Origin: Lacinutrix venerupis
GTDB taxonomy: Bacteria; Bacteroidota; Bacteroidia; Flavobacteriales; Flavobacteriaceae
NCBI RefSeq assembly: GCF_003663945.1
Contig: NZ_RCCH01000010.1
Coordinates: 1-64,000, forward strand
Reading direction: 5' to 3'
DNA length: 64,000 bases
The notes below the pieces were generated by a model. It ran no database searches and was not told where the DNA came from. It worked only from the letters and a program-made list of their open reading frames with translations. Shown piece by piece: positions 1 through 64,000 of this stretch (positions are counted from its first letter, which is position 1; each line of letters begins with the position of its first letter). Position numbers and translations under genes: made by a program.

Positions 1-1
1 A

Positions 2-94
2 ACTAGCGATTACTGGTTTACTGTAGAATATAGAGAACCTAATAATCCTACGGTTAAGAAACAGTTTAAAGCACACTTTACTTTAAAACGATAA
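2..94 (+). CDS. C-terminal end of an unidentified protein (partial)
   Basis: An open frame enters from the left edge and ends at TAA 92-94, giving the last 30 residues of a protein (ending FKAHFTLKR). The piece is too short to assign to a family. It lies 42 bp upstream of the next gene on the same strand. Confidence 0.55.
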   Translation, partial: TSDYWFTVEYREPNNPTVKKQFKAHFTLKR

Positions 95-136
95 ATAAGA
101 AAATCTTAAATTTCAATTATTTTCTATAATATAAAT

Positions 137-874
137 ATGAGAAAAAAGAAAAAATTAACGCCAAAAAGAATTCTAAAAATAATAATAGGAGTAATTGTAT
201 TTTTCACATTACCAACACTCCTACTCTACGGTTTTCTTTATTTTAAATACAACGAAGCGTTACCAGTTGGCAAAGAAGCTGGTTCAGAAACTTTAGCATT
301 AAAAATGCTAAATGCTTTAAATTATGAAGCATATAAATCTACCGATTATATAGAATGGACGTTTAAAAAACGTCATCATTTTAAATGGAATAAAGCTGAA
401 AACACCTGCGAAGTCTATTGGAAAAACTATAAAGTAAATTTAGATTTAAACGATAGTTCAAAAAGCGAAGTGTTTAAAAATGATACAAAAACTGAAGGAG
501 AAAATAGTAAAGAACTTATTGAAAAAGCAATCTCCTATTTTAATAATGACTCTTTTTGGTTAGTTGCACCTTATAAGGTTTTTGATGATGGTACACAGCG
601 AACTATAGTTACTTTAGAAAACGGAGAAGAAGCTCTTTTAGTAACCTATAATTCTGGTGGCTCTACTCCAGGAGATTCTTATTTATGGCATTTAGATAAC
701 ACAGGAAAACCAAAAAGTTTCCAAATGTGGACTTCCATTTTACCAATAGATGGACTAGAAGCGACTTGGAACGATTGGACAACAACTAAAACTGGAGCGA
801 TGTTACCAACATTCCATAAATTTATGATTTTAGGTATTGAGATTGAAGGAATAAAAACTTCTCAGTCTCAGTAA
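137..874 (+). CDS. hypothetical membrane-anchored protein
   Basis: This 245-residue protein starts with a very basic stretch (MRKKKKLTPKR), followed by one hydrophobic segment at about residues 13-33. That fits an N-terminal membrane anchor with the rest of the chain outside the cytoplasm. The remainder is soluble and rich in aromatic and charged residues, without a motif I recognise. It ends 13 bp from the convergent gene at 888. It is probably a lineage-specific conserved protein; I assign no function. The frame is long and codon use matches the neighbours, so the gene call is firm while the role is unknown. Confidence 0.75.
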   Translation: MRKKKKLTPKRILKIIIGVIVFFTLPTLLLYGFLYFKYNEALPVGKEAGSETLALKMLNALNYEAYKSTDYIEWTFKKRHHFKWNKAENTCEVYWKNYKVNLDLNDSSKSEVFKNDTKTEGENSKELIEKAISYFNNDSFWLVAPYKVFDDGTQRTIVTLENGEEALLVTYNSGGSTPGDSYLWHLDNTGKPKSFQMWTSILPIDGLEATWNDWTTTKTGAMLPTFHKFMILGIEIEGIKTSQSQ

Positions 875-887
875 ACAGCCTGTAAAC

Positions 888-1415
888 TTACTTACTCTTC
901 TGCCCTACAAACTGTTGCTCCTTGACCTTAAATAATACATTAAAAGTAGTTAAACTTCCATAGCATCGCGTAATATATTGCTGTAAATCTATTTTCTCTT
1001 GTTCGTCTAGATTTTTACTAGAATTAATTTTTTGTTCCATAACACGTAGCCTATCTCGAACCATAGTTATTTTATGAAAAAAATCATCAATTTTAATTTC
1101 TTTACTTTTTAAATTAGTATCTGCTGGTTCTAAAATAAGCTTTCCACCTTTCCATTTATCTCCAATATGTACAACCTCACTAACATCGCTATACTTTTTT
1201 AGTAAACGCATAAAACTCTGCTCAACATCAAAAAAACTAACCGTATCTACTTCATTTTCTGCAGATTCAATTACTTCTATCTCTTCATTTAATGCGATTG
1301 TTTCTAATCCGTTATCTATAAAAGTTACCCAATATTGCTGATTATCAACATTCGTTATTACACCTTTACCGTATTCGTTATGGCTAATTCTTGAGCCTAT
1401 TCCTAATATTTTCAT
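888..1415 (-). CDS. conserved hypothetical protein with a small N-terminal beta domain
   Basis: 175 residues. The first 45 or so (GSRISHNEYGKGVITNVDNQ and onward) look like a small SH3-like beta-barrel of the kind found at the end of UvrD-type helicases and in CarD-like proteins: a G-x-G-x-V-I turn followed by 'YWVTFIDNG'. The rest is charged and mostly helical (about 70-165). There is no signal peptide, so it is probably cytoplasmic. It is divergent from uvrA across a 247-bp gap. The function is unknown, and the SH3-like reading is an inference from pattern only. Confidence 0.65.
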   Translation of the reverse strand: MKILGIGSRISHNEYGKGVITNVDNQQYWVTFIDNGLETIALNEEIEVIESAENEVDTVSFFDVEQSFMRLLKKYSDVSEVVHIGDKWKGGKLILEPADTNLKSKEIKIDDFFHKITMVRDRLRVMEQKINSSKNLDEQEKIDLQQYITRCYGSLTTFNVLFKVKEQQFVGQKSK

Positions 1416-1662
1416 TTCTATATATTTTTATTATTTACTAAAATTTATTGTCGTATTCAAATAAGTAAATAAAACTGCTTTATTCACTTTCTTATTCATT
1501 AAAATTATTTTGAAGTGACATAATTTTAAAATCGAATTTATAAATTAAATACCAAATCGTCTATCTATTTTAATAAAATCCTAACTAATTGAGCTTAAAA
1601 ATGAACGCTAAAAACCGTAACTTCGCAAATCTGTTTTAAAACAGCAATATTTAGCTATTTAT

Positions 1663-4494
1663 ATGACGAATTTTGAAGAAAACATTGTGGTACAAGGTGC
1701 CAGAGTTCATAATTTAAAAAATCTCGATGTTACTATTCCGCGAGAAAAATTAGTAGTAATTACTGGTTTATCTGGTAGTGGAAAATCATCGCTTGCTTTC
1801 GATACTATTTATGCCGAAGGACAACGTCGTTATATTGAAACATTTTCGGCGTATGCCAGGCAATTTTTGGGTGGCTTAGAACGCCCAGATGTTGATAAAA
1901 TTGATGGGCTTTCTCCTGTTATTGCTATCGAGCAAAAAACAACAAGTAAATCGCCACGATCAACAGTTGGAACTATAACAGAAATTTACGATTTTTTAAG
2001 ACTACTTTATGCCCGTGCCAGTGATGCCTATAGTTTTAATACTGGCGAAAAAATGGTAAGCTATAGCGATGAGCAAATAAAATCTCTAATTATTGAAAGC
2101 TATAAAGGCAAAAAAATAAATATCTTATCGCCTGTCGTGCGTTCTCGTAAAGGTCATTATCGTGAATTATTCGAGCAAATTGCAAAGCAAGGCTTTGTAA
2201 AAGTAAGAACAGATGGTGAAATAAAAGATTTAGTAAAAGGAATGAAACTAGATCGTTATAAAAATCATGATATTGAAATTGTAATAGATAGACTTAAGAT
2301 TGATGATAAAATTGCTAACGATAAGCGCTTAGATGAAACCATAAATACAGCAATGTACCATGGTGACGATGTGTTAATGGTTATAGATCAAGACACTCAA
2401 AAAGCACGTTATTTTAGTAGAAATTTAATGTGTCCTACTTCGGGAATATCGTATCCAAATCCTGAACCAAATAATTTTTCATTTAACTCACCAAAAGGTG
2501 CGTGTCCTAATTGTAATGGTATTGGAAACTTATACCAGGTAAACGAAAATAAAATTATTCCAGACGATTCTTTATCTATTAAAAATGGTGCTTTGGCACC
2601 TCATGGACCAGAAAAGAAAAGTTGGATTTTTAAGCAATTGCAACTTATTGCAGAGCGTTTTAATTTTAAATTAACAGACGCTTATAAAAATATCCCAAAA
2701 GAAGCTAAACAAATTATTTTATACGGTGGAAATGATAAATTTTCTGTTGAAAGTAAAACTTTAGGTATTACAAGAGATTATAAAATTGATTTTGAAGGTG
2801 TCGCTAATTTTATAGACAACCAATATAAAAATGCAGAATCTACATCCTTAAAACGCTGGGCAAAAGAATATATGGACAAAGTAAATTGTCCTGTTTGCGA
2901 AGCTTCTAGATTACGTAAAGAATCTTTATATTTTAAAGTAGCAGGTAAAAACATTGCCGAATTAGCGAATAAAGATATTGTTGACTTAGCAGAATGGTTT
3001 CAAGATTTAGAAAAAAACCTTTCGAAAAAACAAATTAAAATTGCCGAAGAAATAATTAAGGAAATACGAGCTAGACTTCAATTTTTGTTAGATGTTGGTC
3101 TTAATTATCTTTCTTTAAACCGAAACTCAAAATCGCTTTCTGGTGGTGAGGCACAACGTATTCGTTTAGCCACTCAAATTGGTTCGCAATTAGTAGGTGT
3201 TTTATATATATTAGATGAACCTAGTATAGGTTTACACCAGCGCGATAATGAAAAACTTATAAATTCTTTAGTTTCACTTAGAGATATTGGAAACTCTGTA
3301 ATTGTTGTTGAACATGATAAAGACATGATAGAAAGTGCAGATCATGTTATTGATATAGGTCCGCGAGCTGGAAAACATGGCGGCGAAATTATAAGTCAAG
3401 GCACTCCAAAACAACTATTAAAAGAAAATACACTAACAGCACAATACTTAAACGGTAAAAAAGAAATTGAAATTCCTAAAAAACGTCGTGAAGGTAACGG
3501 GAAATTTATTGAATTAAAAGGCTGCACTGGTAATAACTTAAAAAATGTATCGGTAAAATTTCCTCTAGGAAAAATGATAGGAGTTACAGGAGTTTCTGGT
3601 AGTGGAAAATCTACATTAATTAACGAAACACTCTATCCCATACTTAATGCCTATTATTTTAATGGTGTAAAAAAACCAATGCCATATAAAAGCATAAAAG
3701 GTTTAGAACACTGCGATAAAGTTATAGATATAAACCAATCTCCTATTGGTAGGACACCACGTAGTAATCCTGCAACCTATACCGGAACATTTGGAGAAAT
3801 AAGAAGTTTATTTGCTAAAATACCAGAAGCTATGATTAGAGGCTATAAACCTGGAAGATTTAGCTTTAATGTTGCTGGTGGACGTTGTGAGACTTGTAAA
3901 GGTGGAGGATTACGTGTTATTGAAATGAATTTTCTTCCAGATGTTTACGTAGAGTGCGAAACATGCCAAGGTAAACGTTTCAATAGAGAAACATTAGAAA
4001 TTAGATATAAAGGAAAAAGCATTAGTGATGTGCTAGACATGACTATTAATGAAGCTGTAGAGTATTTTGAAAATATTCCTAAAATTTATAGAAAACTAAA
4101 AACCATACAAGATGTAGGTTTAGGTTACATTACTCTAGGACAACAAAGTACAACTCTTTCTGGAGGAGAAGCACAACGCATTAAATTAGCTACAGAACTA
4201 AGCAAACGAGATACAGGAAATACTTTTTATATTTTAGACGAACCTACAACCGGTTTGCATTTTGAAGATATTCGAGTACTAATGATTGTTTTAAACAAAT
4301 TAGCAGATAAAGGTAATACCGTGTTAATTATAGAACATAATCTAGACGTAATAAAAACAGTAGATCATATTATAGATGTTGGTTACGAAGGTGGACAAGG
4401 TGGCGGACAAATTATTGTAGAAGGTACTCCAGAACAAGTTGCAAAACATAAAAAAAGTTACACTGCGAAGTTTCTTAAAAAAGAATTAAAATAG
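1663..4494 (+). CDS. uvrA: UvrA, excinuclease ABC subunit A
   Basis: This 943-residue protein is the damage-recognition ATPase of nucleotide excision repair; it acts in the cytoplasm as a dimer that loads UvrB. Both ABC modules are complete. The first Walker A is GLSGSGKSS near residue 35 and the second is GVSGSGKST near 645. The signature LSGGEAQRI(R/K)LA occurs twice, each followed by an ILDEP Walker B. Zinc-binding cysteine pairs are visible ([34 protein letters not shown]). The length is normal for the family. It stands alone, with a long upstream gap and a separate small gene downstream. Confidence 0.97.
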
Positions 4495-4579
4495 TTTTTG
4501 CTTTAAAATAAGAGATAATAGCTTTATAAGTTTATTAACACAAGAGCGTCAGAAAAATTCTTAAATTAGTTATTATTAA

Positions 4580-4765
<186 letters not shown>

Positions 4766-4787
4766 ACATAATTATAACATATTAAAT

Positions 4788-4816
4788 AAAGGTAACCGTA
4801 AATGGTTACCTTTTTT
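4788..4816 (+). terminator. rho-independent terminator
   Basis: Stem AAAGGTAACC (4788-4797) pairs with GGTTACCTTT (4804-4813) around a 6-nt loop and runs into a T tract. It lies 23 bp after the small membrane protein gene. Confidence 0.85.
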
Positions 4817-4868
4817 ATTTTCATTAAAATTATAAATCACTATTCTTGTAAAACATATTTAAGTTATA

Positions 4869-5381
4869 ATGATGAATAAAAAAGAACTTAAAGAATTTTT
4901 AGACTCAAAAGTAGAACAATACAATAGGCCAGATTTTATAACTAGCGATCCAATACAAATTCCTCATCGTTTTAGTAAAAAAGAAGATATTGAAATTGCA
5001 GGCTTTTTAAGTGCTACTATTGCTTGGGGCAATAGAAAAAGCATTATAAATAATGCAAATAGGATGATGCAATTACTTGATAATTCTCCGTGTGATTTTG
5101 TAATAAACCATCAAGAACAGGATTTAGAAAAATTAGAACCTTTTGTACATAGAACATTTAATGGCTTAGATTTTATAACGTTTATAAAAAGCCTTAACCA
5201 TATCTACAAAAAACATAATGGATTAGAAGCTATATTTGCAACCCATGCCGAAAATGATTCTTTACAAAAAGCAATTCACTTTTTTAAACAGTCTTTTTTC
5301 GAAATTGAACATTTGCAACGTACACAAAAACACGTAAGCGACCCATTAAAAAATTCTGCAGCAAAAAGAATTAACATGTAA
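4869..5381 (+). pseudogene. TIGR02757/DUF2400 gene, 5' fragment, split by the integrative element
   Basis: These 170 codons encode the N-terminal two thirds of a TIGR02757 (DUF2400) protein, a conserved family of unknown function. The native reading frame runs ...KRINM and then meets TAA, the first codon supplied by the element. The missing C-terminal part lies at 29673-29933. Joining the two at the shared ATGT restores an uninterrupted frame (KRINM-FLRWMVR) of the length seen in the complete copy at 5434. Start is either 4869 or the next ATG at 4872. The fragment is probably non-functional because it lacks the conserved C-terminal block with SCPLDVHSGNVARKLGL. Confidence 0.9.
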
Positions 5382-5398
5382 ATACAGGTAATTTGTGT
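5356..5398 (+). other. attL, left junction of the integrative element
   Basis: Host sequence AAAAGAATTAAC joins the core ATGT (5376-5379) and then the element arm TAAATACAGGTAATTTGTGT (5379-5398). The arm is the inverted counterpart of the right-end arm at 29652-29671, matching at 19 of 20 positions. The boundary is also fixed by where the host reading frame stops matching its family. Confidence 0.85.
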
Positions 5399-5422
5399 GT
5401 TAAATTAATAACTCATTTTAGC

Positions 5423-5430
5423 TATATTTG
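5423..5430 (+). promoter_or_regulatory. candidate -7 box (TATATTTG) just before the replacement gene
   Basis: TATATTTG fits the Bacteroidota TAnnTTTG -7 consensus and lies 3 bp before ATG 5434, so a transcript from it would be leaderless or nearly so. No well-spaced -33 TTTG is present (the nearest is 27 bp away inside the attL arm). Read-through from the host promoter of the broken gene is an equally good source of expression. Confidence 0.3.
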
Positions 5431-5433
5431 TTT

Positions 5434-6204
5434 ATGAAACTAAATAAAAAGGAGCTTAAAGAGTTTTTAGATAATAAAGTTAATGAATATAATACTCTAG
5501 AGTTTATAGATTCAGACCCAATTTCAATTCCACATAAGTATTCCTTAAAAGAAGATATAGAAATATCTGGTTTTTTATCAGCTACTATTGCCTGGGGAAA
5601 TAGAAAGAGTATTATTAAAAATGCTAATAAAATTATGGAGTTGATGGGAAACTCTCCCTATGATTTTGTTATGAGCCATAGTAATGAAGACCTGGCACGA
5701 TTTGAAGGATTCGTGCATAGAACTTTCAATAGTGAGGACTTAGGCTTCTTTATAAAAAGTTTAAAGAATATTTATTCCAATCATAAAGGTTTAGAAGACA
5801 TTTTCTCAAAAAATATTTCAAATAACTCAACACAACAATCAATTTCAGAATTTAAAAAAATATTTTTTGAAATAGAGCATCCAAAAAGAACAACTAAGCA
5901 TGTTAGCGACCCATTGAAGGGCTCCGCTGCGAAAAGAATTAATATGTGGCTTAGATGGAATTGTAGAGATGATAGTGCTGGTGTAGATTTTGGTATTTGG
6001 AAAACAATTGATGCTTCAGCATTGTCTTGTCCTTTAGACGTACATTCTGGGAATGTTGCAAGAAAATTAGGTCTTTTAAAACGAAAACAAAATGATGCCA
6101 AAGCTCTAGCTGAATTAGATACTAGTTTAAGGTTATTAGACAAAAGTGACCCTGTAAAATATGACTTTGCACTTTTTGGCCTAGGTGTTTTTGAAGGGTT
6201 TTAA
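5434..6204 (+). CDS. complete element-borne TIGR02757/DUF2400 protein (replacement copy)
   Basis: 256 residues from ATG 5434 (a TTG two codons upstream is possible but less likely). It aligns end to end with the disrupted host gene, at roughly 60-65% identity in the N-terminal part by eye and higher in the C-terminal block. It retains the family blocks ATIAWGNRKSI, FVHRTFN, KHVSDPL, KRINM and SCPLDVHSGNVARKLGL. It begins 35 bp inside the left arm, so it sits where the host promoter of the broken gene can read into it. Known biology: elements that insert within genes often carry material that restores the target. Inference: this copy supplies the lost function. The codons across the insertion site differ from the host attB. 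Confidence 0.9.
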   Translation: MKLNKKELKEFLDNKVNEYNTLEFIDSDPISIPHKYSLKEDIEISGFLSATIAWGNRKSIIKNANKIMELMGNSPYDFVMSHSNEDLARFEGFVHRTFNSEDLGFFIKSLKNIYSNHKGLEDIFSKNISNNSTQQSISEFKKIFFEIEHPKRTTKHVSDPLKGSAAKRINMWLRWNCRDDSAGVDFGIWKTIDASALSCPLDVHSGNVARKLGLLKRKQNDAKALAELDTSLRLLDKSDPVKYDFALFGLGVFEGF

Positions 6205-6209
6205 TATTT

Positions 6210-6803
6210 TTATGAACTTATCAATCTCTTTACTTTTTGAGCAGTACCTAATGAACATTCTCCAAGTTTAGCTGCTCTTCTAAGTGACTCACCATTTTCA
6301 AGTTCTTGCTTTACTTTTTTGTATTTAATTAAAAACTCATCATTACTCATAGCAACACCATAAAGACGACCTTTATATTTTCCTTTAGCTTTAGCAATCT
6401 CAATTCCCTGACGTTGACGTTCTAACATATTAGTTCGTTCCATTTCTGCCACGTTTCCAAGAACACTAATAATCATTTTAAATATTGGATTTGGTTTACT
6501 ATCCACCATAGAATACATCCCAATATTTTCAACATATAAATTAACATTGTGTTGATTAAAGAATTCTGAAACAGTCAGAATGTCTAAGATGTTTCTTCCC
6601 ATTCTATCAATTGAAGAAATATGAACTTCATCAACTTTATTATTAATAATATCGTTTGTTAGTTTTTTTCCTTGTGGCCTTTCGAAGAATGGAATAGCTC
6701 CACTAATTTTATCGATATAAACAGTTTGGAACTTATCTGAATTGATTTGCTGTCTATCTGTGTTTTGCTCTAATGTAGAAACTCTAATATATTTTACCTT
6801 CAT
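6210..6803 (-). CDS. small serine recombinase (resolvase/invertase family)
   Basis: 197 residues. The N-terminal resolvase domain (about 1-140) has the catalytic serine in YIRVST (Ser9), followed by SSIDRMGRN and EMERTNMLERQRQGI. The C-terminus (about 150-195) holds a helix-turn-helix (GESLRRAAKLGECSLGTAQK). Such enzymes resolve dimers or invert segments at paired sites with a res-type arrangement. It converges on the TIGR02757 copy with a 5-bp gap. Its upstream region contains a 12-bp inverted repeat plus a third half-site over its promoter, suggesting self-repression. Likely roles are resolving multimers of the excised element or regulating it. It is distinct from the large integrase at the other end. 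Confidence 0.92.
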   Translation of the reverse strand: MKVKYIRVSTLEQNTDRQQINSDKFQTVYIDKISGAIPFFERPQGKKLTNDIINNKVDEVHISSIDRMGRNILDILTVSEFFNQHNVNLYVENIGMYSMVDSKPNPIFKMIISVLGNVAEMERTNMLERQRQGIEIAKAKGKYKGRLYGVAMSNDEFLIKYKKVKQELENGESLRRAAKLGECSLGTAQKVKRLISS

Positions 6804-6822
6804 AATTTAAAACGTTATTAAG

Positions 6823-6927
6823 TAAATATAGTGTATATTTTTAGGATGTCAAAAATATACACCTGAAAACTTATCTACAGTTCAAATTAAGTGTGTCATT
6901 TTGAAGCATACTCTAAAAATATACACT
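6823..6927 (-). promoter_or_regulatory. resolvase promoter overlapped by a res-like repeat cluster
   Basis: On the minus strand TTTTTG (6855-6850), 19 bp, then TATATTTA (6830-6823) resembles a Bacteroidota promoter for the resolvase. Perfect 12-bp inverted half-sites GTGTATATTTTT (6831-6842) and AAAAATATACAC (6851-6862) straddle the spacer and the -33 box. A third copy, AAAAATATACAC, lies at 6915-6926 next to the stop of the upstream operon. Three half-sites around a recombinase promoter is the usual look of a res site with autoregulation. Confidence 0.6.
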
Positions 6928-8892
6928 TCAGATAACCAATTCATTTTTGAAATATTCCAATATCATTACCATAGCGAGCGTGTCCAACTCACAATATTTC
7001 AATAGTGCACTTGTAAGTTGTTCTCTTTCCTGGTTAGACATATCAGTATATTGTAATTTACCGTAAGCAGTAAGAGCAGCTCCTCCATCCGCTATATCCT
7101 CAATTTCAGATAATGACAGTTCTATTTGCTCTTCTGTCCAATCTTCAAATACCTTTGGCAATAATTTATAAGGATTCACAACCTCATTATCTTCAATTTT
7201 CAACCATATATGATTGGAGTCGAAATTTTTGCTTGAAACTTTAATATCTCCTATAGCCTTTGAATATTTATCTTTTAGAAAAACACTACTTTTTAATATT
7301 GCTGGTAATACCATTTTAATGGAGTTAGAACCTTTGGCATAGGGATTATAATAATATTTCTTAATGACTTCACACAAGTCAACCATGTCACGATTTCCTC
7401 TCCAGGTCGTAACACTATTCCTTTTACTATGCGAAATAGTTTGTATAAAATCTATAAGTTCATGTTTATCATCTTCATCCGAATCTAATAATTGTTCATA
7501 AATAGCATTTACAATTGTATTTTCATGAGCAGCAAATTTGAATATAGTACCAACATCTGCTGCAAGCACTTTTTTTAATTGTCTGATAAACTCAAAATTG
7601 GGAAAAACTCCAGGTTTATTATTAATATATTCTGAAGCATGATGAATTGTACCATCTTCGTGATAAGTATGATGCGAAAATTGAAATGCTATTTGCTCAT
7701 AAGGTCTTCTATCTTTATTAAATGGCAATGCTACTGTACTGGTTTCAAAATCTATAAAATGAAAGGGATAAATCCAGGAGGCCATTTCTTGCTTCAGCCC
7801 ATCGACATCGACATAACTAGTATTATCCTCATTTATATCTTTTTCTATTTGAATCCACTGTCTCTCAGTTCTAGATAACTTCCCAGCTTCTTCTTTATAA
7901 CCTATAGCTTCTGGAGTGATGTCTTTTTTAAAAATAACTCCTTCAGAAAACAATTTTTCTCCTCGTCTAAAGTCCCAAATATCAAAAGTGTTTGGAGTGT
8001 TAAAATCTCTATTTGTCCATTGGTGTTGCTTCCTAAAACATGTTTTAAATCCCGATAATTTCCCTTCATTTTCTTCGGTATCTGTAGTTTTAAATTCACA
8101 ACTTTTACATGCTCTATAACTTGTTGGCCAATTATAATACCTATCTTCTAAATAGGCTTCTTTTAATAGCGTAATCGATTCTATAAAGCCCATGTTATCA
8201 TGAAACTTGTATTTATCTGTCATTATACCTTCTACAGCTTGACTGATATCAACTTTCCCTAAAACTGAAGTCCCTAATTTCGAAATATCTGATTCCAATT
8301 TTACAATACCTGTTCTATTATCGGCTTGTTTACTTATTCTAAACAATTGATTGAGACCATCGATGGAAGCTTTGGCCTCTTTATTAGCCATCATTAGATA
8401 AGGATTAATTGACCAACCTGGATAGACTAGCTGTATAACATATTTTTGAAATGCGATATCAAACAAATATGACTTCCAACTTGAAACAAGGCCACCTTTC
8501 TTTCCTATAAAAGTATAATCATTGGAAGGACTATATGATTTTGCCTTAACTTCTATAAGTTTAATATTGCTGCCTTGCTTAATTAAAATGTCCGTCCGTA
8601 TAAATAGATTGTCTATAAAAAAAGCAGCTTCAAATATGATTATATTTTCTTGTAAGAGTAATATTTTAGTTTGCTCTGCTAGTCTCTCATAATCCCAATC
8701 ATTCCCTTCAATTAAAACTCCATTTGGGTAATGCATACGTGCCAGTTCTTCTACCTGGAATCCACCTTGAGCCAAAGCTTGTAAAAATGTATCATCGGTT
8801 TTTTGATTTGAGTACTCAACTTTTTTAGTGTAGAATAGCTTATTGGGACATTCTAAACCTAATTTAAATCTGGATTTGGTGAGGACTCTCAT
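6928..8892 (-). CDS. DUF2779 protein: Cas4-like Fe-S nuclease domain plus DEDD-type exonuclease domain
   Basis: 654 residues. The N-terminal part resembles Cas4/AddB-type PD-(D/E)XK nucleases: D101 and E114-V-K116 form the catalytic motif (RTDILIK, then LIEVKAKS). Cys15 with Cys262, Cys265 and Cys285 gives the one-plus-three cysteine pattern that binds a [4Fe-4S] cluster in that family. The C-terminal DUF2779 part starts near 376 with IDFET (D381, E383), an RNase H-fold DEDD exonuclease signature; a later conserved HDxxD-like block is also plausible. It is the last gene of the ten-gene operon, 5 bp after alkB. Inference: it degrades or trims DNA as an effector or repair nuclease beside the helicase fusion. 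Confidence 0.8.
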   Translation of the reverse strand: MRVLTKSRFKLGLECPNKLFYTKKVEYSNQKTDDTFLQALAQGGFQVEELARMHYPNGVLIEGNDWDYERLAEQTKILLLQENIIIFEAAFFIDNLFIRTDILIKQGSNIKLIEVKAKSYSPSNDYTFIGKKGGLVSSWKSYLFDIAFQKYVIQLVYPGWSINPYLMMANKEAKASIDGLNQLFRISKQADNRTGIVKLESDISKLGTSVLGKVDISQAVEGIMTDKYKFHDNMGFIESITLLKEAYLEDRYYNWPTSYRACKSCEFKTTDTEENEGKLSGFKTCFRKQHQWTNRDFNTPNTFDIWDFRRGEKLFSEGVIFKKDITPEAIGYKEEAGKLSRTERQWIQIEKDINEDNTSYVDVDGLKQEMASWIYPFHFIDFETSTVALPFNKDRRPYEQIAFQFSHHTYHEDGTIHHASEYINNKPGVFPNFEFIRQLKKVLAADVGTIFKFAAHENTIVNAIYEQLLDSDEDDKHELIDFIQTISHSKRNSVTTWRGNRDMVDLCEVIKKYYYNPYAKGSNSIKMVLPAILKSSVFLKDKYSKAIGDIKVSSKNFDSNHIWLKIEDNEVVNPYKLLPKVFEDWTEEQIELSLSEIEDIADGGAALTAYGKLQYTDMSNQEREQLTSALLKYCELDTLAMVMILEYFKNELVI

Positions 8893-8897
8893 AATTT

Positions 8898-9509
8898 TTA
8901 CTCCAAAATAACTTTTCTAAATGTTAATGATATCCTACGCTCACGGTTCCTTTTTGACTCATTAAATTTGTCAGATTTGCGAGAAGCAATACCATGTTCG
9001 TACAAATATCTAGATTCGTTACTAAATACTAACAACGACCTACGTTTAAGCAAAATACTAATCTTTTCTTTGGATTTAATATTTTTTATATCCATCACAG
9101 TGTCAGAAGCTAAACTTAAAGATATAATTGTCTCACTAAAACAGGGTTCACAATCTACATGCATCGCTATACCTTGTCCAGGCTCATAATTATTGACAAT
9201 AATTTGGTCGGGTATAAAATCAACAACACCTTTACTCAATAGCTTGTCACATAAACCCTTACTCCAATCGGGTAATTCACCTAACCTAAAGTTTTGATTA
9301 ATTTTCCTTGCTCGATAGTCATACTTATACCCATAGTGTTGAACTTTCCTTTTTAAATCATCCAACCAAGGTTGCTTATCAATAATATCGATAAGTGTTC
9401 TTTCTTCAGTTTCAGTGAGAAAATGCTCTTTATAAACTAGACCGTTTATTTGTGATACAAGTTCTTCATTAACCTCTTCATCTGTTTTATATGTTCCAAA
9501 TAAATCCAT
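8898..9509 (-). CDS. AlkB-type 2-oxoglutarate/Fe(II) dioxygenase
   Basis: 203 residues. AlkB-family enzymes oxidatively remove alkyl groups from nucleic-acid bases. The family residues are visible: N-x-Y-x2-G-x-G-x3-H-x-D (N106 or N107, Y108, G111, G113, H117, D119), the second iron histidine in YEHGI (H172), and the 2-oxoglutarate arginine pair R192-x5-R198 (RISLTFR). The length is typical of short bacterial AlkB homologues. It overlaps the stop of the large helicase gene by 1 bp (TAATG) and is followed by the DUF2779 gene after 5 bp, so the three are translationally tied. The substrate is unknown: repair of foreign or element DNA, or removal of a base mark, are both possible. Confidence 0.88.
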   Translation of the reverse strand: MDLFGTYKTDEEVNEELVSQINGLVYKEHFLTETEERTLIDIIDKQPWLDDLKRKVQHYGYKYDYRARKINQNFRLGELPDWSKGLCDKLLSKGVVDFIPDQIIVNNYEPGQGIAMHVDCEPCFSETIISLSLASDTVMDIKNIKSKEKISILLKRRSLLVFSNESRYLYEHGIASRKSDKFNESKRNRERRISLTFRKVILE

Positions 9510-12500
9510 TACAATTCTAATAATTCAAAATACACTTTTTCATCTTTCTCATACCTTGACATTTCGTTATTTTTGTATCTAACAACTTCTCGTCTACTTA
9601 ATTTTGAATTATAGGCTTTTAGTGTTCTTTTAAACACATTATAACTATGATTTCTCTTTTCCATAGCAGAATTCTGGAATAATATAGAGTACTTATTCAA
9701 TGGAAATCTCTCAACCAATTGATTAATAAACTCTGCTAATAGCTTAGCTTGTTCTGAGTTAATGTTTCCAAAAAAATAAGAAAAGTTAAAAATGCAAAGC
9801 TTTGTTTGCGATAGCATATCTTCAAATTGAGCTTCTTCAATATCAGAGAAATTTGTCACCAAATTATAATTAAAATTAACTCCAAACATTGAAGATTGTA
9901 AAAATGATTTGGCCTTTTCTAACATTGCGGTTGAAATATCAATTCCAACATATTCAATCATAGCATTTTCTTGAGCTGTGTTTAAATATGACTGAAGTGC
10001 TATTCCAGCAGTACATGGTCCACATCCCCAATCGACAAAAACCATTTTCTTAGAATTGTTTTGTAATTCATTTTGGAATAACTCGTCAAAGGATTTAAAA
10101 ATAGCTAATTGAGAAAAATAATGTTTCCTCATATTGTAATAGCAATACAATAAGGTACGGTCTTTCGGCTCATGAGTAATGATAACTTCATCAAAATTAG
10201 CTCGTCCATAACCAATAACCGTTGTGCGGTTATATTCATTATCATATCCCAAAATACCCTTTGGATAATTAGGACTTCTATCTTTTATAGGATTCAAAAC
10301 AAGCTCATTAAAAACCAAATTAAAAGAGGCGTCTGGTAGTTGTACCTCTTCTTCAGTAGAGGTCTTTTTCAAATCAAGTTCTTCATTAAAAGATATGTCT
10401 CCAGTTAGCAAACCATCAACTCCTTCTTCAATTAAACCTCCTCTAGATTTTATAAACTGAGTTAATTTATAGTAAATAGAAACATTAGAAATATAATATG
10501 GATTCCCTATCAATATAAGCTGTTCTTTAGCCCTGGTAAGAGCCACATTTAGCTTCCTGTCCACAAGTTCTCCTGTATCACTATCAACCGTAGTGTTTGC
10601 AGACAAAAACTCTAACTGAGCGAGAGAGTTAACACATAAGCTCAAAATAATAATATCTTTTTGACTTCCCTGGTATCGTTCTACGGTATCAACAGCAATA
10701 CCTTCCCAATTAGGGATTTCAGCTTTTTCTAACTCTTTCTTTATTAATGCTATTTGATTCCTGTAGGGCGTAATAATACCAATGGTTTTTTGTGATTGGT
10801 ATTTAACTTCTCTCAACTCATTTTTGTCAGTAAGTAGAGTGCCTTCATTATTGTTGTATAAATCAATAATTTGCTGCACCAGTTTTGCAGTAGTTTGGGC
10901 TTCAAACTCGTTTGTTTTTCTGTTACTAGACTCTGTAACTTTACTTGGAATATATAATAATCGTCTATTCCCTAAATATTTTTGGATGTTATTTTCGAAA
11001 GTTCTGAATGGCAATGCTCCAGTTTGGTGGCGTAAACCAGCTATCTTTAATTTATTTCCATAAAAACAGTGATTTGGAAATGTAGCAACACTTTTATGCA
11101 TTCGTCCTTGGAAGCTCAACATATTAGAAGCATGTTTCCATCCTTTATCTTTTGATAATCGTAGCATTCTCTCAAAGTAAGACTCTCTCAAATCACCAAT
11201 ACCAATACTTTTTAAACTAGAATCAAATCTTTTTGCTTGTTCTTGACTTTGTAATGAAACTGCTGGTAACTGTTTATGGTCTCCAATAAGAATAAACTTT
11301 TTAAACCTCCCTAATAAACCAACCAATTGAGGTTCTAATATCTGTGAAGCTTCATCAATAATAACCGTATCGAATTTCTTGATTTTAAAAAGTTCTGTTT
11401 TATTAATAATTGATGATACTGTTGAAACAAAAACACGGTGTTTTGATAAAACCTCCACTAGTTCAGCTCTATTGGTGCAGCCTTCTGCAATGCCATCTAA
11501 TAAGTTATGGTGATGTTCTGTAGCAGTTCCTAATCTTGAACCTATTCTAATAAAGTTTCTATCTGTTCGTCCAAAATTAATACGGCCATCATTTTGGTCT
11601 TCAAAATTTATAATAGCATTATTAATCGACTCACAAATCTCATCTACAGCGCGATTAGTGTATGCTAAAACCAAAATATTACCTTCTATAGAACTATGAA
11701 GCTGTCTTACCAAGTGCTTTAACATGATGCTGGTTTTACCAGTTCCTGGAGGGCCAATTAATAGATAATAATCTTTTGCCGATAATGCTTCACTTAATAT
11801 TTTATTTTGCTCTTTTCTTGATTCTGGGTTTTTATTTTCGTCTTCGGTAACAAACTCTTTTAACTCACAATCAAACTCTTCTGGAGCTCGTTTTCCAAGT
11901 AATAAATCTCGTTTAGACCTATCTGTTTTGATAAACTTGAATAAGCTCTTAAACATGCTATGGAATGAATGGTCGAGACTATCGTGTTCTATACACCAAG
12001 GTTTATCGTTGTTGAAAATTTTATCTTTAGCTACTGCATTTTGCTTGTATCTAAAAACAACTTCCATACAACCATCATTATCTATCTCTTTTGAAATAGA
12101 ACACTTAAAAATCTGGCCTTGAGTAACAAGAGCATCCTTTTCGGCTTTTTGGTAGAGTACACAAATATCACCTCGTCTAAAATTAAATGCATCGGAATCT
12201 AAAAGAGCAGTATGTTTTAGTATTAATCTTGGATTTACTTCATCATCACTATAGTTATTCTCAATTTTTAAAGGCTCTATTGCATCACTTTCATCATTTT
12301 CACTAACATCTTCCTTATTCCAAAGTGCAGCATGACCTTTAGAATATTTACCATCGCCTATTTTAGAAAGCATTAGTTCTTGAGCAACAAATTGGTAAAA
12401 AGCTAAAAAATATTGTAACTCATCATTATCTAATTTTCTTAAAGCATCTTGGATAGCATCAAAATCTCTTCTAAACCACTCTAATTTAGGATGCAAATCG

Positions 12501-13924
12501 ATTCCTAGTTTTTCAAATCCTAATTCACTGAAAAACTGACTTATAATATCACTGCTCTCAGCAGAAACTACGGCTCTTTCCTTACTAACAATAACGTTTC
12601 TAGTATTTAGTATTCTTTTATCAAAATCGACATATTTAGGTACCCATCTTATATTCTCACCTTGGATAGTAGCTGAGGAATAACAAATAGCAGCTTCAAT
12701 ATTGTTATCTGGCATATTGTATACCTGTCGTAACATCATACGATACATTCTTGCTTGCGCTGCATGATTGTCGCTAACTTTTGTAGGCGAATTATCTCTT
12801 GACCATGGTAAACGTCCAGATTTTAATTCTATAATTTTTGCTGCTTGATTAGATTTGTCCAACACATCTAAACGTCCTTGTAATCCTATTTTTTCGTTTA
12901 TGAAAGCGGGTTCTAAAACTGTACTATCTTTATTTATATCAACTCCATCACTTTCAAAATCTAACTGTACTACACGTTTTAAATTATCGAATTGCTCTCT
13001 TGTTTTTTGCACAAAACTTTTTAGCTCCTGGTCATCTTTAAATAAGACAGTGTACTGAAAAGGACTATTCTTAAAAGTTTCTTTTATGAGGTTGCTAAAT
13101 AAAGGCTGATTATCTCTAGGTGCATACACTAACTCATCCATAAAAAAGTTAGAAACATTTCCCTTTAATAAGGCAGCCGAAGCTTCCACTTCAATCATTC
13201 GTTTAATAAAAAACAGTTGCCATGGTGCTATTTCATTACCTCCAATGTTTTGAAAACACTCTGCTACAGCTGAAATATCAATTAGATAATCTGGTTGATA
13301 TACAATATGTAATGGCAAACAATTGTCATTCTCATCAATTTTAACTTCTAATAAGGATAATTTATCACCTACTTGAATTATATCCAGCGTATCGGCATAT
13401 TCTTTTAATAGATAATCATCTTGTAATGGTATTTTAAACTGATTCCCATCATCAGTATCTACAATAATATGGTTACTTGTTTTATCCCAAACGTACCCAA
13501 CTAAGGCATTATAATGCGCTTTGGCTTTTGGTGGCTCATAAGTGTCGTACGTTGCTTTATCTGTAATACTAACAAACCAATTTGGTATTGGACTAGATGT
13601 TAGCTTCTCTATAAATTTACCTACAGTTAGTAAATATCCATAAAAGTGCCCTTCATCTATTTTGTTAATGGTATCATTTGTTTTAGTATTAAATCTCAAA
13701 GCTCCCAAACTCCTCTTTAGGTTTCCAGTTAACTGTTCTTTTCTGTATATAAAATCTAATCTGGCATACAAACTTGGGAATTGTATAGAGGTTTCAGCAG
13801 TATAATCTGAAGCAATTAATTGAAGAATACGTTTTAATTCTTTAACACGATATGGTAAGGTCTTATTGTTTTCCTCTGCTATTTCAAATAGTAAATCGTA
13901 ATATGCGGTGCTGTTTATACTCAT
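9509..13924 (-). CDS. nuclease - SF1 helicase - methyltransferase fusion protein
   Basis: 1471 residues with three recognisable modules. A PD-(D/E)XK nuclease lies near 340-410 (GLQGRLDVLD, then IIELKSG and a following AQARMYRMM helix, as in Dna2/Cas4-type nucleases). An SF1B UPF1/Dna2-like helicase spans about 700-1140, with Walker A IGPPGTGKTS near 722, VIIDEASQ near 855, GDHKQLPAVS, VDTVERYQGSQ and LNVALTRAKE. A Rossmann SAM-methyltransferase-like domain lies near 1270-1400 (VFVDWGCGPCTAG near 1298, then YVGIDIS). The helicase-nuclease pair is known from Dna2-like proteins; the added C-terminal methyltransferase is uncommon. Genes before and after are 9 bp away or overlap by 1 bp. Inference: a DNA-processing machine in a defence or repair module. 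The methyltransferase substrate could be a base, a protein or a small molecule. Confidence 0.85.
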   Translation of the reverse strand: MSINSTAYYDLLFEIAEENNKTLPYRVKELKRILQLIASDYTAETSIQFPSLYARLDFIYRKEQLTGNLKRSLGALRFNTKTNDTINKIDEGHFYGYLLTVGKFIEKLTSSPIPNWFVSITDKATYDTYEPPKAKAHYNALVGYVWDKTSNHIIVDTDDGNQFKIPLQDDYLLKEYADTLDIIQVGDKLSLLEVKIDENDNCLPLHIVYQPDYLIDISAVAECFQNIGGNEIAPWQLFFIKRMIEVEASAALLKGNVSNFFMDELVYAPRDNQPLFSNLIKETFKNSPFQYTVLFKDDQELKSFVQKTREQFDNLKRVVQLDFESDGVDINKDSTVLEPAFINEKIGLQGRLDVLDKSNQAAKIIELKSGRLPWSRDNSPTKVSDNHAAQARMYRMMLRQVYNMPDNNIEAAICYSSATIQGENIRWVPKYVDFDKRILNTRNVIVSKERAVVSAESSDIISQFFSELGFEKLGIDLHPKLEWFRRDFDAIQDALRKLDNDELQYFLAFYQFVAQELMLSKIGDGKYSKGHAALWNKEDVSENDESDAIEPLKIENNYSDDEVNPRLILKHTALLDSDAFNFRRGDICVLYQKAEKDALVTQGQIFKCSISKEIDNDGCMEVVFRYKQNAVAKDKIFNNDKPWCIEHDSLDHSFHSMFKSLFKFIKTDRSKRDLLLGKRAPEEFDCELKEFVTEDENKNPESRKEQNKILSEALSAKDYYLLIGPPGTGKTSIMLKHLVRQLHSSIEGNILVLAYTNRAVDEICESINNAIINFEDQNDGRINFGRTDRNFIRIGSRLGTATEHHHNLLDGIAEGCTNRAELVEVLSKHRVFVSTVSSIINKTELFKIKKFDTVIIDEASQILEPQLVGLLGRFKKFILIGDHKQLPAVSLQSQEQAKRFDSSLKSIGIGDLRESYFERMLRLSKDKGWKHASNMLSFQGRMHKSVATFPNHCFYGNKLKIAGLRHQTGALPFRTFENNIQKYLGNRRLLYIPSKVTESSNRKTNEFEAQTTAKLVQQIIDLYNNNEGTLLTDKNELREVKYQSQKTIGIITPYRNQIALIKKELEKAEIPNWEGIAVDTVERYQGSQKDIIILSLCVNSLAQLEFLSANTTVDSDTGELVDRKLNVALTRAKEQLILIGNPYYISNVSIYYKLTQFIKSRGGLIEEGVDGLLTGDISFNEELDLKKTSTEEEVQLPDASFNLVFNELVLNPIKDRSPNYPKGILGYDNEYNRTTVIGYGRANFDEVIITHEPKDRTLLYCYYNMRKHYFSQLAIFKSFDELFQNELQNNSKKMVFVDWGCGPCTAGIALQSYLNTAQENAMIEYVGIDISTAMLEKAKSFLQSSMFGVNFNYNLVTNFSDIEEAQFEDMLSQTKLCIFNFSYFFGNINSEQAKLLAEFINQLVERFPLNKYSILFQNSAMEKRNHSYNVFKRTLKAYNSKLSRREVVRYKNNEMSRYEKDEKVYFELLEL

Positions 13925-13933
13925 ACAATTTCT

Positions 13934-14230
13934 TTAATTTTTTATTCCAATAAATAAATTATCTAAACTAGGCCCAGAACCCATAACAAGTTCATAGCAA
14001 ATAATATTTTTAGTGTCTTTGGATTCCAATTCTATAAACTTGATTATATCTCCTGTATACGCTTTTTCAACCCATTTCTTGCTAAACTCAAACTCACCAT
14101 CGTAATAAATAAACTCAGTAGCACTTGAAACCTCATTATTTACTTCATTTTCCTCATCAATTATAACTTCTCCTGTTATTGGACATTCAAAATACAATGG
14201 GCTATCTAGCAGTACTATTTCTTTTTTCAT
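13934..14230 (-). CDS. small acidic protein of unknown function
   Basis: 98 residues, acidic and rich in Glu/Asp, with no signal peptide or membrane segment. CPITGEVII near residues 16-24 is the only notable motif. It lies in the operon 11 bp after res and 9 bp before the helicase fusion, so it is the hinge between the restriction half and the processing half. It may be a small partner or regulator of either; I do not recognise a family. Confidence 0.65.
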   Translation of the reverse strand: MKKEIVLLDSPLYFECPITGEVIIDEENEVNNEVSSATEFIYYDGEFEFSKKWVEKAYTGDIIKFIELESKDTKNIICYELVMGSGPSLDNLFIGIKN

Positions 14231-14241
14231 TTTAAAAATTT

Positions 14242-17200
14242 TTACTTCATCAACACCTCATTAGTAACATCATCCATATTAGCAGCAACAATCATTTCAC
14301 TATCCAAAGCTGTAAAGTGTTTTTTACCACAATCTATTTTACCTTGTTCTTTTGGTCTTAAATCAAATAGTCCAGTACTTCCTTTAGATTCTACTACAAA
14401 GAATAGTTTTTCTTCATTTTCATCCTTCCAAAGAATAGCCCAATCTGGATTATAAGTTCCTAGAGGTGTATCAATCTTAAACCAGTTTGGTAGCTTGGCA
14501 TACACAGAAATATTTTCACTTTCTTCAAAATCGTTAGCTAGTGTAGATTCTACATTAGAATCATAGACAACATAGTCGTAAGGTGACTTTGTACTTTCTT
14601 TTAAGTTGTTTTTAAGATATCCGAATAACTCTTCATTTTCAAAAAGTTCTTGACTATAATATTCAGTATCATCAATCTTTTTGTATTGAATACCATCAAT
14701 AATATGCATTCGCATTTGCTCATTAATAATATCTATACAACCTTCAATAAATTTTTGAGGATTAATTTTAAAATACGGTAACCTAGTTGTTCCTGTAAGT
14801 ATTTCTACTATTGACTTTCTAGTTAGTTGCGTTTCATTTTGCAAATAGCCAACAATATCTGGAAGCACTTCTACTTCTTCATTTAATGTTTCGGTTCTAA
14901 CACTATTAGGTTTTATCTCGGCTTCAACACCTCCAATATCAATTGAAAGCGATGCTTTACTATAATGTAGTTTTCCTCTAGTAATTTTTAATCTATCATC
15001 TAATGCATTAATACACTCTTTTACTAAACTAGCTGAATCAAAATCTACAGAAAAAGTTGTTTTGTATTTTACACGTTCCCAAAGTGCTTTAAATTCTGGA
15101 CTGTCCAATACTCGTTTATTTACTTTTACTCTTTTCTTTTCGTCTTTATTTTTAATTTCGAGTTTACCAGCAGCATCTTTTAAATTACTTAATACTTGTT
15201 TTAAAACGTGTTTGTTTTCAGTAATTTCTTCTGGTAACTTAACATTATCATTTTTTAAGTCGGTTCTTAATTCGTCTTGCACTTTTCCTCTAGCATCAAT
15301 ATAGCCTTGAGTTAATAAATGCTTGAATAATTCTTCAGATTTTTTCTGACCTAAATACACTGGTGTTTCGTCTTCAATAGCCAACACCACATTAGCAAAA
15401 CTGTGGGACTCTAAAATTCCGAAACGGATACCAGTATCTGATTCTACTTCTTTTTGAAAGTTACTTACAAAATCGCTGTAAGATTCTGTAGCCATTACTG
15501 TAAGTGTATTGACTTCATGACCATAAATACGTTCTCCATCTTGGTTAACGCATAAACGCAAACCTCTACCAATTTCTTGTCTTCTTTTTATTTCTGAATT
15601 ACCAGCATCTTTAAGCGTACAGATTTGAAATACATTAGGATTATCCCATCCTTCTTTTAATGCTGAATGCGAAAAGATAAAACGTAATTTAGACTTGAAG
15701 CTTAACAGCATTTCTTTGTCTCGCATAATTAAACTGTAAGTATCTTCATCTGCTTTTACTTTTCCTGTGGTATCTTTAAAATACTCGAACTTGTCTTTTT
15801 TGTTACTGGATTTACTCTTTTTATCTATTGAGAAATATCCATTATGTACAGCCGAAGCATCTTTTTCATCATCGGTAATTTCTTCAAATAGACTTACATA
15901 TTTTGGTTTGGTAATTAGCTTTAAATACTCTTTTTCAAATATCTCGGCATACTCACCATTTTCAGCATTTCCTTCTTCATCGTACACACGGTACTTACTA
16001 ACAGAATCAATAAAAAACAAACTTAGTACTTTAATACCTTGAGGATTTAAAATAAGCTCTTTATCTAAATGCTCTTCAATTGTTTTACTTATTAAAGCTG
16101 TTTTTACTTGCTTTTCATCTACAGCACCAATGGACTGACCTAAACGAATTACATCTTCTTTACTTGTAAAATCTATATACTCATTACCATCTACAGCATG
16201 AATATCTTTTATTATATAGCCTTCGTACTCAATTCTATCTGTTAGTTGTTCTAAGTCTTCATTTTGCTTTACAGTGTAGGTTTTTCTGGTAATACTTCCA
16301 TTCTTAAACGCATCTACTTCTACTTTAGCCACTGGGAATCCTTTGCTAATTTTTACACTTACTAAACGAATATAAGCTTGATTGTTTACGCCTTCTGTTC
16401 GTACAGAACCAACTTCTATTTGTTTTACTAATTTTTTATCATAAGCATCAATAGCATCCAGCTTGTACATTAGGTTTACTTTTTCCTTATGTGTAGCAGA
16501 ATACCTAATAATAGATAATGGATGTAAACTTTGTACTGCTTTTTTACGAATAGGTGTACTCATGGTACTTTGTGGCTCATCTATAAAAACAACTGGATTT
16601 GTGTTTTTAATAAGGTCTAAAGGTTTGTACCCTAAACTATCGTTATATCTGTGAATAATATTGGTTTTATTATCCTTTTTAGGGTTTACAAAACTTTTAG
16701 AAAAGGCATCAATATTTATAACCATAATTTCTAAACCATCGTTGGTAGAAAAATCACGGACTTCGTTTAATTTACTACTATCGTAAATAAAGAAGTTGTA
16801 ATTAATATTATCGTACAACTGTTTAAAATGCTCCTTGGTAATTTCTAACGACTTATAAACACCTTCTTTAATAGGAATGGAAGGCACTACAATAATATGT
16901 TTAGAAAAGCCATATTTACGGTACAGCTCCATAATAGAACGTAAATACACATATGTTTTACCAGTACCAGTTTCCATTTCGATGGTAAAGTCTAAATGAT
17001 TTCGGTTAACCTCTTTACGTTCTGATGGTTTTAAACCATTGGCTAGTTGAATGTTTTGCACATTTTCTAGCAACTTACCTTCGCTTATCGTTAAACGGTT
17101 TCCATAACCAATTTCGTTAAACGATATATTATGTTGTTTTGCTAAAAACTCTGGAGAATACACCGTAAAATTAGCCTCACAAACTTCTTGACCTTGAAAT

Positions 17201-17265
17201 ATATCTACTATTGCGTTTATACCTTCTTTTTGGTAGTCTAACGCAGCATCAAATTGAATTTTCAT
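14242..17265 (-). CDS. type III restriction endonuclease-like subunit Res
   Basis: 1007 residues. It combines an SF2 translocase with a C-terminal nuclease, as in type III Res subunits that cleave DNA in complex with Mod. Walker A is METGTGKT (GTGKT at 100-104), motif II is DEPQ at 229-232, motif III is YSATH near 255, and the late helicase motif is RRQEIGRGLRL. The C-terminal PD-(D/E)XK nuclease is intact: NPDW with D941, then E959-S-K961. The length is normal. Mod genes lie immediately upstream in the operon (2-bp gap). All key residues are present, so the enzyme is probably active. Confidence 0.92.
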   Translation of the reverse strand: MKIQFDAALDYQKEGINAIVDIFQGQEVCEANFTVYSPEFLAKQHNISFNEIGYGNRLTISEGKLLENVQNIQLANGLKPSERKEVNRNHLDFTIEMETGTGKTYVYLRSIMELYRKYGFSKHIIVVPSIPIKEGVYKSLEITKEHFKQLYDNINYNFFIYDSSKLNEVRDFSTNDGLEIMVINIDAFSKSFVNPKKDNKTNIIHRYNDSLGYKPLDLIKNTNPVVFIDEPQSTMSTPIRKKAVQSLHPLSIIRYSATHKEKVNLMYKLDAIDAYDKKLVKQIEVGSVRTEGVNNQAYIRLVSVKISKGFPVAKVEVDAFKNGSITRKTYTVKQNEDLEQLTDRIEYEGYIIKDIHAVDGNEYIDFTSKEDVIRLGQSIGAVDEKQVKTALISKTIEEHLDKELILNPQGIKVLSLFFIDSVSKYRVYDEEGNAENGEYAEIFEKEYLKLITKPKYVSLFEEITDDEKDASAVHNGYFSIDKKSKSSNKKDKFEYFKDTTGKVKADEDTYSLIMRDKEMLLSFKSKLRFIFSHSALKEGWDNPNVFQICTLKDAGNSEIKRRQEIGRGLRLCVNQDGERIYGHEVNTLTVMATESYSDFVSNFQKEVESDTGIRFGILESHSFANVVLAIEDETPVYLGQKKSEELFKHLLTQGYIDARGKVQDELRTDLKNDNVKLPEEITENKHVLKQVLSNLKDAAGKLEIKNKDEKKRVKVNKRVLDSPEFKALWERVKYKTTFSVDFDSASLVKECINALDDRLKITRGKLHYSKASLSIDIGGVEAEIKPNSVRTETLNEEVEVLPDIVGYLQNETQLTRKSIVEILTGTTRLPYFKINPQKFIEGCIDIINEQMRMHIIDGIQYKKIDDTEYYSQELFENEELFGYLKNNLKESTKSPYDYVVYDSNVESTLANDFEESENISVYAKLPNWFKIDTPLGTYNPDWAILWKDENEEKLFFVVESKGSTGLFDLRPKEQGKIDCGKKHFTALDSEMIVAANMDDVTNEVLMK

Positions 17266-17267
17266 TT

Positions 17268-19232
17268 TTAAATACTTTTAATTTCTGTGATACCAAAACG
17301 TTTTAAAGTTTGTACCGAATTTGTTTTTTCTACATCTGTAAAGCCTGTATCCTTAAATATAACACGACACATTTCTGGTGCTAATTCTTTTTTCCACAAC
17401 CCAATACCTTCTGCAACTTTATTAGTTAAATTATTTCCTAAACAAATAAACAATGCACCAAAACCTACATTAAATACTGTTTTACCTTCAATAGTTTTTT
17501 CTTCTATTGGTAAGGTTAAATCTAAACCATATTTTAAAAGTATTTCGTACAATACATCTTCTTCTGTTCTGTCTGTTTTTATATTACTTACAGCATCCCA
17601 AAGGTTAGCTTCTAAATCTTCTGGGTTACCATCCCATCCTTTTATATTACTGCTATCTAGTTTGAACACTTTAAATCCTAAATCCAATTCTTTAGCTCTT
17701 TCTGGGTTTTCCTCTACTATCTTTTTTGCAGCTCTACGGATACGTTCTTTTCCTATTTCCGTAATTGTTTTATATCCAGCTTTAAAGGCTTCACTTTTTT
17801 CATAGACATGCTCTGGAAGTTGAATTTGAATATGTTTTCTATTTGATTTTTCTTCTAAATTTAATTTCATAGTTGCATGAGCTACAGTTGCTGAACCAGA
17901 GAAGAAATCTAATACAATATCATTTTCTTTAGTAAAACTACCAATATGTTGTTTGCAGACTTCTACAACTTTTGGCGTGTCAAATGGTATATCTAAATCT
18001 TCAAGTAGGGCAGTATCACTTCCTCCATAGTATAGTAGAGAAGGGATATTTTCAAACATGTTTTTAGATAATAAATATTTTTTTCTTGGCTGTATAGTCT
18101 CATCTTTACCAAACAAAACGAGGTTTTTGTCTAGTAATTCGTTCATTGTTGAACTTGGGTTCCTCCAGCCTCTTGGTGGTATAACACATTCCTTGTTTGT
18201 TTCTGGATGGATTAAAGGAACAAAGTAATCTTGAGGTGCTTTTTTCTTGTTTGGCCAAGCCATAGAGACTGATTGGTAAACATTTCCATTTTCATCCATT
18301 TTATTATAAGCTTTTTCCCCTCCACTAAATTCTGTTTTAGAGTTAATCCATTGAGAAAATTCTTTATTTATTTCCTCTAAAGAAGATTCACTTATTTTCT
18401 TAAATAAACTTTCTGCTTTTTTTAAAATAGTTTTCGCATTTTTTTTTGGTCTGACAAGTACAGTCTTTTCTAAAAAAGCTTCTTTACTTTTTGTAAATAC
18501 AAGAATGTTTTCATGTTGATATGCAATCCCTTTAGAATCCCCTTTTGGGTTTCTTTTATCCCAAATTATTGTACCTAAATCATTTTCCTCCCCATAAATT
18601 TCATTTAAAATTTTATGTAAATTTAGAACTTCATTCTCATCCATATTAACTAAAATAGCACCATCATCTTTCAATAAATTACGAGCCAAACGCAGACGAG
18701 GATACATCATATTCAACCAGTTAGAATGATAACGTCCGTCACTATCTGAGTTTGTGCTTAATTTATTTCCTTCTTCATCGAACTGTCCAGTAACTTCTTG
18801 GTAATTGCGTAAGTTATCTTTGTAATCATCTTTATATACAAAGTCCTTACCTGTATTATATGGTGGGTCTATGTAAATCATTTTTATTTTACCAGCATAA
18901 CTTTTTTGTAGCAGTTTCAACACTTCTAAGTTATCACCTTCTATGTATACATTTTCTGTAGTGTCCCAATCTACACTCTCTTCTTTAGCTGGGCGTAAAG
19001 TACCTGTGCTTGGTTTATGCGCTTCACGTCTGGCTTGTGCTTTACCAGCCCATGTAAAACGGTAGTATTCATCTTCTTCTTCAACTTCATCACCGAAAAC
19101 ATCTCTAAAGACATCAAAATCAATTTTGTTTTCGGTTATTAATTCTGGAAATAGCTCTTTAAGTTTTTCTATATTTTCTTGCAATAAATCTTTACTCATA
19201 GATAACTTACTGCCTTTTTTAATCTGTTCCAT
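17268..19232 (-). CDS. type III-like DNA methyltransferase Mod, copy 1
   Basis: 654 residues, beta-class adenine methyltransferase layout: DPPYNTG (D122-Y125) first, then a variable target-recognition region (about 215-435), then the SAM-binding FSGSAT (444-449). Mod modifies and recognises the site for the Res subunit encoded 2 bp downstream. The N-terminal 200 residues and the last 180 or so are nearly identical to copy 2, while the central region is unrelated. A small domain with FTWAGKAQARREA lies before the catalytic region. Together they look like a duplicated specificity gene sharing one Res. Confidence 0.93.
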   Translation of the reverse strand: MEQIKKGSKLSMSKDLLQENIEKLKELFPELITENKIDFDVFRDVFGDEVEEEDEYYRFTWAGKAQARREAHKPSTGTLRPAKEESVDWDTTENVYIEGDNLEVLKLLQKSYAGKIKMIYIDPPYNTGKDFVYKDDYKDNLRNYQEVTGQFDEEGNKLSTNSDSDGRYHSNWLNMMYPRLRLARNLLKDDGAILVNMDENEVLNLHKILNEIYGEENDLGTIIWDKRNPKGDSKGIAYQHENILVFTKSKEAFLEKTVLVRPKKNAKTILKKAESLFKKISESSLEEINKEFSQWINSKTEFSGGEKAYNKMDENGNVYQSVSMAWPNKKKAPQDYFVPLIHPETNKECVIPPRGWRNPSSTMNELLDKNLVLFGKDETIQPRKKYLLSKNMFENIPSLLYYGGSDTALLEDLDIPFDTPKVVEVCKQHIGSFTKENDIVLDFFSGSATVAHATMKLNLEEKSNRKHIQIQLPEHVYEKSEAFKAGYKTITEIGKERIRRAAKKIVEENPERAKELDLGFKVFKLDSSNIKGWDGNPEDLEANLWDAVSNIKTDRTEEDVLYEILLKYGLDLTLPIEEKTIEGKTVFNVGFGALFICLGNNLTNKVAEGIGLWKKELAPEMCRVIFKDTGFTDVEKTNSVQTLKRFGITEIKSI

Positions 19233-19235
19233 AAA

Positions 19236-21173
19236 TTAAATACTTTTAATTTCTGTTATACCAAAACGCTTTAAGGTTTGTACCGAATTTGTTTTTTCTA
19301 CATCTGTAAAGCCAGTATCTTTAAAAATAACACGACACATTTCTGGATTTAGGTCTTCTTTCCACTTACCAATACCTTCTGCAACTTTGCTAGTTAGGTT
19401 ATCGCCTAAACAAATAAATAAAGCGCCAAAACCTACATTAAATACTGTTTTGCCCTCTATGGTTTTTTCTTCTATTGGTAAGGTTAGGTCTAAACCGTAT
19501 TTTAAGAGTATCTCGTACAATACATCTTCTTCTGTTCTGTCTTTTTTTATATTACTTACAGCATCCCAAAGGTTAGCCTCTAAATCTTCTGGATTACCAT
19601 CCCAACCTTTTATATTACTACTATCTAGCTTAAACACTTTAAAACCTAAATCTAAGTTTTTTACTTTTTCTGGATTTTCTTCTGTTATTTTTTTTGCTGC
19701 TCTGCGGATGCGTTCTTTTCCTAATTCTGTTATCTTTTCATAACCTTCTTTAAAGGCAAGATGTTTTTCATTTATAAGTTCGGGTAATTGAATTTGAATA
19801 AATTTTCTTTGAGAATTTTTCTCTGAGTTGACTTCTGATACAGCATGAGCTGTTGTTGCAGAACCAGAGAAAAAATCTAAGACTATGTCAGATGGACTTG
19901 TACCACAAAGTATTAGTTTTTTAATGAAGTGTTTTGATTTTGGAAAATCCATCACATTCTTGTTAAATAATTCCTTTATAGATTTTTTTCCGTAATCGTT
20001 ACTTATTTCTTTCTCATTCCATAAAGATTTGGGTAATGTCAATGCAGTATTTCCATCTTCATCAAATAAGTAATCTTTTCTAAACACTTGCCAATGATTA
20101 TTTATTTGCGCAGCAACTAAAAGATGATTGTCTGAAGTCACTTTATCTTTACCCCAAGTCCAACATGTTTTTACTCCTTCAATTGTTTCTGGAAGTGCCG
20201 TTTCTGTATATGTACTATCTTTAATTACAGAAACACTTAGTGTTTCTGGACATATAAAAATAGGGTAGTAAAGATTTGGTCGAGTGATAGGATTAAATGC
20301 TTGATTTCTATTCCTTAACCCTAATACCCTATGAGCACCTCTTTCATCATTTCTGTCATATTCATCAACCATTTTTCCAGTTTTTTCTAAACCATACATA
20401 GTCGAACTTTTAGAAGTATTTTTTCCATATATCAATAAAGTCTCATGAGTTTTGGCAACAAAATCATCTAAATGTCTTCCTCTAGGGTTCAACTGAACGG
20501 CTAAACTTGCAATGAAATTTGATTCTCCATATAATTCATCGCATATTTTTTTTAAATTATAAGATTCATTATCATCAATACTCATAAAAATCACACCATC
20601 CTCTTTTAATAAATTACGAGCTAAACGCAAACGAGGATACATCATATTTAACCAATTAGAATGGTAACGCCCATCACTATCGCTATTGGTACTTAATTTA
20701 TTACCATCATTATCAACTTGCCCAGTAACTTCTTGATAGTTTCTTAAATTATCTTTATAATTATCCTTATATACAAAGTCTTTACCTGTATTATATGGTG
20801 GGTCTATATATATCATTTTTACTTTACCAGCATAACTTTTTTGTAATAGTTTTAAGACTTCTAGGTTATCGCCTTCAATGTATACATTTTCTGTAGTGTC
20901 CCAATCTACACTCTCTTCTTTTGCTGGACGCAAAGTACCTGTACTAGGTTTATGCGCTTCACGTCTGGCTTGTGCTTTACCAGCCCATGTAAAACGATAG
21001 TATTCATCTTCTTCTTCAATATCTTCACCTAAAACGTCTTGCAATACAGTAAAGTCTATTTTGCCTTCGGTAACAATTTCTGGAAAAAGTTGTTTAAGCT
21101 TTTCTATGTTATCGGCTACTAAATCTTTGCTTTGCGTTAGGTTATCGCCTTGTTGTATTTTATCTATGCTCAT
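19236..21173 (-). CDS. type III-like DNA methyltransferase Mod, copy 2
   Basis: 645 residues with the same architecture as copy 1: DPPYNTG at 124-130 and FSGSAT at 435-440. The recognition region between about 218 and 430 differs in both sequence and length from copy 1, so it should read another DNA target. The C-terminal block from FKVFKLDSSNIKGWDGNPED to the end FGITEIKSI is almost identical to copy 1. The start codon overlaps the stop of the DUF4391 gene by 4 bp (ATGA). The gap to copy 1 is 3 bp. It is catalytically complete. Confidence 0.93.
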   Translation of the reverse strand: MSIDKIQQGDNLTQSKDLVADNIEKLKQLFPEIVTEGKIDFTVLQDVLGEDIEEEDEYYRFTWAGKAQARREAHKPSTGTLRPAKEESVDWDTTENVYIEGDNLEVLKLLQKSYAGKVKMIYIDPPYNTGKDFVYKDNYKDNLRNYQEVTGQVDNDGNKLSTNSDSDGRYHSNWLNMMYPRLRLARNLLKEDGVIFMSIDDNESYNLKKICDELYGESNFIASLAVQLNPRGRHLDDFVAKTHETLLIYGKNTSKSSTMYGLEKTGKMVDEYDRNDERGAHRVLGLRNRNQAFNPITRPNLYYPIFICPETLSVSVIKDSTYTETALPETIEGVKTCWTWGKDKVTSDNHLLVAAQINNHWQVFRKDYLFDEDGNTALTLPKSLWNEKEISNDYGKKSIKELFNKNVMDFPKSKHFIKKLILCGTSPSDIVLDFFSGSATTAHAVSEVNSEKNSQRKFIQIQLPELINEKHLAFKEGYEKITELGKERIRRAAKKITEENPEKVKNLDLGFKVFKLDSSNIKGWDGNPEDLEANLWDAVSNIKKDRTEEDVLYEILLKYGLDLTLPIEEKTIEGKTVFNVGFGALFICLGDNLTSKVAEGIGKWKEDLNPEMCRVIFKDTGFTDVEKTNSVQTLKRFGITEIKSI

Positions 21174-21940
21174 ACTGTGGTGAGTTGTTGCTTAATGCGT
21201 TCTATTTGTTGTCGCTTTTTCTGTATGGCTACATTTAAAGCTACTTTGTTATTTAGTTGTTTTTCTTTACTTAACTGGCTTTTAAGGCTAGTTATTTCGG
21301 TTTCTATGTTTTCTATGGCTAATAAATTAGCCATATCTGCTTCCGTACGTTTTTGGCTTCGTTTATTAAAACTACCTGTACTTTGTGCTACTTGGTGTTG
21401 TACTACTGCTTGTATGTAACTTTTATATGTGGTTTCTAGATTGGTTTTATCTAGTGTATTAAAATCTAAAGCTTTAAAAAAAGCTTCGGTTTGCTCGTTT
21501 TTATAAAGTTTAGATATTGCTGAGGTATTAAACTGTTGGTCTACTACCAATTTATTATTATCTACTTGGTTAATGCGTTTTTCGGCTACATTGATAACAA
21601 AATCGTTACCGTCTTCAACTACCAGTACAACTTGATGCGCAATATATTTTTGAATGAATTGCGCACAGTTTTCAGCATGCTTTTCTAACTGGTTATTATT
21701 AATACTACACGTAATTATTAAAATATTCTCGTAACTATCGGTTTCTGTTACTACTGCTGGAATATTAGTTTTCTCTAGATTAACTTGCCCCAATATTTCC
21801 ATAGCGACAATAGCATTGTTTAGCAACTTTTTTTCAGCACTGGAAAGGCTAAAATTCCGAAGAAAAAAAGCTTTAGTTAACCGTTGCGCTACCAAACTAC
21901 GGTCTGGTATTTTAAATATGTTATTAAACGAATTACTCAT
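21170..21940 (-). CDS. DUF4391 domain protein
   Basis: 256 residues. It matches the DUF4391 family, which is repeatedly found between SNF2-type helicases and type III-like mod/res genes. The start (FKIPDRSLVAQRLTKAFF) and the central VVVEDGNDFVINVAEKRIN region look family-typical. The C-terminal 50 residues form a charged coiled coil (IETEITSLKSQLSKEKQLN). No catalytic motif is evident, so an accessory or assembly role is likely. It begins directly after the helicase stop and overlaps mod copy 2 by 4 bp. The family assignment rests on sequence feel plus context. Confidence 0.75.
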   Translation of the reverse strand: MSNSFNNIFKIPDRSLVAQRLTKAFFLRNFSLSSAEKKLLNNAIVAMEILGQVNLEKTNIPAVVTETDSYENILIITCSINNNQLEKHAENCAQFIQKYIAHQVVLVVEDGNDFVINVAEKRINQVDNNKLVVDQQFNTSAISKLYKNEQTEAFFKALDFNTLDKTNLETTYKSYIQAVVQHQVAQSTGSFNKRSQKRTEADMANLLAIENIETEITSLKSQLSKEKQLNNKVALNVAIQKKRQQIERIKQQLTTV

Positions 21941-24900
21941 TTATTTTATAATTAAATAACTGACTAGCTCTAAAGCTTCATCATTATCCATGTTTTTATT
22001 TGCTAAATTAATTGCACCACGAGTAGCCAACATATCTAAACCAACTTCTTCTTGTACACCAACTACATCTTTTAATGATGCTTTTAATAGTTGAGTATAG
22101 GCTTGCATTTTTTTAGTTGCTTTGGTTTCTTTTTCAAATTCGGCAACTAAATCTGGTAACACTTTATCGTTACCCATGCATAGTTTTCTAAAATAATCTA
22201 GTGCTATTTTAGTTTGTGCAGCTGTAACGCTTTCTTTACCATCTAGACTAGCATATACTAAGAAGTATGGATATAAAATGTTGTTTTTAAGCTTATCGCT
22301 TATATCGTTGCTAGTATCTTTTAAACAGAAAATTACACCTTCTTTAACGCTGTCTAAATTAGATTTTACAATAGCATAAGATGCTGGTGGAATTTCGTTT
22401 AAAGCTTCTATTTGTGCATCGCTACTTTTTTCTAAATCTATTTTAAAATCGTTAAAAGTCATATCGGTAATAGAAATATTACCATTAATATCTTCTAAAT
22501 CTAGTACTTGGTCTTGTAGCTGTTTTAATTGGCGTTTACGATAATCTAAATCTTGCATTTCACGACTATTTCTAGAAATTACATTATCTTCTCCAGTAGC
22601 AGAAACATCTAGCATAACCATACGTCCTTTTACTTTTGCTACTAAGTCTATAAAACTATCAAGCTCCATACTTGGAAAAAAATTAACCAGCTGTATTTGC
22701 TCGTTAATAGAACCAATACGGTCTATACGCCCAAAACGTTGAATGATGCGTACTGGATTCCAGTGAATATCATAGTTTACTAAATAATCGCAATCTTGTA
22801 AGTTTTGACCTTCTGAGATACAATCTGTACAGAATAAAATATCTATTTCAGATTTTACATCTGGATACACATCTTTTCTTTTTTTAGATAACGGTGAAAA
22901 ATGAGTTAATATAGAGTTGAGGTCGTTTTTGCAATTTTTCATGTTGGTTTTGTTGTGACCAGAACCAGTAACTAATGCAGTATTTAAACCTTTTTCTTTT
23001 TTTAGCCAGTCGCTTAATTCATTGTACATGTAATTTGCTGTATCTGCAAAGGCAGTAAATACAATTACTTTTTTATTGTTTCCGTTTAGTGGGTTTTCTA
23101 ATTTACCTTCAATTAGGCTTTTTAATTTTAAGAGCTTTGCATCGCGTTTTACATCTATAAGCTTGATACTTGCTAGTATGTTTGTTAAAATGCTTTTATC
23201 GTGCTTTAAATCTTGTTTCCAGCGTATGCCATCAATATCTTGAATAAGTACTTTTGTTTTACCACCAATTAGTAAATCTTCTAAAGTGGTATCATCAATA
23301 TCTATATCTGTAATATTGGTGTCTAAATCTATATCTCCATTTTTATGCTCTTCTAATTGTTTTAAATTAGAGTTAACTAGAGCAATTAGTTTTTCTACGG
23401 TAAGTTTAAATGAATGTATAGAACTTTCTAAACGTTTTAAAAGGTTAACACGCATTAAGTATATTAAACTCTGCTCTCTGTCTACTTGTTTAAAAACACT
23501 ACCAGTATGCGTTTGCATATCGTATTTTTCTTCGTAAAAATCACGCTTATGAGGCATTACGTATCCTAACGGTGTATAAGACGCTAGTGTTAGTGTACTA
23601 ATCTCATCGTAAATCTGACCAATATCTTTAAACTGATTTTTAGTGTCAATTTCTGGATGTATAGTAATAGGTGCTAAACGATTTGGAAACTTACCAATAT
23701 CTGTAGTGTCGTAATATTTTTCAATATGTTTTCTAGACCTTGCGATGGTTAGCATATCTAGAATTCTAAAATAAGCACCATCTAAATGTTGCATCAGTTC
23801 ATTTACATCTAAATCGTCTGGGTCTCCATCTCTAAACCAATTAGTAAAGCGACGTTGAGAATCTTTCATTACTTGAGATACGCTATTAATACCATGTGAA
23901 GCAAACGCAGCGTCATCACCTTCAGTTATAAAGGCTATTTGATTTTTCAAGTCATTCATTTTATTGTTAACTGGAGTGGCAGATAACATTAAAACTTTAG
24001 TACGAATATTTGCCTTGATAACATCTTGCATCAAACGTTTATAGCGTGTCATCCCTTTTTTAGTAGGATTGTTTCTAAAGTTATGAGATTCATCAATTAC
24101 AACTAAATCGTAATTTCCCCAATTAATAGTTTCTAAATCTATATCACCAGATTTTCCACGAACTCTAGACAAATCTGTATGATTAAGCACGTTGTAGTTT
24201 AATCTGTCTTCTGCTAAAACATTGCGTTTATCATTTAGCGTATAAACCGTCCAGTTTTCTCTAAGCTTTTTAGGAGCTAAAACTAAAATTCTACTATTAC
24301 GTAATTGATAATATTTAATAACACCTAAAGCTTCAAAGGTTTTACCTAAACCAACGCTGTCTGCAATTACACAGCCACCATAAGCTTCAATTTTTTCAAT
24401 TGCACCAATTACAGCATCCTTTTGAAAATTATACAGTAGACTCCATATTTTAGAGTTTTTAAAACCTACTTTTTCAAGTTTTTCATCTGCTCGTTCGTTA
24501 ATTGTAGAGTATTGGAAAATTTCACGAATACAGTATTTATAAATAGCTTCACCAGTAAAATTTGAAGTTCCTTTTTCGAGTTCTTCTACAACCATATCAT
24601 TTAAAGATTGACTACTGTTTTCCCAAGCGTTTTTAAACAATGTTAAATATGTGCTATTGGAATCATCCAAAGCGTTTATAAGTACTGGAAACTGAGAAGG
24701 TAAAAGACCCAAACTTACAGAGTCTAAATTTAACGGTGTAAGTGTGTAGCAAGTTGAGTTATCTTCATTTTCTATAATTAAGATATTTTGATTTGCAGTA
24801 CTTCCTTTTCTAAACTGGATTTTATCTTCTATTAAACCAATAACTTGATTTATTTTATATTTTCTATCTAATGCTAAGTTTAATTTTTGCTCAGCACTGT

Positions 24901-25099
24901 TTTGGATAAACTGAAAATCCTCTTCTGATTTTAAATCTAATAAAATATTTACTTGACTAGATTTTTTTAGCACTTCAATTAATTCAAAAACAGCAAAAGC
25001 AGTAAAGAAATTACAGCTTATGTAGACCTTAGATTTTTCATTAATTAAACTTTTGATTTCATCGATTAATAGGGTGTCTTGGTTGTTGATTAATTTCAT
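21941..25099 (-). CDS. SNF2-family helicase with N-terminal PLD-like domain
   Basis: 1052 residues. The first 190 or so resemble a phospholipase D-like nuclease domain (KVYISCNFFTAFAVFELIE), but I do not see a clean HxK motif, so it may be non-catalytic. The SNF2 ATPase follows: DSVGLGKTFEALG near 245, VIDESHNFRN near 333, LMLSATPVNN, and the helicase C half with EGQNLQDCDYLV and RIIQRFGRIDRIGS near 790. Proteins of this layout accompany DUF4391 and type III-like R-M genes and resemble DISARM-type DrmD in being SNF2 helicases, but no DUF1998 genes are here. It overlaps the XRE gene by 4 bp. Confidence 0.88.
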   Translation of the reverse strand: MKLINNQDTLLIDEIKSLINEKSKVYISCNFFTAFAVFELIEVLKKSSQVNILLDLKSEEDFQFIQNSAEQKLNLALDRKYKINQVIGLIEDKIQFRKGSTANQNILIIENEDNSTCYTLTPLNLDSVSLGLLPSQFPVLINALDDSNSTYLTLFKNAWENSSQSLNDMVVEELEKGTSNFTGEAIYKYCIREIFQYSTINERADEKLEKVGFKNSKIWSLLYNFQKDAVIGAIEKIEAYGGCVIADSVGLGKTFEALGVIKYYQLRNSRILVLAPKKLRENWTVYTLNDKRNVLAEDRLNYNVLNHTDLSRVRGKSGDIDLETINWGNYDLVVIDESHNFRNNPTKKGMTRYKRLMQDVIKANIRTKVLMLSATPVNNKMNDLKNQIAFITEGDDAAFASHGINSVSQVMKDSQRRFTNWFRDGDPDDLDVNELMQHLDGAYFRILDMLTIARSRKHIEKYYDTTDIGKFPNRLAPITIHPEIDTKNQFKDIGQIYDEISTLTLASYTPLGYVMPHKRDFYEEKYDMQTHTGSVFKQVDREQSLIYLMRVNLLKRLESSIHSFKLTVEKLIALVNSNLKQLEEHKNGDIDLDTNITDIDIDDTTLEDLLIGGKTKVLIQDIDGIRWKQDLKHDKSILTNILASIKLIDVKRDAKLLKLKSLIEGKLENPLNGNNKKVIVFTAFADTANYMYNELSDWLKKEKGLNTALVTGSGHNKTNMKNCKNDLNSILTHFSPLSKKRKDVYPDVKSEIDILFCTDCISEGQNLQDCDYLVNYDIHWNPVRIIQRFGRIDRIGSINEQIQLVNFFPSMELDSFIDLVAKVKGRMVMLDVSATGEDNVISRNSREMQDLDYRKRQLKQLQDQVLDLEDINGNISITDMTFNDFKIDLEKSSDAQIEALNEIPPASYAIVKSNLDSVKEGVIFCLKDTSNDISDKLKNNILYPYFLVYASLDGKESVTAAQTKIALDYFRKLCMGNDKVLPDLVAEFEKETKATKKMQAYTQLLKASLKDVVGVQEEVGLDMLATRGAINLANKNMDNDEALELVSYLIIK

Positions 25100-25296
25100 T
25101 TAGCGGTTTGGTTATCAATTAATAGGTCTTTCACACTAACGTTTAGAAGCTCTGCAATTTCAAATAACACTTCAACTCTAGGTTGTCTTCGATTAGCAGC
25201 ATAACTATTTACCATGTTATAGCTTTTACCAAGTCTTTCAGCAAGTAAAGATTGCTTTATGCCTTTTTCATTTAGAACTTCTTTAATACGATTCAT
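25096..25296 (-). CDS. XRE-family helix-turn-helix regulator
   Basis: 66 residues making a single HTH_3 domain: QSLLAERLGKSYNMVNSYAA is the helix-turn-helix. It is the first gene of the leftward operon and its stop overlaps the helicase start (ATGA). Small XRE proteins in this place commonly delay restriction relative to methylation, as C proteins do. A 9-3-9 inverted repeat sits 34 bp upstream and could be its operator. Confidence 0.9.
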   Translation of the reverse strand: MNRIKEVLNEKGIKQSLLAERLGKSYNMVNSYAANRRQPRVEVLFEIAELLNVSVKDLLIDNQTAK

Positions 25297-25330
25297 AACG
25301 TGAATTTTAAAAAAAATAAATATAGAATTA

Positions 25331-25351
25331 TTATCTCATAAAATGATATAA
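25331..25351. promoter_or_regulatory. candidate XRE operator between divergent genes
   Basis: TTATCTCAT, AAA, ATGATATAA form an imperfect 9-3-9 palindrome with one mismatch. It lies between the XRE operon and the rightward gene at 25410, so binding there could control both directions. On the minus strand TATATTTA next to it resembles a -7 box for the operon. Confidence 0.4.
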
Positions 25352-25409
25352 ATCTTTCAAGAAAATGGTCTTTTTAGTTGCAGCTGCATATTTATGAATA
25401 AAGATAATT

Positions 25410-25622
25410 ATGAAACAAAAAAACTATTTCGAATTCAAGCATATAATTGAATTAACTGGTATATCTGAGCGTACTTTTAGATACCGAATGAAAGCGATTA
25501 AAGAAAAGTATAAAGACCAACCAGAACTACTATTTAAGAAAAGGCATAGCTGGAGAATACACCACAGTTTACTTTTTGAATTTAATCACAAGTACCAAAT
25601 AAATAATACCAATAAAAACTAA
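25410..25622 (+). CDS. small HTH protein, candidate excisionase/directionality factor
   Basis: 70 residues, strongly basic. IIELTGISERTFRYRMKAI is a helix-turn-helix, followed by a wing-like RHSWRIHHSLL. This is the format of AlpA/Xis-like small DNA-binding proteins. It is divergent from the XRE operon and heads the rightward set that ends with the integrase. Large serine integrases need a separate small protein for excision, so that role is plausible, but such factors share no common sequence and this is an inference. Confidence 0.7.
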   Translation: MKQKNYFEFKHIIELTGISERTFRYRMKAIKEKYKDQPELLFKKRHSWRIHHSLLFEFNHKYQINNTNKN

Positions 25623-25627
25623 AACAT

Positions 25628-26020
25628 ATGGAATCTATTATAAAAAATATAGAATTAATGTACACTCCGTATACCAAAGAATTATTAATAAAATACGTTA
25701 ACTTACAATATGAAGAAGATGCCGACTTTAGCGATGAAAGTCTAAAAACCGAACTCCTTTGGTTATATGAAAACAATGAGCTTGACCGATTGATACTTGC
25801 GGAGTATTTAGACTCAGACGCTTTAAAAATGAATATTTCTAATAAAACGAAAACAAACAATGCATCATCAAGCAAGCCATTAACACAACAACGATTATCA
25901 ACATTAATCAAGTCTAAACTTGAAGAAGTTGATGGCGCTTTGTATGATTGTACCGTTACAGATTACCAACTATTAAAAAGTAATAACGGATTGTTTAATA
26001 TACTAATACCCTTAAAATAA
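25628..26020 (+). CDS. hypothetical protein of the integrative element
   Basis: 130 residues, acidic in the first half (YEEDADFSDESLKTELLWLYENNELDRL, helical), with a Ser/Thr/Lys/Asn linker near 75-90 and a compact C-terminal part. There is no signal, membrane segment or known motif. It starts 5 bp after the HTH gene, so the two are co-transcribed. It may be a replication or recombination accessory. I do not recognise it. Confidence 0.65.
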   Translation: MESIIKNIELMYTPYTKELLIKYVNLQYEEDADFSDESLKTELLWLYENNELDRLILAEYLDSDALKMNISNKTKTNNASSSKPLTQQRLSTLIKSKLEEVDGALYDCTVTDYQLLKSNNGLFNILIPLK

Positions 26021-26358
26021 CTAGCTATACACTTTCGAGTACATTCTCTTTATTTTACCCTACCTATGTTTTAACGGAGGGAGTAACCCCTCTTACAGCA
26101 CCTCCCTCCGTTATCCCTAGGGTACCATTTGATGCTTTAAACGTACTTTTTTTTGTACTCTAGCCCTCACGTATTTGCTAACATGCAATTTTATAATAAA
26201 CCGCTAAAACACTAAAAAGAAGCCGTTTTTTAATAATTGACACCATGATGAAAAAACTTTCGATACAAAAAGGGTATAAAATTTATATAGACATGCAATT
26301 TACTTTTAGTTATAGACATAGTATATTTAGAGCAGCTTAGTTAATTAAGCGTTATACA
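26021..26358. other. noncoding block with strong hairpin, putative replication origin
   Basis: 338 bp without a convincing gene. TAACGGAGGGAG (26072-26083) and CTCCCTCCGTTA (26102-26113) form a perfect 12-bp inverted repeat around an 18-nt spacer. Nearby are the palindromes CCCTAGGG (26115-26122) and GGTACC (26121-26126), and a GTAC-T8-GTAC element. The 11-mer ACATGCAATTT is repeated directly at 26181 and 26291, 110 bp apart. The GC-rich island stands out in AT-rich surroundings and lies right before a polymerase-like gene, as an origin often does. A 31-codon frame at 26245-26340 is present but unconvincing. No T tract follows the hairpin, which argues against a simple terminator. Confidence 0.45.
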
Positions 26359-27747
26359 ATGAAGAAAACAGGTTACAAAAAATATAGAACTATACATTTA
26401 CCAAAAGTAATTGTAGATAACCTATTATTAAAATTACAAGTTGGGTTGGCAGATTTTGATTATAATATAGAAGTCTTTTTTTCTATTATAAATGAAATAC
26501 TAACGAAGAGTGCTGTATACAATAAACAAAATGAAGATTACATGTATCAATTTACTCCATTGGACTCAAGGTATCTTAAAGTTAAATATGGCAATAGTTA
26601 TACTAGTTATATCCGATTTTTAGTTAATCAAGGTGTTATATGGAATGATAATTATTATCAAGGTAAGACAACATATTATTACTTATATAATTTAGATTAT
26701 TATATAAATAATACTAATACACTATATAATATAAATAAAGAAATTACTAGCTCTACCTATTGTTTCCCAGATAGCATTACAATAACAACCTCAAGCCATA
26801 AAAACATTAAGAAAACAGACAATCAAAAAAATAGGATTTATAATGATTGGTATAGTATAAAAATATTGATAAATTCTAAAAACACTAGCTATTTAACCTC
26901 TAGCTATGAGCAAGATTCAATGTTTATAAATAACGCACCTAAGCATATCAAAAAAATGGGGAGTCATTTTAGAAAACATTTTAAATTACATCATGAAGAA
27001 GCTCTAAGGTTTATTGAGAACCAATATAGAACAAATATTGGATTAGCTTTAACTGATGATGACAGAAATAGAACGAATCGAAAATACACCTCTAGGTTGT
27101 CTTCTGTTTTAGCTATTGATAATGGAAAAGTGAATAAAACACTTAAATTTAGTAAAAACTCAGCTAACAATAGAATTGACACCAATCTTACTTTTATGGC
27201 TAGTGAGTTAAGGCAATTTATTATTGGTTACGAGAATATGGTTTATTTAGACTTAAAAAACTCTCAACCTGTGATGCTTAATATTATTTTAAAAGACCAT
27301 TATAAGGACGCGAATACAGATTTAAAAAGTGAAATTGATGAGTGTTTTAAGCATACTATGGAAGGTAAATGGTATGAACATTTGCAGCAATTATATGGTA
27401 AGACGAGAGAAGAATGTAAAGACATTTGGATGTGTATCGCTTATTCGAAAAACACAAGTTATTTAGAGATAAAGAAAACATTTAAAAAAGCTTACCCTGG
27501 TATTAATGCTATTATAGAGTCTTACAAAAAAAAGAAGCATGGTGATTTTTCGGTTAAACTAACACAGATTGAGTCCAAAATTTTTATTGATGGCATTTGT
27601 CGTGAATTGGTTAATCAAAATATTATTCCATATACTATACATGACTCTGTAATTGTGCCTAAAAAAGATAAAGCAAAAACTTTAAATATAATGCGAGCTG
27701 TTTTAGAAAAATATTTTAGTGCTGTTCCTGTTATAAGTGAGGAATAA
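26359..27747 (+). CDS. polymerase-like protein with family-A/T7 RNA polymerase palm motifs
   Basis: 462 residues. The C-terminal half shows the motif set of the DNA polymerase A/T7 RNA polymerase superfamily in order. Motif A is YLDLKNSQPVML (D298). Motif B is R350-x3-K354-x3-M358-x3-Y362, the same spacing as R627/K631/M635/Y639 of T7 RNA polymerase and R754/K758/F762/Y766 of E. coli Pol I. A YPGI block (379-382) resembles the YPGV of Pol I. Q403 sits where Pol I has Q849. Motif C is IHDS (H428, D429), as in T7 RNA polymerase, where Pol I has HDE. There is no 3'-5' exonuclease. Residues about 60-110 could be a winged helix (SYIRFLVNQGVI). It lies between a possible origin and the integrase. 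Inference: a replication protein of the excised element. DNA versus RNA synthesis cannot be told. Confidence 0.7.
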   Translation: MKKTGYKKYRTIHLPKVIVDNLLLKLQVGLADFDYNIEVFFSIINEILTKSAVYNKQNEDYMYQFTPLDSRYLKVKYGNSYTSYIRFLVNQGVIWNDNYYQGKTTYYYLYNLDYYINNTNTLYNINKEITSSTYCFPDSITITTSSHKNIKKTDNQKNRIYNDWYSIKILINSKNTSYLTSSYEQDSMFINNAPKHIKKMGSHFRKHFKLHHEEALRFIENQYRTNIGLALTDDDRNRTNRKYTSRLSSVLAIDNGKVNKTLKFSKNSANNRIDTNLTFMASELRQFIIGYENMVYLDLKNSQPVMLNIILKDHYKDANTDLKSEIDECFKHTMEGKWYEHLQQLYGKTREECKDIWMCIAYSKNTSYLEIKKTFKKAYPGINAIIESYKKKKHGDFSVKLTQIESKIFIDGICRELVNQNIIPYTIHDSVIVPKKDKAKTLNIMRAVLEKYFSAVPVISEE

Positions 27748-27786
27748 TTATAAATTTAACCTATATAAGATTTTAAACATAATTTA

Positions 27787-29649
27787 ATGTTAGGAATATA
27801 CTGTAGAACTTCAAAGAATAGGGCTGAAAAATACACTATAGAAAACCAACGAGAGGGAGGAATTAAATGTGCAATAGAGCTAGGTCTAGAATACATTATT
27901 TATATTGATGATGGGATTAGTGGAACTCTAGATGAAAGCGTGAGGGACGGCTTGTCTGATTTGTTTAGAGATATTAGAAAAAATAAAATAACTCATATCT
28001 ATTGTATAGACCAATCTAGAATAGAAAGAGACACTAGAACTTGGGATTTCTTTGTTGCTGAATGTTTAAATAAGGAAATAAAATATTATCCAAACGGTTC
28101 TTTTTTCGCTTTAGATAATCCTACTAATAGGATGTTTGCTAGCTTGATGTCTGTTGTAAATGCTTATTACGCAGAAATAACCTCTAAAAAAGTAAGATTG
28201 GCAAATGCTCGTAAAGCTAAAGAAGGAAAGACGCATGGTATTAAACCATATGGTTATACTAAAGGAATCAATAATGAATATAAAATTGAAGAAAACGAAG
28301 CTGTTCATGTTAAACGTATGTTTAAATTATCTTTAGATGGAATTGGAGCTTATACTATAGCTAATATTTTAAATGAAGAAGGTATTCCTACAAAATTTAG
28401 TAAGAATTTTAAAGGTAAAATTAAAAGAAAAGACGAGTACACTGGTGCCATAACATATCATGATAAAAGTACTATTAAATGGCGAGGGAATGTAATAAGT
28501 GATATTCTAAGAAATAAAATTTATAAAGGAATACGAGAATGGAATCGAAATGAAGATAAAATTGAGAATATTAATGGTAAGCCTGTTAAAACAAAAGTTA
28601 AAGTTGAGCTTATAACTTCAAAAGTACCACACATTATTGAGCCAGAATTATGGGATAAAGTTCAAGCTAATTTATCCGTAAACAAAAAGAATGTTGGTAA
28701 AAAATCACAGTATAATTACCTTTTAAATGGCTTAGTGAAATGTCATCATTGTGAGCGATTATTTGTAGGTAAAAGGCGCAAAGGAAGTCGTGACAACTCA
28801 TATAAATGTAAAGGAAAAGTTTATCCTAATTCGAATTGTGATAAATCACGAAGTATCAACATAAACAAGTTAGATACATTTATTATTAAACACCTCTTTA
28901 TTTCTAAGAGTTTAAAAGGACACCTAGATAGCTTACCTAAAACTGAAAGTAAACATGATAGACTAAAAATTAAATTGGATGAAGAGAAAAGTATTCTAAA
29001 AAAAATAGAAAAGAAATTAGATAAAGGATATAAATTATTATTCAATGAAGATTCTGGGTTTAAAGATGATGAAGTTGTACAATCAAATGTTTTAAAATTA
29101 AAGAACAAGAAAAAAGAAAAATCTGAAGTAGTTACTAAATTAGAACAAGAATTGTTATTGGCTGAATCTAGTTTTAGAGATTCGAGAACAGAAAGATTAC
29201 TAAGTGAATATACAGATGAATCTACCTTTGATGATATAAAAAGAATAATTCATTCATTAATTGATTATATTAAAATAGAACATCATAAAGAGGAAGGTAA
29301 GATGGGCACGTTCCTTTTAAACATAAAGTATAAAGGGTATGATGAGGTTATATCATTTATGACCAATTGGCATGCTAATAAATGGTATTGGATTTCTAAG
29401 TATAGAAAAGGCGCTAATACACCACAAGAATTGGAAGATGATAGAGAAATGGATAAGGCCTTACTAAAGCAATTTGGTATGAATAAAGATGATATCGAAT
29501 TGACTGGGTTTCAAAAAGAAAGTGGACTTACAGATGACGAAATAGCAAAAATGAATCCTTTTAGCTCCAAATATGAAGGGGCTGAAACTAAGGAATTCAT
29601 ATATGATTTGATAGAATTAAAAACTGAAGAAATTATTGATTTTAATTAG
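27787..29649 (+). CDS. large serine recombinase (integrase)
   Basis: 620 residues. The resolvase domain (1-150) has the catalytic YCRTS (Ser9) and DQSRIERDTR. The recombinase domain (about 160-290) carries GIKPYGYTKG and IANILNEEGIPT. The zinc ribbon has Cys319, Cys322, Cys341 and Cys351, and a long coiled coil follows at about 370-465, the part that controls direction in this class. It ends with an acidic tail. It catalyses attP x attB recombination with a short core. Its stop lies 2 bp from the right arm of the element, the standard location for such integrases. A 39-bp gap separates it from the polymerase-like gene, so the two are probably co-transcribed. Confidence 0.95.
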   Translation: MLGIYCRTSKNRAEKYTIENQREGGIKCAIELGLEYIIYIDDGISGTLDESVRDGLSDLFRDIRKNKITHIYCIDQSRIERDTRTWDFFVAECLNKEIKYYPNGSFFALDNPTNRMFASLMSVVNAYYAEITSKKVRLANARKAKEGKTHGIKPYGYTKGINNEYKIEENEAVHVKRMFKLSLDGIGAYTIANILNEEGIPTKFSKNFKGKIKRKDEYTGAITYHDKSTIKWRGNVISDILRNKIYKGIREWNRNEDKIENINGKPVKTKVKVELITSKVPHIIEPELWDKVQANLSVNKKNVGKKSQYNYLLNGLVKCHHCERLFVGKRRKGSRDNSYKCKGKVYPNSNCDKSRSININKLDTFIIKHLFISKSLKGHLDSLPKTESKHDRLKIKLDEEKSILKKIEKKLDKGYKLLFNEDSGFKDDEVVQSNVLKLKNKKKEKSEVVTKLEQELLLAESSFRDSRTERLLSEYTDESTFDDIKRIIHSLIDYIKIEHHKEEGKMGTFLLNIKYKGYDEVISFMTNWHANKWYWISKYRKGANTPQELEDDREMDKALLKQFGMNKDDIELTGFQKESGLTDDEIAKMNPFSSKYEGAETKEFIYDLIELKTEEIIDFN

Positions 29650-29651
29650 AT

Positions 29652-29692
29652 ACACAAATTACCCGTATTTATATGTTTTTACGCTGGATGGT
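29652..29692 (+). other. attR, right junction of the integrative element
   Basis: The element arm ACACAAATTACCCGTATTTA (29652-29671), one T, then the core ATGT (29673-29676) and host sequence TTTTACGCTGG. Joining the two element arms gives a nearly palindromic attP of 44 bp with TATG at its centre. Joining the host sides gives an attB that restores the host reading frame. Confidence 0.85.
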
Positions 29693-29933
29693 AAGAAACG
29701 ACAATACTGGAGTAGATTTTGGTATTTGGAAAACATTATCACCATCACAATTATCTTGTCCGTTAGATGTGCATTCTGGCAATGTAGCAAGAAAACTAGG
29801 TTTATTACAACGCAAACAAAATGATGGTAAAGCTTTAACAGAACTAGATAATGCATTAAGAAAAATGGATAAAAACGATCCTGTTAAATATGATTTTGCA
29901 TTATTTGGATTAGGTGTGTTTGAAGGTTTTTAA
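29673..29933 (+). pseudogene. TIGR02757/DUF2400 gene, 3' fragment
   Basis: 86 in-frame codons from the core ATG, continuing the host gene broken at 5378 (FLRWMVRNDNTGVDFGIWK through SCPLDVHSGNVARKLGL to LGVFEGF). The core ATG happens to be a native Met codon, so the fragment could be translated alone from integrase read-through. Such a product would lack the N-terminal two thirds and is unlikely to function. The intact element copy at 5434 covers the same region. Confidence 0.9.
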
Positions 29934-29997
29934 TAATTAATAAAACCTTTTTTTAACTCATTAAATATTTTAAAGTGAAACTCATATATAATTTTAT

Positions 29998-30005
29998 TAA
30001 CTTTG
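29998..30005 (+). promoter_or_regulatory. candidate -7 box (TAACTTTG) for the histidine kinase gene
   Basis: TAACTTTG matches TAnnTTTG and is 75 bp before the coding start. A second match, TACTTTTG at 30076-30083, overlaps the proposed TTG start and would only serve a downstream start. Confidence 0.45.
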
Positions 30006-30080
30006 AATTTAGCATAAAAACTAAACTTAGTTATTTAAACTAGTTTAAATAATATTTAATAATTTTTAACACTAGTACTT

Positions 30081-31292
30081 TTGATAACTCCAAGGTTTCC
30101 AAAAAATGAGTCAGCCCGATTAAAAGCAGTAAAATCTTATCAGCTTTTAGATACACTTCCAGAGGAAGATTTTGATAATATAACAAATTTAGTTTCTAAT
30201 TTAATTGATGTTCCTATTTCATTAATTACATTACTTGATGCTGAAAGAAATTTTTTAAAATCTCATTATGGAATTCCTTTTAACGAGGCTCCTAGAGATA
30301 CCTCTTTTTGTGGTCACGCAATTTTAAGCGAAAATGATTTATTTGAAATTAAAGACGCACGTTTAGATCCAAGATTTGAAAACAATCCATTAGTAAAAGA
30401 ACATAACGCTATATTTTATGCTGGTGCACCTTTAATAAATTCTGACGGTTTTCCTTTAGGCACATTATGTATTTTCGATTCTAAACCTAGAGTATTAAGT
30501 AATAAACAAAAAAAATCGCTTGTTATACTTGCTAAACAGGTAGTGCAATTATTTGAGTTAAGAAAAAACAACTTAGAACTTAGAGAAGTTAGAGAAGAAT
30601 TAAAATTTCAAAATAATAATCTTAAAAATTTTGCAGGACATGTTTCTCATGATATGAAAATGCCTTTAGCAAACATGATTGTTACAACAGATATTTTAAA
30701 GAAAAAGTATGGCGATAGACTAGATGATAAAGCTTTACAGTATTTAACTAATTTAAAACGTTCTTCTTTTACATTAAGCGAGTATATATCTAATTTATTA
30801 GACCATTACGAAAGCGATAAAACCGATAATACTGTTGATTCTTTTTACTTAAATCACTTATTAGAAGATCTTGTAGACTTATTGCAAATAAATACAAATT
30901 GTCATATTAATTTTCCCGAAGATGATGTAGAGATAATATGTAATCGTGTTGCTTTAGAACAAATTTTACTAAACCTTATTGGTAACAGTTTAAAATATAA
31001 TGATAAAGAGCATACAATAATTGATATTTCTTGTACTATTAAAGATGAATTTTATAACTTTTCTGTTACAGATAATGGCGTTGGTATTCCTGAAGACAAA
31101 TTAGAAACCGTTTTTAATTTATTCTCGACAGTTGGTAACTTAGATAGAAATGGCAATAAGGGCCATGGTATTGGCTTATCTACAGTTAAAAACTTAGTGA
31201 AATCTTTAGGTGGAACTATTATGGTAACTTCTAAAATTGGAGAAAGCACCACTTTTAGTTTTACAGTTGTAAAGCCAGAAGTTTTTGATTAA
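30081..31292 (+). CDS. GAF-domain sensor histidine kinase
   Basis: 403 residues. A GAF domain (about 20-160: LLDTLPEEDFDNIT, DTSFCGHAI, YAGAPL, GTLCIFD) is followed by a helical linker and a HisKA domain with the phospho-accepting His190 in GHVSHDMKMP. The HATPase shows LIGNSLKYND, DNGVGIPED and GHGIGLSTVKNLV. There is no membrane segment, so it senses a cytoplasmic signal. No response regulator gene is adjacent. The TTG start at 30081 gives MITP, close to the usual MI-x-P opening of this flavobacterial kinase group, with no better ATG nearby; the next ATG is far inside the GAF domain. Confidence 0.9.
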   Translation: MITPRFPKNESARLKAVKSYQLLDTLPEEDFDNITNLVSNLIDVPISLITLLDAERNFLKSHYGIPFNEAPRDTSFCGHAILSENDLFEIKDARLDPRFENNPLVKEHNAIFYAGAPLINSDGFPLGTLCIFDSKPRVLSNKQKKSLVILAKQVVQLFELRKNNLELREVREELKFQNNNLKNFAGHVSHDMKMPLANMIVTTDILKKKYGDRLDDKALQYLTNLKRSSFTLSEYISNLLDHYESDKTDNTVDSFYLNHLLEDLVDLLQINTNCHINFPEDDVEIICNRVALEQILLNLIGNSLKYNDKEHTIIDISCTIKDEFYNFSVTDNGVGIPEDKLETVFNLFSTVGNLDRNGNKGHGIGLSTVKNLVKSLGGTIMVTSKIGESTTFSFTVVKPEVFD

Positions 31293-31325
31293 TTATAAAT
31301 ATATTTTTTAAAAAATTATAAATAA

Positions 31326-31360
31326 AAAAAGCCCAATTAACATTGCTAATTGGGCTTTTT
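31326..31360. terminator. bidirectional terminator
   Basis: AAAAAGCCCAATTA (31326-31339) and TAATTGGGCTTTTT (31347-31360) form a perfect 14-bp stem with a 7-nt loop between two convergent genes, with A/T tracts on both sides. Confidence 0.93.
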
Positions 31361-31378
31361 TATATGGTAAAAGAAATT

Positions 31379-31693
31379 TTACTTCTTTCTTTCTTTTAAA
31401 ATTTTCTTAGTTAAATCTAATTGAGTATTATATTTTTTACCACTCATACCCAAACATTCGCCATCAGATAATTTCATGGTTTTTTTGTCTTTAATATAAG
31501 TACCATCAGTTTTAACAACTGTTCCATCGTTTAGTTTTAACTCTTCATTTAGTGGCTTAACACCATCATTATTGTAATAAAACACTTTTTCATTTAGTAA
31601 AATTACATAATCACTATCAACAGGCTTATCTTGTGCTATTGCAGTGCTAATACTCATTAAGAATAAAAAACTCATTAAAATTAACTTCTTCAT
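31379..31693 (-). CDS. secreted DUF6799-like protein
   Basis: 104 residues with a clear signal peptide (MKKLILMSFLFLMSISTAIAQ, cleavage after about residue 20). The mature part has repeated short beta segments (VILLNEKVFYYNNDGVKPL, LNDGTVVKTDGTYI, KTMKLSDGECLGM), the pattern of the DUF6799 family in Bacteroidota. It is periplasmic or exported, of unknown function, and converges with the histidine kinase gene over a shared terminator. Confidence 0.75.
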   Translation of the reverse strand: MKKLILMSFLFLMSISTAIAQDKPVDSDYVILLNEKVFYYNNDGVKPLNEELKLNDGTVVKTDGTYIKDKKTMKLSDGECLGMSGKKYNTQLDLTKKILKERKK

Positions 31694-31805
31694 TGTATAT
31701 TATTTTAAATTAATTCGTGTATTATTATTATATCTAAAGATACTAAAAAATACTTCGACACAATTTTATAATCAATTTTTGTACCGAAGTATGAATTGCT
31801 TTATT

Positions 31806-33713
31806 TTATCCTTTTAACCAAGCTTCACGTAATGCATTTTGCTTTGCGGTAGCATTTGGGTCTACAACTAAACTAGAACCTGTAGTATAAGATTGTGTTA
31901 ATGTAGTTTTTACTACTATTTCTTCTCCATTTCTGTCTAGTCTTACATCAACCTCTCTACCTGGTTTCCACATGTACACTTCTGTTAATATTTGCTGTGC
32001 GCTTGCCATGTTTAACTCTTTTCCATCCACTGTTTTAATAACATCTCCTGGTAAAACACCGTTTTCTGCCCAGAAACTATTGTCTTTTACAGCCTCAGAA
32101 AAAGGAATTGTCATGGTTGCCATATCTGGTGCAAATATTAAAGTTCCTTCATTTTGTATATAGCTTGTTTTTACTTTAGATTCTGTTAATACTAAACCAG
32201 CTTTTGCAAAAAAGTCGTTGTAGTTAATTGGTGTATTACCAACAACGTGTGTGTTTAAAAATTCACCAATAGAAGGATATGTCATTGTTGTTATTTCGGC
32301 AATTAAATTATCATCTTCAAAAGGTTTATTTTTACCATATTTTAATGATAATTCTTTCATTAAAGATAAAATACCTCTATTTCCATTACTTTCTTCTCTC
32401 ATTAAAATATCTATACACATACCAATTAATGCTCCTTTTTGGTACACATTTAAGTATTGTGGCGCATAAGCATCTTCTAATATGTTTTCACTCATTTCAG
32501 TAAAACTCATACTATCGTTCATTGCAGAAGCTGCTTTTATTTTACCCATTATTTTTGTGTAAAACTCCTCTTCTTCTACTAGATCTTGATTAACTTGAAA
32601 TAATGTTGCAAAATACTCTGTTACACCTTCATACATCCATAAATGCTTAGAAAATGTTGGTTGATTATAATCAAAATAATGTACATCTTCAGAATGCACA
32701 CTTAAAGGTGTTACAATATGAAAAAACTCATGAGAAACAACATCTATCATACTTGCAGATAATGCATCAAAAGGCATAGATTCTGGTAAAACAACAACTG
32801 TAGAAGTATGGTGTTCTAAAGCTCCAAAACCTTTTGGAGATTCTTCTTTTCCTTCAGATAAATATAAATAAATATCATAACGAGGTGTTGTATTAATATC
32901 TCCTAAATATGTTTTTTGCGCTTCCATCATTTTTTGCATAACTGCTTTAATTTTTTCGGCAGAATGTACATTGTTTGGAGAGTATACACTTAAAACAATT
33001 TTTATATCTCCAACTTGAAATTCTTCGACATCTAAAGCTCCATAAAACATTGGATTATCTGTAATATCAAAATACCTTGGCGCAAAATAAGTGGTTGTCA
33101 TAGTTAAACCATCCTCATTCATTTTTGTTTCTGTCTCTTGTAAAGCAGATGTTTTTAGCATAGTCTTAGGTGCAGTAACATTTAAATTGTATTGCGCCGT
33201 TTTTAAACTATCAAAATACCCAACAAAACCATGTAAGTTTAATACATAATTTGTAGTTTCAATATTAGTTCCTGCAGGAGAAAATGGTACTTCTTTACCA
33301 ATTCCACCACCTTGAGTTTCCATATCGAAAGTATCGTTTACATTATATATTATCATGTCTAAATTAGTAGCATTACTAATTGTCCATGTGTTTGTATCTG
33401 TTTTTACAACTGGCAGCTCGTTTCCTTTGTAATCTATAGCTTTAAAATCGTCTACATATTTTCCAAAATCACTAACAGAGTATGTTCCTTGTACTACTCT
33501 TGGTAATCTATATGTTACAGTTTCTGTAGTAAAACGTCCAGGATTAATTGTTACTGGCGCTTTATCATCAACTACTTTACTTAAATTTAAACTAGTTTCA
33601 ATAGGATTTAAAGAGGCTAAATCGTTATTAGATTTTTCACCTGCTGTTTTGGTAGCATTACATCCTACTAGAAGTATTCCTGCAAATGCAACACTAAATA
33701 AATGTTTTTTCAT
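31806..33713 (-). CDS. M61 family glycyl aminopeptidase-like lipoprotein with PDZ domain
   Basis: 635 residues. The start is a lipoprotein signal (FAGILLVGC, lipid on Cys18). The peptidase has the zinc motif HEFFH near 326-330 and a downstream GVTEYFA, as in M61 enzymes. A PDZ domain follows at about 545-610 (NGVLPGDVIKTVDGKEL). M61 enzymes remove N-terminal Gly or Ala residues from peptides. It is probably anchored at the outer membrane facing the periplasm. A minus-strand TAACTTTG box lies upstream. Confidence 0.9.
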   Translation of the reverse strand: MKKHLFSVAFAGILLVGCNATKTAGEKSNNDLASLNPIETSLNLSKVVDDKAPVTINPGRFTTETVTYRLPRVVQGTYSVSDFGKYVDDFKAIDYKGNELPVVKTDTNTWTISNATNLDMIIYNVNDTFDMETQGGGIGKEVPFSPAGTNIETTNYVLNLHGFVGYFDSLKTAQYNLNVTAPKTMLKTSALQETETKMNEDGLTMTTTYFAPRYFDITDNPMFYGALDVEEFQVGDIKIVLSVYSPNNVHSAEKIKAVMQKMMEAQKTYLGDINTTPRYDIYLYLSEGKEESPKGFGALEHHTSTVVVLPESMPFDALSASMIDVVSHEFFHIVTPLSVHSEDVHYFDYNQPTFSKHLWMYEGVTEYFATLFQVNQDLVEEEEFYTKIMGKIKAASAMNDSMSFTEMSENILEDAYAPQYLNVYQKGALIGMCIDILMREESNGNRGILSLMKELSLKYGKNKPFEDDNLIAEITTMTYPSIGEFLNTHVVGNTPINYNDFFAKAGLVLTESKVKTSYIQNEGTLIFAPDMATMTIPFSEAVKDNSFWAENGVLPGDVIKTVDGKELNMASAQQILTEVYMWKPGREVDVRLDRNGEEIVVKTTLTQSYTTGSSLVVDPNATAKQNALREAWLKG

Positions 33714-33756
33714 TGTTTTGATTTTATGTTAATGGTCTTAAAAACGGTAAGACGCT

Positions 33757-33764
33757 CAAAGTTA
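33757..33764 (-). promoter_or_regulatory. -7 box (TAACTTTG) of the M61 peptidase gene
   Basis: CAAAGTTA on the plus strand reads TAACTTTG on the minus strand, 44 bp before the start codon. A TTTG lies 16 bp upstream of it, giving a plausible -33/-7 pair. Confidence 0.55.
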
Positions 33765-33842
33765 CAATGTGTTACAAATACAAATTGTAAAATTATGTTA
33801 ATATCTGTTAAATAAAAACACCCAGAATGCTATCTTGCAGCA

Positions 33843-34850
33843 ATGCAGCAACCACTAATTAGTATACTAATTCCATTTAAAAACACAGAATTATTTCTTG
33901 GTGAATGTTTAGACTCTATTATTAACCAAACATATTCTAATTGGGAACTACTAATTATAGACGATAACTCAACAGATAATAGTTATAGTTTAGTTGAGAG
34001 TTATACTAAAAAGAACACACGTATTAAGCTTTTTAAAAATGAAGGTTCCGGTATAATTAATGCATTAAAATTAGCTTTTTCAAAGTCTAAAGGCACTTAT
34101 ATTACTAGAATGGATAGCGACGATATTATGCCAAATATTAAGCTCGAAACACTTTTAAAAAATTTACAACAACACGGTAAACGCTATATAGCAACTGGTT
34201 TAGTAAGTTATTTTTCTGCAGAAGGTATTAGTGATGGTTATAGAAAATATGAGACTTGGTTAAATAAACTTACAAGTAAAGGCACCAATTATTCTGAAAT
34301 TTATAAAGAATGTGTTATACCATCTCCCTGTTGGATGATTTCTAGAGAAGATTTATTAAATATTGATGCATTTAATCCAACACGTTATCCTGAAGATTAC
34401 GATTTAACTTTTAGGTTTTACCAAGCCAATTATAAAATTATACCTTGCAACCAAACACTACATTTTTGGAGAGACTATGGAACAAGAGCTTCGAGAACCG
34501 ATGCAAATTATGCAGAAAATAGTTTTATAGATATTAAACTTTATTATTTTTTAAAGTTAGATTATAATAAAAAGCAACCTTTAGTTATTTGGGGAGCAGG
34601 AAATAAAGGTAAAGCTATTGCTAAAAAACTAAATGCTTTAAATATACCTTTTTATTGGATTTGCGATAACCCTAAAAAAATTGGTAAACATATTTACAAT
34701 GTTGAAATGAAACCGTTTCAATATTTAGAAACTTTAAAACACTTTCAATGTATTGTAAGTGTAGCTAATAATGAAGAACAACAAACAATTAAAGCTTACT
34801 TTTTAAAGTTAAACAAAAAATCTATGACAGATTATTTTTTCTTTTGTTAA
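33843..34850 (+). CDS. GT2 glycosyltransferase with a C-terminal Rossmann-like domain
   Basis: 335 residues. The GT-A domain (1-225) opens with ISILIPFKNTELFLGECLDS, followed by LLIIDDNSTDNS and the metal-binding RMDSDD. It should transfer a sugar to a glycan or lipid from a nucleotide-sugar donor in the cytoplasm. Residues about 235-335 form a second part beginning VIWGAGNKGKAIAK, a Rossmann-type nucleotide-binding signature, which is a less common appendage. No polysaccharide cluster is nearby. Confidence 0.88.
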   Translation: MQQPLISILIPFKNTELFLGECLDSIINQTYSNWELLIIDDNSTDNSYSLVESYTKKNTRIKLFKNEGSGIINALKLAFSKSKGTYITRMDSDDIMPNIKLETLLKNLQQHGKRYIATGLVSYFSAEGISDGYRKYETWLNKLTSKGTNYSEIYKECVIPSPCWMISREDLLNIDAFNPTRYPEDYDLTFRFYQANYKIIPCNQTLHFWRDYGTRASRTDANYAENSFIDIKLYYFLKLDYNKKQPLVIWGAGNKGKAIAKKLNALNIPFYWICDNPKKIGKHIYNVEMKPFQYLETLKHFQCIVSVANNEEQQTIKAYFLKLNKKSMTDYFFFC

Positions 34851-34877
34851 AGCTTTACATATTTCAGTATTAGTTTT

Positions 34878-34885
34878 TATATTTG
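34878..34885 (+). promoter_or_regulatory. -7 box (TATATTTG) of the BatA-like gene
   Basis: TATATTTG fits the consensus and lies 17 bp before ATG 34903, giving a short leader. A TTTC/TTAG stretch upstream provides no clear -33 box. Confidence 0.5.
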
Positions 34886-34902
34886 CCTAATCAAAATTAG
34901 CA

Positions 34903-36831
34903 ATGCAGTTTAAACATCCAGAACTTCTTTACGCCTTATTATTACTGCTAATCCCAATTATTGTTCATTTATTTCAATTACGTAAATTTCAAAAGGAAGC
35001 TTTTACCAATGTAGCATTTTTAAAAAAAGTAACTTTACAAACCCGTAAAAGTGCACAAATAAAAAAATGGTTAACATTATTTACTAGAATGGGTATTCTT
35101 GCTGCAATAGTTATTGCTTTTACACAACCATTTACTTCTAAAAACAATACATTTAATACCACATCTGAAACTGTAATTTACCTAGATAATTCCTTTAGTA
35201 TGCAAGCAAAAGGTAGTAAAGGAGAACTACTTAAACGAGCTGTAAGCGATATAATTAGTAGTATTCCAGAAGATGAAAATATTTCGCTTATTACAAATGA
35301 TAATAGTTTTAGAAACACTACCGTAAAAGCAATAACAAACGATTTGTTAAACCTTAATTACTCTACCAATCAACTACCTTATGATGCTGCTTTATTAAAA
35401 AGTAAAAAGTTTTTTTCTAAAAAAACTGAAACCATTAAGAACTTAGTTTTTATTAGTGATTTTCAGCAAAAAGAAACTAATTTTTCTATTAAAAAAGACG
35501 AAAACACTACTCTTAATTTAGTACAATTAAAGCCTGTTAATAATAGTAATGTTACTATTGATACTGTTTATATTTCTAAAAAAACTTCCAGTAATTTAGA
35601 ATTAACTGTAAGTATAAAAAACAATGGTAACGCTATAGAAAACTTACCAGTCTCTTTATATAACAACGGTAATCTATTAACAAAATCATCGGTTAAAATT
35701 ACAGATAAAGCAACAACCGTTTTTACATTACCTGCAAATGAATCTATTAATGGAAAGGTAGTTATAGACGATGTAAACCTTCAATTTGATAACGCTCTCT
35801 TTTTTAATATTAACAATAATTCTAAAATAAATGTTTTAGCTATAAACGAAAGTAGTGACACCTTTTTAAAAAATATTTATACAGAAAAAGAATTTAATTA
35901 TAAATCTACAGCATTTAACCAGTTAAGTTATGGTGATATTTCAAATCAAAACCTTATTATTTTAAACGAATTAAAAAATATTCCAAACTCATTGGTTACT
36001 GCTTTAAAAGCATTTACAAGTAATAATGGCGTTATAGTGGTAATACCTTCTCAGGATATAGATATCGAAAGTTATAATAATTTATTATTAAATTACAACT
36101 TTGGTTCTTTTTCCACAAGTTCTAAAATTGAAAAACGCTTAACAACAATTAATTATTCTCATCCTATATATAGTAATGGCGTATTTGAAAAACGTGTTTC
36201 TAATTTTCAATATCCTAAAATCAATTCTTACTACCCTCAACTTTTAGGAAAAGCTTCTCCAGTACTTCAATTTGAAGATGGCAAACCTTTTCTATCAGAA
36301 CATAATAATGCTTTTGTTTTTTCTTCAGCTTTAAACAAAGAAAACTCAAACTTTCAAGATATTAATTTAATTGTTCCTACGTTTTATAATATTTCAAAAC
36401 GCAGTTTACAAATTTCTAATTTATATTATACTATTGGTATAGAAAACACTTTTGATGTGGTTACAAATTTACAACAAGACGCTGTTTTAACTCTAGAAAA
36501 TAACAATGCTAAAGTAATACCACAACAACAATATTTTAATAATAAAGTTACTATTACAACCAACGAAACTCCAGAAAAAGCAGGAATATATAATATTAAA
36601 AATGACGTTGAAATTGTAGAAGGTATTAGTTATAATTACAATAGAAACGAAAGTAATCTTGTATATCAAAATTTTTCAAACATTGATAATTTAAAAGTTA
36701 GCAATTCTATTTCAGAAGTTTTTAATAGCATAAAAAATGATACTAAAGTAAACGAGCTATGGAAATGGTTTGTTATTTTAGCGCTAATACTTTTAGTTTT
36801 TGAAATGCTCATCTTAAAATATTTTAAATGA
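34903..36831 (+). CDS. BatA-domain membrane protein with VWA-like region
   Basis: 642 residues. The N-terminus is a typical BatA domain (TIGR02226): HPELLYALLLLLIPIIVHLF, then a basic RKFQKEAFTNVAFLKKV and a second helix near 62-77. A VWA-like region starts at VIYLDNSFSMQ (about 88-98). The long middle is extracytoplasmic, and a final transmembrane helix (about 618-638, WFVILALILLVFEMLIL) ends the chain. Proteins of this type are common in Bacteroidota near aerotolerance-like operons. Its stop overlaps the following gene by 4 bp. Confidence 0.88.
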   Translation: MQFKHPELLYALLLLLIPIIVHLFQLRKFQKEAFTNVAFLKKVTLQTRKSAQIKKWLTLFTRMGILAAIVIAFTQPFTSKNNTFNTTSETVIYLDNSFSMQAKGSKGELLKRAVSDIISSIPEDENISLITNDNSFRNTTVKAITNDLLNLNYSTNQLPYDAALLKSKKFFSKKTETIKNLVFISDFQQKETNFSIKKDENTTLNLVQLKPVNNSNVTIDTVYISKKTSSNLELTVSIKNNGNAIENLPVSLYNNGNLLTKSSVKITDKATTVFTLPANESINGKVVIDDVNLQFDNALFFNINNNSKINVLAINESSDTFLKNIYTEKEFNYKSTAFNQLSYGDISNQNLIILNELKNIPNSLVTALKAFTSNNGVIVVIPSQDIDIESYNNLLLNYNFGSFSTSSKIEKRLTTINYSHPIYSNGVFEKRVSNFQYPKINSYYPQLLGKASPVLQFEDGKPFLSEHNNAFVFSSALNKENSNFQDINLIVPTFYNISKRSLQISNLYYTIGIENTFDVVTNLQQDAVLTLENNNAKVIPQQQYFNNKVTITTNETPEKAGIYNIKNDVEIVEGISYNYNRNESNLVYQNFSNIDNLKVSNSISEVFNSIKNDTKVNELWKWFVILALILLVFEMLILKYFK

Positions 36832-38078
36832 ACGTACTAATAAAATCGGCAACAATAATTGATTCTAAGAGTGATTATCATAACACTACTCAAGACCTTT
36901 TAATAGAAAAAGGTAAGATTTCTAAAATTGGAAAATCTATTAAAAACACAAACAATTATAAAGAAATAAACTTAGAGAATTTACATATTTCTCAAGGTTG
37001 GTTTGATAGTAGTGTATGTTTTGGAGAACCAGGATTTGAAGATAGAGAGACTATAGAAAACGGATTAAAAACAGCTGCAAAATCTGGATTTACAACAGTA
37101 ACTATGCAAGCTAACACACAGCCAATTATAGACAGTAATTCTGCAATTGCTTTTATTAAAATGAAAGCCCAAAACAATGCGGTAAATTTATTACCTATGG
37201 GCGCATTAACTAGAAATAGTGATGGTGTAGATTTGGCAGAATTATTCGATATGAAATCTGCTGGTGCTGTAGCATTTTCGGATTATAAAAAACCAATTAC
37301 AAATCCTAATCTACTTAAAATTGCATTACAATACGCAAGTAATTTTAATGGTTTAGTTTGTTCATTTCCGCAAGAAAATAGGATTTCTGGACAAGGCGTT
37401 ATGAACGAAAATATTACAAGTACAACTTTAGGTTTAAAAGGAAATCCTAGTCTGGCTGAAGCTTTACAAGTAGCTAGAGATTTATATTTATTAGAATATA
37501 CTGGCGGAAAATTACATATTCCAACCATTTCTACTGCAGAATCTGTAGCTTTAATTAGAAATGCTAAACAAAAGAAATTAGATGTTTCTTGTAGTGTAGC
37601 AATTCATAACTTATGCTTAACAGATAAGGAATTAGAAGATTTCGATACACATTACAAAGTACTTCCACCGTTAAGAACACAAAACGATGTTGAGGCTTTA
37701 ATTGAAGGTGTAAAAGATGGTACAATAGATATGGTTACTAGCGATCACAATCCTATAACTATTGAAGGGAAAAAAGTAGAATTTGATTATGCTGACTATG
37801 GCACGATAGGACTTGAAAGTGCTTTTGGAGCCTTACAAACATTATTTTCTACTAAAAAAACAATACAATTATTAACTAGAGGAAAAGCAAGATTTAATGT
37901 AGAACCTTCTATTATTGCAGAAGGAAATATTGCCGATTTAACGCTTTTTAATCCTGATAAGAAATATACTTTTACAACAAAAAATATCCATTCATTATCC
38001 AAAAACAGTCTATTTTTAAATAAACAATTACAAGGAGAAGCTTATGGTGTAATTGCAAACAAAAAAATTATTTTATAA
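36828..38078 (+). CDS. dihydroorotase-like protein lacking metal ligands
   Basis: 416 residues of the amidohydrolase fold, clearly related to dihydroorotase (PyrC). The canonical D-x-H-x-H zinc motif before REPG is replaced: GWFDSSVCFGEPGFED has Ser and Cys where the two histidines should be. The usual H-x-E near CSFPQE and the second histidine of the HIxHxST block (here HIPTIST) are also missing, while VTSDHNP is kept. It is therefore probably not a working dihydroorotase. It could be a structural partner, as the inactive PyrC-type subunits known to pair with PyrB in some bacteria. It overlaps the BatA gene by 4 bp. Confidence 0.85.
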   Translation: MNVLIKSATIIDSKSDYHNTTQDLLIEKGKISKIGKSIKNTNNYKEINLENLHISQGWFDSSVCFGEPGFEDRETIENGLKTAAKSGFTTVTMQANTQPIIDSNSAIAFIKMKAQNNAVNLLPMGALTRNSDGVDLAELFDMKSAGAVAFSDYKKPITNPNLLKIALQYASNFNGLVCSFPQENRISGQGVMNENITSTTLGLKGNPSLAEALQVARDLYLLEYTGGKLHIPTISTAESVALIRNAKQKKLDVSCSVAIHNLCLTDKELEDFDTHYKVLPPLRTQNDVEALIEGVKDGTIDMVTSDHNPITIEGKKVEFDYADYGTIGLESAFGALQTLFSTKKTIQLLTRGKARFNVEPSIIAEGNIADLTLFNPDKKYTFTTKNIHSLSKNSLFLNKQLQGEAYGVIANKKIIL

Positions 38079-38079
38079 A

Positions 38080-38412
38080 ATGAATCAAGAAATTATTGAA
38101 GAAGGAAAAATGATGAGTGTTGTCGCTTATTTAACAATAATTGGCTCTATTATAGCATTAATTACTAATAATGATAAAAAAAATCCATTTGTAGCATTCC
38201 ACGTAAGGCAAGGTTTAGGTTTATGTTTAACGTATTTGTTATTAGGCTATTTTATAGGAAGTTTTAACAGCTGGGCTATATCTATAGGTTTTTGGATTGG
38301 TTTTGGTGTTCTTTTCTTTTACGGCTTAATTGGAGCTATTACAGGAAAAATGAACGAAGTACCTTTACTTGGTCCTTTATATCAAAAAATTTTCTCAAAT
38401 ATTGGTAAATAA
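38080..38412 (+). CDS. small integral membrane protein, DUF4870-like
   Basis: 110 residues from ATG 38080, 1 bp after the upstream stop; an in-frame upstream ATG would overlap that gene more deeply. Three hydrophobic helices (about 13-30, 48-65 and 70-90) surround a conserved-looking NPFVAFHVRQGLGL, typical of DUF4870-type proteins. The function is unknown. It is co-transcribed with the flanking genes. Confidence 0.75.
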   Translation: MNQEIIEEGKMMSVVAYLTIIGSIIALITNNDKKNPFVAFHVRQGLGLCLTYLLLGYFIGSFNSWAISIGFWIGFGVLFFYGLIGAITGKMNEVPLLGPLYQKIFSNIGK

Positions 38413-38419
38413 AACATAA

Positions 38420-39067
38420 ATGACAGACTTATCTCTATATCACGTTATACGCGAATCGTCTTTAAAAGACAATGCGCCACTTTTAATATTATTTCATGGC
38501 TATGGCAGCGATGAAAACGACTTATTTTCTTTTGCTAGCGAATTACCAGAAGAATTATTTATAATTTCGGCAAGAGCGCCTTATCCCATGCAACCTTATG
38601 GTAATGCATGGTATGCTATAAATTTTGATGCCGATAAAGGAAAATGGAGTGATAATGAACAAGCTATACAATCTAGAGATTTAATTGCTAAATTTATAGA
38701 TGAAACAATAGCTAAATATCCTGTAAATAAGGATAATGTTTCTCTATTAGGATTTAGTCAAGGTACAATATTAAGTTATGCTGTAGCTCTCTCCTACCCA
38801 GAGAAAATTAAAAATGTAATTGCTTTAAGTGGTTATGTTAATGAAGATTTATTTAACACTTTACCAAAAGACCATTATAAACATTTAAACTTTTATTGTT
38901 CTCATGGTTCTGTAGACCAAGTTATACCAATAGATTGGGCAAGAAAAGCTCCAGAATTTTTAACAGCTTTAGACATTAATCATAAATATTCTGAATTTCC
39001 TGTTGGACATGGAGTTGCACCACAAAATTTTTATGAGTTTAAAGAATGGTTAATTAAATTAATTTAA
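38420..39067 (+). CDS. phospholipase/carboxylesterase family alpha/beta hydrolase
   Basis: 215 residues. LILFHGYGSDENDL is the oxyanion turn; the nucleophile is in GFSQG (near 113-117); Asp in SVDQVIP and His in GHGV complete the triad. There is no signal peptide, so it is cytoplasmic. This group hydrolyses short acyl esters or thioesters. It is the last gene of the cluster starting at 34903 (7-bp gap) and overlaps the convergent gene by 4 bp. Confidence 0.88.
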   Translation: MTDLSLYHVIRESSLKDNAPLLILFHGYGSDENDLFSFASELPEELFIISARAPYPMQPYGNAWYAINFDADKGKWSDNEQAIQSRDLIAKFIDETIAKYPVNKDNVSLLGFSQGTILSYAVALSYPEKIKNVIALSGYVNEDLFNTLPKDHYKHLNFYCSHGSVDQVIPIDWARKAPEFLTALDINHKYSEFPVGHGVAPQNFYEFKEWLIKLI

Positions 39068-39564
39068 AGCGGATTAAGTAAAGACTCTGCTACCCTAAAA
39101 TTTAATTCTCCTTTTTCATTAAGCGTATAAACTACTAGCATTTCTCCCCAAAGTTGTCCGTCTGTAAAATCAGCAATAATCCATTTATGGTTTAATACTC
39201 TAATAGAGTTTATAATTATTTTAGTTTGTGTTGTAGATGCATAAGGTACTAAAGGATGTTGTTCTCCTTCATATTCGTTTTGTGAGTATAAAGCATCTTT
39301 AACAGTAGTCATTAATTCTTCTACATTATAACCTTGATTTAAAAAGTAATCGTAAGAATGATCGTTATAATCAAAACTAAACTGAGAAAGATCGTGTATT
39401 TTATCTTTTAATGATAAAATTGAATCTTGGTATTTTATAGATTGTTTTTTATAAGTTGCAACAGTTTTGTTGCTATCATCAAATATTTTTTTCGAATTAA
39501 CATAATTAAATATTAATAGTAAAACCGAAAAAATAAAAAGATACATAAAAATACGATTCTTCAT
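39064..39564 (-). CDS. hypothetical membrane-anchored protein
   Basis: 166 residues with one N-terminal helix (IFMYLFIFSVLLLIFNYV), then a short coiled coil (about 28-60) and a compact domain ending WGEMLVVYTLNEKGELNFRVAESLL. It probably faces the periplasm. The function is unknown. It lies 31 bp after the MBL hydrolase gene on the same strand and is likely co-transcribed with it. Confidence 0.7.
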   Translation of the reverse strand: MKNRIFMYLFIFSVLLLIFNYVNSKKIFDDSNKTVATYKKQSIKYQDSILSLKDKIHDLSQFSFDYNDHSYDYFLNQGYNVEELMTTVKDALYSQNEYEGEQHPLVPYASTTQTKIIINSIRVLNHKWIIADFTDGQLWGEMLVVYTLNEKGELNFRVAESLLNPL

Positions 39565-39595
39565 AATGTATAGTAATTTTTTGAAATTTAATTTA

Positions 39596-40363
39596 TTATT
39601 CTGAAATAGCTATTTCTAAACCATCATAAGCTAAAAAAACATTATTAGGCAATTTCTGTTCAACCTCATCATGGAAACCTAATAAGTGGCTAATATGTGT
39701 TAAATATGCTTTTTTAGGTTTTAATTGAGCTATAACATCTAATGCTTCGGCTAGTGTAAAATGCGAAATATGTTCTTCTTCACGTAAAGCATTAATAACT
39801 AAAACATCTAAATTTTTAAGTTTTTGCTTTTCAGTTTCTGCTATGGTTTTCATATCTGTTAAATATGCAAAATTACCAAATCGGTAACCAAAAACAGAAA
39901 GTTTATAATGAAGTCCTTCAATAGGTATAATTTTTAAACCAGCAATATTAAATGGTTCATTTTTAATTTCATTTTGAATAAGATTTGGTACTCCTGGATA
40001 TTTTATTTCCGAAGTAAAAATATACTCAAAACGTTGTGTTAATTGACCTAACACACGTTTATGTGCATAAATATCTATATCTCCTTGCTTAAAAAAGAAA
40101 GGACGAATATCATCTAATCCAGCCGTATGGTCTGCATGTTCGTGAGTAAATATAACAGCGTCTATTTTTTTAGGATTAGCGCGTAACATTTGTTGCCTAA
40201 AATCCGGTCCACAATCTACAACAAATGTAGAATTTTGCCACTCTACTAATATAGAAACACGTAAACGTTTATCTTTAGGATTTTCACTTAAACAAACAGG
40301 ATGATTACTACCAATTACTGGAATACCTTGAGATGTGCCTGTGCCTAAAAAAGTAATTTTCAA
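39596..40363 (-). CDS. MBL-fold metallo-hydrolase (PhnP/RNase Z-like)
   Basis: 255 residues. The two-metal motif THEHADH (H74, H76, D78, H79) is intact, with further ligands in VVDCGPDF, EGLHY, YLTDM and THISH. The GTGTSQGIP opening is typical of the PhnP-like cyclic phosphodiesterase/RNase Z-like group. It is cytoplasmic. The substrate is not determined; a phosphodiester is likely. It is divergent from the gene at 40455. Confidence 0.88.
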   Translation of the reverse strand: MKITFLGTGTSQGIPVIGSNHPVCLSENPKDKRLRVSILVEWQNSTFVVDCGPDFRQQMLRANPKKIDAVIFTHEHADHTAGLDDIRPFFFKQGDIDIYAHKRVLGQLTQRFEYIFTSEIKYPGVPNLIQNEIKNEPFNIAGLKIIPIEGLHYKLSVFGYRFGNFAYLTDMKTIAETEKQKLKNLDVLVINALREEEHISHFTLAEALDVIAQLKPKKAYLTHISHLLGFHDEVEQKLPNNVFLAYDGLEIAISE

Positions 40364-40400
40364 TATTAATCTTATTTGTCACAAAAGTAAGATATTTTTT

Positions 40401-40429
40401 TTGTTTGCTTTAGTTATTTGATACCTTTG
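40401..40429 (+). promoter_or_regulatory. Bacteroidota-type promoter
   Basis: T-rich TTG (40401-40403), 18-bp spacer, then TACCTTTG (40422-40429), a good -33/-7 pair. It lies 26 bp before the gene at 40455. Confidence 0.7.
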
Positions 40430-40454
40430 TATGTAAGAAAAACAATGACCATCT

Positions 40455-41909
40455 ATGGAAATTACACTTAAAGGAGACAAGGATATTGAAAGTATTCCTT
40501 CACTAAAAGATAAAGCACTTCGCATCAATTTAAATGAGAATATTTACGGAACTTTTTCCGAAATTGGTGCCGGTCAAGAAACTGTTCGCCAATTTTTTAG
40601 AGCAGGTGGTGGATCTGGAACTATTGCCAAAGCCATGTCGGCTTACGATAAAGATTTTAGTGATGCTATTTATGGCATTGAAGACGATAAACGTTATGTT
40701 ACCGAAGCACGTTTACGCAAAATGCTTGATCATGAAATTAACTTAATCGAGCAACGTATTACTAGAGATAAGCATCCTCATAAAATGTTTTTTAGCTATG
40801 CAAATACTGTAGCAACTATAGATTTTGCTAAAAAGTATAAAGGACATGGTTGGGTAGGTATAAAATACCAAGTTGATGCTTCGCAAGACGAATACAATGA
40901 AATTGTTTTACATATTCGTTTTAAAGAAAACGATGCACGTTTACAACAAGAAACTTTAGGTAAATTAGGTACAAACCTAATATATGGTGCTTTTTATAAA
41001 TACAACCAACCTAGAAAATTATTACGCTATTTATACGACCATTTAGATAAAGACCAATTAGAAATAGATACTATTAACTTCTCTGGTCCTGTTTTTAAAG
41101 ATGTAGATAACCGTTTAATGAGTTTACAACTTGTTAAAAACGGAATGACTGATGCGGTAATGTTTGCTCCAGATGGAAATAATGTATTACCAGCAAGAGT
41201 ACTTTATAAACGTAATATTTTAACGCTTCGTGGAAGTTTTAGACCTGTTACAAAAGTAAATATGGACATGTATAAAAAATCTTTAGACATGTTTTTAAAA
41301 GAAAATAAAGTAGACGAGGATAAGACTCAAGTAATTTTCGAAATTACTTTATCTAATTTACGTGCAGAAGGCGAAATTGATGAGCAAGATTTCATGGATC
41401 GAGCTAAACTTTTATGCTCTTTAGGTCAAACAGTATTAATCTCTAATTTCCAAGAATATTATAAGCTTGTAGAATACTTCTCTCAATATTCTAAAGCAAG
41501 AATGGGATTAGCAATGGGAGTAAACAATTTAGTAGATATTTTTGATGAAAAATACTATAGACATTTAAGTGGCGGCATACTTGAAGCTTTTGGTAAACTA
41601 TTTTTTAAAGATTTACGTGTCTACCTTTATCCTATGGAAAATGAAGATGGCACACTAACAACTAGCGATAATTTAAAAGTACATCCACGTATGAAAGAGC
41701 TTTACAAGTTCTTTAAGTATAACGGAAAGGTAGTAGATATTACAGATTATGATCCTTCTACCCTAACAATCTTTTCTAGAAAAGTACTAAGTATGATTAA
41801 TAAAGGTGAAGATGGTTGGCAAAAAATGCTTCCAGAAGGTGTTAGCAAATTAATTATGGAAAAAAGCTTATTTGGTTGTGAGACTGAAGAGGTTACTAAC
41901 AGAAGTTAA
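40455..41909 (+). CDS. conserved protein of unknown function
   Basis: 484 residues, soluble, without signal peptide. It is well conserved in feel: LRINLNENIYGTFSEIGAGQ at 22-41, RAGGGSGTIAKAMSAYD near 50-66, and YGIEDDKRYVTEARL. There is no motif I can tie to a known reaction. The promoter is strong and a good bidirectional terminator follows, so it is a stand-alone transcript. Equivalent proteins are widespread in flavobacteria, in my recollection with inconsistent names, so I give none. Confidence 0.8.
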   Translation: MEITLKGDKDIESIPSLKDKALRINLNENIYGTFSEIGAGQETVRQFFRAGGGSGTIAKAMSAYDKDFSDAIYGIEDDKRYVTEARLRKMLDHEINLIEQRITRDKHPHKMFFSYANTVATIDFAKKYKGHGWVGIKYQVDASQDEYNEIVLHIRFKENDARLQQETLGKLGTNLIYGAFYKYNQPRKLLRYLYDHLDKDQLEIDTINFSGPVFKDVDNRLMSLQLVKNGMTDAVMFAPDGNNVLPARVLYKRNILTLRGSFRPVTKVNMDMYKKSLDMFLKENKVDEDKTQVIFEITLSNLRAEGEIDEQDFMDRAKLLCSLGQTVLISNFQEYYKLVEYFSQYSKARMGLAMGVNNLVDIFDEKYYRHLSGGILEAFGKLFFKDLRVYLYPMENEDGTLTTSDNLKVHPRMKELYKFFKYNGKVVDITDYDPSTLTIFSRKVLSMINKGEDGWQKMLPEGVSKLIMEKSLFGCETEEVTNRS

Positions 41910-41955
41910 TAATAGACCACAAAAAGATTATATTTTTAAAAGTATAGATAAAAAA

Positions 41956-41981
41956 AAGAGCTCAATTAAAATTGAGCTCTT
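41956..41981. terminator. bidirectional terminator
   Basis: AAGAGCTCAATT (41956-41967) and AATTGAGCTCTT (41970-41981) form a perfect 12-bp stem with A and T tracts outside. It serves the convergent genes ending at 41909 and 42012. Confidence 0.92.
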
Positions 41982-42011
41982 TTTTTAGTTTATAATATTA
42001 TTCAATAATTA

Positions 42012-43250
42012 TTATAGTCCAAATTTTTCTTTTAAAGCTTTAGCTTTATCTCCTTGATCAATAGCTCCATAAAGACTAGCTAAGGTTTTTACAACATCTG
42101 TATCTGCTTTACCATTAGAAACAACAGTTTCTAAATAAGGAATTGCTTCTTTGTAAACCGCTTTAAGCTCTTCTAAATATTTAGCATAAGCAATATTATC
42201 TGCATTAGAACCTCCTAAGGCATTCATTTTCTCCTTAATTGGTTTATCTTGATCCATAATTAATGCTGCTAAATTAGTATTAGCGTCGTCATTTTTAGGA
42301 TCTAATGCAATTACTTTTTTATAGTATTCTTTTGCTTCTTGAGTTTTTCCTGCTTTAACAGATACTACTCCTAAATTAAATAATAACTCTGTATTATTAG
42401 GATCGTTAATTACAGCCTCTTTTGTTAATCTTTCAAATTCTTCAATATTACCTAAATTATATTGTGTATTTGCTTCTGTAATAATTAAAGTTGTATTAGA
42501 TGGATCTAAAGCTCTTGCATTTTTAATTGCTTCTAAAGCTTTTTCGTTTTCTCCTTTATTTAAGTATATAGACGCAATTTGTGTTGCTATCTCAGCTGCT
42601 TTAGATTCTGTCATTCTTTCTCCTGGACTAATGTGAGTTTTTGCTTTAGTTACAAAAACATCTCTAGTCGCTTTATCGAAAGTTTCTTCTTCTCCAGTTT
42701 CTTTGTTTATAGCATAGTACTCTTTTACAACACCAGTATATCCTAATTCGTTTAATTTTAAGTAGTGCTCTAAAGCTGTGTCATAATCTTTTGCTAAAAC
42801 CGAACTTACAGCAGCAAAGTATAGATAAGATTCATCTTTTTGAACTAATTTATATAACATTTCAAACATAGTAGAAGCTTGAGCGTATTTACCACTTGAA
42901 TAAAACTCGTTACCTTTTACTAATAATTCATTTTGAACAAAACTCTTAGTTTCTGCTAAATCACTAACATATTTACTATCTACTTTAGTTAAATCTTCAA
43001 AAGCAGTATCAAAATCTGAAATTGCTCCTGCTCCATTAGCATATAATGCTTTTGCTCTAGCAAAATAAAATTTTGATTTTGATTTATCGTCCATACTATC
43101 TAGCATAGGCTCTAAAGTTTTAGCTGCAGCCTTAGCCTCAGCAAAATTGTTGTTTTTAACAGCTTTTTCTAATGCCTTTAATTCTTTCTTTTGTGCGAAA
43201 GAAAAAAGAGTAATCATTAAAGCTAGTGTAAGGATTAATTGTTTTTTCAT
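42012..43250 (-). CDS. secreted tetratricopeptide-repeat protein
   Basis: 412 residues. The signal peptide is MKKQLILTLALMITLFSFAQ. TPR units are visible throughout, for example YFAAVSSVLAKDYDTALEHYLKLNEL (near 144-170), IYLNKGENEKALEAIKNARALDPSN (near 228-252) and LFNLGVVSVKAGKTQEAKEYYKKVIALDPKN (near 288-318). It is a periplasmic protein-interaction scaffold with no enzymatic motif. It lies 48 bp after gyrA on the same strand and may share its transcript. Confidence 0.88.
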   Translation of the reverse strand: MKKQLILTLALMITLFSFAQKKELKALEKAVKNNNFAEAKAAAKTLEPMLDSMDDKSKSKFYFARAKALYANGAGAISDFDTAFEDLTKVDSKYVSDLAETKSFVQNELLVKGNEFYSSGKYAQASTMFEMLYKLVQKDESYLYFAAVSSVLAKDYDTALEHYLKLNELGYTGVVKEYYAINKETGEEETFDKATRDVFVTKAKTHISPGERMTESKAAEIATQIASIYLNKGENEKALEAIKNARALDPSNTTLIITEANTQYNLGNIEEFERLTKEAVINDPNNTELLFNLGVVSVKAGKTQEAKEYYKKVIALDPKNDDANTNLAALIMDQDKPIKEKMNALGGSNADNIAYAKYLEELKAVYKEAIPYLETVVSNGKADTDVVKTLASLYGAIDQGDKAKALKEKFGL

Positions 43251-43298
43251 TAGTTTTTTGTTTTAATATTCTAAAATATAAGAATTGGTTTTTATTTT

Positions 43299-45851
43299 TT
43301 ATTCTTCTTCGTTGTTTGGAGCAACAGTCGTGCCATTTTCGGAATCATCGGTATTTACAACTCCTTTAGAAGTTATTACATTTCCATCGTCATCTAGTTC
43401 TACGTCTTCTTCTTCATGCATTACTTTAGCAACAGCTGCAATAGAATCTTTACCTTTAAGGTTAATTAATTTTACTCCTTGTGTTGCTCTACCCATAACT
43501 CTTAAATCGGCAACTGCCATTCTAATTGCTATACCAGATTTATTGATAATCATTAAATCATCTTCATCTGTTACATTCTTAATAGATACAAGACTACCTG
43601 TTTTTTCTGTAATAGAGATAGTTTTAACACCTTTTCCTCCTCTATTGGTAATACGGTAATCCTCTAAGCTTGAACGCTTACCATAACCGTTTTCTGATAC
43701 TACAAGAATATTACTATTCATATCGTCTACAGCAATCATACCTATAACCTCATCGGTTTTTTCATCTTGTAAGCGAATACCTCGAACTCCAGAAGCTCCA
43801 CGACCCATTGGTCTTGTTTTTGCTTCTTCGAATCTAATAGCCTTACCAGATTTTAATGCTAGCATAACTTGGCTTTCTCCTGTAGTTAATTTAGCTTCTA
43901 GTAACTCATCATCTTCTTTAATAGTAATGGCATTAATACCATTTGTTCTTGGTCGTGAATATTGCTCTAAAGAGGTCTTTTTAACTTGACCTTTTTTAGT
44001 TGCCATAATTACATAATGACTATTTACGTAATCTTCATCCTTTAAATCTTGAGTACAAATAAATGCCATAACCTTATCGTCTTGTTCAATATTTATAAGG
44101 TTTTGGATTGCTCTACCTTTTGATGTTTTACTACCTTCAGGAATTTCATAAACACGCATCCAGAAACATTTTCCTTTTTGTGTAAAGAACAGCATGTACT
44201 GGTGATTTGTACCAACAAATAAATGTTCTAAGAAATCTTCGTTTCTTGTTGTTGATGCTTTTTGTCCAACGCCTCCTCTATTTTGTGTTTTATATTCTGT
44301 TAAAGAGGTACGTTTAATATAACCTGCATGAGAAATAGTAATAACTACTTTCTCATCTGGAATCATATCTTCGATACTTAAATCTCCACCTGCATACTCT
44401 ATTTTAGAACGACGCTCATCTCCATATTTATCTCTAACAACTATTAATTCTTCCTTAATAATAGTCATTCTACGCTCTTTATTTGCAAGAATATCTTTAA
44501 GGTCTTCGATAGTTTTCATGATGTCTTCGTATTCATTACGAAGTTTATCTTGTTCTAATCCTGTTAATTGACGTAAACGCATCTCTACGATGGCTTTCGC
44601 TTGAATTTCGGATAACTTAAAACGTTCTATTAAATTATTTCTTGCTTCATCACCATTGGCCGATGCTCTAATAATTTTAATAACTTCATCAATATTATCT
44701 GAAGCTATAATTAAACCTTCTAAAATATGTGCGCGTTCTTCGGCTTTACGAAGTTCGTAGGTTGTACGACGTACAACTACATCATGCCTGTGCTCTACAA
44801 AATATTGAATTAATTCTTTTAAGTTTAATAACTGCGGACGACCTTTTACAAGTGCAATATTATTTACACTAAAAGAGGATTGCAGTGCTGTATACTTAAA
44901 TAATTTATTTAAGACAATGTTTGGTATTGCATCACGTTTTAAAACGTAAACAATACGCATTCCGTTTCTATCAGACTCATCTCTAATAGTCGAGATTCCT
45001 TCTAATTTTTTATCGTTTATTAAATCGGCAGTTTTTTTAATCATGTCTGCCTTATTAACTTGGTAAGGAATTTCGGTTACAACAACACATTCTCTACCTT
45101 GTACCTCTTCAATATTTGCATTAGCACGCATGACAATTCGTCCACGTCCAGTATGAAAAGCTTCCTTTACTCCATCATAACCATAAATAGTACCTCCTGT
45201 TGGAAAATCTGGAGCTTTAATATGTTGCATTAACTCATCTATTTCAATATCATGATTATCGATGTAAGCAATTGTACCATCTACAACTTCTGTAAGGTTG
45301 TGAGGTGGCATATTAGTAGCCATACCAACTGCTATACCAGAAGCTCCATTTACAAGTAAACCTGGAATTCTTGTTGGTAAAACTGTTGGTTCTTCAAGAG
45401 TATCATCAAAATTTAATTGATGGTCTACAGTTTCCTTATCAATATCTGCAAGCATATCTTCAGATATCTTACGCATTCTTGCTTCTGTATAACGCATCGC
45501 TGCAGGACTATCACCATCAACAGATCCAAAGTTTCCTTGTCCATCTACAAGCATATAACGTAAACTCCATTCTTGAGCCATACGTACCATAGCATCGTAA
45601 ACAGATGTATCTCCGTGTGGATGATACTTACCTAAAACCTCTCCTACAATTCTAGCGGATTTTTTATGAGCACTATTTGCTCTAACACCCAGTTCATGCA
45701 TACCATAAAGTACACGTCTATGCACTGGTTTTAAACCATCTCTTACGTCTGGTAAAGCACGTGATACAATAACTGACATTGAATAATCAATGTAAGCCGA
45801 TTTCATCTCATCTTCAATATTAATTGGAATCACTTTTTCGCCTTCTGCCAT
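43299..45851 (-). CDS. gyrA: GyrA, DNA gyrase subunit A
   Basis: 850 residues. The A subunit of DNA gyrase breaks and rejoins DNA and wraps it for negative supercoiling. The catalytic Tyr121 is in AMRYTEARM. The quinolone-determining region reads [10 protein letters not shown], with Thr82 at the position of E. coli Ser83, which is a normal residue for this group and not evidence of resistance. C-terminal beta-pinwheel blades carry NRGGVGQ, the likely GyrA-box, then GASGVRGI and RGGKGVKT. The C-terminus ends in an acidic tail. The length is normal for the phylum. Confidence 0.96.
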
Positions 45852-46282
45852 ATATAATCTTAAATTTAATTTTTATAATATTTCGTAACGCGCTAATATA
45901 AAACTTTCATTAGTCATAGTAAGACTTTATCCCTATTTTTTGAGAGTTTTTATTAACAATTTTAACATCCTTTTTCGTTAATAACTATCTTGTTAATTGT
46001 TTTGATTTTATAAACTTTTTTTTGTCTATTAGCATATAATACTATCTCGTGCTAAAGATTGACTTAATTTAACGTCTTTTTTTTCTTTTTTTACTAAAAA
46101 TAGAAACCGCAACGTAAGCTCTGCTATTTCTATATTATATACATTTAGAAAGAAAATATTTATAAATTTTACGATTAGCTTAAATGAAATGGTATGTCAT
46201 TTTATCTAAAAAACAATTTAAGGAATAGTTTTTGCCATTGATATTATGATTCACTAAATTTATTGACGAAAGGAACAACAAT
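45852..46282. other. 431-bp intergenic region between divergent gyrA and clpC
   Basis: This AT-rich stretch has no credible gene. It must hold the promoters of both genes. Inverted TTAACAA and TTGTTAA elements occur near 45953 and 45994. AAAGGAAC at 46269-46276 is a modest ribosome binding site before clpC. Otherwise I see nothing distinctive. Confidence 0.6.
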
Positions 46283-48835
46283 ATGGATGATAATTTTTCA
46301 CCAAGAGTAAAAGATGTAATTGCTTACAGTAAAGAAGAAGCCCTTAGATTGGGCCATGATTTTATTGGAACAGAACATCTTATGCTTGGTTTATTAAGAG
46401 ACGGTAATGGGAAAGCCATTAATATTTTAAATGCTTTAGATATAGACTTAAATCATTTACGACGTAAAGTAGAAATTTTAAGCCCTGCAAATCCCAATGT
46501 TGCCATCACCTCTAACGATAAAAAAAACTTGCACCTAACTAGGCAAGCAGAACGTGCTTTAAAAACAACATTTTTAGAAGCAAAATTATTTCAAAGCACA
46601 TCTATTAACACAGCGCATTTATTGCTATGTATTTTAAGAAATGAAAACGATCCTACTACTAAGCTTTTAAACAAGCTTAAAGTGGATTACGACAATGTTA
46701 AAGAACAATTTAAGTCTATGATAACAAACGACGATAATAACTATATAGAGCCAACAGCAGAGTCTTTTCCAGACGACAGCTCTAAAAGCAACGATGGCGA
46801 TGCCTCTAAAGATATATTTAATACTCCAACTGGTAAAAGCAACAAAAAATCTAAAACTCCTGTTTTAGATAATTTTGGCCGAGATCTTACTGCTATGGCA
46901 GAAGAAGGCAAACTAGATCCAGTTGTTGGACGTGAAAAAGAAATTGAGCGTGTATCTCAAATTCTATCTCGTAGAAAGAAAAACAACCCATTACTAATTG
47001 GTGAACCTGGTGTTGGTAAAAGTGCTATTGCCGAAGGTTTAGCGAATAGAATTGTAAAACGTAAAGTCTCACGTATTTTATTTAACAAACGTGTGGTAAC
47101 TTTAGATTTAGCAAGCCTAGTAGCTGGAACAAAATACCGTGGACAGTTTGAAGAACGTATGAAAGCCGTAATGAACGAGCTTGAAAAAAACGATGATGTC
47201 ATTTTGTTTATAGACGAAATTCACACCATTGTAGGTGCTGGTGGAGCAACTGGTAGTCTTGATGCTTCAAACATGTTTAAACCTGCCTTAGCAAGAGGAG
47301 AAATACAATGTATTGGTGCTACAACTTTAGATGAGTACAGACAATACATTGAAAAAGACGGTGCTTTAGAACGTCGTTTTCAAAAAGTAATAGTAGAACC
47401 TACAACCGTAGATGAAACTATAGAAATACTTAATAATATTAAAGGTAAATACGAAGAACACCACAATGTTGAATATACTCAAGAAGCTATTGAAGCTTGT
47501 GTAAAATTAACAAATAGATACATGACCGAGCGTTTTCTTCCAGACAAAGCTATAGACGCTTTAGACGAAGCTGGATCGCGAGTTCATATTACAAATATCG
47601 ATGTGCCTAAACAAATTATTGAGTTAGAAAAAAAGCTTGAAGAGGTAAAAGAAACAAAAAACTCTGTTGTTAAAAAACAGAAATATGAAGAAGCGGCACG
47701 TTTACGTGATGATGAAAAACGCCTAGAAAAAGAATTAACAGTTGCCCAAGAAAAATGGGAAGAAGATACTAAACAACATAAAGAAATTGTATCTGAAGAC
47801 AATGTTGCAGATGTTATTTCTATGATGACAGGAGTTCCTGTAAATAGAATTGCACAAACCGAAAGTAATAAGCTAGCAGAATTACCAGAACTTATAAACG
47901 GAAAAGTTATTGGTCAAGACGAAGCTGTTAAAAAGGTGGTAAAAGCTATACAGAGAAACCGTGCCGGACTTAAAGACCCAAATAAACCAATTGGTTCATT
48001 TATATTTTTAGGACAAACAGGTGTAGGTAAAACTCAATTAGCGAAAGTATTATCTCGTGAGTTATTTGATAGTGAAGAATCACTTATTAGAATAGACATG
48101 AGTGAGTACATGGAAAAATTTGCTATCTCTCGTTTAGTTGGTGCACCTCCAGGATATGTAGGTTACGAAGAAGGTGGACAACTTACTGAGAAAGTAAGAC
48201 GCAAACCTTATGCTGTTGTTTTATTAGATGAAATAGAAAAAGCACATCCGGATGTGTTTAATATGCTATTACAAGTTTTAGACGATGGTTATTTAACAGA
48301 CTCTTTAGGTAGAAAAATTGATTTTAGAAACACCATAATTATTATGACTTCTAATATTGGTGCTAGAAAACTTAAAGATTTTGGAACAGGAATTGGTTTT
48401 GGTACTGCTTCTCAAAAATCTCAGGAAGATGCTAATGCCCGTGCCGTAATTCAAAATGCATTAAAGAAATCTTTTGCGCCAGAATTTCTAAACAGAATTG
48501 ACGATGTTGTTGTATTCAATGCTTTAGAAAAAGAAGATATTCATAAAATTATTGATATCGAATTAGAGAAATTATTATTTAGAATTAAAGGTTTAGGATA
48601 CCACTTACAACTTACAGATGTTGCAAAAGATTATGTAGCAGAAAAAGGTTTCGATAAGCAATATGGTGCAAGACCTTTAAAAAGAGCTATTCAAAAATAT
48701 GTAGAAGATGCTTTAGCCGAAGAAATTATAACTTCTAAAGTAACCGAAGGAGATAAAATTGTTATGGATTTAGATGATAAAACAAACGAAATTACTATTA
48801 ATATAGAAAAGGCCGAAAAGCCTACAAAATCATAA
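46283..48835 (+). CDS. clpC: ClpC-type AAA+ unfoldase of the Clp protease
   Basis: 850 residues. It unfolds substrates and feeds them to ClpP. A double Clp_N repeat (1-145) is followed by AAA module 1 with GEPGVGKSA (near 238) and an [10 protein letters not shown] Walker B, then a short middle domain with the UVR-like [21 protein letters not shown] module 2 has [10 protein letters not shown] (near 577), [12 protein letters not shown] and LNRIDDVV. The short middle domain marks ClpC rather than ClpB. An acidic linker (150-185) is lineage-typical. It is followed by a strong terminator. Confidence 0.93.
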
Positions 48836-48855
48836 AAAATAATAATTTTAATATT

Positions 48856-48894
48856 GAGGTTAACTAACATAACGTTTAGTTAACCTCTTTTTTT
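48856..48894 (+). terminator. rho-independent terminator of clpC
   Basis: GAGGTTAACTAA (48856-48867) and TTAGTTAACCTC (48876-48887) make a perfect 12-bp stem around 8 nt, followed by a T tract. Confidence 0.92.
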
Positions 48895-48924
48895 TATCTT
48901 TAAAAAAAGTATTTACCAAGACTA

Positions 48925-49305
48925 ATGACCAAAATTATAAATATAGACATAGGCTATGTTAGCATATTTGATAACTATATAATTATGGAAATAGACCAAG
49001 GAGTAATTGTTACCAAAGAACACAACCAATTACTAGTAGATATTGTAGACAAATTCTATAAAGACAAAGGTGTAGTTTATATATCTAATAGAAAAAATTC
49101 TTATAGTGTCAATCCTTCTGTTTATTATGAAACAAACAAAATAAAAAACATTATTGGCCTTGCCGTTGTATCGGAAAACGGAATGGCTGTTAGTAATGCT
49201 GAAATTGAAAAACTTTTTTTTAATAAGCCTTTTGAAATATTTAGCAATCTTGAAGATGCAAAAAATTGGGCAAATGAGCTTTACAAAAAAATGAAAAAAA
49301 ATTAA
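48925..49305 (+). CDS. hypothetical protein, possible STAS/SpoIIAA-like fold
   Basis: 126 residues, soluble. An alternating strand/helix pattern with VYISNRKNSYSVNPSVYYE and the late helix LEDAKNWANEL resembles the small SpoIIAA-like proteins common in flavobacteria. No catalytic residue is evident. Its end overlaps the convergent hutH by 4 bp. The fold assignment is a guess from pattern. Confidence 0.65.
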   Translation: MTKIINIDIGYVSIFDNYIIMEIDQGVIVTKEHNQLLVDIVDKFYKDKGVVYISNRKNSYSVNPSVYYETNKIKNIIGLAVVSENGMAVSNAEIEKLFFNKPFEIFSNLEDAKNWANELYKKMKKN

Positions 49306-50828
49306 ATTCCGTAATTATTTAAAAACAACTCTTCTATCTCAATATCTAGTTCATCTAAAAAAGCTATTGACGCTTCAATGTCATTGTGTAGAACTCTATC
49401 TTTTTCAACAAATGGAACTTCTTTTCTATAAATATCTAAAAAAGACTCTAAAAAAGGAGATGTTTTTAATGGCGCTCTAAATGCTAAAGCTTGACTCGCA
49501 TTCATAAGTTCAATAGCAACAACACGCTCTACATTTCTTATTAACCTATAAGCTTGAGTTGCTGCATTTGCTCCCATACTTACATGATCTTCTTGGCCAT
49601 TACTAGAAACAATACTATCTACACTTGCAGGTGTTGCTAGTTGCTTATTAGCACTAACTATACTTGCTGCCGTATATTGCGGAATCATAAAACCAGAATT
49701 TAAACCAGGATTATCTACTAAAAACGCAGGCAAATCTCTTAACCCAGATACTAATTGAAACACACGACGCTCAGAAATATTACCAATTTCTGCCATTGCA
49801 ATTTTTAAATAATCCAAAGCCAAAGCTAATGGTTGACCATGAAAATTTCCTCCAGAAATAATTAAATCTTCTTCTGGAAATATATTTGGATTATCGGTAA
49901 CCGAATTTATTTCGGTTAAAATTACACGTTCAACAAAATCTAAAGTATCTTTTGTAGCACCATGTACTTGTGGTATACACCTAAAAGAATATGGGTCTTG
50001 TACATGTTTCTTTTCTCTTGTTATAATTTCACTACCTTTTAAAAACTCGTTAAAACGTCTTGCAACCTTTAATTGTCCAGGATGAGGACGAACTTGGTGT
50101 ACTAAATCATGAAAAGGCTCTATTCTACCATCAAAAGCATCTAAAGAAATACTAGCCACAACATCTGCTATATAAGATGTTTTATGAGACAACAGCAGTA
50201 AATATACTCCATAAGCACTCATAAATTGAGTTCCATTTAATAAAGCCAAACCTTCTTTAGCCTCTAATTTAATAGGTTCCCAATTAAACTTTTTAAGTAT
50301 TGCACTTGCATTAACCTCTTCTTTATTGTGCACAACTTTACCTTTACCAATTAGCGGTAATGCCAAATGTGCTAATGGTGCTAAATCTCCAGATGCGCCT
50401 AAAGAACCTTGTGTAAACACAAACGGAAAAACATCGTTATTAAAAAAATCAATTAAACGCATTACTGTAGCTAACTGTACACCACTATGTCCATAACTAA
50501 GAGACTGTATTTTTAAAAGTAACATTACTTTTACTACACTTTCTGGAACACGTTCTCCTGTTCCACAAGCATGAGACATTACTAAATTCTCTTGTAACTT
50601 TGTTAAATCGGCCTTAGAAATTTCTACATTATATAAAGATCCAAAACCAGTATTTATTCCATAAAAAGGTTTATCAGCTTCGTCTAACTTTTTATTTAAA
50701 TAGGTTTTACAGTTTTCTATTTTCTGAATTGATTCTTCAGATAATTTTAGTTTTTTATTTTCTTTAAAAATATTATAGATAGTTACAATGTCTAATCTAT
50801 CTGAAGATATATAATGGAATGCGTTCAT
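49302..50828 (-). CDS. hutH: HutH, histidine ammonia-lyase
   Basis: 508 residues. It deaminates histidine to urocanate, the first step of histidine breakdown. The prosthetic MIO group forms from the Ala-Ser-Gly in GSLGASGDLAPLAH (near 143-145). Other family blocks are YGINTGFGSL, GLALLNGTQFM, GNFHGQPLA and SSNGQEDHVSMGANA. The length is normal. Other hut genes are not adjacent. Confidence 0.95.
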   Translation of the reverse strand: MNAFHYISSDRLDIVTIYNIFKENKKLKLSEESIQKIENCKTYLNKKLDEADKPFYGINTGFGSLYNVEISKADLTKLQENLVMSHACGTGERVPESVVKVMLLLKIQSLSYGHSGVQLATVMRLIDFFNNDVFPFVFTQGSLGASGDLAPLAHLALPLIGKGKVVHNKEEVNASAILKKFNWEPIKLEAKEGLALLNGTQFMSAYGVYLLLLSHKTSYIADVVASISLDAFDGRIEPFHDLVHQVRPHPGQLKVARRFNEFLKGSEIITREKKHVQDPYSFRCIPQVHGATKDTLDFVERVILTEINSVTDNPNIFPEEDLIISGGNFHGQPLALALDYLKIAMAEIGNISERRVFQLVSGLRDLPAFLVDNPGLNSGFMIPQYTAASIVSANKQLATPASVDSIVSSNGQEDHVSMGANAATQAYRLIRNVERVVAIELMNASQALAFRAPLKTSPFLESFLDIYRKEVPFVEKDRVLHNDIEASIAFLDELDIEIEELFLNNYGI

Positions 50829-50917
50829 TTAGTTAATTTATAGTCCATCAAAAATGAACAAATGTTAATTATTATGCAAATAATATTAATAATTTATGAG
50901 AATCCCTTTAAAACTCA

Positions 50918-50925
50918 TACTTTTG
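50918..50925 (+). promoter_or_regulatory. -7 box (TACTTTTG) of the TlpA-like gene
   Basis: TACTTTTG matches TAnnTTTG and lies 24 bp before ATG 50950. A weak -33 candidate is CCTTTA about 8 bp upstream, so only the -7 box is firm. Confidence 0.5.
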
Positions 50926-50949
50926 ATAAAAATTTAACACTTAATAAAA

Positions 50950-52008
50950 ATGAAAAAAATAGTATTAGCTTTATCTATATTAGCAGTGGTTGCCTGTAAA
51001 GAAGAGGCACCAAAAGATTATGTAACATTATCTGGTAAAATAGAAAATAAAAACAGTGATTCTTTATTTGTAGTACAAGGTAGAACATTTTCTAAAACCA
51101 TTAAATTAAATGAAGATGGTACATTTAGCGACACGTTAAAAGTTAAAACTGGGAGTTATATTTTTCATGACGGAAATGAGTCTACAAATATATTTTTAAA
51201 AAATGGATACGATTTAAATCTTACATTAGATACTAAAGAGTTTGATGAGTCTCTAAAATTTACAGGTAATGGAGCTGAGTCTAACAACTACTTATCTAAA
51301 AAAGCTATAATGCAAGAAAATTTAGTTGAACCAAGCCTTTTCGACTTAGAAGAAGTAGAATTTAACGCTAAAGTTGTAGAACTAGAAAAAGAAATGAGTG
51401 ACTTTTTAGAGAAAAATTCTAAAAATTTAGATTCTACACTTTTAGCTAGAGAAAAAATCGAAATAGTTCAATTTAAACCAGGCATTACAGGCTTTTATAA
51501 ACAACAACAAGCAAGAGCTGCTCAGTTTGCATCTTTTATTGGAAAACCTGCTCCAAGTTTTGATTTTGAAAACGCTAAAGGTGGTAAAACTTCTTTAGAA
51601 GACTTAAAAGGTAAATACGTTTATATAGATGTTTGGGCTACATGGTGCGGACCTTGTATTCGTGAAATTCCTTCTTTAAAAGAAATTGAAAAAGATTTTC
51701 ATGATAAAAATATAGAATTTGTAAGTGTTTCTGTAGATGATGGTCGTGGTTACAAAGCTGATACAAGAGAAGAATCTGCTAAATTGGCTCACGAAGGTTG
51801 GAAAAAAATGATTGCTGAAAAAGAATTAGGTGGTATTCAAATTATTTCGGATAATGGATGGAAATCAGAGTTTGTTCAAGGTTTTAAAATTAACGGTATT
51901 CCTAGATTTATTTTAATAGATCCTGCAGGAAACGTTGTAAATGCAGATGCTCCAAGACCTTCTAGCCCAAAATTAAGAGAAGTGTTAAATGGTTTGGAAA
52001 ATATATAG
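50950..52008 (+). CDS. TlpA-type thiol-disulfide oxidoreductase lipoprotein
   Basis: 352 residues. The lipoprotein signal ends LAVVAC (Cys16). An N-terminal DUF4369-like beta domain (about 25-115) is followed by a helical linker and a thioredoxin domain with WATWCGPC (Cys233, Cys236) and a cis-Pro loop in INGIPRFILID. It is anchored in the periplasm, where it would reduce or exchange disulfides. This domain order is common in Bacteroidota. Confidence 0.9.
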   Translation: MKKIVLALSILAVVACKEEAPKDYVTLSGKIENKNSDSLFVVQGRTFSKTIKLNEDGTFSDTLKVKTGSYIFHDGNESTNIFLKNGYDLNLTLDTKEFDESLKFTGNGAESNNYLSKKAIMQENLVEPSLFDLEEVEFNAKVVELEKEMSDFLEKNSKNLDSTLLAREKIEIVQFKPGITGFYKQQQARAAQFASFIGKPAPSFDFENAKGGKTSLEDLKGKYVYIDVWATWCGPCIREIPSLKEIEKDFHDKNIEFVSVSVDDGRGYKADTREESAKLAHEGWKKMIAEKELGGIQIISDNGWKSEFVQGFKINGIPRFILIDPAGNVVNADAPRPSSPKLREVLNGLENI

Positions 52009-52025
52009 TTTTCTAAAATTAATAT

Positions 52026-52058
52026 AAAAAAAACCGAGTTTTAAACTCGGTTTTTTTT
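52026..52058. terminator. bidirectional terminator
   Basis: A run, then ACCGAG and CTCGGT as the stem around TTTTAAA, then a T run. It lies between the convergent TlpA-like gene and nnr. Confidence 0.9.
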
Positions 52059-52081
52059 ATGCTTTATAGTAAAAGTTTTTC

Positions 52082-53629
52082 TTATCCTTCTTGTTCTACT
52101 TGTGGCTGTTCGGGTTGTTTAAACAAATCTAAATACGCTAAACTTATACCATCTATTACATTGCTAGCAATAATACTTTGGTAGCCAAATTCTTCTATTA
52201 AAATATCGGCACTTTTACCATGCAAATACACACCAAAAAGTGTTGCTTGTAAAGCATCATAACCTTGCGCAATTAATCCTGTAATTATTCCTGTTAAAAC
52301 ATCTCCTGTTCCAGCTGTAGCTAATCCTGGATTACCAGTTGCATTAACATATAATTTATCGTTAAAAACAGTAATAGTATTTGCTCCTTTTATAACAACA
52401 ATTACTTTATACTTTTTAGCAAAAGCTTTTGTTTTATTTAATTTATCAAAATCATCTTTCCAAGAACCAATAAGTCTTTCTAATTCTTTTGGGTGTGGTG
52501 TTAAAATAGTTAACTCTGGTAATAATTTTAATAGCGCTTTCTTTTTTGCTAAAATATTTAAACCATCTGCATCTATTACTAATGGTTTTTTATTTGCTTT
52601 TAAAAAATTCTCAAAAGCTGTTATTGTTTTACTATCTGTTCCTAAACCAACGCCTATACCAATAACTGTTGGATCTATTGAAAAATCTATTTTAGTAAGT
52701 TTTTCTTCATCTGCATCTGTAATTACCATAGCTTCCGGAAAAGCTGTTTGCAACGGTATATATCCACATTTTGGCGTATATGCTGTTACCTTTCCTGCTC
52801 CAACTGCCAAAACTGAACGACTTGCCAATGTTACTGCTCCAATTTTCCCATAACTTCCTCCCACAATTAAACCATGGCCAAAAGTACCTTTATGGCTATA
52901 TTTCTCGCGAGGTTTATATATTGGCAAGACTTCGTTTTTACCAATTAAATTAGCTTCGGTTTGGGTTGTAAATAAATATTCTGGATCAATACCAATATCT
53001 AATACTTCCCATTGCACAGTATATTTTGCAGTTTCAGGTAAAAAGAATACCATTTTTGGAGTTTGAAAACTTAATGTATAACCAGCATTAACAACTGCTT
53101 CTGGGTCTTCCACTCCTCTATCTGATGGTAACCCTGATGGTAAATCTATAGATAATGTAAAGGCTTTTGTGCTTCTAAAAAAGTTAAATAAGCTTTTTAC
53201 CCAAGCATCTACAGGACGATTTAATCCAATTCCAAAAACAGCATCAACTATAATATCTTTTTCTTCAATATTTATATCGCTAAAATCATCCTCACAACTT
53301 AATAATGTTGGCCATTTTTTAGTTACATTTTTTATACGATCGTAATTAATTAAAAAATCTTTAGAACGTTTATCGCTACAGTTTACTACATAGGTGTTTA
53401 CATTGTAACCGTGTGTAATTAAATGTCTTGCAACTACTAAACCGTCTCCACCATTATTACCAATACCACAAAAAACATGTATTGGTACTTGAGCACCTTG
53501 CATTCTTGTATGCAACCAATTAAAAATTTGGCTTCCTGCTCGTTCCATTAAATCTGTTGAGGAAATTTGTTGTTTTTCTTGAGTTAGCCTATCGCCTTCG
53601 TAAATTTGTTCTTTAGAGAATATTTTCAT
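52082..53629 (-). CDS. nnr: bifunctional NAD(P)H-hydrate epimerase / ADP-dependent dehydratase
   Basis: 515 residues repairing hydrated NADH and NADPH. The N-terminal YjeF_N epimerase domain (1-215) has FCGIGNNGGDGLVVARHL and SIDLPSGLPSDRG. The C-terminal ribokinase-like dehydratase (about 230-505) has GLIVGGSYGKIGAV, LTPHPKEL and NPGLATAGTGDVLTGIITGL. The order and length are those of the usual fused bacterial enzyme. Confidence 0.93.
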   Translation of the reverse strand: MKIFSKEQIYEGDRLTQEKQQISSTDLMERAGSQIFNWLHTRMQGAQVPIHVFCGIGNNGGDGLVVARHLITHGYNVNTYVVNCSDKRSKDFLINYDRIKNVTKKWPTLLSCEDDFSDINIEEKDIIVDAVFGIGLNRPVDAWVKSLFNFFRSTKAFTLSIDLPSGLPSDRGVEDPEAVVNAGYTLSFQTPKMVFFLPETAKYTVQWEVLDIGIDPEYLFTTQTEANLIGKNEVLPIYKPREKYSHKGTFGHGLIVGGSYGKIGAVTLASRSVLAVGAGKVTAYTPKCGYIPLQTAFPEAMVITDADEEKLTKIDFSIDPTVIGIGVGLGTDSKTITAFENFLKANKKPLVIDADGLNILAKKKALLKLLPELTILTPHPKELERLIGSWKDDFDKLNKTKAFAKKYKVIVVIKGANTITVFNDKLYVNATGNPGLATAGTGDVLTGIITGLIAQGYDALQATLFGVYLHGKSADILIEEFGYQSIIASNVIDGISLAYLDLFKQPEQPQVEQEG

Positions 53630-53757
53630 ATTTATTTGTAGGTCGTGTTGAAAGATAAAATATAACTTTCAAGATTATTCAGTTCTAAAGCAATTATGCT
53701 TTCATTTTAAAAATTAAAGTGACTATTATTCAGAATAATATAAAAATCACTAATTAG

Positions 53758-53788
53758 TTTTGTTATTAGTGTAAAAGTAATACATTTA
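53758..53788 (+). promoter_or_regulatory. promoter of the thr leader/operon
   Basis: TTTTG (53758-53762), 18 bp, then TACATTTA (53781-53788): a -33/-7 pair with one mismatch at the last -7 base. It lies 20 bp before the leader peptide start at 53809 and about 200 bp before thrA. Confidence 0.5.
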
Positions 53789-53808
53789 CTAAGTATTTCA
53801 CAGTAAAA

Positions 53809-53919
53809 ATGTATAACAAAACATTAATTTCAACTTTAAAATCTGCTTCTATCTTAGAAGCATGTTTCGTTATGTTTATTTTTACAATTACAAATATTAT
53901 TACCCTTTTGGGTATTTAA
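53809..53919 (+). CDS. Thr/Ile-rich leader peptide of the threonine operon
   Basis: A 36-codon frame ending TAA 53917-53919 in the 367-bp gap before thrA. The last third reads FIFTITNIITLLGI, with Thr and Ile codons clustered just before the stop, as in the thrL leader of enteric bacteria. TGCTTCT and AGAAGCA form a 7-bp hairpin within the frame, TACCC-TTTT-GGGTA another at its end followed by an AT-rich tract, and AGTAG/CTACT a third downstream (near 53952). Stalling at Thr or Ile codons could shift these structures. A terminator with a long T run is not obvious, so the exact mechanism is open. Confidence 0.55.
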   Translation: MYNKTLISTLKSASILEACFVMFIFTITNIITLLGI

Positions 53920-53996
53920 TATTTTACTTCCGCATCAAAAATAGTAGCAAAATACTACTCAACCTAAAAAGTTAATACAAAATAAATTTTTCGCAA

Positions 53997-56441
53997 ATGC
54001 AAGTACTAAAATTTGGAGGAACATCTGTAGGTTCATCAAAAAACATAAATAAAGTTATTACTATTTTAGAAGATTATTCTAAACAGGATAAAGTAATTTG
54101 TGTGGTTTCTGCTGTTGGAGGCATAACAGACAAATTACTTAGTGCAGGTAGCTTAGCAAAAAACAGTGACAAGAGTTATAAAACTGAATATAAAGCAATT
54201 AAAGCAAAACATATTACAATTTTAGAAACGCTTATCCCTAATAATAATTCTAAAATTATAAAAGTTTTAGAAGAAAAATTAAAGAGTCTAAAAAATCTGT
54301 TAGATGGTATCTTTTTAATTAAAGAATTATCACCACAAACATCGGATAGGCTAGTTAGTTTTGGAGAATTATTATCTTCTTATATTATAGCCGAAACCTT
54401 AAAATATAAAGGAAATAATGCCATTAGAAAAAACACACAGCAACTTATAGTTACCAATTCTAACTTTACAAAAGCTGAAGTTAAGTTTGAGCCTACAAAT
54501 AAAAACATTAATGATTATTTTAATGATGCTACACAAGACATTACAATACTTCCTGGTTTTATTTCTAAATCCGAATTAGGAGAAATTACTACACTTGGTC
54601 GTGGCGGATCTGACTATACAGCAGCTATTATTTCTGCTGCTTTAAAGGTTGAAAAATTAGAAATCTGGACAGATGTTAGTGGTATGTTTACTACAAATCC
54701 AAAACTTGTAAAACAAGCTTACCCAATAGAACGTATTAGCTATCACGAAGCTATGGAATTGTCGCATTTTGGTGCAAAAGTTTTATATCCTCCAACGGTG
54801 CAGCCTGTTTTAGATTTAAATATTCCTATTCATATAAAAAACACGCTTAAACCAAACGATGTTGGTACAGTAATTTCTAACGATGGGAATACAAAATCTT
54901 CTACAGCTACGGGAATTACTAATATTAATGACATTTCATTACTAACATTACAAGGTAATGGCATGGTAGGTGTACCAGGTTTTTCTAAACGTTTATTTGA
55001 AACCTTATCTCAAGAAAAAATTAATATTATTTTAATTACTCAAGCATCATCAGAACATTCTATATGTTTCGGAATTTCTAAACATGATACTGTTCAAGCA
55101 GAAAGAGCAATTAATCTAGCTTTTGAATATGAAATTTCTAAACATAAAATTGATCCTATTCAAGTAGAAAACAACTTATCTATTATTGCTTTAGTTGGTG
55201 ATAACATGAAAAGTCATCAAGGTATTAGTGGTAAAATGTTTAGTGCTTTAGGAAAAAATAACATTAATATTAGAGCTATTGCTCAAGGCGCTTCAGAAAG
55301 AAATATATCTGCTGTAATTTCAGAAAAGGATGTTGAAAAGGCATTAAATACTATACATGAACGCTTTTTTGAAAATAATATTAAACAACTTAATGTATTT
55401 ATTACAGGTATTGGTAATGTTGGAGAAAAATTAATTGACCAAATTCACCAGCAGCGTAATTATTTAAAAAAGAACTTAAAGCTAGACCTTAGAATTGTTG
55501 GACTTTCAAATTCTAAAAAAATGGTTTTTAATGCTGAAGGTATAGATTTAGCCAACTGGGCTTCTAAGTTTCATTATGCAGATAAATCTAGTTTAAATGG
55601 TTTTCTAGAAAAAGTAAAAGCACTCAATTTACGCAACAGTATTTTTGTAGATATTACTGCAAATGAAGACGTATCAAAAATGTACGAGCACTATTTAAAA
55701 AATAGTATTGCTGTAGTTGCATGTAGTAAAATTGCGTGTTCTAGTACATACCAAAACTACAAACATTTACAAGATTTATCGCTTAAATATAACACACCAT
55801 TTTTATACGAAACAAATGTTGGTGCAGGTTTACCAATAATTAACACATTAAGTAATTTAGTTACTTCTGGAGACAAGGTTACAAGCATTCAAGCGGTATT
55901 ATCTGGTAGCTTAAACTTTGTTTTTAACAATTTTAGCGATCGTACAAATTTTCATGATATTGTAAAACGCGCGCAGTTTGAAGGTTATACTGAACCAGAT
56001 CCTAGAATAGATTTAAGCGGTATAGATGTAGCTAGAAAAATATTAATTCTTGCTCGCGAAAATGGTGAAGTAATGGAAATTGAAGCTATAGAAAACGATT
56101 CGTTTTTAACAAAAGCAAATATAGAAAGTGATACAGTAGACGATTTTTATAAAACACTTATAAAAGACGAAGCCCATTTTCAAGAACTGTATGCTTCTGC
56201 TAAAGAAAAAAATTGCCAGTTAAAGTATGTAGCCGAATTTAAAAACGGCAAAGCAAAAGTTGGTTTACGTGAAATTCCAGAAGGTCATCCGTTTTATAAT
56301 CTTGAAGGAAAAGATAATATTGTTATGTTTTATACAGAACGCTATCCAGAACAACCTTTAATTGTAAAAGGTGCTGGAGCTGGTGCAGATGTAACTGCCT
56401 CTGGATTGTTTGCAGATATTATTAAAGTAGGAAGCAAATAA
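53997..56441 (+). CDS. thrA: ThrA, fused aspartokinase / homoserine dehydrogenase
   Basis: 814 residues. The N-terminal aspartokinase (about 1-290: VLKFGGTSVGSS, TTLGRGGSDYTAA) is followed by ACT regulatory repeats (about 310-455), then homoserine dehydrogenase (about 460-814: VFITGIGNVGEKLI, VLSGSLNFVFNNF, GYTEPDPRIDLSG, KGAGAGADVTASG). It commits aspartate to threonine, methionine and lysine synthesis, and the ACT domains normally bind threonine for feedback. It is first in thrA-thrB-thrC. Confidence 0.96.
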   Translation: MQVLKFGGTSVGSSKNINKVITILEDYSKQDKVICVVSAVGGITDKLLSAGSLAKNSDKSYKTEYKAIKAKHITILETLIPNNNSKIIKVLEEKLKSLKNLLDGIFLIKELSPQTSDRLVSFGELLSSYIIAETLKYKGNNAIRKNTQQLIVTNSNFTKAEVKFEPTNKNINDYFNDATQDITILPGFISKSELGEITTLGRGGSDYTAAIISAALKVEKLEIWTDVSGMFTTNPKLVKQAYPIERISYHEAMELSHFGAKVLYPPTVQPVLDLNIPIHIKNTLKPNDVGTVISNDGNTKSSTATGITNINDISLLTLQGNGMVGVPGFSKRLFETLSQEKINIILITQASSEHSICFGISKHDTVQAERAINLAFEYEISKHKIDPIQVENNLSIIALVGDNMKSHQGISGKMFSALGKNNINIRAIAQGASERNISAVISEKDVEKALNTIHERFFENNIKQLNVFITGIGNVGEKLIDQIHQQRNYLKKNLKLDLRIVGLSNSKKMVFNAEGIDLANWASKFHYADKSSLNGFLEKVKALNLRNSIFVDITANEDVSKMYEHYLKNSIAVVACSKIACSSTYQNYKHLQDLSLKYNTPFLYETNVGAGLPIINTLSNLVTSGDKVTSIQAVLSGSLNFVFNNFSDRTNFHDIVKRAQFEGYTEPDPRIDLSGIDVARKILILARENGEVMEIEAIENDSFLTKANIESDTVDDFYKTLIKDEAHFQELYASAKEKNCQLKYVAEFKNGKAKVGLREIPEGHPFYNLEGKDNIVMFYTERYPEQPLIVKGAGAGADVTASGLFADIIKVGSK

Positions 56442-56511
56442 AAAAATTAAAAATAAATAATAGAGAGTAAAAGTAATTATCACTCTTTCTAATTTCTTTT
56501 TCTATAGAATT

Positions 56512-57432
56512 ATGAACGAAATAAAAATATTCTCACCAGCAACTGTAGCAAATGTTTCTTGCGGATTTGATGTTCTAGGTTTTTGCTTAGACACTGTTGG
56601 AGATGAAATGGTAATTAAAAAAACTCAAGAAAAAGGTATTATAATTACTAAAATTGAAGGTTTTAATTTACCACTTGAAACTAAAAAAAATGTTGCAGGT
56701 GTTGCGGCTTTAGCTATTTATAATGACGCAAAACCAGAGTGTGGATTCGAAATAGAAATTTATAAAAAAATTAAACCTGGAAGTGGCATTGGTAGTAGTT
56801 CGGCTAGTGCATCTGGAGTTGTTTTTGCAATAAACGAACTATTAGGCAAACCTTACTCTAAAACACAACTTTCTACATTCGCAATGAAAGGAGAAGCTGT
56901 TGCTAGTGGTAGTGAACACGCAGATAATATTGCACCAGGCATTTTTGGTGGCTTTACATTAGTAAAAAGCAATCATCCTTTAAAAATTTTAGAGCTACCT
57001 ACTCCTACAAATTTATATGCAACATTAATACATCCTCAAATTGAAGTAAAAACTTCTGAAGCTAGAGATATTTTGCCAAAAAGCATACCAATGGAAAATG
57101 CCATTACACAATGGTCTAACCTTGGTAGTTTAGTCCACGCCTTACATACAACCGATTATCATTTATTAGGAGACTCTTTACAAGATGTTATTGTAGAACC
57201 TTACAGAAGCAAGTTAATTCCACATTACAACGATGTAAAAGAGGCAGCTCTAAACAATGGCGCTTTAGGATGCGGCATATCGGGTTCGGGACCTTCAATA
57301 TTTTCATTATCAGAAAGTTTAGAAACAGCAAAAAAAGTAGAAAAAGCAATACAAGAAGTTTATAGTAAAACAGAAATTGAATTTTACACATTTACTTCTA
57401 AAATTAATGCAGATGGAATTAAAATACTATAA
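56512..57432 (+). CDS. thrB: ThrB, homoserine kinase
   Basis: 306 residues of the GHMP kinase family. It phosphorylates homoserine. FSPATVANVSCGFDVLGF opens the protein; the ATP loop is KPGSGIGSSSASA (near 90-102); GCGISGSGPSIF is the third GHMP motif. It lies 70 bp after thrA and 32 bp before thrC. Confidence 0.95.
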   Translation: MNEIKIFSPATVANVSCGFDVLGFCLDTVGDEMVIKKTQEKGIIITKIEGFNLPLETKKNVAGVAALAIYNDAKPECGFEIEIYKKIKPGSGIGSSSASASGVVFAINELLGKPYSKTQLSTFAMKGEAVASGSEHADNIAPGIFGGFTLVKSNHPLKILELPTPTNLYATLIHPQIEVKTSEARDILPKSIPMENAITQWSNLGSLVHALHTTDYHLLGDSLQDVIVEPYRSKLIPHYNDVKEAALNNGALGCGISGSGPSIFSLSESLETAKKVEKAIQEVYSKTEIEFYTFTSKINADGIKIL

Positions 57433-57464
57433 TTTCCTATTAGCATAAATATTAAAAACAATAT

Positions 57465-58757
57465 ATGAATTACTATAGTCTAAATCATAAAGCACCAAAT
57501 ACAACATTTAAAGATGCAGTTATAAAAGGATTGGCGCCAGATAAAGGTTTATATTTTCCAGAAACTATAACACCATTACCACAATCGTTTTTCGATAATA
57601 TTGATAATTTATCTCATTCTGAAATTGCTTTCGAAGCTATTAAACAATTTGTTAGTCCGGAAATTCCAGAAGACGTATTAAAAACAATTGTAGAAGAAAC
57701 TTTAGCGTTCGATTTTCCTATAGTTAAACTCAACGATAATATTTCTACTTTAGAATTATTTCATGGTCCTACAATGGCATTTAAAGATGTTGGAGCACGA
57801 TTTATGGCACGTTGCTTAGGCTATTTTAATAAAGAAAACACTAACGAAGTTACAGTTTTAGTAGCAACCTCTGGAGATACTGGTGGTGCTGTTGCAAATG
57901 GTTTTTTAGGTGTAAAAGGTGTTAATGTTGTTATTTTATATCCTAGCGGAAAAGTTAGCGAAATACAAGAAAAACAATTAACAACACTTGGGCAAAATAT
58001 AAAAGCATTGGAAGTAGATGGTGTTTTTGATGATTGCCAAGATATGGTTAAACGTGCTTTTTTAGATAAAGAACTAACAAATAAAATGCAATTAACCTCT
58101 GCTAATTCTATTAACGTTGCACGATGGTTACCACAGCTTTTTTATTTTATGTTTGCTTACAAGCAATTGCATAAAACAAATAAAGACATTGTATTTTCTG
58201 TGCCAAGTGGCAATTTTGGTAATGTTTGTGCAGGAATGATGGCGCAACAATTAGGTTTACCAATTAAGCATTTTATAGCTAGTAATAACGAGAATAATGT
58301 AGTAACCAATTATTTACAAACCGAAGAATACATACCAAAACCATCTGTACAAACTATTAGTAATGCCATGGACGTAGGAAATCCAAGTAATTTTATACGT
58401 ATTCAAGAAATTTATAAAAAAGAGTTTACTTCTTTAAAAAACAACCTGTCTTCTTACAGCTTTAGCGATGAAGAAACCAAGGCTGCTTTAAAAGAGATTT
58501 ATGATAAATACGACTATGTCGCAGATCCTCATGGAGCAGTTGGCTATTTAGGTTGCAAAGCTTATTTAAAAAATAACCCTAATACGCATTGTGTGTTTTT
58601 AGAAACTGCGCATCCTACAAAATTCTTAGACGTTGTTGAAGAAGTTATAGAGGAAAAACAACCATTACCAAAACAAATACAAGCAGTTATGGGTAAAACA
58701 AAAGAAGCTACAAAAATTAGTAGTTACAAGGAATTAAAAAATTTCTTATTAAAATAA
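57465..58757 (+). CDS. thrC: ThrC, threonine synthase
   Basis: 430 residues, PLP enzyme converting O-phosphohomoserine to threonine. The PLP lysine is in GPTMAFKDVGARF (Lys108). ATSGDTGGAVANGF and VPSGNFGNVCAGM bind phosphate and cofactor. It is the longer YrhA/E. coli-like class rather than the short Gram-positive one. It closes the operon and is followed by a terminator. Confidence 0.95.
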   Translation: MNYYSLNHKAPNTTFKDAVIKGLAPDKGLYFPETITPLPQSFFDNIDNLSHSEIAFEAIKQFVSPEIPEDVLKTIVEETLAFDFPIVKLNDNISTLELFHGPTMAFKDVGARFMARCLGYFNKENTNEVTVLVATSGDTGGAVANGFLGVKGVNVVILYPSGKVSEIQEKQLTTLGQNIKALEVDGVFDDCQDMVKRAFLDKELTNKMQLTSANSINVARWLPQLFYFMFAYKQLHKTNKDIVFSVPSGNFGNVCAGMMAQQLGLPIKHFIASNNENNVVTNYLQTEEYIPKPSVQTISNAMDVGNPSNFIRIQEIYKKEFTSLKNNLSSYSFSDEETKAALKEIYDKYDYVADPHGAVGYLGCKAYLKNNPNTHCVFLETAHPTKFLDVVEEVIEEKQPLPKQIQAVMGKTKEATKISSYKELKNFLLK

Positions 58758-58791
58758 GCATATTCAAAAGAGATTTTCAATTTTAAATATA

Positions 58792-58827
58792 AAAAAAACA
58801 GCTACCTAATTAAGTAGCTGTTTTTTT
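58792..58827. terminator. bidirectional terminator after thrC
   Basis: A run, ACAGCTAC, an 8-nt loop, GTAGCTGT, then a T run. It lies between the convergent thrC and the gene at 58848. Confidence 0.92.
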
Positions 58828-58847
58828 ATATTAATTTCTTTTTGAAA

Positions 58848-59492
58848 TTATGCTGATACAGCAGAGACTTTATTTAAAGCTTCTCCAATTAAAGTATCGC
58901 CTTTAATTATTTCAAAAGTAGTATTATTAGCTACATCATCATTTAGAACACTCACTAAAGTTTGTGCTACATCGTTTCTGCTAATTTCTCCTCTTTTATT
59001 CAATTTTTCTTCTAACTCAATCTTATTTGTAAGCTCATCGTTAGTTAAACTTCCTGGTCTAACAATACTAAAATTTAAGCCGCTAGATTTTAAGTATTCA
59101 TCTGCATTATGCTTTGCTTTTAAATACTCTTTTAATTCCTCGGCATTTTCTGGTTGGCCTGCTCCCATCGAACTTAACATTACAAACTTTTTAATGTTAT
59201 TTTTGTTAGACTCATCAACCAATCGCTTTGCTCCTTCTTGATCAACTTCTACTACTTTTTTCCCTCCAGAGCCTGCTGCAAATAAAACTTTATCTACATT
59301 ACCTTTAAAGACATGAGAAATATCTTTTTCCAAATCACCTAATACAGTATCAATTTGTTTTGCTTTAAAATAAGCTTGCTGCTCTTCTTTTCTAACCATT
59401 GCAATTGGGTTAAAATATTGAGATTCATTTAAAAGATTTACTATTTTTTTTCCTGTGGTACCATTTGCACCTGCTACTAAAATATTTTCCAT
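58848..59492 (-). CDS. NAD(P)-binding Rossmann protein, NmrA/atypical SDR type
   Basis: 214 residues. ILVAGANGTTGKKIV at the N-terminus is the dinucleotide-binding turn; MLSSMGAGQPENAEEL, then YLKSSGLNFSIVRPGSL, are typical of the NmrA-like atypical SDR group. There is no Tyr-x3-Lys pair in the classical place, so it may be a redox sensor or reductase of unknown substrate. It is a single gene, divergent from gcvT. Confidence 0.85.
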   Translation of the reverse strand: MENILVAGANGTTGKKIVNLLNESQYFNPIAMVRKEEQQAYFKAKQIDTVLGDLEKDISHVFKGNVDKVLFAAGSGGKKVVEVDQEGAKRLVDESNKNNIKKFVMLSSMGAGQPENAEELKEYLKAKHNADEYLKSSGLNFSIVRPGSLTNDELTNKIELEEKLNKRGEISRNDVAQTLVSVLNDDVANNTTFEIIKGDTLIGEALNKVSAVSA

Positions 59493-59660
59493 TCCTAAAT
59501 TTAAGAATATAATAAGCTAACTCATAAGATTTAAAGTTGTTTAACTTAAGTTTAGTATCACTTTAATATACTTTTATGAAAAAAAAACAAACTTGAAATT
59601 AAATAACACAACTTAAAATTTTAAACTAAATCACATTAAAACCAACTCAATAATTTTCAA

Positions 59661-59703
59661 TACTTTTGTTTTCGAAAAAAAAAGACGTTTCGCTTATGCG
59701 AAA
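59661..59703 (+). promoter_or_regulatory. -7 box and leader hairpin upstream of gcvT
   Basis: TACTTTTG (59661-59668) fits the -7 consensus. TTTCGC (59688-59693) and GCGAAA (59698-59703) form a 6-bp hairpin in the leader 18 bp before the start codon. This is too small for a glycine riboswitch, and I see no other riboswitch signature. Confidence 0.5.
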
Positions 59704-59720
59704 GCAAAAATATATTTTAC

Positions 59721-60791
59721 ATGAAAAACACAGCACTAACAGCAACACACGAAGCATTAAACGCTAAAATGGTACCTTTTGCAGGCTACAACATGCCAGT
59801 ACAATACGATGGCGTAAATATAGAACACGAAGCAGTAAGAAAAGATTGCGGTGTTTTTGATGTATCGCATATGGGAGAGTTTTTAATAGAAGGTCCAAAT
59901 GCATTAGCTTTAATTCAAAAAGTATCTAGTAATGATGCCTCAAAATTAACTGTAGGTAAAGCACAATACTCATGCTTACCAAATGACGATGGTGGGATTG
60001 TTGACGATTTAATTATATACAAAATAAAAGAAGAAACATATTTATTAGTTGTAAATGCTAGTAATATTGAAAAAGACTGGAATTGGATTTCTTCAAAAAA
60101 CGATGTTGGTGCAGAAATGAGAGATTTAAGCGAAGACTACTCTCTTTTAGCAATACAAGGCCCTAATGCAGTAGAAAAAATGCAAGCATTATCAAGTCAT
60201 GATTTAGCCGAAATTAAATTTTACAACTTTGTAGTTGGAGATTTTGCTGGTATCGATAATGTAATTATTTCTGCAACTGGATATACAGGAAGTGGAGGAT
60301 TTGAAATTTACTGTAAAAACAACGAAGTAAAACAAATTTGGGATAAAGTTATTAATGCTGGCGCTAAACCAATAGGTCTAGCAGCTCGTGACACCTTACG
60401 TTTAGAAATGGGATATTGCTTATATGGAAACGATATAGACGATACTACATCTCCATTAGAAGCTGGTTTAGGTTGGATAACAAAATTCACTAAGGATTTT
60501 ACAAATTCTGATGCTTTAGAAGAGCAGAAACGTAAAGGTGTAGAACGAAAATTAGTTGCTTTTGAGTTAGACGAGCGTGGCATTCCAAGACAAGGTTATG
60601 ATATAGTAGACGGACAAGGTCAAAAAATAGGCGAAGTAACGTCTGGAACAATGTCTCCAATGCTTGGAAAAGGAATTGGTTTAGGTTATGTACCAATGGT
60701 ATTTACAGATGTAAATAGTAAAATTAACATTCAAATTCGTAAAAAAGCAGTACCTGCAACGGTAGTTAAATTACCTTTTTATAAAGGATAA
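59721..60791 (+). CDS. gcvT: GcvT, aminomethyltransferase of the glycine cleavage system
   Basis: 356 residues. The T protein transfers the methylene group from the H-protein-bound intermediate to tetrahydrofolate. Family blocks: [65 protein letters not shown] and a C-terminal beta-barrel with [10 protein letters not shown]. The length is normal. It leads a tight group with glsA (8-bp gap) and an SDR gene. Confidence 0.96.
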
Positions 60792-60799
60792 TAAAATGT

Positions 60800-61714
60800 A
60801 TGACTGATTTTCAAAATGTAATTAATACAATATATAACAACTTAAAATCTGCCACAGACAAAGGTGTTGTGGCAGATTATATTCCCGAATTGGCAAAACA
60901 GAAAAAAGAAAGTTTTGGCATTTATTTAAAGCATCTAAACGGTAACAGTTATCATGTTGGAGATTGGGATAAACCTTTTTCTATACAAAGTATTTCTAAA
61001 GTTTTAGCCCTCTCTAAAGCCATAGCTTTCGAGGACAAAAAAATTTGGGAACGTGTAGATGTTGAACCATCAGGCGATCCATTTAATCATCTATCTTTAC
61101 TAGAGCACGAAAATGGAATACCTAGAAACCCATTAATTAATGCTGGAGCTATAGTTGTTGCAGATATTTTAGTATCTCGATTAAATAATCCTAAACAGGA
61201 TTTTTTAAATTATGTAAGAGACATCTCTGGAGATCAAACTATTAATTATAATTTAAAAGTTGCTAAATCCGAAAAACTTACAGGATATAATAATTACGCT
61301 GCAGCTAACCTTTTAAAAGCATATAACAACTTAAATAACGATGTTGAAGTTGTATTAGATTTTTATTTTCATCAATGTGCTTTAGAGATGAATTGTTCTC
61401 AAATAGCAAATGCATTTTATATGTTTTCAAACCGAGGAAAATGTATAAATAATGTAGCCCACATTACTTTAAGTCAGGTTAAAAGAATTAATGCAATCAT
61501 GCTTACTTGTGGTTTTTATGATGAAGCAGGAGAATTTGCTTTTGAAGTTGGTTTACCTGGAAAAAGTGGAGTTGGCGGTGGTATTGTAGCGCTACTTCCA
61601 GATGATTTTGTAATTGTAACGTGGTCTCCTGGTTTAAACCCTAAAGGAAATTCTTTAATAGGAATGCAAGCGTTAGAGCAATTTACTACTAAAACAAACC
61701 GTTCTATCTTTTAA
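60800..61714 (+). CDS. glsA: glutaminase
   Basis: 304 residues of the serine-dependent glutaminase family, hydrolysing glutamine to glutamate and ammonia. The catalytic S-x-x-K is in SIQSISKVLAL (Ser and Lys near 66-69); later blocks NPLINAGAI, SEKLTGYNN and GLPGKSGVGGGI are typical. An ATG 4 bp upstream is out of frame and closes at once, so the start at 60800 is preferred. It is likely co-transcribed with gcvT. Confidence 0.93.
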   Translation: MTDFQNVINTIYNNLKSATDKGVVADYIPELAKQKKESFGIYLKHLNGNSYHVGDWDKPFSIQSISKVLALSKAIAFEDKKIWERVDVEPSGDPFNHLSLLEHENGIPRNPLINAGAIVVADILVSRLNNPKQDFLNYVRDISGDQTINYNLKVAKSEKLTGYNNYAAANLLKAYNNLNNDVEVVLDFYFHQCALEMNCSQIANAFYMFSNRGKCINNVAHITLSQVKRINAIMLTCGFYDEAGEFAFEVGLPGKSGVGGGIVALLPDDFVIVTWSPGLNPKGNSLIGMQALEQFTTKTNRSIF

Positions 61715-61729
61715 TATTTATAATATTAA

Positions 61730-62563
61730 ATGAAGCAAGAAATAGACAAAAAACACAGAATTTTAATTTTAGGTGCAAGCGGTTTTATTGGCGAAGCCAT
61801 TTACAAAGAACTCTGCTCCTACTTTAGAACTTATGGTACTTATAGAACAGATAATTATGGTTTTGATAAAAACCAACATTATTTTCAATATAATGTAGAG
61901 GAAGATGATATTTTTGAAATTCTTGATATTGTAAAACCTACAATTATTGTTTCGGCATTACGCGGTAACTTTTCGGCTCAAGTAATTGCTCATGCACATA
62001 TAAGCGAATATATTATAGCTTATAATGCTAAACTTATATACTTATCTTCCGCCAATGTTTTCGATGCTTATAGTAAATTCCCAAGTTATGAACTTGATAA
62101 AACTTTAAGCCATAGTATGTACGGCCATTTTAAAATTAAAATTGAAAACTTATTATTACGAATGCCTAAAAAGCAAATTGTAATAATAAGATTACCAATG
62201 GTTTTTGGTGCACAATCACCAAGAATTAAGGAAATTAAAGCTTTTTTAAAAGAAGGTTTACCAATTGAAGTGTTTCCAAATCTGGTAATGAATGTTACAA
62301 CAGACACTAAAGTAACACAACAAATTCATTATATAATAAACAGAAACAAATATGGTGTTTTTCATTTAGGAAGTAATGACCTAGTTCATCATGACGATTT
62401 TATAAAAGAAATTATTGAAACCATAAGTACCATTAAACCTCTATTTAAAAACGTATATACTACAAACGAAGAGCGTTATCTAGCAGTACTTCCAAAAAAC
62501 AATAAATTACCCAAACACTTACAACTAGATAGTTCGGAGATTTTTAAAGAATTAGCAGTATAG
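61730..62563 (+). CDS. RmlD-like NAD(P)-dependent SDR/epimerase
   Basis: 277 residues. ILILGASGFIGEAIYKEL is the Rossmann turn; VKPTIIVSALRGN and LIYLSSANVFDAYS resemble dTDP-4-dehydrorhamnose reductase-type proteins, with an active-site Tyr in a following helix (MYGHFKIKIE, Y-x3-K). The substrate is unknown; a nucleotide sugar is possible. It follows glsA by 15 bp. Confidence 0.82.
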   Translation: MKQEIDKKHRILILGASGFIGEAIYKELCSYFRTYGTYRTDNYGFDKNQHYFQYNVEEDDIFEILDIVKPTIIVSALRGNFSAQVIAHAHISEYIIAYNAKLIYLSSANVFDAYSKFPSYELDKTLSHSMYGHFKIKIENLLLRMPKKQIVIIRLPMVFGAQSPRIKEIKAFLKEGLPIEVFPNLVMNVTTDTKVTQQIHYIINRNKYGVFHLGSNDLVHHDDFIKEIIETISTIKPLFKNVYTTNEERYLAVLPKNNKLPKHLQLDSSEIFKELAV

Positions 62564-62672
62564 TTTTTATTACTCGTTTTTTAATAAAACATGTTATAGT
62601 TTCTTTATTAAACAATAGTATTCTTATTTTTAGATAATACTATTAAATCATCATAAAAACTTTCAAATTATT

Positions 62673-62966
62673 ATGGAGAAACTTACAACAATAGAAATAG
62701 AAAAACATCTAGAAAAGTTGCCAGAATGGAATTATGCAGACCATGCTATCCATACAGAGTACGAGTTCAAAAATTTTAAAGATTGCTTTAGTGCTATGAG
62801 CCGTATTGCGTTTGAGTGCGAAGCTTTAAACCATCATCCAGATTGGGCAAACACTTACAATGTGTTAAATATAAAACTATCTACTCACGATGCTGGAGGC
62901 GTAACATTAAAAGATATTAAGCTAGCACTTGCAATTGAAGGCATTGTTGAAGAAGAAGAAGAGTAA
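62673..62966 (+). CDS. pterin-4a-carbinolamine dehydratase
   Basis: 97 residues, the usual full length. The signature ALNHHPDWANTYN (His-His-Pro-x-Trp near 51-55) and LSTHDAGGVTLKD with the third histidine are intact. It dehydrates 4a-hydroxytetrahydrobiopterin, recycling the cofactor of aromatic hydroxylases. No hydroxylase gene is in the window. Confidence 0.92.
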   Translation: MEKLTTIEIEKHLEKLPEWNYADHAIHTEYEFKNFKDCFSAMSRIAFECEALNHHPDWANTYNVLNIKLSTHDAGGVTLKDIKLALAIEGIVEEEEE

Positions 62967-63012
62967 AACTTAAGGTTGTACTAACTTTTTTTGTATTTTA
63001 CCAGACTATTTA

Positions 63013-64000
63013 ATGCCCTTAATGATTAGACATCTTTTTATTTCACTACTGTTATGCATTTCAGTTTGTAGTTACTGCCAAGAAAACACGCTATTTTGTA
63101 AACAAGTTACAGCTCTTAAATCTACTATAGAGTCTAAGCATTTTGCTCCAAAAACACTAAACGATACAACTTCTAAACATATTTACAAGTTGTTTCTTAA
63201 AGAAATGGACGCCGACAAAGATTATTTTTTAAAAAGTGATATTACCAATTTTAATGTAGACGAATTTAAACTAGACAACTATATAGAAAATGGAAATTGT
63301 CAATTTATAGATAAATATATTTCTGTCTTAGAACATAATATAAAGTTAAACATTACAAAGCTTGAAGCTTTAAAAAATATACCTTTAGATTATTCTGGAA
63401 CATTAACACTACAACATACACCAGAAAAATTCTACACTTTTTATAAGGACGAAACTGCTTTAAACAATGGACTTAAAAAACGTATTAGCTATCGCATAAT
63501 AACTAAATTATTAGACGAAAATAGTGATATTGAAACCTTAAAAAAGAATTTTAATAGTTTAGAAAAAATAGCAAAAAACATTATTATAGAAAATGAAATC
63601 TGCCTTTTAAACGAATTATTAAATAAAGACGGAGGCATAAATACTTTTGTAAAACACGCTTTTTTAAATGCTTATGTAAAGGTAAACGATCCTAATTCTT
63701 CATTTTTTAACTCTACACAGAAACTAACCTACCAAAACAAACTCTCTAAAAATCAACTATCTTTTGGAATTATAACAACAAAAAATGATAATGGAGACAT
63801 TGTTGTTGCAAATATTATTCCTGGTAGTGCTGCTTTTGAAAATGGTAAATTTGAAGAAGACGATATTATACAATCCATTTCTAATGGTAAATCTATATTT
63901 AGAATACATTGCGTATCTAATGAAGATATTATTTTATATCTTAATAAAGAAGAACACAAAACACTTACTTTTTCTATTAAAAAGAAAAACGGAACACTAC
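63013..64000 (+). CDS. tail-specific (Prc-like) protease with PDZ domain, N-terminal part
   Basis: 329 codons are visible and the frame continues past the right edge. There is a signal peptide (HLFISLLLCISVCSYCQ), starting at ATG 63013 or, in frame, 63022. The helical N-terminal region has LFLKEMDADKDYFLKSDI, the TSP N-terminal signature, and KVNDPNSSFFN. A PDZ domain follows (about 250-310: LSFGIITTKNDNGDIVVANIIPG). The catalytic S41 domain lies outside the window. It is a periplasmic or membrane-associated processing protease. Confidence 0.85.
   Translation, partial: MPLMIRHLFISLLLCISVCSYCQENTLFCKQVTALKSTIESKHFAPKTLNDTTSKHIYKLFLKEMDADKDYFLKSDITNFNVDEFKLDNYIENGNCQFIDKYISVLEHNIKLNITKLEALKNIPLDYSGTLTLQHTPEKFYTFYKDETALNNGLKKRISYRIITKLLDENSDIETLKKNFNSLEKIAKNIIIENEICLLNELLNKDGGINTFVKHAFLNAYVKVNDPNSSFFNSTQKLTYQNKLSKNQLSFGIITTKNDNGDIVVANIIPGSAAFENGKFEEDDIIQSISNGKSIFRIHCVSNEDIILYLNKEEHKTLTFSIKKKNGTL

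Follow-up and report, generated by a model that had tools for sequence, protein, structure and literature searches.

A compact polymerase with a predicted family-A core and winged-helix front domain on a 24.3-kb serine-recombinase element of Lacinutrix venerupis

The name TV-Pol was given in 2008 to a group of minimal family-A polymerases from transposons and viruses (Iyer, Abhiman and Aravind, PMC2579912). There, they are described as proteins of 400-600 residues whose genes neighbour a resolvase, integrase or transposase, whose hosts include Bacteroidetes and which are also present on SCCmec; phage Ma-LMM01 is listed as a TV-Pol host. CCPol, an SCCmec protein counted among the TV-Pols, has polymerase activity and together with MP primes DNA de novo; according to the 2020 eLife paper, it was until then the sole TV-Pol characterised biochemically (PMC7581432). 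PolA-SSB primases have been surveyed as well, all surveyed examples being from Bacillota (PMC10061031), and phages contribute the further divergent family-A members divPolA1 and divPolA2 (PMC11348598). A 2026 census distinguishes the groups PolA1, PolA2, PolA3 and PolA1-like and does not use the terms TV-Pol and CcPol (PMC12926913). Our literature search, with most subscription papers beyond its reach, found no paper on the subfamily described here.

Here, we have analysed a stretch of 64,000 nucleotides of Lacinutrix venerupis (the window), in which positions 26359-27747 of the forward strand encode a compact protein of 462 aa that motifs, alignment and predicted fold point out as a family-A polymerase. 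Re-read from the sequence, this ORF lies exactly where a sequence-only reading had put it, and the motifs named there were all found again, namely YLDLKNSQP (with D298), R350-x3-K354-x3-M358-x3-Y362, YPGI and HDS (with H428 and D429). That reading had proposed a polymerase of compact size on an integrative element, with a palm of family A and no exonuclease, and the predicted model, the PDB matches and the mapped ends of the element support this. It had also called the protein far smaller than known members, which fails in view of the length described for TV-Pol. Nor is a new kind supported, TV-Pol and CCPol-MP having been described before (PMC2579912, PMC7581432); in our view, the protein represents a branch, with a winged helix, of a kind already on record.

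The conserved residues were taken from two alignments. Alignment A5 holds the window protein and 31 relatives, located by BLAST or profile and none of them by polymerase motifs, with L025 and both pieces of L039 excluded (three of 34 candidates). Six residues do not vary in its 32 rows (R272, D298, Y339, E405, H428, D429), and six others (T278, S302, Q303, K354, F375, P380) are kept in at least 90%; since these relatives were not picked by motif, the invariance goes beyond chance. Alignment A9 has 68 rows, the window protein and 67 of the 117 ORFs of at least 380 aa among 130 matches in 125 loci, after pairs at 72% identity or more had been reduced and L177 and L186 omitted. Its invariant NSQP is partly so by construction, because the rows from named genomes were collected with the pattern D[ILV][KR]NSQP. 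R272, D298 and D429 are invariant across A9, too, and K354 is found in 68 of 68 rows, while residue 350 is R in 54, K in 13 and E in one, and residue 362 is F in 56 and Y in 12. Residue 358, an M in the window protein, is F in 28 rows, Y in 25, M and L in seven each and I in one.

Database searches were largely silent on this family. For the 462-aa protein, neither Pfam nor the PDB sequences gave a match at the limits used, the sole NCBIfam line was a chance-level cytidine deaminase (E 0.095), the best PHROG was an unnamed one (E 0.0026), and no PADLOC family matched. When the 32 members were scanned at E 0.01, none matched an NCBIfam model and Pfam returned two unrelated family names (in two members and in one). 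In the PHROG scan of the same 32 members, two matched one unnamed PHROG (best 1e-6), two single members matched other unnamed ones, and a PHROG annotated as DNA polymerase I matched one member at 0.002. Neither phmmer nor hmmsearch against PDB sequences found a polymerase; hhalign of the family profiles with the host PolA gave probabilities of 1.2 and 3.8%, and with other settings the E-value was 0.89, no better than recombinase and HTH controls. The window protein shares the polymerase-core fold with DNA polymerase I but is without its exonucleases, and none of the 32 members matched PF00476 (DNA_pol_A) at E 0.01. One ordinary PolA match lies elsewhere in the same genome; the host thus has its own PolA, and the 462-aa protein is an extra enzyme.

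The sequence routes to Pol I having failed, the predicted structure decided the assignment. The AlphaFold2 model, built on the 68-sequence alignment (pLDDT 86.7, pTM 0.85), comprises a predicted winged-helix domain (residues about 1-128), thumb helices (about 177-253) and palm and fingers (about 264-462). Thumb helices 212-229 and 233-253 precede the palm, R272 adjoins strand 273-275, which itself comes after strand 264-266, D298 is on strand 294-299, residues 350-362 are helical, and H428 and D429 are at the hairpin 425-427/430-434. The modelled order is thus thumb helices, R272 hairpin, D298 strand, fingers helix 350-362, long E405 helix and H428-D429 hairpin, the same order as in the family-A layout. 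Of the arrangement which the sequence-only reading had expected, D298 and D429 meeting in a palm beside the motif B helix, the model bears out a part, namely the helix at 350-362 and a D298 strand and H428/D429 hairpin that follow the succession known from family A.

With Foldseek, 102 PDB matches were found at E<=0.001. All of the best 50 are Pol I-type DNA polymerases of family A, with E-values from 3.9e-6 upwards and TM-scores, normalised by query length, of 0.30-0.42, and a family-B fold as in piPolB was not seen among them. Against the viral structure models, the top match was an unnamed 409-aa protein (E 6e-25), the second was labelled a putative DNA polymerase I from a marine phage, and the replication protein of the Zamilon virophage was matched at 1.2e-4. 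The best 50 matches also bear on the T7 RNA polymerase to which the sequence-only reading had leaned. A single-subunit, T7-like RNA polymerase which transcribes the element or primes it with RNA could account for M358, at the place of M635 in T7 RNA polymerase (in the numbering of that reading), and for Q303, kept in at least 90% of the A5 rows, which by spacing from the motif A aspartate is at the place of the Pol I ribose gate E710. Residue 358, by spacing at the place of Pol I F762, is M in the window protein, but 53 of the 68 A9 rows have F or Y there. With this and with no T7-like RNA polymerase among the best 50 of 706 PDB matches at E<=10, the lean is not supported and we consider an RNA polymerase unlikely.

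For the front domain, the modelled succession of helix, helix, strand, helix, helix, strand, strand in residues 1-128 is that of a winged helix. PDB matches to this part were weak, none of them reaching E 0.001; six of the first 16 were titled DNA-binding protein N-terminal domain, initiator or Rep-DNA complex, with CodY, MAGE and MarR-type proteins also ranking among the weak matches. The six entries with such titles are presumably plasmid RepA proteins.

Comparison with TV-Pol reveals a row of common features. Both are minimal thumb-palm-fingers cores without nuclease, the 462 aa of the window protein falling into the range of 400-600 aa, and both have two catalytic Asp, here the invariant D298 and D429 on a modelled strand and hairpin, an absolutely conserved Arg at the beta-hairpin before the palm, here R272, and RxxxK in the fingers, here 350/354. 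They also share a location on elements with resolvases or integrases and in hot spots that contain restriction-modification operons, and Bacteroidetes among their hosts. The two differ in that the TV-PolN domain, found in a subset only, is predicted to be all-helical whereas our front domain is modelled as a winged helix, and in that a D5 helicase is linked to a subset of TV-Pols while none is linked to the window polymerase or was found among the element genes scanned. The fingers Asp described for TV-Pol, a site known from the text description, has no such column among those conserved in A5. Profile comparison brought the two families closer together. From its motifs and a neighbouring transposase, MAP_030 is the putative TV-Pol of the Microcystis phage Ma-LMM01, and the A9 profile matched a four-row alignment of MAP_030, a near-identical copy and two plasmid homologs at E 7e-7 with a probability of 91.9%; with other settings the E-value was 3.9e-9, against 0.54-0.96 for recombinase and HTH controls. 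The MAP_030 set itself gave a probability of 0.7% against PolA. Single-sequence ranks were not significant: hmmsearch with A5 against Ma-LMM01 ranked MAP_030 first at E 0.053, A5 over 946 ORFs ranked the Calothrix protein, MAP_030 and the Polaromonas protein second to fourth (E 0.013, 0.089 and 0.37), and A9 over the same 946 ORFs listed, of the MAP_030-type proteins, that of Polaromonas alone (E 0.54). Taken together, we hold the kinship of the window family with TV-Pol to be very probable.

The MAP_030-type proteins of Calothrix and Polaromonas are encoded on plasmids of 13.7 kb and 11.2 kb, respectively, each with a resolvase or recombinase gene. A replication protein is annotated on the Polaromonas plasmid too, and no initiator is annotated on that of Calothrix. 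The annotation given to the Polaromonas protein itself, Clp protease N-terminal domain protein, looks mistaken.

With CCPol-MP and the PolA-SSB primases, the window protein has in common a family-A core on an element of a large serine recombinase (PMC7581432, PMC10061031). As described there, SCC ends are degenerate inverted repeats and most of these elements have restriction-modification genes, and the window element is alike in both. By contrast, CCPol is followed by an OB-fold partner and then a helicase, while in the window the serine recombinase comes next; beside the window polymerase, neither an SCC-type helicase nor any gene at the position of the OB-fold partner was found. CCPol moreover has a partial exonuclease domain in its front part, from which the front part of the window protein differs. 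The phage group divPolA2 resembles our family in that it has a palm of family A and its own N-terminal domain, lacks an exonuclease and is an additional phage polymerase (PMC11348598). Its representative has 430 aa and letters in motifs A and C that differ from those of the window family. Membership in divPolA2 was considered and is unsupported (probability 19.5% and E 0.0012 for our profile against a single divPolA2 sequence), and no divPolA2 relatives were found in viral contigs.

The polymerase gene is part of an element of 24.3 kb whose two ends could be mapped. The left end (5375-5403, forward strand) consists of the core ATGT at 5376-5379 and a terminal inverted repeat, and the right end (29647-29676, reverse strand) of the inverted repeat 29647-29675 and the core ATGT at 29673-29676. 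The left end matches the reverse complement of 29647-29675 in 24 of 29 positions, and the best score of a 24-base inverted repeat, 21, was matched by none of 2000 shuffles. Outside the ends lie the two parts of an interrupted host gene of TIGR02757, the N-terminal one at 4869-5381 and the C-terminal one at 29673-29933 (PF09674, 1.6e-39), both on the forward strand. Directly inside the left end, an intact foreign TIGR02757/DUF2400 copy is found (5428-6204, forward strand, above the TIGR02757 cut-off). Each of 12 other genomes of the genus has one intact TIGR02757 gene, to which the split halves are closer than the carried copy in 12 of 12 cases. From the split gene, the ends and the more distant carried copy it follows that, most likely, the element entered this gene and brought a replacement for it. 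The carried copy being complete, insertion into TIGR02757/DUF2400 may leave the gene function intact.

Most of the cargo is encoded on the reverse strand. Next to the carried copy is a small serine resolvase (6210-6803, PF00239, 1.9e-24), followed at 6928-14230 by genes for a DUF2779 protein, a 2OG-Fe(II) oxygenase, a 1471-aa helicase/nuclease/methyltransferase protein and a 98-aa ORF without Pfam match. A type III restriction-modification system (14242-21173, PADLOC REase_III and MTase_III) is made up of Res (14242-17265) and two tandem Mod genes (17268-19232 and 19236-21173), and it is followed by a DUF4391 protein and an HKD+Snf2 helicase (21170-25099; PF14335, 3.3e-41; PADLOC C3a139, 6.9e-119) and by an HTH_3 regulator (25096-25296; PF01381, 6.2e-13). 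By eye, the tandem Mod genes (17268-21173) have long, near-identical N- and C-terminal stretches and differing middles, a pattern which looks as if recombination could swap specificities. The forward strand then encodes a 70-aa protein that is HTH-like by eye (25410-25622) and a 130-aa protein (25628-26020), both without Pfam match. After them come a noncoding block at 26021-26358, the polymerase gene and, beginning 39 bases after it as the next gene, a large serine recombinase, the integrase (27787-29649, forward strand; PF00239, PF07508, PF13408). The polymerase ORF is flanked, as had been read from the sequence, by hairpin-containing noncoding DNA on one side and this recombinase on the other.

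The noncoding block (forward strand), a candidate origin or control region, contains a hairpin at 26072-26113 and two copies of ACATGCAATT. Its DNA fold has a z-score of -1.91, with three of 100 shuffles folding equally well. Rfam gave a single chance-level match, lying outside the block, and a search of the other 396 family genomes yielded just seven short matches of 21-40 bases in seven genomes, two of which were inspected and look like coding sequence by eye. The block can be aligned with the Tenacibaculum soleae locus L135, where the same module is found: a resolvase, the same small genes (the 70-aa protein has a phmmer match upstream of the L135 polymerase, and the 130-aa protein is matched by two L135 ORFs), the alignable noncoding block, the polymerase and, on the other strand, a large serine recombinase. 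In L135, an ORF at 13777-14409 which by eye resembles a truncated DUF72 protein adjoins the recombinase and is perhaps the integration target of that element.

The cargo differs between the T. soleae and window elements, and genes resembling type I restriction-modification by eye occur in L135 and L009. Together with the type III and Snf2 defence genes in the window element itself, these would suit a polymerase that belongs to the anti-phage cargo rather than to element replication. Such a defence role is unlikely in our opinion, given that no PADLOC family matches, that the two kinds of neighbour counted, recombinases and small HTH genes, are found repeatedly near the relatives and that the family is also found in jumbo-phage genomes.

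Relatives were searched for on several levels. The single-sequence search was positive in three of 99 relatives' genomes, the own genome counted, and the profile search of the window's family, the Flavobacteriaceae, in 36 of 397 genomes, with the own genome and two seeds counted. One IMG/VR contig carries a relative at 37% identity, one Hymenobacter plasmid carries a member, 68 IMG/VR loci form a jumbo-phage branch, and 56 loci come from named genomes, the nearest being T. soleae at 56%; in all 125 loci (IMG/VR, jumbo-phage and named genome), the profile finds a match at E 1e-5. One named locus is titled as a Methanosarcinaceae bin, and the titles of the other 55 we take to be those of Bacteroidota. 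Within flanks of up to 10 kb, 44 of the 56 named loci have a recombinase gene (tyrosine in 39, serine in seven, some with both; background rate not measured), 39 have one within 3 kb, and seven of the 12 loci free of recombinases are sequences shorter than 15 kb. Tyrosine integrases being most of these, the recombinase type seems exchangeable. An HTH gene lies at most 1 kb upstream of the polymerase in 23 of the 56 named loci, again with the background rate not measured. This polymerase subfamily is widespread in Bacteroidota and is missing from the libraries searched (Pfam, NCBIfam, PADLOC).

Jumbo phages, which have been surveyed before (PMC7824862), carry a branch of their own (L007, L008, L013, L014 and L063-L130) in records of up to 735 kb, with a member of roughly 400-430 aa. 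The huge-phage relatives are in five uncultured records of 635-735 kb, two of which agree in length and in the position of the match. All 11 jumbo-phage records tested have a family-B polymerase match, and none matches PF00476 or PF07733. The member may be the primase of these phages, as none of the 11 records matches DNAG_N, but six match Toprim_2, five of them above the cut-off. With family B in every one of the 11 records, the family-A member is an additional polymerase there, and the idea that it is the sole DNA polymerase of the 735-kb phages was rejected. In several of these records, the family-B matches sit in two distant reading frames. On the Hymenobacter plasmid, a separate replication initiator is annotated, and a role as plasmid Rep is unsupported for it. 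A repair or gap-filling polymerase acting around recombination, and not a replicase, would explain the link to recombinase genes, but plasmid and jumbo phages retain a family member, and serine recombination is free of gaps that would need filling; this explanation we judge to be unlikely.

We therefore favour, as the probable reading, a compact, exonuclease-free DNA polymerase of the TV-Pol kind belonging to the 24.3-kb serine-recombinase element, with a front domain that binds element DNA and a core that primes or extends DNA. The probable target of the winged helix is DNA of the element, for which the noncoding block directly upstream is the candidate. The thumb-palm-fingers core would prime and/or extend DNA, whether on the excised circle or on single strands coming in, and the host would provide the remainder of the replication machinery. 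We infer catalysis, the DNA site, priming and the use of dNTPs rather than NTPs; the evidence in hand comprises the predicted fold, the conserved catalytic residues and the mobile-element context. More tentatively, and with a low probability, the protein may be an initiator and a polymerase in one, a Rep-like winged helix on the origin joined to a family-A core that starts DNA without primase, SSB partner or helicase. The idea of an element-borne polymerase with a possible primer-free start is shared with piPolB (PMC10061031), which differs in being of family B, our protein being of family A with a putative priming activity. The parallel to piPolB drawn in the sequence-only reading is apt, but had been drawn already for PolA-SSB primases (PMC10061031).

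What is new here is the winged-helix front domain and the spread across Bacteroidota and jumbo phages, and likewise the mapping of a 24.3-kb element which has inverted repeats at its ends and carries, besides type III restriction-modification, a foreign and intact copy of its target gene. As a small stand-alone protein adjoining a block common to two elements, the polymerase makes self-priming by family A directly testable. Its gene is a landmark for the annotation of defence-carrying elements with serine and tyrosine recombinases. Were it an initiator-polymerase, it would be a family-A counterpart of piPolB in elements of Bacteroidota and, beside family B, in jumbo phages.
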